From Natrialbaceae archaeon B1-Br10_E2g2 (GTDB taxonomy: Archaea; Halobacteriota; Halobacteria; Halobacteriales; Natrialbaceae), in assembly GCA_001563805.1 (NCBI GenBank), contig LKMK01000004.1, forward strand, positions 1 to 36,026: a stretch of DNA of 36,026 bases. The letters are read 5' to 3'. The notes beneath the pieces were generated by a model. That model was not told the DNA's origin and ran no database searches. It worked only from the letters and a program-made list of their open reading frames with translations. Below, in pieces: positions 1-36,026 of this stretch. How positions within the stretch are numbered: the first letter of the stretch is position 1; each line of letters opens with the position of its first letter. The position numbers were made by a program, and so were the translations under genes.

Positions 1-533
1 CCCGGGAGTTGAGTGATCCTCGCGGAGAACCTACTTTCGATCAATACCCGCGACCTCGACGACAACCTCGTTCATAGACTGGACTGTGGACCGCTCGATC
101 GAGGATTACCTGTCATCGACCGAGAAGTGTACGGTACTGTGCACTGTTCGATCAAATTGGCATGCGAAGCTCTCCAGTGACTGTCCCGTGTCGAGCAGGA
201 TGACGACGGTGGCGACCCGGCGAGGACGGGGACGCCTTCGTCGGAGTAGCTCCCGGTCGGGCACGGCCCCGAAGAGGGCCGTCGCGGCGAACGACACGAG
301 AGATCGGGAACTCACGTCCTATCCCGACTCGAGCGGCCGTCGCCCACCCAGTACGTAGCATTGACAGTCTCCTGTCTGGTTGTGTTTCGCCGACGGATCG
401 ACCGCGACTGACCGGAGGGCGAAGAAGTCGGCGAGAGCGCCCCAGGCCGTCGAATCTCGAGGTCGCGAAACCGTTTAGTTGCCGTCGGCCGAACCGACAG
501 GGCGGCCAGCCCCGTGCTGGGAGAGCTTCGTCC

Positions 534-2087
534 ATGTCGAGCGACCATCCCCACGTCAGTACGACCGAATCCGCGTTCGTAGCGACCGCCACAGACGCCC
601 CACCGGACGCACGCGTTCCGATCGAGGTTCGAGTGCCCGTCGACGATCCGTATCACGCGTACCGTCGCGCCCGGGCCGACCCCACGGCCCACCGCGACGC
701 CGGTGGCGACCCCGACAGCACGGGGCCGACCGGCGTCTACCTCGAGACCACGGGCGGCCAGTCCGGCTGGGGCTACTTCGCCGTCGATCCGTTCACGCGG
801 GTGCAGGTGGGCTCGACGCTCGAGCCAGTCGACGACGTCGACCCCGCGCCGTCGCTCGCGGAACTGGGTGGGCTGCTCGACCGCGAGACGCTCGTCCGCG
901 GCGACTGTGACGTGCCCTACCCCTGCGGGGCGTTCGGCTGGCTCTCCTACGACGTCGTCCGCGAACTCGAGACCCTGCCAGACACCACCGTCGACGAGCG
1001 AGGGGTGCCCCGCCTGCAGGTCGCCGCGTTCGACCGCGTCGCCGCCTGGGAGGAACCACGGGACGGCGAGACGGCACTGCGGATCACGGCCTGTCCCCGC
1101 GTCGGCGACGACCTCCACGCGGCGTACGAACGGGGTCGCGAGCGCGCCCTCGAGCTGGCCCGTGCAGCGACGACGGGTGAGCCCGCCACGCTAGCGCCGG
1201 CGGTGCAGGCGACCGACGCCACCTTCGAGAGCGACTGCTCGACGGCCGAGTTCGCCGACCGCGTCCGCCGCGTCAAAGCGTACGTCCGCGACGGCGACAC
1301 TTTCCAGGCGAACGTCTCCCAGCGACTCACCGCGCCCGCGGCGGTCCATCCCGTCGCGGCCTTCGACGCGCTCCGCGAGGTGAATCCGGCGCCGTACTCG
1401 GCGTTGCTCGAGTTCCCGGGCATCGACCTCGTGAGCGCCTCGCCGGAACTGTTGCTCGACGTCGAGGGCGACCGCCTGCTGACCGAACCGATCGCCGGCA
1501 CCCGACCGCGGGGCGAGACGCCCGCCGAAGACGACGCGCTCGAGGCGGATCTGCTCGACGACGGGAAAGAACGGGCCGAACACGCGATGCTGGTCGACCT
1601 GGAGCGAAACGACCTCGGGAAGGTCAGCGAGTACGGCAGCGTCGAGGTGACCGAGTACCGCCGCGTCGACCGCTACTCGGAGGTCATGCACCTCGTCTCA
1701 CTCGTCGAGGGGCGATTGCGTGCGGGTGCGGACCTGATGGACGCGATCGCCGCCGTGTTCCCCGGCGGGACGATCACCGGCGCCCCCAAACCCCGAACGA
1801 TGGAGATCATCGACGAGGTCGAACGGACGCGCCGTGGTCCCTACACGGGCTCCATCGGCGCATTCGGCTTCGACGGGCGGGCGACGCTCAACATCGTCAT
1901 CCGGACGCTCGTCAGGCGAGGGGACCGGTACTCGCTGCGGGTCGGTGCCGGAATCGTCCACGACTCGGTGCCCGAACGCGAGTACGACGAAACCCTCGAC
2001 AAGGGCCGTGCGCTGGTTCGGGCGCTCGATGCCGCTCTCGGCGAACGCGCGGAACTCGCCGTCGCGGACGGCGGGGTGATCGACTGA
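534..2087 (+). CDS. pabB: Aminodeoxychorismate/anthranilate synthase component I (chorismate-binding family)
   Basis: 517-aa ORF with chorismate-binding motifs ([65 protein letters not shown]); followed by glutamine amidotransferase subunit. PabB versus TrpE not certain. Confidence 0.85.
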
Positions 2088-2163
2088 TGTGGCTCGCCCG
2101 GCCGCGTGTCCTCGCCTCGCCCCTCGAGCCCCCGGCGGTCGCTGGCGACGCGGGTGAGCCGCG

Positions 2164-2829
2164 ATGACGCAGATTCTGATCGTCGACAACTACGACTCCT
2201 TCGCGTACAACCTCGTCCAGTACGTCGGCGCCGCGATCGACGCGCCCGAGGCCGGCGAGGTGATCGTCCGGCGAAACGACGCCATCGACGTAGCCGGCGT
2301 CCGACGGCTCGATCCGGACGGGATCGTCGTCTCGCCCGGGCCAGGGACGCCCGCCGAGGCCGGCGTCTCGATCCCGATCTTTCGCGACCTCGAGTACCCG
2401 ACCCTCGGCGTCTGCCTGGGTCACCAGGCGCTCTGTGCGGCGGCCGGCGCGCCCGTCGGTCACGCGCCGCGAGTCGTCCACGGGAAGCCCTCGACGGTCA
2501 CCCACGACGGAACCGGCGTCTTCGAGGGGCTCTCGGACCCATTCGATGCCGGCCGCTACCACTCGCTGGCGGTCGACCGGGCGGACCTGCCGGCCGAACT
2601 GCTCGAGACGGCGAGCACCGTCCTCGTGGACGGCGATCGAGCGGCCGACGCGAGCGAACCCGGTCCCACCGACGCGGCGGGTCGCGAGATCGTGATGGCC
2701 GTCCGCCACCGCGACCGGCCCCACGTCGGCGTCCAGTTTCACCCCGAGAGCATCCTCACCGGCGCGGGGATGACACTGATCGAGAACTTCGTCGATGCTG
2801 CCGCGAACGCGTCCGTGGTTCGTTCCTGA
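2164..2829 (+). CDS. pabA: Aminodeoxychorismate/anthranilate synthase component II (class I glutamine amidotransferase)
   Basis: 221 aa; ILIVDNYDSFAYNLVQY, SPGPGTPAEAG, GVCLGHQAL (nucleophile Cys), GVQFHPESILT. Confidence 0.88.
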   Translation: MTQILIVDNYDSFAYNLVQYVGAAIDAPEAGEVIVRRNDAIDVAGVRRLDPDGIVVSPGPGTPAEAGVSIPIFRDLEYPTLGVCLGHQALCAAAGAPVGHAPRVVHGKPSTVTHDGTGVFEGLSDPFDAGRYHSLAVDRADLPAELLETASTVLVDGDRAADASEPGPTDAAGREIVMAVRHRDRPHVGVQFHPESILTGAGMTLIENFVDAAANASVVRS

Positions 2830-2950
2830 GCTCGAGTACCGATTCCGGGTGCCGTTTGTCCACACACGACTCGGAATTGTGGCCGATTGTTGCTGATGTT
2901 CACGCACTCGACCCGGAATCGTTACTTACCTCGAGTTCAGAGATCCGACT

Positions 2951-3133
2951 ATGAGCCAGAATCGACCCACCGACCGACGAACGCCCACCGACCGACGCGA
3001 TCCGGAGTTCTACCTTCCCGGAACGCCGACGTCGTCGGTCACTCTTGAACGTCTCGAGCGCGTCTTCACGTTCCTGTTTAGCAACCGTGGCCGGATCCGG
3101 GGCGACCGGACCCGCGACCGAACCGAGGAGTAA
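2951..3133 (+). CDS. Small hypothetical protein (60 aa)
   Basis: ATG ORF with AT-rich box (gttactta) about 27 nt upstream, consistent with leaderless transcription; no recognised domain. Confidence 0.4.
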   Translation: MSQNRPTDRRTPTDRRDPEFYLPGTPTSSVTLERLERVFTFLFSNRGRIRGDRTRDRTEE

Positions 3134-3262
3134 CCAGGTCCGTCCGACAGCCGCGTTTTTTATCGCTCGAGTAGCCCCACACGCCACCCAGGACGCCGAG
3201 GCCCACCGTTCGTCCGCCGCGCCGTCGGTGTGCTTTTGGACGTCCCAGCCGTATTACGGGCT

Positions 3263-4126
3263 ATGGACTACAGCTACACCGGCGATGCCTGCGAACGGCT
3301 CCTCGAGGCCTACGAGGCCGACGCCGAGCCGTTCCCGACGGGGTCGTCGATGCAGTTTCCGGAGTGGTCGCATCGGCGCGCCGAGATGGGCCTGCTCAGG
3401 CGGCTGTTCTTTCCCAGGTGCTGGAACGCCGGCGCGTTGCCCGAGGAGCCGTCGGCGATCCGGGCGGAACTGTCGGAGCTCGGTACCATCTACTGCCGTG
3501 GTATTCGACCGTACACGGGACGCGATCCGACGGCGGCGGTCGACGCGGTCCTCGACCGGCTTCCCGACGTCCGTACCGCGCTCAAAAAGGACGTCGAGGC
3601 GGCCTACAAGGGCGATCCCGCGGCGAAGTCGTACGTGGAGGTCATCCGGTCCTATCCCGGCTTCCAGGCGATCACGATGCAGCGGGTCGCCCACGAACTC
3701 TACGAGGCCGACGTGCCGGAGTACGCCAGGGAGCTCACCGAGTACGCCAAGACGGTGACGGGGATCGACGTCCACCCGGGGGCGGAGATCGGCGAGTACT
3801 TCTTCATCGATCACGGCACCGGCGTCGTGATCGGGGAGACGACGACGATCGGTGACTGGGTTCGGCTCTACCAGGACGTCACCCTCGGGGCGCTCCACTT
3901 CGAGGAGGAAGAGGACGACGAGAAGGCCCTGAAGAAAGGCTACAAGCGCCATCCGGACATCGGGAACAACGTCGTGATCGGGGCCGGAACGAAAGTGCTC
4001 GGCCCGATCACCGTCGGCAATCACGTCAGCATCGGCGCGAACTCATGGGTGACCGACGACGTGCCGGCGAAGACGAGCGTCTACGTCTCCGAACATCCGA
4101 CGCAGGAACGAAAGCGAAGCGATTGA
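3263..4126 (+). CDS. cysE: Serine O-acetyltransferase (EpsC/SAT type, left-handed beta-helix)
   Basis: Hexapeptide-repeat C-terminus: GIDVHPGAEIGEYFFIDHGTGVVIGETTTIGDWVRLYQDVTLGA...KRHPDIGNNVVIGAGTKVLGPITVGNHVSIGANSWV. ATG at 3263 (MDYSYTGD) preferred over the track start at 3230. Confidence 0.9.
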   Translation: MDYSYTGDACERLLEAYEADAEPFPTGSSMQFPEWSHRRAEMGLLRRLFFPRCWNAGALPEEPSAIRAELSELGTIYCRGIRPYTGRDPTAAVDAVLDRLPDVRTALKKDVEAAYKGDPAAKSYVEVIRSYPGFQAITMQRVAHELYEADVPEYARELTEYAKTVTGIDVHPGAEIGEYFFIDHGTGVVIGETTTIGDWVRLYQDVTLGALHFEEEEDDEKALKKGYKRHPDIGNNVVIGAGTKVLGPITVGNHVSIGANSWVTDDVPAKTSVYVSEHPTQERKRSD

Positions 4127-4247
4127 GGCGGATTCCCGTACCGGTGCCGGCGCACCCGCCGGTCGGGTCGCGGTTGCGCCGGAACTGACGTACAGTAGTC
4201 CGTATGACCGGCGTCGACGTGGCTTTCACTGCCGACGCACACTCGAG

Positions 4248-5114
4248 TCACCGGTACTGCTCGAGGGTCTTCGCCCGCCAGGACTCGAGGTCGGGCACCT
4301 GGTTGAACGCGTAGACGTGGACGCCACGGAGGTCGTAGTGGGGGTCGGCGGCGTACGGTGCGAGTCCCTCGATCAACGGTTCGGGGACGTACGTCCCGCG
4401 GGAGCCGACGAGTTCGCGGACGAAGCCGAGGATGCCGCTGGTCTTCTGGAGGAAGCGAACCGAATCGCCGACGCCGACCTTTTTCGAGATGCTCAACAGC
4501 CGCTGGTACTTCATGACGCCGGGGATGCCGACTTCGACCGGCAGCTCGACCCCACGGCCGCGAATCTCGTCGATCCACGTGACGATGGCGTCGGGATCGT
4601 AACACAGCTGCGTGACGATGTAGGTCGCGTAGGGCGCTTTGTTCGCCATCGACTCGGCGAGTGTCTCGTCGTCGAGGAAGGCGTGGCCCTCCGGGTAGCC
4701 GGTGATCCCGACGTCGTCGAACTCGTACTCGAGGCCCTCGAGCGCCGACAGCAGCTCGTACGCCGAGGTGAACTCGCCGGCGGGCTCCTCGCGGTCGCCG
4801 CCGGGGACGAAGATGTCGGTGACGCCGGCGTCGGTGAGCCGTTGTGCGACTTCTTCGAGGTGCTCTTCGTCACGGACGTAGCGGGCCGCGATGTGGGGGA
4901 CAACCTCGAAGCCGCGGTCGCTCGCCCGCTCGGTCCAGTCGATCGTCGCCTCGAGGCCCAGCGTCGGCGAGGTAGTGATCGCGACCTCCGCACCCTCGGG
5001 GAGGTGGTCCAGTTGCTCGTCCATGCTCTCGAACGGCATCAGCTCGAAGCGTGGCTCCTCGAGCAACGTAACGACGCCCGCTGCGGTCGTGGTCGGCTGT
5101 ATTTCGGATGACAT
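4248..5114 (-). CDS. metF: Methylenetetrahydrofolate reductase family protein
   Basis: 288 aa; MTHFR TIM-barrel features (EVAITTSPTLGLEATIDWTERASDRGFEVVPHIAAR, FVPGGDREEPAGEFTSAYELL, VTQLCYDPDAI, VEVGIPGVMKYQRLLSISKKVGVGDSVRFL). Confidence 0.88.
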   Translation of the reverse strand: MSSEIQPTTTAAGVVTLLEEPRFELMPFESMDEQLDHLPEGAEVAITTSPTLGLEATIDWTERASDRGFEVVPHIAARYVRDEEHLEEVAQRLTDAGVTDIFVPGGDREEPAGEFTSAYELLSALEGLEYEFDDVGITGYPEGHAFLDDETLAESMANKAPYATYIVTQLCYDPDAIVTWIDEIRGRGVELPVEVGIPGVMKYQRLLSISKKVGVGDSVRFLQKTSGILGFVRELVGSRGTYVPEPLIEGLAPYAADPHYDLRGVHVYAFNQVPDLESWRAKTLEQYR

Positions 5115-5310
5115 GATGTCTGGCTGTGAGGCCTCGGGACGCGTCGCCGCGCGCTGTGTTCACATACGGACTCGAGCCCCTCGTAGGTATCGATTCCGAG
5201 GCGTGTGGACCGTGGCGTGGTCGGTTCGGGCCGACACGGCGGTCTGTCGGTTTCGGCTCACCGAAGCCGACGGCGTCGCTCTCGAGGCCCCGACGCGGTC
5301 CCCTCGCGGT

Positions 5311-6699
5311 TCAGTCCGAGACCTCTTTTCCGGCGTTGAGCTTGGCTTGCTCGCGGGCGCTCGGGTTGACCGACGGCTTGAACGGCACCTCGGAGACCTT
5401 GGCGTACACCGGCTCGCCCGGCTCTTCTGCGTACTCGTCGGGCAGGTGGACCTGGAACTCCGTCTCGATGTCGCCGTCGTAGACGTCCATCGGGTCGCCG
5501 TCGAGTTTCTCGGCCGGCACGAATCCGAGCGCGAGGTTCGTCTCGAGTTCGGGGTTGTGCCACGGCGAGGTGACGTAGCCACACTTCTCGCCGGTGTCGG
5601 GGTCGGAGATGAGCCAGAAGTCCGGCGCGTAGTCGCGAACCGGCTCGCCGGCCATCTTGAGCCCGACCATCTTGTGGACGAACGGGTACTCGCCATCGTC
5701 GATCTGGGCTTTCTGGCGCTCGAGTTCCTCTTTCCCGATGTAGTCTGCGTCTTTGTCGTCGGGCACCTGGTAGGCGAGGTTGACCTGGAACGGCGAGGTC
5801 TCGTGGTCCATGTCCTGGCCCCACGAGAGGATGCCGGCGGCGATACGCCGGTGGTGGGCCGGGGCGACCTGCATGCCGCCGTGGGCGCGGACGGACTCGA
5901 TGGCGGGGTCCCAGACGCGTTCGGCGTTCTTCGAGGCCTCCTTGACGTAGATCTCGAAGCCTTTCTCCCCGGAGAAGCCGGTCTGGCTGATGAGGACGGG
6001 AACGCCGTTGAGCTCGGCCTCCATCAGGCCGTAGTAGGGAATGTCCTCGACCTCCTCGCCGACGAGGTCGACCATCACGTCGACGGATTTGGGGCCCTGG
6101 ATCTGGACCGGCGCGACGTCGATCTCGTCGATCTCGACGTCGAAGTCCATCCCGACGTTGACGCCCTGGAGCCACTGCATCAGTGTCGAGTCCGAGATCG
6201 AGAACCAGAACTCGTCCTCGCCCGGCCGAAGGAGGACGGGGTCGTTGAGGATGCCGCCGTCCTCGTTACAGAGGATGACGTACTTGCCGCGCATCGGTTC
6301 GATCTCGGTCGCGTCGCGGGTGATGACGTAGTTCGTCAGTGCTTCGGCGTCGGGGCCTTTCACGCGGATCTGTCGCTCGACGGCGACGTCCCACAGCGTG
6401 ACGTGGTTGACGAGCGCCTCGTACTCCTCCATCATCCCGCCCTCCTCGGGCTCTAACATCCCGCGTGGGTGGTAGAGCCGGTTGTACACCGTCGCTCGCC
6501 AGGCGCCGTTCTCGACGAACGACTTGTGGAAAAACGGTGACTTGCGTACCCGCGTCGAGACGAGCATTTCGATCCCGGGATCGCCGGACTGTCGCAGGTT
6601 TCGCGGCAGTACCCGGTCGGACTGGTCGACGTTCGGATAGTTCGGGTGGTCCTGACTCTCCGTCTGTGGCGGTTCGTTGCCAGACATTGACATCACCAT
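5311..6699 (-). CDS. GcvT-family aminomethyltransferase, DmdA (DMSP demethylase)-like
   Basis: About 460 aa; ATG choices at 6699, 6693 and 6687. Motifs recalled from DmdA/GcvT alignments: SPFFHKSFVENGAWRATVYNRLYHPRGM, VTLWDVAVERQIRVKGPDAEALTNYVITRD, GGILNDPVLLR, VQGPKSVDVM, SQTGFSGEKGFEIYV. Upstream of and same strand as metF. TATA-like tttta(t) at about 6714-6719 (minus). Confidence 0.8.
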   Translation of the reverse strand: MVMSMSGNEPPQTESQDHPNYPNVDQSDRVLPRNLRQSGDPGIEMLVSTRVRKSPFFHKSFVENGAWRATVYNRLYHPRGMLEPEEGGMMEEYEALVNHVTLWDVAVERQIRVKGPDAEALTNYVITRDATEIEPMRGKYVILCNEDGGILNDPVLLRPGEDEFWFSISDSTLMQWLQGVNVGMDFDVEIDEIDVAPVQIQGPKSVDVMVDLVGEEVEDIPYYGLMEAELNGVPVLISQTGFSGEKGFEIYVKEASKNAERVWDPAIESVRAHGGMQVAPAHHRRIAAGILSWGQDMDHETSPFQVNLAYQVPDDKDADYIGKEELERQKAQIDDGEYPFVHKMVGLKMAGEPVRDYAPDFWLISDPDTGEKCGYVTSPWHNPELETNLALGFVPAEKLDGDPMDVYDGDIETEFQVHLPDEYAEEPGEPVYAKVSEVPFKPSVNPSAREQAKLNAGKEVSD

Positions 6700-6707
6700 G
6701 TCTCGCA

Positions 6708-6759
6708 GGGCACATAAAAGTGGGAGTCGATACCGGTTAACACAGTTCCGTATGTGCCC
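6708..6759. promoter_or_regulatory. Candidate operator: 9-bp inverted repeat gggcacata / tatgtgccc flanking the dmdA-like promoter
   Basis: gggcacata at 6708-6716 and its exact reverse complement tatgtgccc at 6751-6759, 43 bp apart; the proximal half overlaps the minus-strand TATA-like sequence. Confidence 0.45.
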
Positions 6760-6958
6760 CTATGTACCGTGTAGAGGGTCTGAGTCGCCCGAAATACGAT
6801 TCTCGCTTCCGATGGGGGTTTGACCGACTCGAACGACCTACAACTGATAGAACGGTTATGTGTTGTGGAATCCGTGCCGACCGCAGTCGGAATCGGTCGA
6901 CTCGACCCCGGAGGCAGAGCTTTGATACCTCACCACACAGTTAGCTCCACGGTAGCGT

Positions 6959-6989
6959 CCGGGACGAGGCGAACGCGACGCCGTCCCGG
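6959..6989. promoter_or_regulatory. Hairpin in the folD 5' region
   Basis: ccgggacg (6959-6966) / cgtcccgg (6982-6989) exact 8-bp arms, with an inner GGCG/CGCC alternative; about 70 nt upstream of the folD GTG. Confidence 0.4.
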
Positions 6990-7057
6990 CTGACAGAGCT
7001 GATCCACATGAGATCCGAGTTACGTACCAGCCAGACTCCGACAGGCGGTGAGACGTC

Positions 7058-7951
7058 GTGACCCACGTCATCGACGGGAACGCGGTGGCAGACCGGATTA
7101 CCGACGGGCTCGCAGACTGCGTCGAGACACTCGAGGCGGCGCAGGTGACGCCGGGACTCGCCACGGTACTGATGAGCGACGACCCCGCGAGCGAGACGTA
7201 CATTTCGATGAAACAGCAGGCGTGTGCGGACCTCGGTATCGAGAGCATCCACCACGACCTGGAGCCGTCCGCGTCCGCCGACGAACTGTTCGAGACCGTC
7301 GCGGGGCTGAACGAGGACTCCGACGTTCACGGGATTCTCGTCCAGATGCCCGTCCCCGACCACGTCGACGGCTCGAGCGTCCTCCGCAGCATCGACCCGC
7401 TGAAGGACGTCGACGGCTTCCACCCCGAGAACGTCGGCCGACTCGTCGCGGGCGACCCGCGATACAAACCGTGTACGCCCCACGGCATCCAGAAACTGCT
7501 CGAGGCGGCGGACGTCGATACCGAGGGTGCGGACGCGGTGATCGTCGGCCGATCCGACATCGTCGGCAAGCCGATGGCGAACCTGCTGATCCAGAAGGCT
7601 CCCGGCGGCAACGCGACGGTGACGGTCTGTCACTCCCGCACCGAGGACCTCGCCGCGAAGACCCGCGAGGCGGACATCGTGATCGCCGCGGCCGGGGTCG
7701 CCGAACTCGTCGACGGTTCGATGATCCGGGAGGGGGCGACGGTGATCGACGTCGGCGTCAACCGTGTCGAGGCCGACACGGAGAAGGGCTACGAACTCGT
7801 CGGCGACGTCGAATTCGAGAGTGCGAAAGAGAGCGCACGCACAATCACGCCCGTCCCTGGTGGCGTCGGCCCGATGACGATCGCGATGTTGCTGTACAAC
7901 ACGGTCAAAGCCACAGCTATTCAGGAGGACGTCACGATTACGCTCCCGTGA
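7058..7951 (+). CDS. folD: Bifunctional methylenetetrahydrofolate dehydrogenase/methenyltetrahydrofolate cyclohydrolase
   Basis: 297 aa, GTG start; VHGILVQMPVPDHV, DPLKDVDGFHPENVGRL, PCTPHGIQKLL, VIVGRSDIVGKPMANLL, TPVPGGVGPMTIAMLL. Confidence 0.96.
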   Translation: MTHVIDGNAVADRITDGLADCVETLEAAQVTPGLATVLMSDDPASETYISMKQQACADLGIESIHHDLEPSASADELFETVAGLNEDSDVHGILVQMPVPDHVDGSSVLRSIDPLKDVDGFHPENVGRLVAGDPRYKPCTPHGIQKLLEAADVDTEGADAVIVGRSDIVGKPMANLLIQKAPGGNATVTVCHSRTEDLAAKTREADIVIAAAGVAELVDGSMIREGATVIDVGVNRVEADTEKGYELVGDVEFESAKESARTITPVPGGVGPMTIAMLLYNTVKATAIQEDVTITLP

Positions 7952-8066
7952 GACAGATGTTCCCACTACAGATTAACTCGTTTACAGGTTCTGTTTCGCG
8001 AGCCAGCGATTTCAGGGGGCGACCGCGAGGCCACGGCGCCGAACGCACTCCAGGGGTGAGACCGCC

Positions 8067-9302
8067 GTGAGCAGCGACGCGCTCCCCGTCACGTTCGAGG
8101 ACGTCGAAGCGGCCCGTCGCCGACTCGACGATCCCACCGTCGTCAAACGGACGCCGGTCGAACGGAGCACGTCGCTCGAGGCGATGACCGGCGCCGACGA
8201 GGTCGTCCTCAAACTCGAGCACCTCCAGTGGACGGGCTCCTTCAAGACCCGCGGCGCGTACAACAAGATACAGCGGTGTCTCGCCGAGGGAGACCTCGAG
8301 CAGGTCGTCGCGGCCAGTGCGGGTAATCACGCCCAGGGCGTCGCCCTCGCTGCGACGACGCTCGGGGTGGAGTCGACCATCGTCATGCCGAGGACGGCCC
8401 CACAGACGAAGATCGACGCCACGCGTGGCTACGGCGCGACGGTCGAACTCGTCGGCCAGGACTTCCAGGCGGCCACCGAGTACGCCCGCGACCTCGCGGG
8501 CGACTCGAGCGCCGAGTTCGTCCACGCGTTCGACGATCCGGCGATCGTCGCCGGCCAGGGGACACTCGGCCTCGAGATGTACGAGCAGTATCCGGACGCC
8601 GACACCGTCGTCGTCCCGATCGGCGGCGGCGGCCTGATCGGCGGCATCGCGACCGCGTTCGCGGACCGAAACCCCGAGACGCGAATCGTCGGCGTCCAGG
8701 CCACCGGCGCGGCGACCGTCCACGACAGCCTCGACAAAGGCGTCCCCCAGACGCTCGAGTCGGTCGACACCATCGCAGACGGCATCGCGACCGGCGGCAT
8801 TTCGGAGCTAACGATGTCGATGATCGACCACCACGTCGACGACGTGGTGACCGTGACGGACGCCGAAATCGCCGACGCGATCCTCCTGTTGATGGAGCGG
8901 GCAAAGCAGGTCGTCGAGGGTGCCGGTGCAGCGTCCGTCGCGGCGCTGTTGAGCGACGACCTCGACGTCACCGACGAGTCGGTCGTGGCGCTGTTGTGTG
9001 GGGGCAACCTCGATATGACAATGCTCATGGAGGTCGTGATTCACGCACTGACCAGGCGCAAACAACTGCTCAAGTTGCGCGTCCACATCGACGACCAGCC
9101 GGGCAAGATGGCCCACATCTCCGGACTCATCGCCGACTGCGGGGCCAACATCCAGACCGTCCGTCACGACCGCGCACTCGAGGAGTTAGACGTCGGCGAG
9201 GCGTATCTGATCTTCCAGGTCGAGACGAGCGGTGCGGATCACGCGGCGGAGATCCTCGATTCGATCACCGCCGGCGGATACGAGGTCGAACTCGTGAGCT
9301 GA
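8067..9302 (+). CDS. ilvA: Threonine (serine) ammonia-lyase with C-terminal ACT domain
   Basis: 411 aa, GTG start; PLP motif WTGSFKTRGAYNKI, SAGNHAQGVA, PIGGGGLIGGIA, ACT-like C-terminus LRVHIDDQPGKMAHISGLIADCGANIQTVRHDRA. Confidence 0.93.
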   Translation: MSSDALPVTFEDVEAARRRLDDPTVVKRTPVERSTSLEAMTGADEVVLKLEHLQWTGSFKTRGAYNKIQRCLAEGDLEQVVAASAGNHAQGVALAATTLGVESTIVMPRTAPQTKIDATRGYGATVELVGQDFQAATEYARDLAGDSSAEFVHAFDDPAIVAGQGTLGLEMYEQYPDADTVVVPIGGGGLIGGIATAFADRNPETRIVGVQATGAATVHDSLDKGVPQTLESVDTIADGIATGGISELTMSMIDHHVDDVVTVTDAEIADAILLLMERAKQVVEGAGAASVAALLSDDLDVTDESVVALLCGGNLDMTMLMEVVIHALTRRKQLLKLRVHIDDQPGKMAHISGLIADCGANIQTVRHDRALEELDVGEAYLIFQVETSGADHAAEILDSITAGGYEVELVS

Positions 9303-9456
9303 TCGCGACGTCTCGTCCGAGGGCGTCGACTCGAGGACTGGGTCGGCTGTTCTCGACGCGGCTTCGAGCTCGCTTTTCGAAACTCCGACGACAGTTCGTG
9401 ATTGACAACGGTTCTCGCGCAATCTTTACTTTTTGGCAGTCCTGACCGTCGAGTGA

Positions 9457-9591
9457 ATGGAACCCGAACCAGAACCTGAAGAAACGCCGACAGACGAGTT
9501 CGTCAACTACATGCCCGCGATGCCGACACTCTCCGGAGACCAGGGGATTCTCGGTCGACTCGCGGACGTGCTGTCCGGCCGACGGGCATAA
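9457..9591 (+). CDS. Small acidic protein (44 aa), not in supplied ORF track
   Basis: MEPEPEPEETPTDEFVNYMPAMPTLSGDQGILGRLADVLSGRRA*; AT-rich box (atctttacttttt) about 25-30 nt upstream, matching the leaderless pattern. Confidence 0.55.
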   Translation: MEPEPEPEETPTDEFVNYMPAMPTLSGDQGILGRLADVLSGRRA

Positions 9592-9672
9592 CGCCGGGCT
9601 CTCGCGGTGGCGTGTCGGCCGCTCGAGCGATCCGGGATGTACCTTTTTAGGCTCTTGCGGTGACGTACACGC

Positions 9673-9978
9673 ATGCGCCCGTTCCACGGGAGGACACGAC
9701 ACTGCAAGCGCTGTAAGTGCGAACTCGAGGGCGGCGAGGAGGGCTGTCCGCGGTGTGGGTTCAACCCCCGCCAGACGGGATTACGCGTCTCGATGGGACT
9801 GTTGCTGGTCGTCGTACTTTCGATGACGATCGTCACCGTCACGGCAGCGTTCTGGACGGGCCTGGAACCGTTCCTCCTGGGGCTCGCGGTCGTCTCGTTC
9901 GGACTCGCCGTCCTGCTGTTTCTCTTCTCGTTTCTCGCCACCCCGTATCGGCTCAGCACGGTCTTCACCTGGTTCTAA
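9673..9978 (+). CDS. Zinc-ribbon small membrane protein
   Basis: 101 aa; CKRCKCELEGGEEGCPRCGF (two CxxC pairs) followed by two hydrophobic segments; TATA-like cctttttagg about 25 nt upstream. Confidence 0.8.
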   Translation: MRPFHGRTRHCKRCKCELEGGEEGCPRCGFNPRQTGLRVSMGLLLVVVLSMTIVTVTAAFWTGLEPFLLGLAVVSFGLAVLLFLFSFLATPYRLSTVFTWF

Positions 9979-10114
9979 CTACGAGTGCAGGGATCGCACG
10001 TTGGTCGCTCGGGGCTAACTGCTCCTTCGAGCGTCCGCGTCTCGAGAAAAGTCAGATCTATTACCAAAACTATATACGGAATTGCCGGTTATCGGAGTAG
10101 TGAGGTTGGTAGCG

Positions 10115-10132
10115 CATGTCACTCGAGACATG
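10115..10132. promoter_or_regulatory. Short dyad upstream of BCCT1
   Basis: catgtc-actcga-gacatg: 6-bp perfect arms, between a TATA-like actatatacgg (about 10070-10080) and the BCCT1 start at 10293. Confidence 0.25.
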
Positions 10133-10292
10133 TTCGCACGGTCCGGGCCCGTAGACGCTGGACCGGGCGGGTGGCGATGGCAACGAGAGGATCGATCAGG
10201 GCGACCGTCGTGTGACGACCTGCCGCCCCGAAACACGACCGGCGATACGGCTTCGAGCGACACGACCGACACGCATACACGGAGGGTAACTC

Positions 10293-12089
10293 ATGACAGA
10301 CGAAGGCAAGCGCGGAATACAAGGCGAACTGTTCCACGCGGAGACGGATCGAGAACCGGGAGACAACAACTGGCAAGGATATGGATTCGACATCAATCCA
10401 CCCGTATTTCTCATCGCAGGTGGGCTGATCGTCCTGTTTATCCTCCTCTCGCTTGCGTTTCCGGACCAGGCGGGAGCGATCTACCAGGATACGCGGATCG
10501 CGATATCCGACTACTTCGACTGGCTGTTCATCCTGGCAGCGAACATCTTCATCATCTTCATGGTTTATCTCGCCATCAGCAAGTACGGCGCGATCCGGCT
10601 CGGCGGCGTCGACGGCGAGAAGGAGTTCAGCGACATCTCCTGGATCGCGATGCTGTTCAGCGCGGGGATGGGGATCGGCCTGATGTTCTTCGGCGTCGCC
10701 GAGCCGGTCTACCACCTCTTCGACCCGCACCTGGGCGCCGAAGCGGGCACTGACGCTGCAGCGGAGGTTGGCATGGCGGTGTCGCTGTTCCACTGGGGCT
10801 TCCATCCGTGGGCGATTTACGCGCTGGTGGCGCTCGGGCTCGCGTTTTTCTCGTACAACCGAGGGCTCCCGCTCACGTTCCGGTCGGTCTTCTACCCGGT
10901 ACTGGGCGAACGGATCTACGGCTGGCCAGGACACGTCATCGACATCTTCACCGTGTTCGCGACGCTGTTCGGCCTCGTGACCTCGCTCGGCCTCGGCGCG
11001 TTACAGATCAACGCCGGGTTGACGTTCGTGGGTGACGAAGTGGGCGCGTTCCCCGCCGTGCCCGACTCGGTCTGGGTGGCCGTCGGGATCATCGCGGTCG
11101 TCACGGGCCTGGCGATCATCTCGGTGTACCTCGGCCTCGACAAGGGGATCCGGCGTCTCAGCAACCTGAACCTGACGCTGATGCTCGTACTTCTGGCGTC
11201 GGTGTTCCTCCTCGGGCCGACGCTGTTCATCCTCGGTGCGCTCCCACAGGGGATCGGCGCGTACATCGGGAACTTCTTCGAACTGTCGTTCTTCGGTAAC
11301 TCCTTCGACAGTCACTACTTCGAGGGGTCGGAGTTCTACGGTCCGGGTGGCGAAGGTGAAGGCGGGTTCCTCGTCGACTGGACGGTGTTCTACTGGGCCT
11401 GGTGGATCTCCTGGTCACCGTTCGTCGGCATGTTCATCGCACGCATCTCGAAGGGGCGTACCATCCGCGAGTTCGTCGGCGGCGTCCTGATGATCCCCGT
11501 CGTCTTCTCGTTCGCCTGGTTCGCGGCGATGGGCGGGACCGCGCTCAACTTCGAAATGGAAGAGGCGACCGCCGGTGCGATCAGCGGTCCGATGTTCGAG
11601 ACCGGCGAGGAACTCGCGATGTTCGCGATGTTCGATCTGATGCCCGGCACCGTGGTCCTGTCAGTGCTGGCGATCATCCTCGTTACGACGTTCTTCGTGA
11701 CGTCTTCGGACTCGGGCTCGCTCGTCCTCGAGCACCTGAGCACCGGCGGAAAACACGAAACCCCGGCGACCGGTCGGGTCTTCTGGGCCGCCTCCGAAGG
11801 GGTCGTCGCGGCCACGCTGTTGATCGCCGGCGGTGACGCGGCAGTCGACGCACTCCAGGCGGCCGCCATCGCCAGCGGCCTCCCCTTTGCGGTGATCCTG
11901 CTGTTTATGATCTACGCCGTGATGCAGGGGCTGAAAAAGGAGTACCGGATCCTCCAGTCGGACGACTTCGAGGAACTGATCGACGACCTCGAGGAGCAGG
12001 GTGAGATCGTCGTCACGAGCGAAACCGGCGACCTCGTGACCGAAGTCAGAACCAGAGACGACAGGGTGGTTAACGTCGGGGGCGACTGA
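10293..12089 (+). CDS. BCCT-family transporter (glycine betaine-type)
   Basis: 598 aa, multi-TM; GMGIGLMFFGVAEPVYH and the BetP-like aromatic box WTVFYWAWWISWSPFVGMFIARISKGRTIREF. Confidence 0.95.
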   Translation: MTDEGKRGIQGELFHAETDREPGDNNWQGYGFDINPPVFLIAGGLIVLFILLSLAFPDQAGAIYQDTRIAISDYFDWLFILAANIFIIFMVYLAISKYGAIRLGGVDGEKEFSDISWIAMLFSAGMGIGLMFFGVAEPVYHLFDPHLGAEAGTDAAAEVGMAVSLFHWGFHPWAIYALVALGLAFFSYNRGLPLTFRSVFYPVLGERIYGWPGHVIDIFTVFATLFGLVTSLGLGALQINAGLTFVGDEVGAFPAVPDSVWVAVGIIAVVTGLAIISVYLGLDKGIRRLSNLNLTLMLVLLASVFLLGPTLFILGALPQGIGAYIGNFFELSFFGNSFDSHYFEGSEFYGPGGEGEGGFLVDWTVFYWAWWISWSPFVGMFIARISKGRTIREFVGGVLMIPVVFSFAWFAAMGGTALNFEMEEATAGAISGPMFETGEELAMFAMFDLMPGTVVLSVLAIILVTTFFVTSSDSGSLVLEHLSTGGKHETPATGRVFWAASEGVVAATLLIAGGDAAVDALQAAAIASGLPFAVILLFMIYAVMQGLKKEYRILQSDDFEELIDDLEEQGEIVVTSETGDLVTEVRTRDDRVVNVGGD

Positions 12090-12106
12090 CAGGTCTGTCG
12101 TGATTC

Positions 12107-12148
12107 GGTACCGGTGGTCGCTGTCCCGGTCGAGCGATCACCGGTACC
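12107..12148. terminator. Strong hairpin immediately downstream of BCCT1
   Basis: ggtaccggtggtcgct (12107-12122) / agcgatcaccggtacc (12133-12148): 16-bp stem with one position that is G-U in RNA, 10-nt loop; starts 18 nt after the stop codon. Confidence 0.55.
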
Positions 12149-12575
12149 ACGGTGCACCGATTCGTATGATCCGGTCAGCGGTACCGGCCGATCGGCCCGA
12201 CCACAGGCGTTCGCGACCGGGCCGAAGCTGCCGTACAGGTGGCCCAACGACGATCACCTACGTTCTTCACGGGGCCGCTTTCATCCCGCCCGTTTCGTCC
12301 GGGCTACGGCCGATCGACGAACTCGAGCGACGCGAGGACGATCGCCCGACGATCGGCACGCACTCGATACCATCTCGATTCCGGAACAGGAACCTCACGT
12401 CGTGGTGAACAATCGTTTCGTTGGCACTCACATCGGGTCGATAGAATAGAAGAGCGGACGGGGCTCGAGCTCGGTTTCCCGTTTCGGTCGGGGTGTCGTA
12501 GCTACCGACTACGCTGCTCGAGTATGTGTTCAGATGGTCGTTCGCCGGGGTCGGGATCGCTGCGGATCGCCACCA

Positions 12576-13001
12576 CTAGGGTGTGCGAACGACCGTAACC
12601 GGCTTCGGACACATCCGCACGACTTTCTCGGCGTTCGATCCGAGGTACTTCTCGATCGTCCCGCGCCCCCGTTCGGCGACGATCACGCTGTCGACGTCTT
12701 CCTCTCTGGCGTAATCGACGATCTCCTGTGCGATGTTCCCCGTCTTGACGACGCCGACGCCCTCGAGTCCGCGTTCTTCGGCCTGGTCGACGACGTTCTT
12801 GACGACTTCCTCACCGAACGCCCGGTACTCGTCCATCTCGCTTTCGCTTACACCGACCGTGAGGATGTACGCCGCTTTGGTTTCGACGACGTATATCACG
12901 TGCACCGTGGCCCCGAACACCTCCGCGAGATCGAGACCGTGCTCGACTGCACGCGCTGCTTTATCACTTCCATCAGTCGCGATAAGTATGTTGTCTTGCA
13001 T
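12576..13001 (-). CDS. Universal stress protein (UspA family)
   Basis: 141 aa; ILIATDGSDKAARAVEHGLDLAEVFGATVHVIYVVE, EIVDYAREEDVDSVIVAERGRGTIEKYLGSNAEKVVRMCPKPVTVV. Confidence 0.93.
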   Translation of the reverse strand: MQDNILIATDGSDKAARAVEHGLDLAEVFGATVHVIYVVETKAAYILTVGVSESEMDEYRAFGEEVVKNVVDQAEERGLEGVGVVKTGNIAQEIVDYAREEDVDSVIVAERGRGTIEKYLGSNAEKVVRMCPKPVTVVRTP

Positions 13002-13261
13002 GACCGTTGCCCTAGCGGACTATTCGAAAGACGGCATCATATATCTTGGGACAGTCTATCACACACTGCTGGACGGAGCCGGTATCGACCACCTGGAGAG
13101 ATGGACGAATCGATGTTCGTCCTCCACGGTCCGCGACCGGCCGTCGAGATCGCCGGGCTCGAGGGAGACCGGACGGTCCCGGACGGCCGACGGTATCGAG
13201 CTCCCGGTCCGATCGCGAGCCGCTCCCCGGTCGGGCCGGAACTGGGTCTCAGGAGTCCGTC

Positions 13262-13417
13262 TCAATCGACGTTCATCTCACGAGTGTAAATGGCGAACGC
13301 GACGAACGTGAGCAAGGTCCCGGCGAAAAAGTAATTTCCCTGGACGAGGGCCAGGAGACTCGCACCAGCCAGTATCACTGCGAGAATCGTAGCAACGGTT
13401 CCGACGAGTTGGGACAT
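13262..13417 (-). CDS. Small membrane protein (51 aa; start revised from the track ORF)
   Basis: MSQLVGTVATILAVILAGASLLALVQGNYFFAGTLLTFVAFAIYTREMNVD; hydrophobic from its internal Met, while the 43-aa upstream extension of the track ORF looks non-coding. Confidence 0.6.
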   Translation of the reverse strand: MSQLVGTVATILAVILAGASLLALVQGNYFFAGTLLTFVAFAIYTREMNVD

Positions 13418-13454
13418 ATTCACATCACGTCGACGACGGGAGTTATACGTATCG

Positions 13455-13625
13455 TCAGTTCGAGGACCCGGTCCACTCTGCGGCCAACCCGACGGCGCCG
13501 AGGACGAGCGCAACGGCTCCAATACCTGCGGTGAGTACCTCTCCACCGACCAGCCCGCTGACGAGGAAGGCGAGTCCGCCGAACAGCAGGAAGGCCCGAA
13601 CGACCGTCCGAGCGTTCCAGTGCAT
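13455..13625 (-). CDS. Small membrane protein (56 aa), not in supplied ORF track
   Basis: MHWNARTVVRAFLLFGGLAFLVSGLVGGEVLTAGIGAVALVLGAVGLAAEWTGSSN*; two hydrophobic segments, between two usp genes on the same strand. Confidence 0.6.
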   Translation of the reverse strand: MHWNARTVVRAFLLFGGLAFLVSGLVGGEVLTAGIGAVALVLGAVGLAAEWTGSSN

Positions 13626-13719
13626 GCTCAGAGGTGTCCAGTACCGTGCGAGACCGCCGTCCTCGCCACGAGTTGCACGTCCGGATCATCTGGTCGTCCT
13701 CGAGTTGCTGATCGACCGC

Positions 13720-14145
13720 TCATTGCTCGATGACGACCGTCGCCGCGTCCTCGGCCATCCGGATGACGTTCGATGCGGTGCTCCCGACGTGTCTGTCGAT
13801 CGCATCGTGGCCCTGTTTGCCCACCAGGATGGCGTCGATGTCGTTGCGTTCGGCGTAGTCGACGATCTCCTCTGCCGGACGACCAGTCCTGAGCGCACCA
13901 GTGGCCTCGAGACCGCGATCCCCCGCCCGTTCGACGATGTCCGTGACGAGCTCTTCGCCGTACTCCCTGTAGGCCTCCAGCTCGTTGTCGGAGAGCCCCA
14001 CGGTCAAAATGTAGGTTGCCTTCGTTTCGACTACGTACAGTGCGTGCACCGTTGCATCCATCTCTTCGGCGATGTCGAGACCGTACTCGACGCATGGTTC
14101 AGCCTCGTCACTCCCGTCGGTCGCGATCAAAACGTTATCGTACAT
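13720..14145 (-). CDS. Universal stress protein (UspA family), paralog of 12576-13001
   Basis: 141 aa; NVLIATDGSDEAEPCVEYGLDIAEEMDATVHALYVVETKATYILTVGLS, VGKQGHDAIDRHVGSTASNVIRM. Confidence 0.93.
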   Translation of the reverse strand: MYDNVLIATDGSDEAEPCVEYGLDIAEEMDATVHALYVVETKATYILTVGLSDNELEAYREYGEELVTDIVERAGDRGLEATGALRTGRPAEEIVDYAERNDIDAILVGKQGHDAIDRHVGSTASNVIRMAEDAATVVIEQ

Positions 14146-14302
14146 CTGTTTTCGTCCTCGTCTTCGCCGTAGTATCGACGTGATAGCATATAGTCCTTGC
14201 TTCTGTTACCATATCGCATGGTCTCCCGGCGACGTTCGCCGATCAGGGCGGGAGGGCCCGTTTGCCGGTACTACTTTGCCGTCTCGGCCCGTCCGTTCAC
14301 GC

Positions 14303-15529
14303 GTGGCGACGGATCACTCAGACTCCTCGGAGTCTGCGCTCGAGCGGTTGTTCTCCCACGGCGAGACGGTTCGTCTCGTCAACTGGCGAGCGCTTTCCGG
14401 GGCGAAGTCGGCGGTCATCCTGTGTGGGTTCGTCGCCGTGCTCTCGTTCGTCACCGGCCTATCGAATCTCGCCCAGCCGACGGTCGCCGACGACGGTCCC
14501 CTCGCGACGGTTCTCCCCGGCGGACCGAGCGTCGTTCCGTTTACCGGCGTCCTGCTGGCGTTCGTCCTCGGGGCACTCGTGTTCGGACTCGGGCGCCGGA
14601 AGCGCCTCGCCTGGTATCTCACGGTACTCACGCTCCCACTCACCTCGCTGTTACCCCTGACGGCGTTCCAGACGACGGACGTTCCGCTCTTGCTCTCGGT
14701 TCTCCTCGCCCTCCCGCTGTTGCTCGTCAACCGGGACGCGTTCGATCGGCGCCTCGAGCTCTCCTCGCTCCAGATCGCCTCGCTGTCCTCGATCGTGGGT
14801 GTCGTGTTGTACGGCACGATCGGCACCTACGCGATTCGCGATCAATTCACCGGTATCGACACCTGGGGCGATTCGGTCTACTACGTCGTCGTGACCATCG
14901 CGACGGTCGGATACGGGGACATCACGCCGCTGACAACCGGGGCGAAGTGGTTCTCGCTGTCGATCATCCTCTTCGGAACCGGCGCGTTCACGGTCGCTAT
15001 CGGGGCCTTGATCGTGCCGGCGATCGAGAAACGAATGGCCACCGTATTCGGAAACATGACACCATCAGAACTCACGTTACTCGAGGACCACGTGCTAGTG
15101 CTCGGGCACAGCGACATGACGGACTCCCTGCTCGAGGAACTCGACGACGAGGTCGACGTCGTGGTCGTTACGCCCGACGCGGACGCAGCAGCCACGCTAA
15201 CCGACCGGGCGGTCAACGTCCTCACCGACGATCCGACGCACGAGGCGACGCTTCGCGACGCCAAGATCGGCGACGCTGCGGGCGTGATCGTCGCGACACA
15301 CGACGACGCCAACGACGTCCTCGCCGCCCTCGCGGCCCGGAAGGTGAACCCCGACGTCCGCATCGTCGCCGCAGCGACCGACGGACAGCACGTCGACAAA
15401 CTCGAGGCGGTCGGCGCGGACGAGGTCATCAGCCCCGTCGAGATGGCCGGCCGGCTCCTCGGCCGGTCGATCCTCGAGAAGCCGTCGGCCGAGTCGCTGC
15501 TCGAACCGACCGACGACGACGCGTCGTGA
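14303..15529 (+). CDS. Potassium channel protein with RCK/TrkA-N-like domain
   Basis: Pore-loop signature VYYVVVTIATVGYGDITPLTTGAKWF, several N-terminal TM segments, C-terminal TrkA-N-like region (DHVLVLGHSDMTDSLLEEL...). GTG at 14303 preferred to the track start at 14072, which overlaps the antisense usp gene. Confidence 0.88.
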   Translation: MATDHSDSSESALERLFSHGETVRLVNWRALSGAKSAVILCGFVAVLSFVTGLSNLAQPTVADDGPLATVLPGGPSVVPFTGVLLAFVLGALVFGLGRRKRLAWYLTVLTLPLTSLLPLTAFQTTDVPLLLSVLLALPLLLVNRDAFDRRLELSSLQIASLSSIVGVVLYGTIGTYAIRDQFTGIDTWGDSVYYVVVTIATVGYGDITPLTTGAKWFSLSIILFGTGAFTVAIGALIVPAIEKRMATVFGNMTPSELTLLEDHVLVLGHSDMTDSLLEELDDEVDVVVVTPDADAAATLTDRAVNVLTDDPTHEATLRDAKIGDAAGVIVATHDDANDVLAALAARKVNPDVRIVAAATDGQHVDKLEAVGADEVISPVEMAGRLLGRSILEKPSAESLLEPTDDDAS

Positions 15530-15773
15530 GGGCACCCTCCGCGCGCCGGCGCCGACCAGGGCAGGGACCACTGGACCACCGTCGACGGACCACAACGTAT
15601 CAGTATAGTGTCTTTTTGTGGGCTGGCGAACAGTCGTCCGGTTTGTGAACTCGCAGTGTGACCCGCTCCCTGTCGCGACCGTGTACATGGCCGGACGTCG
15701 CGTACGGGAGTCGTCCAGTATCCGACGAGACGCTCGGGGGAATTGATTTACGCCGGGGCGAAAACGTTCGAAT

Positions 15774-17624
15774 ATGGGCATTCAGGGAGTCAGCGCCGGT
15801 GAACGCGCCCTCCGAAAGCTCGTGGTTCCGCTCTGTCTCCTGTCGGGGATCGTCGTCGTCTCGGGCTTTTTCTTCCCGGAACTCGTCGGCGAAACCATCC
15901 CTGGCCGGGCCTGGCTCGCCACGTCTCTCGTCTTCTTCGCCTCCGGGCTGAGCTACCTGGCGGTGTTACCAACCGACGTCGACGAGACGACGGACGGCTT
16001 CGATCCGGAGGATCTACTGCGTGTCCGCCGGCTCGAGCTGGCGGACACCGCGAAGGGATTTTGGGCCCGTCAGGATCCGATCACCTTCGGCGTCCCGGTC
16101 GTCGTGTTCGCGCTCTTTTTCGTCGGGCAGCTGGTGATTCCATCGGAGACGATCGCTACCGTCGATGCCGCACAGGCCGCAGTGACCACGTACGGTGGGT
16201 CGGTGTTTTCCGCCGTCGTGCTGCTCGCCGTCCTGTTCTGTCTGTTCTTGCTGGCTGGGCCGTGGGGGTCGGTGAAACTCGGTGGTCCGGATGCCGAACC
16301 GTCGTACACGTACCCCGTCTACTTCACAATGTTCTTTACAGCCGGCATCGCCGCCGGCATCGTCTTCTGGGGGCCGGCGGAGGCGCTGTTTCACTACGAG
16401 ACGCCGCCGGCGTACTTCGACGTCGATCCGGGGTCGGAGGGCGCTGCCGAGGCGGCGCTCACCTACGCTCTGTTCCACTGGGGATTTTCCGCCTGGAGCG
16501 CCTACATCGCGCTCGGCGTTCCGATCGCATACTACGTCTACGAGCGCGGTGCGCCGTTGCGGGTTTCGGCGATCCTGACCCCGTTTCTGGGCACCGAGAA
16601 CCTCGACTCGGCGTGGTGTCGGCTCGTCGACCTCCTCGCCGTCTTCGCGACGATCGGCGGGATCGCCACCTCCATCGCACTCGTCGGCGAACAGTTCCTC
16701 GTCGGGGTCGACTTCCAGTGGGACATGACCTTCGATACGCTCGGTTCGGTCCTGTTCGTCGGCGGCCTGACGTTCATCTTCGTCGTCTCGGCCCAGAGCG
16801 GCGTTCACCGTGGGATCAGACGGATCGCGGCCGTCAACGTCGTCCTGTTCGGGCTGTTCGCAGCGCTGTTTCTCGCCGTCGCCCCGCGAACCGTCGTCCT
16901 CGAGAGCAGCTCGAGCGCGCTCGGTAGCTACGGCGCGAACGTCGTTCCGATGAGTCTTCACCTTGGCGACGGGCTGGTCGCCGACGAGTGGGTCGCGGAG
17001 TGGACGATCTGGAACTGGGCGTGGTGGCTCTCGTGGGCGCCGTTCGCCGGCCTCTTTCTGGCTGCGCTCTCCCGCGGTCGGCGAATCAGAACCGTCGTCC
17101 TGACGGGGTTCGTCGCGACGTCGCTGGCGACGATGGTCTGGTTTCTGCTGCTCGGTTCGACTGCCGTTCACCTCCAGCAGACGAGTGCCGTAGACGTGCT
17201 TGCGGCGGTCGAGGCCTACGGCGGTTCCGAGGCCGTCGCCGGCTTCCCGATGTTCGAGATGTTCGCGATCGGCCAGCTGCTCGTCTTCGTCTTCCTGGCG
17301 CTGATCGTCGTCTTCATGACGACCTCCGCCGACACCTCGACGCTCGTCGTGGCGGTGCTGGCGACGAAACGCGACTTCGCCCCGACGACCGGCTCGATCA
17401 TCTTCTGGGGGGGCTTTCAGGGACTCGTCGCCGTCTCCGTGCTCGTCACCGACACCGCGGAAGTCCTGCAGGCGATGGCCGTCTTGACTGGCGGTCCGTT
17501 CGCCCTGCTGGTCTGTCTCGCGCTGGTCGGCCTCGTCGGAACGCTTCTCACACGCGAGGACGATCGCTCCACGTCTATCGACTCCGAGGGGTCGGGAGAA
17601 GACAACGGGAGCACCGACCGGTGA
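15774..17624 (+). CDS. BCCT-family transporter (divergent)
   Basis: 616 aa, multi-TM; YFTMFFTAGIAAGIVFWGPAEALFHYE and WTIWNWAWWLSWAPFAGLFLAALSRGRRIR align with BCCT TM3 and TM8; TATA-like ttgattta 27 nt upstream. Confidence 0.9.
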   Translation: MGIQGVSAGERALRKLVVPLCLLSGIVVVSGFFFPELVGETIPGRAWLATSLVFFASGLSYLAVLPTDVDETTDGFDPEDLLRVRRLELADTAKGFWARQDPITFGVPVVVFALFFVGQLVIPSETIATVDAAQAAVTTYGGSVFSAVVLLAVLFCLFLLAGPWGSVKLGGPDAEPSYTYPVYFTMFFTAGIAAGIVFWGPAEALFHYETPPAYFDVDPGSEGAAEAALTYALFHWGFSAWSAYIALGVPIAYYVYERGAPLRVSAILTPFLGTENLDSAWCRLVDLLAVFATIGGIATSIALVGEQFLVGVDFQWDMTFDTLGSVLFVGGLTFIFVVSAQSGVHRGIRRIAAVNVVLFGLFAALFLAVAPRTVVLESSSSALGSYGANVVPMSLHLGDGLVADEWVAEWTIWNWAWWLSWAPFAGLFLAALSRGRRIRTVVLTGFVATSLATMVWFLLLGSTAVHLQQTSAVDVLAAVEAYGGSEAVAGFPMFEMFAIGQLLVFVFLALIVVFMTTSADTSTLVVAVLATKRDFAPTTGSIIFWGGFQGLVAVSVLVTDTAEVLQAMAVLTGGPFALLVCLALVGLVGTLLTREDDRSTSIDSEGSGEDNGSTDR

Positions 17625-17743
17625 GCGCGTCGGCGGTGTTCGCGCTCGCTTCCGAAGCCACAACGTATCCGTTATCGAACATCAGTTGCGTTCGCCGGCG
17701 GCGGCGGTACGTATATGATCGTCCCGGACGACGTCCCGATGGG

Positions 17744-18124
17744 ATGAAACGCCTCGTTAGCACCGACGACGCACCCGCAGCGGTTGGCGCGTACAGCCAG
17801 GCGACGACCGACGGAAGCCTCCTCTTTACCGCAGGACAGCTTCCGTTGACGGCCGACGGCGAACTGCTCGAGGACGAGTCCGTCGCCGTCCAGACCCGCC
17901 AGTGTCTCGAGAACGTCGCGGCGATCCTCGACGCCGAGGAACTGGCCCTCGAGGACGTGCTGAAGGTGACGATCTACCTCGACGATATCGACGACTTCGA
18001 GGAGATGAACGAGACCTACGCCGAGTTCTTCGACGACGAACCGCCCGCCAGAAGCGCCATCGAGGTCGGCGCCGTCCCGAAGGGGGCGGCACTCGAGATC
18101 GAGGCCGTCGCGACGCTCGAGTGA
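17744..18124 (+). CDS. ridA: RidA/YjgF/UK114 family enamine/imine deaminase
   Basis: 126 aa from ATG 17744; VSTDDAPAAVGAYSQATTDGSLLFTAGQLP, ETYAEFFDDEPPARSAIEVGAVPKGAALEIEAVA; TATA-like gtatatga about 30 nt upstream. Confidence 0.92.
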   Translation: MKRLVSTDDAPAAVGAYSQATTDGSLLFTAGQLPLTADGELLEDESVAVQTRQCLENVAAILDAEELALEDVLKVTIYLDDIDDFEEMNETYAEFFDDEPPARSAIEVGAVPKGAALEIEAVATLE

Positions 18125-18203
18125 TACTGTCGGACAGCAGTCACTGAAGAGCATTCGCCAAGGGGTAGTGGCGAAGTCTCACACTAGTTCTGTCCGACAG
18201 TAT
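18124..18203. repeat. 80-bp nested inverted-repeat element (MITE-like or bidirectional terminator)
   Basis: atactgtcggacag (18124-18137) / ctgtccgacagtat (18190-18203): perfect 14-bp terminal inverted repeats; inner ttcgcca (18154-18160) / tggcgaa (18169-18175) perfect 7-bp stem. Starts on the last base of the ridA stop codon. Confidence 0.7.
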
Positions 18204-18331
18204 GAGAGGCGACGGCTCCCGTCCGGATCGGCGGGCAGGACAGTCGATTCGCTCGAGAGGCGACGAAAAGACGCGCACGGAGAGCCCGAAACGCGTCGAA
18301 AAGATGCACACGGAGTCGACCGAGACGGCGC

Positions 18332-20476
18332 TCAGTCGTCGGCCGGGGCGTCGTCCGCCGGTTCGATACCGACCTCGATCTCGGCAGCCGCCGCCTTGTA
18401 CTCGGGGATCTTCGCGCGCTCGTCGAGGACGTCGTTCGTAAGCTTGTTCGCCGAGGCGGCCGCGAAGTGTGGCGTCGTCCACACCGAGCCTTCCTTGATG
18501 TCCTCGGTGACCTGTGCCTCGACGGTGATCTCGCCGCGGCGTGACTTGAGAACGACGTCCTGGCCGTCCTCGATGCCGTAGCGCTCGGCGTCGTTCGGGT
18601 GGACGTCGACGAAGTTCTCCGGCGTCTGGCGGTTCAGCGTCGGCGATCGGCGGCTCATCGTCCCCGTGTTGTAGTGTTCCTCGAGGCGGGCGGTCGTCAG
18701 GATCAGCGGGTACTCGTCGTCGGGCGTCTCCTCGGGTGGTTGGTGGGTGACACCGATGATCCGTCCGAGCCCGTTCTCGGTGTCGAACTCCTCTTCGTAG
18801 AGGAACGGATCGCCCTCGTCGCCGGGCTCGTAGCAGGGCCAGTGGAGCCCTTCCTCGCCGAGTAGCTCGTAGGTCATCCCGTGGTAGATCGGACAGACCT
18901 CCCGGAGCTCTTCGAAGACCTCCTCGGGGCCGTCGAAGTCGAACCCCGAATCGAACAGCCGCGTTCCGATCTCGGTGAGGATCTCGAGGTCGTGTTTCGT
19001 GTTCTCGTGGACCTTCTCGACGCCGCGCATCAGCTGGACGCGTCGGTCGGTGTTCGTGACGGTGCCGCCGCGTTCGGCCCAGGTCGTCGCCGGGAGGATC
19101 ACGTCGGCGTACTGGCTCGTCTCGGTCGGGAAGATGTCCTGGACGACGACGAACTCGAGTTCCTGAATCCGCTCGGCGACGCGGTTCGCGTCTGGTTCGC
19201 TCATCACGGGGTTTTCGCCCATCACGTACAGCCCTTTCACCGAGTCGCCGAACTCGTGGGAGAGTTCGACGTTGGTGAGGCCGGGCTCGTCGGGGACCTC
19301 GAAGCCCCAGACTTCCTCGACGGACTCGCGAGCCTCGTCGTCGTCGACGAGCTGGTAGCCCGGCAGGACGTTCGGCATCGCGCCGACGTCACAGGTGCCC
19401 TGCACGTTGTTCTGGCCGCGCAGCGGGTTGACGCCAGTGCCGGCTCGGCCGACGTTGCCGGTGATCAACGCGAGGTTGATCTCGTTCTGGACGTTGTCGA
19501 CGCCGCAGACGTGCTGGCTCATCCCCATTCCGGTGAAGATGGCCGCGTTGTCCGCCTCGGCGTACTTCTCGGCGGCCAGTTCGATCTCCTCGAGCTCGAG
19601 GCCACACTCCTCGGCTGCGGCTTCCTTGTCGAAGTCCTCGAGCGTCTCTTTCAGGTGTTCGAACCCTTCGGTACGCGCCTCGATGAACTCCTCGTCGATC
19701 CAGCCCGCCTCCGGGTCTTCCTCGTGGTTCTCGAGTATCGTCTTGATGACGACGTTCAGAAGCGGGATGTCGGTCCCCGGCTTCAACTGGAGGTGCTGGT
19801 GGCGGTCGGTGTCGTCGATGCCGAACGAGCGGGTCGTCTTGTTCGCGTGGGGGTCGACCTGGATGACGGTCGCCCCGTCGAGGACGGCCTGGCGGAAGTA
19901 CTGGCTGTTCGCGATCGGGTGTTGCTCGCCCGGGTTGGCCCCCTGGATCCAGAAGAGGTCGGCTTCGTCGCGAAGGTCGGCCATGCTGTTGGTCATCGCG
20001 CCCGCGCCGAGGCTCGTCCGCAGCGCCCAGACGGTCGAGGCGTGACACATCCGCGTGCAGTTGTCGACGTTGTTCGTGCCCAGCCGGCGGGCGAGTTTCT
20101 GGAGGAGGTAGTTCTCCTCGTTCATCGCCTTCGAACAGCCGTAAAAGCCCAGCGCGTCGGCGCCGTACTCGTCACGAATGCGCTCGAGTTCGTCGACGAT
20201 CAGCCCGTAGGCCTCCTCCCAGGAGGCCTCGCGGAACTCCCCGTCCTCTTTGATCAGCGGCTCGGTGAGCCGATCCTCGTGATCGACGACCTCCGTCGCC
20301 GCACCGCCTTTGATGCAGATCCGGCCCTCGTTGACGGGCGCGTCGCCCCACGGCATGAACTGGACGTCCCCCGGCTCGTCGCCCTGTTTGACCTGTATCC
20401 CACAGCCGACACCACAGTACGGGCAGATCGTCTTGACCGGGTCGGACTCGGGTTCATCGGTCGACATCGAGATCAC
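18332..20476 (-). CDS. Formate dehydrogenase catalytic (molybdopterin) subunit
   Basis: About 714 aa (start 20476 or 20467); 4Fe-4S motif CPYCGVGCGIQV...GRICIKGG, NVDNCTRMCHASTVWALRTSLGAGAMTNSMADL, NPLRGQNNVQGTCDVGAMPNVLPGYQ, and the C-terminal MoCo-binding domain. Confidence 0.92.
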   Translation of the reverse strand: MISMSTDEPESDPVKTICPYCGVGCGIQVKQGDEPGDVQFMPWGDAPVNEGRICIKGGAATEVVDHEDRLTEPLIKEDGEFREASWEEAYGLIVDELERIRDEYGADALGFYGCSKAMNEENYLLQKLARRLGTNNVDNCTRMCHASTVWALRTSLGAGAMTNSMADLRDEADLFWIQGANPGEQHPIANSQYFRQAVLDGATVIQVDPHANKTTRSFGIDDTDRHQHLQLKPGTDIPLLNVVIKTILENHEEDPEAGWIDEEFIEARTEGFEHLKETLEDFDKEAAAEECGLELEEIELAAEKYAEADNAAIFTGMGMSQHVCGVDNVQNEINLALITGNVGRAGTGVNPLRGQNNVQGTCDVGAMPNVLPGYQLVDDDEARESVEEVWGFEVPDEPGLTNVELSHEFGDSVKGLYVMGENPVMSEPDANRVAERIQELEFVVVQDIFPTETSQYADVILPATTWAERGGTVTNTDRRVQLMRGVEKVHENTKHDLEILTEIGTRLFDSGFDFDGPEEVFEELREVCPIYHGMTYELLGEEGLHWPCYEPGDEGDPFLYEEEFDTENGLGRIIGVTHQPPEETPDDEYPLILTTARLEEHYNTGTMSRRSPTLNRQTPENFVDVHPNDAERYGIEDGQDVVLKSRRGEITVEAQVTEDIKEGSVWTTPHFAAASANKLTNDVLDERAKIPEYKAAAAEIEVGIEPADDAPADD

Positions 20477-20601
20477 CTGTGTGAGCGAGCGTCATTGTCT
20501 AGTGGAACGTCTCTCTCGACGGGCATCAAAGTTTCTTCGCCCCCTCGCACGACGTCCTCGGAGGAAAACGTTCACACTCCCGGACCCGTAATACGACGGG
20601 T

Positions 20602-21171
20602 ATGGATCTCACCGCGGAGACCGTCGACTCCCTCGCTGCCGAGTACGAGACCACCCACCCGTTCGCGACGGTCGAGGACGAACACTTAGAGATGCTGCCG
20701 CCGACGCTCGCGGCCGGCGACTACGGCTGGCGCGACCTCGAGTGGGTCGTCCAGTGGTACTACCGGCGCACGCTGGGCGCGGTGCCGAACGCCGACCGCC
20801 GCGAGCGCGAGGCGGCGTTCGCCGAGAACGACTACGAGACCGTCCACGCGGCGATCGACGACGCCCTCGCCGCCGACGGGACGACCGCGACACTCGAGTC
20901 CCTGACGGCGCTGTCGGGCGTCGACGTTCCCGTCGCGAGCGCGTTCTTGCAGTTTCTCTCGCCGGACCGCTACCTGGCCGTCGGCGAGCGCGAGTGGCGC
21001 GTGCTGGCCGACCGCGAGGAACTCTCGCGAGCGTACCCGGATGAGCCAGGGGCCGACGACTACGCGGCGTACCTCGAGTGCTGTCGAACCGTTGCCGATC
21101 GGTGTTCCTGTGACCTCCAGACGCTGTACCGTGCGCTCTGGATGCTCGGATGCGACCGGCCGAACGCGTAG
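20602..21171 (+). CDS. Conserved hypothetical protein
   Basis: 189 aa acidic ORF with consistent codon usage between fdh and fhs; LSGVDVPVASAFLQFLSPDRYLAVGEREWRVL vaguely resembles HhH-GPD-like proteins; no confident family. Confidence 0.75.
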   Translation: MDLTAETVDSLAAEYETTHPFATVEDEHLEMLPPTLAAGDYGWRDLEWVVQWYYRRTLGAVPNADRREREAAFAENDYETVHAAIDDALAADGTTATLESLTALSGVDVPVASAFLQFLSPDRYLAVGEREWRVLADREELSRAYPDEPGADDYAAYLECCRTVADRCSCDLQTLYRALWMLGCDRPNA

Positions 21172-21244
21172 TCCTCCTCGCCGGCTGACGGGCTGACTCG
21201 AAGGGACTGCCTGCCGATCGGACGAAACGCGGGCGGTCAGGTGC

Positions 21245-22957
21245 TCAGAAGAGCCCCGAGATGCTCCCGTCGGAGTGCAGTTCCATGTTCGCGGCCGCCG
21301 GTTCCGAGGGGAGGCCGGGGAGTGTCAGCACGTCGGCGGTGAGCACCACGAGAAAGCCCGCGCCCGCCGAGGGGTAGATCTCGTTGATCTCGAGCGTCCA
21401 GTCCTCGGGGACGCCCTTCTTGCTCGCGTCGTCGCTCAACGAGTGGAACGTCTTCGAGATGCAGATCGGGACGTCGTCGAAGCCGAGGTCGGTGAGCCGT
21501 TCGATGTCGGCTCTGGCGTCGCTGTGGAACTCGACGCCGTCGGCGCCGTAGATCTCGGTCGCGACCGTCTCGATCTTCTCGTCGATTGGGGCCTCGAGGT
21601 CGTACAGCGGCTCGAACGACGAGTCGGACTCGGCGGCGTCGATCAGCTTCTCGGCGAGGTCGATCCCGCCCTCGCCCCCGTCGGCGAACACCGTCGACTC
21701 GGCCGCGGGGACGCCGAGGTCCTCCTCGCAGTGGTCGACGACGGCCTCGACCTCGGCGTCGGTGTCCTGTGGGAAGCGGTTGACGGCGACGACGACCGGG
21801 ACGCCGAACTGCTGGAGGTTGCGGACGTGTTTGTCGAGGTTCTCGAGGCCGTCGTAGACGGCGTCGACGTCTTCGTCCTCGAGGGCGTCGACGTCCGGGG
21901 GCCACATGTCCTGGCCGTGGTATTTGAGCGCCCGGACGGAGGCGACGATCGTCACTGCGTCGGGCTCGACGTCGCCGAACCGGGAGACGATGTTCATGAA
22001 CTTCTCGGCGCCCAGGTCCGAGCCGAAGCCGGCCTCGGTGACGAGATACTCGGAGAGGTGGGCGGCGACCTCGTCGGCGATCAGCGAGTTGGTCCCGTGG
22101 GCGATGTTCGCGAACGGGCCGCCGTGGACGAACGCGGGCGTCCCCTCGATCGTCTGGACGACGTTCGGCTTCAGGGCGTCTTTCAGCAGGATCGCGGCGG
22201 CGTCGGTCGCGCCGATGTCGTCCGCGGTGATCGGGTCGCCGTCCTCGTTGTAAGCGACGATGATCCGGCCGATGCGTTCTTTGAGGTCGTCGATGCCGTC
22301 GGCGAGACAGAGGACGGCCATCAGCTCGGAGGCCGCGGTGAGGATGAAGCCGTCCTCGCGGGGGACGCCCGTCACCTCGCCACCGAGCCCGACGACGGTC
22401 TCGCGGAGGACGCGGTCGTTCATGTCGATCGCCCGCGGCCAGTTGATCCAGTTGACCGCGATGTCCAGCTCGTTGCCCTGCTTGATGTGGTTGTCGAGCA
22501 TCGTCGCGATCAGGTTGTGTGCCGACGTGAGCGCGTGGAGGTCGCCGGTAAAGTGGAGGTTGATGTCCTCCATCGGCAGTACCTGCGAGTAGCCGCCGCC
22601 CGCGGCCCCGCCTTTGACGCCGAAGACTGGCCCGAGCGACGGCTCGCGGACGGCGACGAGCGCCTCCTTCCCGACCTGGTTGAGCGCCTGGCCGAGGCCG
22701 ACCGTCGTCACCGTCTTCCCCTCGCCCAGCGGCGTCGGCGTCATCCCGGTGACGAGGATGGTCTTCCCCTCCGCCTCTCGCTCCTCGCGAATGCGCTCGA
22801 TCGCCTCGAGTTCGACTTTGGCTTTCTGCTCCCCGACGAGTTTGAGGTCGTCCTCGGTGAGCCCGAAGGGTTCGACGACGTCGACGATGTGACTCGTCTC
22901 GACCGACTGTGCGATCTCGTAGTCCGAAGGTATCGAGTTGTCGTCTGCTGGTGGCAT
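21245..22957 (-). CDS. fhs: Formate--tetrahydrofolate ligase
   Basis: ILVTGMTPTPLGEGKTVTTVGLGQAL, REPSLGPVFGVKGGAAGGGYSQV, HFTGDLHALTSAHNL; start MPPADD at 22957 chosen because a minus-strand TATA-like cacttatggg lies about 27 nt upstream. Confidence 0.96.
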   Translation of the reverse strand: MPPADDNSIPSDYEIAQSVETSHIVDVVEPFGLTEDDLKLVGEQKAKVELEAIERIREEREAEGKTILVTGMTPTPLGEGKTVTTVGLGQALNQVGKEALVAVREPSLGPVFGVKGGAAGGGYSQVLPMEDINLHFTGDLHALTSAHNLIATMLDNHIKQGNELDIAVNWINWPRAIDMNDRVLRETVVGLGGEVTGVPREDGFILTAASELMAVLCLADGIDDLKERIGRIIVAYNEDGDPITADDIGATDAAAILLKDALKPNVVQTIEGTPAFVHGGPFANIAHGTNSLIADEVAAHLSEYLVTEAGFGSDLGAEKFMNIVSRFGDVEPDAVTIVASVRALKYHGQDMWPPDVDALEDEDVDAVYDGLENLDKHVRNLQQFGVPVVVAVNRFPQDTDAEVEAVVDHCEEDLGVPAAESTVFADGGEGGIDLAEKLIDAAESDSSFEPLYDLEAPIDEKIETVATEIYGADGVEFHSDARADIERLTDLGFDDVPICISKTFHSLSDDASKKGVPEDWTLEINEIYPSAGAGFLVVLTADVLTLPGLPSEPAAANMELHSDGSISGLF

Positions 22958-23156
22958 ACGGGTACGTTTTCGAGAGGCGCCCATAAGTGTTGACGCTCCT
23001 ATAGCTCACCGGATACGACGAGTTTCCGGACCCCCTCGAGTGGCCGCCTGTCGTCCGAACTGGCTTCGGTCTCGACAGCGTCGCCCGCCCGCAGAACGTG
23101 TCGAGAAACTAGGTAGTTGTGGAACGACGCACTCGACGCGACTTTTATTGATCGGC

Positions 23157-23173
23157 GTGCGATCTGTTCGCAC
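23157..23173. promoter_or_regulatory. Candidate operator abutting the folC-folP start codon
   Basis: GTGCGA-tctgt-TCGCAC, 6-bp perfect arms ending directly before ATG 23174; TATA-like acttttattg at about 23140. Confidence 0.4.
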
Positions 23174-25741
23174 ATGAACTACTGCGAGGCGATCAACCGG
23201 CTCGAACGGCTCCGCCGACGCCGCACGGAGTTCGGGACCGAACCGACCGAGGCGATGCTCGACGCCCTCGGGAATCCCCACGAGGACGTCGCCGCCGTCC
23301 AGATCGCCGGCTCGAACGGCAAGGGAAGTACGGCCAGACTGCTCGAGCGGATCCTCCGGGAGGCGGGCCTGACCGTCGGCTGTTACACCTCTCCCGACCT
23401 CGGCGATCGACGCGAACGGATACGGGTACAGGGGCGCAAGATTCCCAGACGCGAGGTCGCGCGGTTCGTCGAGACTATCTGGCCGTCAGTCGTCGACCGC
23501 TCCGTCGAGGGGAACGCGCCGACGTTCTTCGAGGTGTTCACGGTCATGGCGCTCTGGCACTTCGCGCGCGAGGACGTCGACGTCGCCGTCCTCGAGGTCG
23601 GCATCGGCGGCCGGTACGACGCCACGAGCGCGGTCGATCCCGTGGCCGCAGCGGTCACCTCCGTCAGTCTCGAGCACACCGACGTCCTGGGGTCGACGAT
23701 CGAGGAGATCGCCCGCGACAAGGCCCAGGTCGCCCCCGACGACGGTCCGCTGGTCACCGGCGCGACGGGCGATGCGCTCGAGGCGATCCGTGGGGAGACC
23801 GACGTCCTGACCGTCGCCTCCGCCGAGCACCTGGGTTCGGCGGTCGTCGGCGCCGACGGTGACAGCAGGCCCGCTGTCGACGCCGAAGGTGATGGAGGGG
23901 CGGACCTCGACGTCGACGACCGACCGACTTTTCACCGGCGCGAGACGCCGGATCCAGACGCGGAGGCGGACGTGCTGGTTCGTGAAACCGGGATGGTCTC
24001 GACGGTCTCCTCGTCGCTCTCGCTCGTCGGCCCCGACTGGGAGGTCCAGTGTCGGACGCCACTGCTCGGTGCCCACCAGGCGATCAATGCCGGCATCGCG
24101 ACCGCTCTCGCCCGGCAAGTCGCCACTCCCTCGGAGCCCGAGATTGCGACCGGCATCCGGAACGTCCGCTGGCCAGGCCGGTTCGAGGTGATGGACGACG
24201 CGCCGCTGTCGATCCTCGACGGGGCGCACAACCCGGAGGCGTGTGCGTCGGTCGCCGACCTGCTCGAGCGGTTCGAGTACGACGACCTGCATCTGGTCTT
24301 CGGTGCGATGTTCGACAAGGATCACGTGGAGATGTGCCGGGCGCTACCCGAGCCGGATCGGGTCGTGCTCGCCGAAGCGAGCGTCGACCGGGCCCAGCCG
24401 ACGGACGCGCTCGCGGCGACGTTCGAGCGCGAGACCGACGCGGCGGTCGCCGAGTACGAGTCGGTCCTGGTCGCCCTCGACCGGACGCTCCGGACGGCGG
24501 AACCCGACGACTGCGTACTCGTCACTGGCTCGCTCGCGGTCGTCGCCGAGGCCCGCGACCGGTGGACGCGAACCCTGCGGTCGTCCCCGACCCGAACGCC
24601 GGCGGACGCTCGAGCGGTCCTTCGTCTGGCCGACGTCCCCGAGTCGACCCGTGGCGACTACGCCGACCGGCTGGCCCACCGGACGCTGCGCTTTCGGGTT
24701 CGTCACGACGAGGCGGCCGAACTGCGCTCGCTGATGGCGTCGATCGGCGGCACCTGCGCCGTCTCCGGTATCGAGGCGAGCGACCAGGCCGTCGAGGTCG
24801 TCCTCGGCGGAACCGTCGCCCAGTTTACGGACCTCACCGCCCGTCTGCGCGGGCGATCGGTCGGCGGCCGGTGGCTCGCCCAGCGACTCACCCGTGCCCT
24901 CGGGATCGGCGCTGGGAACGCCTCCGGGGAGTACCCCTGGGACGACGCCACGGCGGTGATGGGGGTCCTCAACGTCACGCCCGACTCGTTCCACGACGGC
25001 GGCGAGTACGAGGCCGTCGCTGACGCCGTCGCCCGCGCCGAATCGATGCTCGAGGCGGGGGCGGACGTGATCGACGTCGGCGGCGAGTCGACCAGACCCG
25101 GTGCCGACCCGGTCCCCGCGGCGGTCGAACGCGAGCGCGTCCTGCCGGTCGTCGAACGTCTCGCGGACCTCGAGACGACGGTCTCGATCGATACGCGCAA
25201 GCCGTCGGTCGCCGAGGCGGCGCTCGAAGCGGGCGCGGACGTGGTCAACGACGTGACGGGGCTCGCCGACGAGGCGATGCGTCGCGTCGTCGCCGACCAC
25301 GACGTTCCCGCGGTCCTCATGCACAGCCTCTCGGCGCCGGTCGACCCCGACCGCGGCTACGACTACGACGACGTGGTCGACGACGTCCTCGAGCAACTCA
25401 CCGAACGTGTCATCCTCGCCGAACGGGCGGGGATCGATCGCTCGCAACTCGTGCTCGATCCCGGCCTCGGCTTCGGGAAGACGGCCGCCGAGAGCTTCGC
25501 GTTGCTCGACAGACTCGAGGAGTTCCGGGCGCTCGGGACGCCGCTCATGATCGGTCACTCCCACAAGTCGATGCTCGAGGGCGTCGCTCGTGACGGCGAT
25601 CGGCTCCCGCCGACCGTCGCGGCGACGGCGCTGGCCGCAGAACGCGGCGTCGACGTCGTCCGGGTCCACGACGTGGCGCCGAACGCGGCGGCCGTCGCGA
25701 CCGCCGAGCGACTCGCTGCCTCGCGCCGGCAGGGCCGATGA
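23174..25741 (+). CDS. folCP: Fused folylpolyglutamate/dihydrofolate synthase - dihydropteroate synthase
   Basis: N-terminal FolC motifs (VAAVQIAGSNGKGSTARLLERIL, LEVGIGGRYDATSAV, ILDGAHNPEA) and C-terminal FolP motifs (VMGVLNVTPDSFHDGG, IDVGGESTRPGA, SIDTRKPSVAEAALEAGADVVNDVTG, VLDPGLGFGKT, LMIGHSHKSML) in one ORF; ATG at 23174. Confidence 0.93.
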   Translation: MNYCEAINRLERLRRRRTEFGTEPTEAMLDALGNPHEDVAAVQIAGSNGKGSTARLLERILREAGLTVGCYTSPDLGDRRERIRVQGRKIPRREVARFVETIWPSVVDRSVEGNAPTFFEVFTVMALWHFAREDVDVAVLEVGIGGRYDATSAVDPVAAAVTSVSLEHTDVLGSTIEEIARDKAQVAPDDGPLVTGATGDALEAIRGETDVLTVASAEHLGSAVVGADGDSRPAVDAEGDGGADLDVDDRPTFHRRETPDPDAEADVLVRETGMVSTVSSSLSLVGPDWEVQCRTPLLGAHQAINAGIATALARQVATPSEPEIATGIRNVRWPGRFEVMDDAPLSILDGAHNPEACASVADLLERFEYDDLHLVFGAMFDKDHVEMCRALPEPDRVVLAEASVDRAQPTDALAATFERETDAAVAEYESVLVALDRTLRTAEPDDCVLVTGSLAVVAEARDRWTRTLRSSPTRTPADARAVLRLADVPESTRGDYADRLAHRTLRFRVRHDEAAELRSLMASIGGTCAVSGIEASDQAVEVVLGGTVAQFTDLTARLRGRSVGGRWLAQRLTRALGIGAGNASGEYPWDDATAVMGVLNVTPDSFHDGGEYEAVADAVARAESMLEAGADVIDVGGESTRPGADPVPAAVERERVLPVVERLADLETTVSIDTRKPSVAEAALEAGADVVNDVTGLADEAMRRVVADHDVPAVLMHSLSAPVDPDRGYDYDDVVDDVLEQLTERVILAERAGIDRSQLVLDPGLGFGKTAAESFALLDRLEEFRALGTPLMIGHSHKSMLEGVARDGDRLPPTVAATALAAERGVDVVRVHDVAPNAAAVATAERLAASRRQGR

Positions 25742-25947
25742 GCAGCACACGCGAGCGCCGCCGGGGGAGTTCGGAACTACGTTCCATCAGCAAAGAGATA
25801 GCTTGTGGAGTGGCGGACGATTCGGCCGAGTTGCGCGCTCGGATCGACTGCCTCCATCGGATCGGTCGTACCTGCCCGTCGGCGATCGAACGCCGTTCTC
25901 GAGGCTGCTGACGGCTGCTGTTCGCCGCCTGGCGTCGTCACTCGAGC

Positions 25948-25967
25948 CGTCGTGCGCTCGCACGACG
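25948..25967. promoter_or_regulatory. 20-bp near-perfect palindrome upstream of the dehydrogenase promoter
   Basis: cgtcgtgcg-ct-cgcacgacg, about 28 bp upstream of the TATA-like ttttaata at 25995-26002. Confidence 0.45.
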
Positions 25968-25994
25968 CATAATCTGGCTGTCAGCTAGGCGTTC

Positions 25995-26002
25995 TTTTAA
26001 TA
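25995..26002 (+). promoter_or_regulatory. TATA-like box for the uORF/dehydrogenase transcript
   Basis: ttttaata in GC-rich surroundings, about 30 nt upstream of ATG 26032. Confidence 0.45.
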
Positions 26003-26031
26003 GCCTTCGAGGAGGTCAGTATCGAACGAAG

Positions 26032-26121
26032 ATGACACTATACGGTTACGTGCCGAGACTACAGACCGGTACCGACACTGTGGACGGACAGGAACGCCGC
26101 GTGGCGGGTGAGCGACGATGA
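26032..26121 (+). CDS. Candidate 29-aa leader peptide/uORF coupled to the dehydrogenase
   Basis: MTLYGYVPRLQTGTDTVDGQERRVAGERR*; its TGA overlaps the downstream ATG (ATGA at 26118-26121). Confidence 0.4.
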   Translation: MTLYGYVPRLQTGTDTVDGQERRVAGERR

Positions 26122-28652
26122 GCGACGACGAGTTCCCGGAGCGCGCGGAGACGGTCATCATCGGCGCGGGTATCGTCGGGAACAGCCTGGCGTACCACCT
26201 CGCAAAGCAGGGTCGAGAGGACATTCTGCTGATGGACAAGGGGCCGCTGCCGGACCCCGGCGGCTCGACGGGCCACGCGTCGAACTTCCTCATGCCCGTC
26301 GACCACTCGAAGGAGATGACCCACCTCACCCAGCGGAGCATCGAGCAGTACGACGACATGGACACGTTCACGAACAGCGGCGGGATCGAGGTGGCCCGCA
26401 CCGACGAGCGGATGGCCGAACTCGAGCGCCGCGTCCAGTCCGCGAAGGCGTGGGGCGAGCCCGGCGAGTTACTCTCCGTCGAGGAGATCGAGGAGATGGT
26501 GCCGTACGTCAACACCGACATCATCAAAGGCGGCTTCTACAGCCCGGGTGCGGGCACCTGTGACCCGCTGCGGGCCGGCGAAGTGATGCGGGCGCGTGCC
26601 GACGACGCGATCGACGGCGGGTTGACCGTCTCGCCGAACACCGAGGTGCTCGACATGCACGTCGAGAACGGCGAGATCCGGGCCGTCGAGACCGACCGCG
26701 GTACCGTCGAGGCCGGCGAGGTCGTCATCGCGGCGGGGCTGTGGAGCCCCAAGATCGCCGAGATGGCCGGCGTCGAGATCCCGCTGACGCCCGCGGTCCA
26801 CCAGATGGTCAGCGTCGGCCCGATCTCCTTCTTCGAGGACTACGAGGGCGAGATCTCCTTCCCCGTGGTGCGGGACATGGACACCCAGATGTACGAACGC
26901 CAGCACGGCAACGACCTCGAGGTCGGCTCCTACCAGCACCGGCCGATCCTCTGGGACGTCGACGACGTCCCCTCGATCGAGGAGTCGCCGCTGTCGCCCA
27001 CCCAGCCGCCGTTGACCGACGACGCGTTCGAACAGTCGATGGAAGACGCCCTGGAGATCGTTCCCGAACTGCTCGACGACCCGCAGGCGGGTGTGCGCCA
27101 CGAGATCGACGGCCTGCTGTCGGTGACCCCCGACGGCATGCCACTGCTGGGCCCGCTGCAGGACGTCGACGGGCTCTGGTCGTGTGCGGCCGTCTGGATC
27201 AAGGAGGCGCCGGCGATCGGCGAGGCCGTCGCCCAGTGGATGACCCGGGGCTGGTCGGAGATCGACCTCCACGGCTCCGACGTCAACCGCTTCTACCAGT
27301 ACGGCACCTCCGAGGAGTTCGTCAAGAACCGCGCTCACGAGGGCTTCCAGAAGATCTACGGCATCGTCCACCCCTCTGAGCAGTGGCAGAGCTCCCGGCC
27401 GCTGCGGACGAGTCCGTTCTACAACCGGCAGGACGACCTCGGTGCCCGCTTCTTCGAAGCCGCCGGCTGGGAGCGCCCGCAGTGGTTCGAGTCCAACGAG
27501 GATCTCGTTCGAAAGTACAACGCCGAACTCGACGGCCTGCTCCGGGGCAACGAGTGGGACTCGCGGTGGTGGTCGCCGATCATCCTCGGCGAGCACCTCC
27601 ACATGCGCGAGCACGTCGGGATGATCGGCGACATGGGCTTCGGGAAGTTCGATTTCGTCGGCTCGGACGTGGTCGACTACCTGGAGACGATGGCCGTCGG
27701 TCGGGTCGACGTCGACGTGGGCAAGACCGTCTACACGCCCATTCTCGCGGAGAACGGCGGCTTCGTCTCGGACCTGACGATGGCCCGACTGGGCCCCGAC
27801 CACTACCGGGTAATCACCGGCGGGGCCGCCGCGGGCGCCGACCGCGCCTGGTTCGGGAGCCACATCCCCGACGACGCCGACGTGACGATGATCGACCGGA
27901 CCGAGTCGCTGTGTACGCTCGGCGTCTGGGGACCGGACGCCCGCGAGGTCGTCCAGTCCGTCACCGAGGAGGACATGTCTCACGAGGCGTTTCCGCCCTA
28001 TTCGGCCCAGGAGATCACCGTCGGCGAGGTCGACGCCTGGGCGATGCGACTCTCCTACGTCGGCGAACTCGGCTGGGAGATCTACGCCCCGATGGGCCAG
28101 GGCCAGCGGCTCTGGGACACCATCGCCGAGGCCGGCGAGGCGTACGACATCCGTCCGGTCGGGATGGGCGTCTACGGCACGACCGGCCGCATGGAGAAAG
28201 GCTACCGCCTCCACGGCCACGAACTCGAGCTCGAGTACACCCCCGCCGAGGCCGGATTGACGTTCCACGGCGTCAAGGATGCGGACTTCATCGGAAAGGA
28301 GGCCTATGCCGAGGCCATCGAAGAAGAGAACGCCGCGACGCTGTGTACGCTCTCGGTCGACGACCACGCTTCCGAGTCCGGCGAACGCCGGTTCATGCTC
28401 GGTAACGAGCCGATTCTCGACGAGAGCGGCGAGGTCATCGTCGACGACCACGGCCGGGAGTCCTACGTCACGAGCGCGGGCACCGGACCCAGCGTCGGCA
28501 AACACCTGCTGATGGCGTATCTCCCGCCGGAGTACGCCCAGGAGGGCCAGCACCTCCAGGTCGAGTACATGGGCGATCAGTATCCCGTGACCGTCGAGGT
28601 CGCCGGGAGCCGCCCGCTGTTCGACCCGGAGAACGAGCGCATCCGGAGCTAG
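26118..28652 (+). CDS. FAD-dependent oxidoreductase/GcvT fusion (dimethylglycine/sarcosine dehydrogenase-like)
   Basis: 844 aa; dinucleotide-binding VIIGAGIVGNSLAYHLAKQG, GGSTGHASNF (His in the region of the covalent FAD attachment site of DMGDH-type enzymes), C-terminal GcvT domain (ENGGFVSDLTMARLGPDHYRVITGGAA, LSYVGELGWEIYAPMGQGQRLWDTI, EKGYRLHGHELELEYTPAEAGL). Confidence 0.9.
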   Translation: MSDDEFPERAETVIIGAGIVGNSLAYHLAKQGREDILLMDKGPLPDPGGSTGHASNFLMPVDHSKEMTHLTQRSIEQYDDMDTFTNSGGIEVARTDERMAELERRVQSAKAWGEPGELLSVEEIEEMVPYVNTDIIKGGFYSPGAGTCDPLRAGEVMRARADDAIDGGLTVSPNTEVLDMHVENGEIRAVETDRGTVEAGEVVIAAGLWSPKIAEMAGVEIPLTPAVHQMVSVGPISFFEDYEGEISFPVVRDMDTQMYERQHGNDLEVGSYQHRPILWDVDDVPSIEESPLSPTQPPLTDDAFEQSMEDALEIVPELLDDPQAGVRHEIDGLLSVTPDGMPLLGPLQDVDGLWSCAAVWIKEAPAIGEAVAQWMTRGWSEIDLHGSDVNRFYQYGTSEEFVKNRAHEGFQKIYGIVHPSEQWQSSRPLRTSPFYNRQDDLGARFFEAAGWERPQWFESNEDLVRKYNAELDGLLRGNEWDSRWWSPIILGEHLHMREHVGMIGDMGFGKFDFVGSDVVDYLETMAVGRVDVDVGKTVYTPILAENGGFVSDLTMARLGPDHYRVITGGAAAGADRAWFGSHIPDDADVTMIDRTESLCTLGVWGPDAREVVQSVTEEDMSHEAFPPYSAQEITVGEVDAWAMRLSYVGELGWEIYAPMGQGQRLWDTIAEAGEAYDIRPVGMGVYGTTGRMEKGYRLHGHELELEYTPAEAGLTFHGVKDADFIGKEAYAEAIEEENAATLCTLSVDDHASESGERRFMLGNEPILDESGEVIVDDHGRESYVTSAGTGPSVGKHLLMAYLPPEYAQEGQHLQVEYMGDQYPVTVEVAGSRPLFDPENERIRS

Positions 28653-28738
28653 TCGGCTCGCCCTCGACCTCACCGGCCGACGCGTGAGAACGCTCCGATC
28701 GGCCCACCGATCGACCCGACGTCGACCGACGGCCGGCC

Positions 28739-28819
28739 CGAGAACCCATCCGAGAACAGCTCATTCGAGAACCAATCCGCGAACAGCCTACGACCGCCTC
28801 GAGAACGCATCCGAGACGA
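28739..28819. repeat. Degenerate tandem repeat (units of about 27-34 nt) between dehydrogenase and etfB
   Basis: cgagaacccatccgagaacagctcatt / cgagaaccaatccgcgaacagcctacgaccgcct / cgagaacgcatccgagacga; a further degenerate unit (tgagaacgctccgatcg) near 28685. Confidence 0.5.
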
Positions 28820-28853
28820 CACCCAACCGACCCGTGACAACCCACACCGAACC

Positions 28854-29627
28854 ATGAACGTACTGGCCTGTGTCAAACGAGTGCCGAACACCGGCGCGAA
28901 AATCGTACTGACCGACGACAACCAGCGCATCGACGCGAGCAACCTGGGGTTCACCATGAGCCCCCACGAGGAGTGTGCCATCGAGGAGGCCATCCAGCAG
29001 GTCGAGGCCCACGGCGGCTCGGCCCACGTCCTCACGCTCGGCCCCGAGGACGCGACCGAACAGCTCCGAACCGGGCTGGCCATGCAGGCCGACGAGGCCA
29101 CCCTGCTCGAGACCGACGGCGCCGAGTGGGGGCCGCGTGCGACCGCCGACGCGATCGCGAACGCAGTCCGCGACCTGGCCGACGACGGCACCGAGTTCGA
29201 CCTGCTGTTGTTCGGCACCGAGTCCGCGGACGCGGCGAACTACCAGGTCGGCGTCCGCGTCGCCCGCAAACTCGGTCGACCCTGCGTGACCGGAATCAAG
29301 TCCCTCGACGTCGAGGACGGCACGGCGATCGCCGGACGCGAGGTCTCCGGCGGCGAGGAGATCTACGAGGTCGACCTCCCCGCCGTCGTTACGGTCAAAG
29401 AGGGGATCAACGAGCCCCGCTACGCCTCGATGCGTGCGAAGATGCAGGCGCGAAAGCAGGAGCTCGACCACCTCGAGCCGGCCGGCGCCGCCGGCGGGGG
29501 CACGTTCGAGAAGGTCCGTCTCGAGGCGCCCGAGACGGACGACTCGGCCGCCGAGGTGCTCGGTGACGGTCCCGATGCTGTCCCCGAAATCGTCGAGGTC
29601 CTCGAGTCGGAGGTGGAGGTGCTATGA
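28854..29627 (+). CDS. etfB: Electron transfer flavoprotein beta subunit
   Basis: 257 aa; MNVLACVKRVPNTGAKI, MSPHEECAIEEAIQ, DLLLFGTESADAANYQVGVRVARKLGRPCVTGI, VDLPAVVTVKEGINEPRYASM. Confidence 0.94.
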   Translation: MNVLACVKRVPNTGAKIVLTDDNQRIDASNLGFTMSPHEECAIEEAIQQVEAHGGSAHVLTLGPEDATEQLRTGLAMQADEATLLETDGAEWGPRATADAIANAVRDLADDGTEFDLLLFGTESADAANYQVGVRVARKLGRPCVTGIKSLDVEDGTAIAGREVSGGEEIYEVDLPAVVTVKEGINEPRYASMRAKMQARKQELDHLEPAGAAGGGTFEKVRLEAPETDDSAAEVLGDGPDAVPEIVEVLESEVEVL

Positions 29628-30598
29628 TCCTCGCGTTCGTCGAACACGAGAGCGGCCTCCCGGACGAGGTCTCCCTCGAGGCGCTCTCGCTGGCCCGGTC
29701 GCTCGCGACCGCCGAGGGGACCGAACTCGCCGCGGCGGTCTTCGGCGACGAGGGGGCTGCCCTGGCGGACGAACTCGGCGCCTACGGCGTCGAGGAGGTC
29801 CACCACGTTACCCACGACGACCTCGAGGGGTACGCCCCCGAGGCGTGGGGCGAGAGCGTGGCCCAGCTCGCCGACGACCTCGAGGCGGGGACGGTCGTCG
29901 TTCCCGGCACCGACCGCGGCCACGAGGTCGCCGCTCACGCGGGGGCCACGCTCGACGCGCCGATGGCGGCAAACTGCGTCGCCGTCGACGTCGGCGACGA
30001 CGGTGCTTACGAACTCGAGCGCCACCGCTGGGGCGGGAGCCTGCTCGAGCACGCCCGCCTCGAGGGCGAGCGCAAACTCGTCAGCGCCGCCAAACACGAG
30101 TTCCCGGTCGAGGCGGCCGACGAGGAGACCGACCCGACGGTCGTGACGTTCTCCCCGTCGCTCGAGGCCGAACACCTGCGTGTTCGCGTCGACCGCGTCG
30201 AGAGCGGCGACGAGGAGGGTATCCCGCTGGGGGAGGCCCGCGTGGTCGTCGGCGGCGGCCGCGGAGTCGGAGGGCCGGATGACTACGACCAGCTCGAGGA
30301 GCTCGCCGACTTGCTCGGCGGCACCGTCGGGGCCTCGCGGGCCGCGATCAACGAGGGCTGGCGCCCACACGACGACCAGGTCGGCCAGACCGGCGCGAAG
30401 ATCAGCCCGGACATCTACATCGCCTGCGGGATCAGCGGCGCCGTCCAGCACATGGTCGGCTGCAAGGGGTCGGAGACGATCCTCGCGATCAACACCGACC
30501 CCGAGGCGGCGATCATCCAGAAAGCAGACTGGGCCGTCGTCGGCGACCTCCACGAGGTCGTTCCCGAGTTGAACGACGCGATCCGCGAACGGACCTGA
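29624..30598 (+). CDS. etfA: Electron transfer flavoprotein alpha subunit
   Basis: 324 aa; FAD domain VVGGGRGVGGPDDYDQLEELADLLGGTVGASRAAINEGWRPHDDQVGQTGAKISPDIYIACGISGAVQHMVGCKGSETILAINTDPEAAIIQKADWAVVGDL; 4-bp overlap with etfB. Confidence 0.96.
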   Translation: MILAFVEHESGLPDEVSLEALSLARSLATAEGTELAAAVFGDEGAALADELGAYGVEEVHHVTHDDLEGYAPEAWGESVAQLADDLEAGTVVVPGTDRGHEVAAHAGATLDAPMAANCVAVDVGDDGAYELERHRWGGSLLEHARLEGERKLVSAAKHEFPVEAADEETDPTVVTFSPSLEAEHLRVRVDRVESGDEEGIPLGEARVVVGGGRGVGGPDDYDQLEELADLLGGTVGASRAAINEGWRPHDDQVGQTGAKISPDIYIACGISGAVQHMVGCKGSETILAINTDPEAAIIQKADWAVVGDLHEVVPELNDAIRERT

Positions 30599-30633
30599 AC
30601 CGGCGTACCGGCTCGGTTCTCGACCGTCGCCCC

Positions 30634-31887
30634 CTATTCGTCGCGCAAGTACCTGAGGAGGTCGTCGGCCTCGACGTCGAAGCCACCGCCCTGTGCGAGC
30701 GTCGGTCTGCCGCCACCGCCACCGCCGAAGGTCTCTCGCACGTCGTCGATCACCGCCGCAGCGTCCACGTCGCCCGCCGACGCGACGACGAGCGACGGCG
30801 GCTGGTCCGTGGTGACGGCCGCGACGACGTCGGGTCCCTCACCGTCCCCGCCAACGACGTCTCGAGCGCCGTCGCCGACGACGTTCGAATCGAGTCCGTC
30901 GACCGTCCCCACGGCCCAGCGCGCGCCGTCTCGCTCGACGGTCGAGAACTCGGCGAGACGCGTCGTGGTGACTTCCCGTTCGAGTCGCTCGAGGTCGGCC
31001 TCGTAGGTCTCACGCTCGTCCTGGAGCCGGGCGACGAACTCGGGGAGTTCGGCCACCGGAACGCCACCCAGCCGGCTGGCTTCGCGGGCGTTCGCCTGCA
31101 CTGACGCCGCGTGGTCGATCGCTGTCGGTCCGACCGCGAACTCGACGCGCGTGACGCCTTCGCCGGGGTTCGACCGATCCAGCACCTCGATCGGGCCGAT
31201 CCGATGCGTGTTGTCGACGTGGGTGCCGCCGCAGGCGGCGACGTCCCAGGACTCGCCGTCGTCGTCGGCGCCGACCGTCGCGGCGCCGATCGTCACGACG
31301 CGGACCTGCTCGGGTGTCGACGCGTCGTCGTCGCTCGCCATCGCTCCCTCCTCGGTCTTCTCGTTGAACGCGATGTCCTCGAGCGTGCGTGCCTCCGCTG
31401 CCGGCAGGCGCTCCCAGCTGACCGGCCGTGCGTCCCAGACGGCGCGGTTCGACCGCCGGCCGAGTTCGACGAGTCCCTCGTCGTCGATCGGTTCGTCCGT
31501 CGTCAGGTCGACCCGGACCTTCTCCGCGTCGATGTCGAACCCGGCGTACCCCAGGTCGTCGTACAACCGCCGTGCCGCGCCGTAGACGACGTGACTCGCC
31601 GTGTGGGCGCGCATACAGTACGTCCGGAACGCGTCGTCGATGACGCACTCGACGCGCTCGCCCATCTCGAAGGTGGGCTCGGTCTCGAGTGTGTGGACGA
31701 CCGATCCGTCCCGCTCCTGGACCGTCTCGAGTTCGAGCCCGTCGATCGTCCCGCGGTCGGCCGGCTGCCCGCCGCCTTCCGGGTAAAAGTACGTCTCCTC
31801 GAGTTCGACCTCGCGGCCGTCGACCGCCGCGATAGTCGCCTCGAACGCTCGAACCGTGGGCGATTCCGGGGCGCGTGATACCGTCAT
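30634..31887 (-). CDS. Alanyl-tRNA editing protein AlaX-like, with DHHA1 domain
   Basis: YFYPEGGGQPADRGTI, HTASHVVYG (HxxxH), AACGGTHVDNTHRIGPIEV (CxxxH), C-terminal GGGGGGRPTLAQGGG; start MTVSRAP at 31887. Confidence 0.9.
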   Translation of the reverse strand: MTVSRAPESPTVRAFEATIAAVDGREVELEETYFYPEGGGQPADRGTIDGLELETVQERDGSVVHTLETEPTFEMGERVECVIDDAFRTYCMRAHTASHVVYGAARRLYDDLGYAGFDIDAEKVRVDLTTDEPIDDEGLVELGRRSNRAVWDARPVSWERLPAAEARTLEDIAFNEKTEEGAMASDDDASTPEQVRVVTIGAATVGADDDGESWDVAACGGTHVDNTHRIGPIEVLDRSNPGEGVTRVEFAVGPTAIDHAASVQANAREASRLGGVPVAELPEFVARLQDERETYEADLERLEREVTTTRLAEFSTVERDGARWAVGTVDGLDSNVVGDGARDVVGGDGEGPDVVAAVTTDQPPSLVVASAGDVDAAAVIDDVRETFGGGGGGRPTLAQGGGFDVEADDLLRYLRDE

Positions 31888-32349
31888 GCACTCGAGTCGG
31901 TGGTGCCGGGACAAAAAAGTCGCCGTTCGTCTCCACCGGGCGTCGGTCCAACCCCCTCACCTGGACGCCGCCGCGTTCGGTGGCTGATCCCATCCGGCCG
32001 CGGTGCGGTCGCCAGTACGACCGGCGATCCCACCCGCTGCGAGTCGACGACCCAGCCCGCTGACCGTCCAGCCACGACGTATCACGCCCGAGGGACGACG
32101 AGGATCGGTGATCGGTCCGGTCGGTCGAGTGTTACGCCGTCGACGTACCGTTTCGCCGGTGTTTTTCCGGCTCTCGATCCTCGAGCGGTATTGCCACCTC
32201 GAGCTACTCTCATCACGTCGATGACTGTTTGTGGATCTGGATTTACGGCTGTACGTATGTAACACGATGCGTCTCGGGCTGCGGGTCTGCGATGCAGTCC
32301 GGTTCGGTCGGTCGTGTCGATCCCGCTATCGATCCGGCTTCGTCGTACT

Positions 32350-32382
32350 AACTATCGCTTTCACATATATGAAGGCATAGTT
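32350..32382. repeat. Imperfect inverted repeat in AT-rich intergenic region
   Basis: aactat...ttca-catata-tgaa...atagtt, outer 6-bp and inner 4-bp arms paired with a small internal mismatch. Confidence 0.45.
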
Positions 32383-32411
32383 ATGATTTAGCCAGAAATA
32401 CCGTCTCCGAA

Positions 32412-32435
32412 CGAGTGGCAGTGACCCGCCACTCG
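32412..32435. repeat. 8-bp perfect hairpin
   Basis: cgagtggc-agtgaccc-gccactcg. Confidence 0.45.
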
Positions 32436-32788
32436 AGGTGTCCCGTTGGAACCGGTCACTTCGAACTGACGAGCAAAGCGACTGAGGATGTGCTAGTCGG
32501 CCTGCACCGGGCCTATTTCAGAACTTCACGTGTGCCGAACTGGTGGATAGACTCCCCGGCCACTTGCGCCACTGTCTATTTTACCATATATCATTTTAAA
32601 TCTATTATGTGTGAATACTATCTATGATGTTACTTAATCGGGTGCGACGAGTCACATGTTAGTACGGAACTACTGCCGTCGATGGGACGACCCAACTGGA
32701 ATCGTTTCCGTTCGGTCTATTTTCGCGCTCCACGACGTCTCGAGTCGTCTGACTTAAAGACCACCACAGTTCATCACACCTTCTCATG

Positions 32789-32803
32789 ATCGTGTGACAC
32801 GAT
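32789..32803. promoter_or_regulatory. Candidate operator upstream of the double-HTH protein
   Basis: ATCGTGT-G-ACACGAT, 15-bp palindrome between TATA-like gacttaaag (about 32751-32759) and ATG 32814. Confidence 0.45.
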
Positions 32804-32813
32804 TACATAGTTC

Positions 32814-33818
32814 ATGAGTGTGGGTACCAGTGTCCGGAGCCTGGGCACGTTCCTCGAGGAGTGTGACGACGGTACGGGTACCGTACACAACGTGGAGTTC
32901 GCCGGTAGCGCCGACGCGGGGCCCGGACTTTCCGCCGACGTCGAACTGACCGTACAGGTGGGCTCGTCCGACGATTCCTCGGAAGGGGTCGCGGTCGAGG
33001 ACGTGGCGATCGACGCCGACGGCCGCCTCTCGCTGGTCCTCGAGACCGAAGCGCCCGTGGTCCCGACGGACGATCACAATCTCACGGTCGAACCGACGGC
33101 GGCGACCGTCCGTGACGACGGCACGATCGGCGTCTCGATCTTCGCGTCCGATCCGGACGACGGCGACGACTGCTCGGCCGCCGACCGCCGCTCGGGGACC
33201 GACGCTTCGAGGGCCGAGGTCGACGACTCCTCGAGCGCTCGCGATCGTGACGTCCCCCCGTTCAGGGACCCCGACCTCCTCGCGGAGGTGTACGACTCCT
33301 GTGAGACGTTCGCGGAGATGAGCGACGCCATCGACATGGACGTGACCGCCGAGACGGTGCGGCGCTACATGATCGACTACGACATCCACGAGCCCAACCG
33401 GTACGATACGGGCGACGAGGACGGGGACACGGCGGATTCGGACGCCGGGGTCGACGACTCGGGGGGCGAGACCGACGGATCGACCGTCGACGGTGCCGAC
33501 TCGAGCGACGACGCCGGCGACTCGTCCGTCGAATCCGATCCCGACGCGGCAGCTCCCGTCGTGGTGACCGACGGCCTCGGTCTCCCCGACGACCTGACGC
33601 TCGACGCCCTCGTCGAGACGGTCTCGCGCTCGAACACGGTCTACGAGGTCACGCGGGACGTCGGCCTCGAGCGCGAGGAGGCCCTCGACCTGCTGCGACG
33701 GCTGAACCTGATCGACCTCGTCGTCGGCCGGATGAGCCGCGAACCCGAACGCGACGTCGGCCGCGAGGAGATCCTCGAGCGACTCCGCGACGCGCCCAGT
33801 CCTCACGCACAACCGTAG
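32814..33818 (+). CDS. Putative transcriptional regulator with two HTH-like segments separated by acidic low-complexity linkers
   Basis: 334 aa; LLAEVYDSCETFAEMSDAIDMDVTAETVRRYMIDYDIHEP and TLDALVETVSRSNTVYEVTRDVGLEREEALDLLRRLNLIDLVVGRM look like HTH; DE/S-rich linkers. Confidence 0.7.
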   Translation: MSVGTSVRSLGTFLEECDDGTGTVHNVEFAGSADAGPGLSADVELTVQVGSSDDSSEGVAVEDVAIDADGRLSLVLETEAPVVPTDDHNLTVEPTAATVRDDGTIGVSIFASDPDDGDDCSAADRRSGTDASRAEVDDSSSARDRDVPPFRDPDLLAEVYDSCETFAEMSDAIDMDVTAETVRRYMIDYDIHEPNRYDTGDEDGDTADSDAGVDDSGGETDGSTVDGADSSDDAGDSSVESDPDAAAPVVVTDGLGLPDDLTLDALVETVSRSNTVYEVTRDVGLEREEALDLLRRLNLIDLVVGRMSREPERDVGREEILERLRDAPSPHAQP

Positions 33819-33919
33819 CACCGAGTAGGCGAACGTTTCAATCGGTCGTTACGTCCCGGTTGATCACCGACGCTTATGATGCTGGAGTGTGTTACCTTAC
33901 CAAGACGTTTCCACCCCAG

Positions 33920-34654
33920 ATGTCGCTCATCACCGAGGTCCGATTCGCTCACGAACACGGCGCGCTCGTCGACACGCTAACAGCGCTGCCAGACCTCTCG
34001 GTCGACATCGTCCGCGAAGCGAGCACGGCTCCGAACCGGGGTGGCTACTTCTTCCGGTTCGACCACGCCCGTCCCGAGGAGGTCCGGCCCCTCCTCGAGT
34101 CTGACCACACGGTCAGTGCGGCCGAGCGGGTGTCGGCGGTCGACGACGAGCACCTCTGGAAGATCGCTTTCACGTCCGAGACGACGCTCCTCGCGCCGGC
34201 CGTCACGGAACGGGGCGGCGTCGTCCTCGACGCTCGAAGCGCACCGGCAACCACCGAGCCACGCGGCTGGCGCGAACGCTGGTTCTTCCCGGACGAGGAG
34301 GGCATCCAGGGCATCTGGCACCACGCTCGAGCGGCGGACTTCGAGTTCGACGTGCTCGACCTCTCCCGACAGCTCCAGCCCGACGTCCCGCACGTCGAGA
34401 TGAACCCGGTCACCGACGAACAGCGCCGGGCCCTGTTGACGGCGTACGAACTGGGCTACTTCGAGGAGCCACGCGAGACCTCACTCGAGGAGCTCGCGGC
34501 AGCCCTCGAGCTGTCGCCCTCTGCGGTCAACGGCCGGCTCAGACGCGGCCTGAAGTCGCTGATCGGCACGGCGTTGACCGTCGACGTCGAGGCCGCTCCG
34601 GAGCGGCCGGACGGGAAGTCACGGACGGAACCCGAGTCGTACCAGTACCGATGA
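33920..34654 (+). CDS. Bat-like HTH_10 (bacterio-opsin activator-type) regulator
   Basis: Start MSLITEVRF at 33920; C-terminus TDEQRRALLTAYELGYFEEPRETSLEELAAALELSPSAVNGRLRRGLKSLIGTAL is typical HTH_10. Confidence 0.88.
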   Translation: MSLITEVRFAHEHGALVDTLTALPDLSVDIVREASTAPNRGGYFFRFDHARPEEVRPLLESDHTVSAAERVSAVDDEHLWKIAFTSETTLLAPAVTERGGVVLDARSAPATTEPRGWRERWFFPDEEGIQGIWHHARAADFEFDVLDLSRQLQPDVPHVEMNPVTDEQRRALLTAYELGYFEEPRETSLEELAAALELSPSAVNGRLRRGLKSLIGTALTVDVEAAPERPDGKSRTEPESYQYR

Positions 34655-35301
34655 TCACCGCCCGAATCTACGTCGAACACCCGGATCTCGCCCTCTCGTA
34701 CACCATCCGGTCGCTCTCCGAGGCGGAGATCGACGTCGTCTCCGACGTCGGAACCGACCCACACCACAGCGTCTACTTCTTCCGGATCGACGCCCCCGAC
34801 TTCGACGCGGTCGCCTCGGCGCTCCGGGCGGACCACACCGTCGACGAGTTCGAATCCGTCGTCGAGATGGCCGGTAACCGGACCTACCGGATCGAGTACA
34901 GCGACGATGCGAAACTCATCACGCCCGAGATCACCGACCGCAGCGGGCTCACGCTCGAGTCGACGAGCTACCTGAACGGCTGGCTGTTACAGTTACAACT
35001 CGAGGACCACGACGCCCTCTACGAGATCGCGACGTACGCCGAAGGGGAGGGTATCAAACTCGAGGTGCTCGAACTCACACAACAACCCACGCTCGACGAT
35101 CACTCCGAGTTCGGGCTGACGGCGTCCCAGACGGAGGCGCTGGTCGCGGCGTACAAACACGGACTGTACGACGAGCCCCGCCGGACGTCGGTCGAGGAGC
35201 TGGCGGAAACCCTCGACATCTCGAGAACGGCCGTCAGCGGCCGACTCAGACGTGGCGCGGCCACGCTCGTCGAGGAGTATCTCCTCGAGGACGACGGGTG
35301 A
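34651..35301 (+). CDS. Bat-like HTH_10 regulator, tandem paralog
   Basis: 216 aa; TASQTEALVAAYKHGLYDEPRRTSVEELAETLDISRTAVSGRLRRGAATLVEEYL; 4-bp ATGA overlap with the preceding gene. Confidence 0.88.
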   Translation: MITARIYVEHPDLALSYTIRSLSEAEIDVVSDVGTDPHHSVYFFRIDAPDFDAVASALRADHTVDEFESVVEMAGNRTYRIEYSDDAKLITPEITDRSGLTLESTSYLNGWLLQLQLEDHDALYEIATYAEGEGIKLEVLELTQQPTLDDHSEFGLTASQTEALVAAYKHGLYDEPRRTSVEELAETLDISRTAVSGRLRRGAATLVEEYLLEDDG

Positions 35302-35374
35302 CCCCGATCTCCGCATCCGTACGCCTGCGAGCTCGAGCGGCTACACTTAACACGGCGCCGTCCAACCGAGGGGT

Positions 35375-36026
35375 ATGCGCGCTGCAGTACTCGAGGCCTA
35401 CGGCGAGCCGCTGTCGATCCAGTCCGTCGAGACCCCAGACCCGGCGCCACACGGGGTCGTGGTCGACGTGGAGGCCTGTGGCATCTGCCGGAGCGACTGG
35501 CACGCCTGGCAGGGCCACGGCGAGTGGGCGGACGACCAGGTGCCGCTCGGACAGGTTCTCGGACACGAACCGGCCGGCCGGATCGCACGGGTCGGCGAAC
35601 AGGTGGCAACGCTCGAGCCGGGCGACCGCGTCGCGGTTCCGTTCAACCTGGGCGAGGGCTCGTGTCCGCAGTGTCGCACCGGCCACGGGAACGTCTGTCT
35701 CGACGGCTACGCGCTCGGGTTCGAGTCCGCGGTTCCGGGGGCCTTTGCCGAGCAGGTTCACGTTCCTCACGCCGAGTTCAACCTCACACGACTGCCCGAC
35801 GGCGTCTCCGCGACGGAGGCGGCCGCGCTCGGCTGTCGGTACGTGACGGCCTTTCACGCGCTGGCCCACCGCGCCGACGTCGACGGCGGCGACTGGGTCG
35901 CCGTCCACGGCTGTGGCGGCCTCGGCCTCGCGGCCGTCCAGATCGCGACCGCGCTCGGTGCTCGCGTCGTCGCCGTCGACGTCCGCGAGCCACCGCTCGA
36001 GTTGGCTACCGACGTCGGCGCCGCGG
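35375..36026 (+). CDS. Zinc-dependent alcohol dehydrogenase (MDR family), truncated by window end
   Basis: MRAAVLEAYGEPLSIQSVETPDPAPHGVVVDVEACGICRSDWHAWQGH...GQVLGHEPAGRIARVGEQV...VHGCGGLGLAAVQIATALGARVVAVDV; open to the window end. Confidence 0.9.
   Translation, partial: MRAAVLEAYGEPLSIQSVETPDPAPHGVVVDVEACGICRSDWHAWQGHGEWADDQVPLGQVLGHEPAGRIARVGEQVATLEPGDRVAVPFNLGEGSCPQCRTGHGNVCLDGYALGFESAVPGAFAEQVHVPHAEFNLTRLPDGVSATEAAALGCRYVTAFHALAHRADVDGGDWVAVHGCGGLGLAAVQIATALGARVVAVDVREPPLELATDVGAA

Follow-up and report, generated by a model that had tools for sequence, protein, structure and literature searches.

The window, i.e. the whole stretch of DNA analysed here (36,026 nucleotides), is contig C94 of a draft genome of Natrialbaceae archaeon B1-Br10_E2g2 (2.87 Mb in 251 contigs, 77.8% complete); absences from this genome carry little weight. 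A GcvT-fold gene coding for a protein of 462 residues is located upstream of metF, both on the minus strand and separated by 196 bp. This arrangement agrees with an earlier note on the same DNA, which described a DmdA-like gene ahead of metF at a distance of about 200 bp. The Pfam domains GCV_T and MTHFR are recognized in the 462-residue protein and in MetF with E-values of 8.6e-42 and 3.4e-12, respectively. The genes considered are the following:

534–2087, plus strand: PabB-type aminodeoxychorismate synthase component I, folate precursor (TIGR01824, 427 bits, above the cut-off)
2164–2829, plus strand: PabA-type glutamine amidotransferase (PF00117)
4248–5114, minus strand: MetF of the MTHFR family, proposed 5-methyl-THF oxidase (288 residues, ATG start)
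5311–6699, minus strand: GcvT-fold gene, proposed glycine betaine:THF methyltransferase of the DmdA superfamily (462 residues, ATG start)
7058–7951, plus strand: FolD, methylene-THF dehydrogenase/cyclohydrolase (551 bits, above the cut-off of 477)
8067–9302, plus strand: IlvA-type threonine/serine dehydratase, proposed to convert serine to pyruvate (TIGR01127, 448 bits, above the cut-off)
10293–12089, plus strand: BCCT transporter, betaine type (PF02028, E 2.7e-179; TIGR00842 above the cut-off; NF047988 499 bits, below the cut-off of 650)
15774–17624, plus strand: second BCCT-family transporter (NF047988 346 bits and TIGR00842 320 bits, both below the cut-offs; PF02028 above the cut-off)
18332–20476, minus strand: formate dehydrogenase alpha subunit, proposed end of C1 oxidation (TIGR01591, 743 bits, above the cut-off of 666)
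23117–25741, plus strand: Mur-ligase and pterin-binding fusion (FolC-FolP type), folate synthesis
26118–28652, plus strand: dimethylglycine oxidase/dehydrogenase-family (DMGO) protein with FAD and GcvT parts, proposed dimethylglycine demethylation (1pj5, E 1.1e-143; Pfam DAO, FAO_M and GCV_T)
28854–29627, plus strand: ETF beta, proposed electron acceptor (PF01012)
29624–30598, plus strand: ETF alpha (PF00766, PF01012)
33860–34654, plus strand: Bat/HTH_10 regulator

The betaine-type BCCT transporter mentioned in the earlier note is indeed found close by, together with another BCCT gene. The DMGO-family gene and both ETF genes lay outside the finding of that note; the DMGO protein of the window can be aligned end to end with both dimethylglycine oxidase and dimethylglycine dehydrogenase. 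A separate canonical GcvT (31% identity to the 462-residue protein) is encoded on contig C54 of the same genome.

Family placement and predicted structure of the 462-residue protein

Among the NCBIfam models the protein is matched best by DmdA (NF009133), which gives 235.5 bits where 410 are required, and its best sequence match among solved structures is also DmdA (3tfh, E 2.5e-43). In a maximum-likelihood tree of 51 sequences and 409 columns (supports were read from the unrooted tree) the family of the protein forms its own clade (100/100) and is joined with DmdA of Pelagibacter and Roseovarius and with DmdA-like proteins of Gemmatimonadota in a common clade (95.1/97). DmdA and the DmdA-like proteins cluster without the family at 94.3/96, i.e. 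the family is their sister. GcvT (97.3/100), DMGO (100/100) and the TMAO demethylase Tdm are situated outside the common clade. Grouping with canonical GcvT, which the earlier note had set against its own proposal, is thus not seen in this tree. The clade that excludes GcvT, DMGO and Tdm, along with the DmdA-type residues described below, places the protein by sequence in the DmdA superfamily; according to the tree and NCBIfam it is neither a member of the DmdA clade nor above the DmdA equivalog cut-off.

Other assignments were rejected. The canonical GcvT models give 157 of the required 300 and 137 of 236 bits, and the protein is outside the GcvT clade. An O-demethylase of LigM/DesA type, suggested by the length and the pairing with MetF, reaches 33 of 580 bits (LigM) and 42 of 800 bits (DesA). 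For Tdm the score is 148 of 1100 bits; only GCV_T domains are present in the 462 residues, with no extra N-terminal domain.

The protein shows 62–65% identity to members of the family in Gemmatimonadota, Vicinamibacteria, Gammaproteobacteria and Roseovarius. Since this level of identity is kept across phyla, the family is under strong constraint, and its transfer between domains is probable. Divergent second copies of the family also exist (66–70% identity). In the Roseovarius genome (G061) a true DmdA (679.7 bits) and a family member (247 bits) are encoded by separate genes, the latter adjoining a proline racemase-family gene. Orthologs from Haloarcula are labelled "glycine cleavage system protein T" or "aminomethyltransferase" in public records.

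Invariant positions common to the family, DmdA and the DmdA-like proteins but absent from GcvT number 17 (R50, R52, Y72, N73, L96, W103, R109, Q110, R128, N152, W165, D170, S171, G179, E192, G214 and S243), as compared with 3 common to the family and GcvT but not DmdA. The conserved aspartate (D153), E249 and Y251 are retained. The stretches WDVAVERQI and GGILNDPV, to which the earlier note drew attention as DmdA-like, are both present and are conserved among the relatives. Its remark that the protein, at about 460 residues, is longer than DmdA also holds (462 residues vs 369 in Pelagibacter DmdA). The extra length stems mainly from three features: a conserved N-terminal extension, in which Q26, D28, R29, N34, R36 and Q37 are invariant, a small insertion at about residue 82, and an extended C-terminus. 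Trp197 of Pelagibacter DmdA, which is numbered W171 in PMC7487153, is the DMSP-specific residue. The corresponding position is occupied by invariant F242 in the family, and by Tyr in the Roseovarius protein scoring above the DmdA cut-off. Because a true DmdA has Tyr there, the argument against DMSP drawn from this position was downgraded.

The AlphaFold model of the protein has a pLDDT of 79.9 and a pTM of 0.80 when built with 66 sequences (pLDDT 52.8 with only 15 close relatives). In the comparison with Pelagibacter DmdA proposed in the earlier note, the predicted fold superposes on 3tfh at 1.9 A; the value for T-protein 1wos is 3.2 A. The Foldseek E-values are 7.7e-32 for 1wos and 3.0e-31 for 3tfh, so that GcvT and DmdA are separable by rmsd only.

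Genes accompanying the family in haloarchaea and bacteria

The surroundings of the putative methyltransferase gene were compared in 67 haloarchaeal loci. Within 10 kb, MetF is found in 50 of them, Bat regulators in 35, DMGO in 32, an IlvA-type dehydratase in 31, BCCT in 29, FolD in 28, formate-THF ligase in 19, SHMT in 11, PabB in 10 and FolP-FolC in 8. The median gap between the gene and MetF is 740 bp. On pHH400 of Haloarcula hispanica the gene order is DHFR, methyltransferase gene, MetF, a hypothetical gene, an aspartoacylase-like gene, two FAD oxidoreductases (DMGO), IlvA, Usp and BCCT. The locus tags of the methyltransferase gene and metF in this species are HAH_RS18290 and HAH_RS18285, respectively. 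A DMGO homolog adjoins the gene in 7 of 13 bacterial loci; the link with MetF is loose in bacteria, 3 of 12 genomes matching the MetF of the window at E 1e-5. No aromatic genes were found in the methyltransferase clusters.

Presence and absence were recorded in a panel of 146 haloarchaeal genomes of one order (DMGO was counted with a DMGO query). The methyltransferase gene is present in 35 of these genomes, and each of the 35 carries MetF, DMGO and BCCT. In total, DMGO occurs in 49 genomes (14 of the 111 without the methyltransferase gene) and BCCT in 97. The Fisher p-values for association with the gene are 1e-31 for MetF, 1e-22 for DMGO and 6e-8 for BCCT, their significance being inflated by kinship of the genomes. 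The pairing with metF pointed out in the earlier note is therefore not due to chance. BHMT, which that note had not seen in the window, is absent from all 146 genomes (PF02574 family). MTTB of the MtgB type is encoded in 8 of the 35 gene-bearing genomes and in no other genome of the panel; a corrinoid betaine route may exist alongside in these 8.

MetF is found in 37 genomes of the panel, 35 of which carry the methyltransferase gene. Since the generic MTHFR model adds no further genome, MetF hardly ever occurs in haloarchaea that lack the methyltransferase gene. In one of the two remaining genomes (G152) the neighbour of MetF is a DesA/LigM-like protein, with a DesA score of 481 bits that stays below the cut-off, which brings to 36 of 37 the cases in which MetF accompanies a candidate THF-dependent demethylase; in the other (G144) it lies beside folate genes. 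The MetF of the window scores 113 bits with the solved MTHFR 7xg9/7xlf vs 31 bits with Thermus MTHFR. The search tool names no organism for 7xg9, which we take to be the MTHFR of Sphingobium SYK-6. The MTHFR type of SYK-6 runs oxidatively and is coupled to the THF-dependent demethylase LigM (PMC13001107, PMC12585457).

Of the DMGO genomes, 14 lack the methyltransferase gene; 13 of these encode a Rieske oxygenase about 2–5 kb from DMGO (the exception is G077), and MetF is missing from all 14. Four Rieske proteins were compared with the NCBIfam models, three of them from such gene-less genomes and one from G118, and GbcA is the best model for each, with E-values of 2e-39 to 2e-42 and scores of 135–145 bits against the GbcA cut-off of 670. 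The nearest solved relative of these enzymes is carnitine monooxygenase, and they are also similar to 3vca, presumably stachydrine demethylase. The downstream genes are kept in Rieske-type loci: IlvA and BCCT lie beside DMGO in L127–L129, and FolD is present in L128. Both types occur within genera g42 and g53, and within each MetF tracks the methyltransferase gene. The gene coexists with a DMGO-linked Rieske oxygenase in 3 of the 35 genomes (G095, G118 and G185) and also on pNG700 of Haloarcula marismortui. It appears from these distributions that the methyltransferase gene is replaced by a GbcA-like Rieske oxygenase in some haloarchaea. The GbcA reaction yields formaldehyde and not 5-methyl-THF, and the lack of MetF in Rieske-type genomes fits this.

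Proposed demethylation of glycine betaine and competing explanations

The 462-residue protein is very likely engaged in folate chemistry. It is probably a glycine betaine:THF methyltransferase requiring neither cobalamin nor oxygen, whose 5-methyl-THF would be oxidized by MetF and would feed betaine catabolism. We infer this reaction, the direction of MetF and all fluxes given below from the fold, the position as sister of DmdA, the gene order, the co-occurrence and the apparent Rieske replacement. Glycine betaine is a likely substrate in view of the sequence and the genome context: the strict co-occurrence with MetF and DMGO and the apparent exchange with a GbcA-like Rieske oxygenase both speak for it. 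The earlier note had suggested a THF-dependent methyltransferase with a quaternary amine or DMSP as substrate. Sequence and genome context support its DmdA-type chemistry and the quaternary amine; DMSP is disfavoured, since the protein neither falls into the DmdA clade nor reaches the DmdA cut-off and the linked genes form a path that starts at dimethylglycine and runs through glycine and serine to pyruvate.

In the proposed scheme betaine would be brought in by the BCCT carriers. THF would be bound in the manner of DmdA, and the quaternary nitrogen would pass one methyl group to N5 of THF without net redox change, releasing dimethylglycine. The net reaction (betaine + THF -> dimethylglycine + 5-methyl-THF) would thus be a direct transfer by one protein of the DmdA/GcvT fold. 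The adjacent MetF, working in the oxidative direction, would convert 5-methyl-THF to 5,10-methylene-THF, and FolD, in many loci together with formate-THF ligase, would carry the C1 unit to formate for oxidation by formate dehydrogenase. Dimethylglycine would be demethylated via sarcosine to glycine by the DMGO-family flavoenzyme(s) with ETF; from glycine and methylene-THF, SHMT would form serine, which the IlvA-type dehydratase would turn into pyruvate. These downstream conversions of C1 units, glycine and serine are textbook biochemistry and parallel the response of Ruegeria to betaine, in which THF-linked C1 oxidation, serine-ammonia lyase and a BCCT transporter are increased (PMC12478193).

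Some observations count against the betaine reading. The presence of DMGO proves neither betaine nor dimethylglycine as substrate, and other N-methyl amino acids are possible. MTTB in 8 of the 35 gene-bearing genomes is a potential competitor for betaine demethylation, and the DMGO-linked Rieske enzyme in 3 of the 35, the low GbcA scores of the Rieske proteins and the loose bacterial link with MetF weigh on the same side. Two draft genomes of Haloquadratum walsbyi (L057 and L070) carry the methyltransferase gene, and growth of this species is not enhanced by betaine according to a passage of PMC3102087 that cites this result. It is conceivable, though unlikely, that the same chemistry is applied to another onium donor (proline betaine, carnitine, choline, DMSP or TMAO) and that the DMGO-like flavoenzymes act on its product or on unrelated compounds. 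Sequence cannot reveal the substrate, and the resemblance of the Rieske partners to carnitine monooxygenase and 3vca, the proline racemase-family gene beside the Roseovarius member and the divergent second copies would all suit such a donor. Two tandem DMGO genes with SHMT and a serine-type dehydratase are better fitted to a route ending in glycine, the DMGO of the window matches dimethylglycine oxidase and dehydrogenase over its full length, and the tree position and NCBIfam score already mentioned speak against DMSP in particular.

The reverse direction, in which MetF makes 5-methyl-THF and the 462-residue protein uses it to form the osmolyte betaine from dimethylglycine, is very improbable. 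Methyl transfer could be reversible, and both BCCT and betaine are osmolyte-linked; but DMGO, present in every gene-bearing genome, would destroy the precursor, the replacement by a Rieske oxygenase in a setting that retains the DMGO, IlvA and BCCT genes indicates breakdown, and MetF resembles 7xg9 rather than canonical MetF. There is slightly less still to be said for a GcvT-like aminomethyltransferase that would serve the glycine cleavage system or DMGO by trapping one-carbon groups in the form of methylene-THF. The genome has its own canonical GcvT and DMGO its own GcvT domain, methylene-THF as a product would leave the strict requirement for MetF unexplained, and the tree and residues favour DmdA, against which stand the common fold, the first rank of T-protein 1wos by Foldseek E-value and the public T-protein annotation. 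An aryl O-demethylase of LigM/DesA type coupled to MetF can hardly be entertained: the length is comparable and the pairing follows the SYK-6 logic, but the scores of 33 and 42 bits are far from the cut-offs, a DesA/LigM-like haloarchaeal protein scores 420–481 bits, and the clusters lack aromatic genes.

The betaine:THF methyltransferase favoured here may be compared with known systems. With DmdA (Pelagibacter 3tfh) the protein has in common the fold, the THF-site residues, the 17 residues that GcvT lacks and the joint clade; it differs in its low identity (32% to Roseovarius DmdA), its sister position, F242 in place of W197, the N-terminal extension and the gene context of dimethylglycine oxidation. 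LigM with the MTHFR of Sphingobium SYK-6 follows the same logic of a GcvT-fold THF-dependent demethylase and an oxidative MetF, but LigM belongs to another clade and substrate class and its similarity to the protein is marginal (33–42 bits). GcvT shares the fold and the conserved Asp, and the protein stands outside its clade. The MtgB/MtgC/MtgA and MtgBCD systems catalyse the net reaction proposed here; they are cobalamin-dependent, multi-protein and of PF06253, unlike the single protein proposed, and PF06253 gave no match in the draft genome of the window (77.8% complete). GbcAB would occupy the same position ahead of dimethylglycine oxidation and is an O2-using, formaldehyde-yielding Rieske system of unrelated fold. 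BHMT also takes the first methyl of betaine, with homocysteine and not THF as acceptor.

Haloarchaeal DMGO genes near BCCT genes have been described with possible use of betaine, dimethylglycine or sarcosine, and no betaine demethylase was named (PMC3102087). "Non-DmdA" homologs used for a Halobacteriales calibration were left without an assigned substrate (PMC7487153); the haloarchaeal entries among them may belong either to the present family or to DMGO. The aerobic betaine routes listed in 2025 are GbcAB, BHMT and cobalamin-dependent MtgBCD, with mention of neither GcvT nor DmdA (PMC12478193). In the open-licence PMC papers covered by the search, no function is assigned to the family. The protein would quite likely represent a fourth aerobic route for the first methyl of betaine: single-protein, cobalamin-free and oxygen-free, of the DmdA superfamily, widespread in haloarchaea, with members also in Gemmatimonadota and among the Roseobacters, and open to exchange with a Rieske monooxygenase within the same haloarchaeal clusters. 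This hypothesis is directly testable in culture, e.g. in Haloarcula hispanica.

Glycine betaine is a major osmolyte of salty habitats and also a source of carbon and nitrogen. If the proposal is true, the missing first step of betaine consumption would be supplied in many haloarchaea, haloarchaeal MetF would gain a role, and the DmdA fold would have been turned to nitrogen osmolytes besides DMSP. In saline metagenomes, genes that carry the label of glycine cleavage T-protein or of aminomethyltransferase, and those taken for DmdA homologs, may be betaine demethylases.

Distribution of the proposed routes among haloarchaea

Genome G077 is the only one of the 146 panel genomes that carries DMGO, the dimethylglycine-oxidase-type FAD and GcvT enzyme, and lacks both the gene of the proposed methyltransferase and a Rieske oxygenase. 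The DMGO of this genome is a divergent relative (locus L132).

L132 7760-10204: divergent DMGO relative, 34% to the window DMGO copy

Haloarcula marismortui pNG700 (locus L144) harbors a ring-hydroxylating oxygenase gene alongside the methyltransferase gene and MetF, and therefore a single cluster holds both proposed routes.

L144 20061-21200, (+): ring-hydroxylating oxygenase, flanked by two FAD oxidoreductase genes

Genes of the corrinoid MTTB family (MtgB-type methyltransferases) are present in 8 of the 146 panel haloarchaea (G047, G079, G112, G167, G173, G178, G180 and G185). All eight also contain the methyltransferase family, and in six of them the MTTB gene is situated within ~30 kb of the methyltransferase gene.

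Proteins related to DmdA and DesA/LigM

The Gemmatimonadota proteins of loci L098-L102 score 382–407 bits with the model of the DMSP demethylase DmdA, slightly below its cut-off of 410, and share 38–39% identity with the window methyltransferase. They form a third group, intermediate between the methyltransferase family and DmdA.

At the haloarchaeal locus L134, MetF and a DesA/LigM-like gene are adjacent and divergently oriented.

L134 4800-6152, (-): DesA/LigM-like protein, 481 bits to DesA, under the cut-off
L134 6710-7558, (+): MetF

This DesA/LigM-like protein may act in archaea as an aryl O-demethylase, or else as a different kind of THF-dependent demethylase.

Recurring neighbours and possible other substrates

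Two genes recur beside MetF in methyltransferase clusters, and the product of the first has no match in either Pfam or NCBIfam. A potassium channel gene is located between the two BCCT genes of the window; related channels recur in the equivalent position in Natronococcus loci.

L033 13949-15118, (-): conserved protein of ~390 aa
L081 16413-17411, (-): AstE/AspA-like hydrolase
Window 14072-15529, (+): TrkA_N/Ion_trans_2 potassium channel

Divergent second copies of the methyltransferase family (66–70% identity to the window protein) are found at L065 and in genomes G180, G160 and G143, the reading frame being broken in G143. These copies perhaps serve a second substrate. In Roseovarius (L085) a proline racemase-family-like gene adjoins the family member, which hints at proline betaine as a possible alternative substrate there.

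L065 11684-13189, (+): divergent second methyltransferase-family copy
L085 11384-12439, (-): proline racemase-family-like gene
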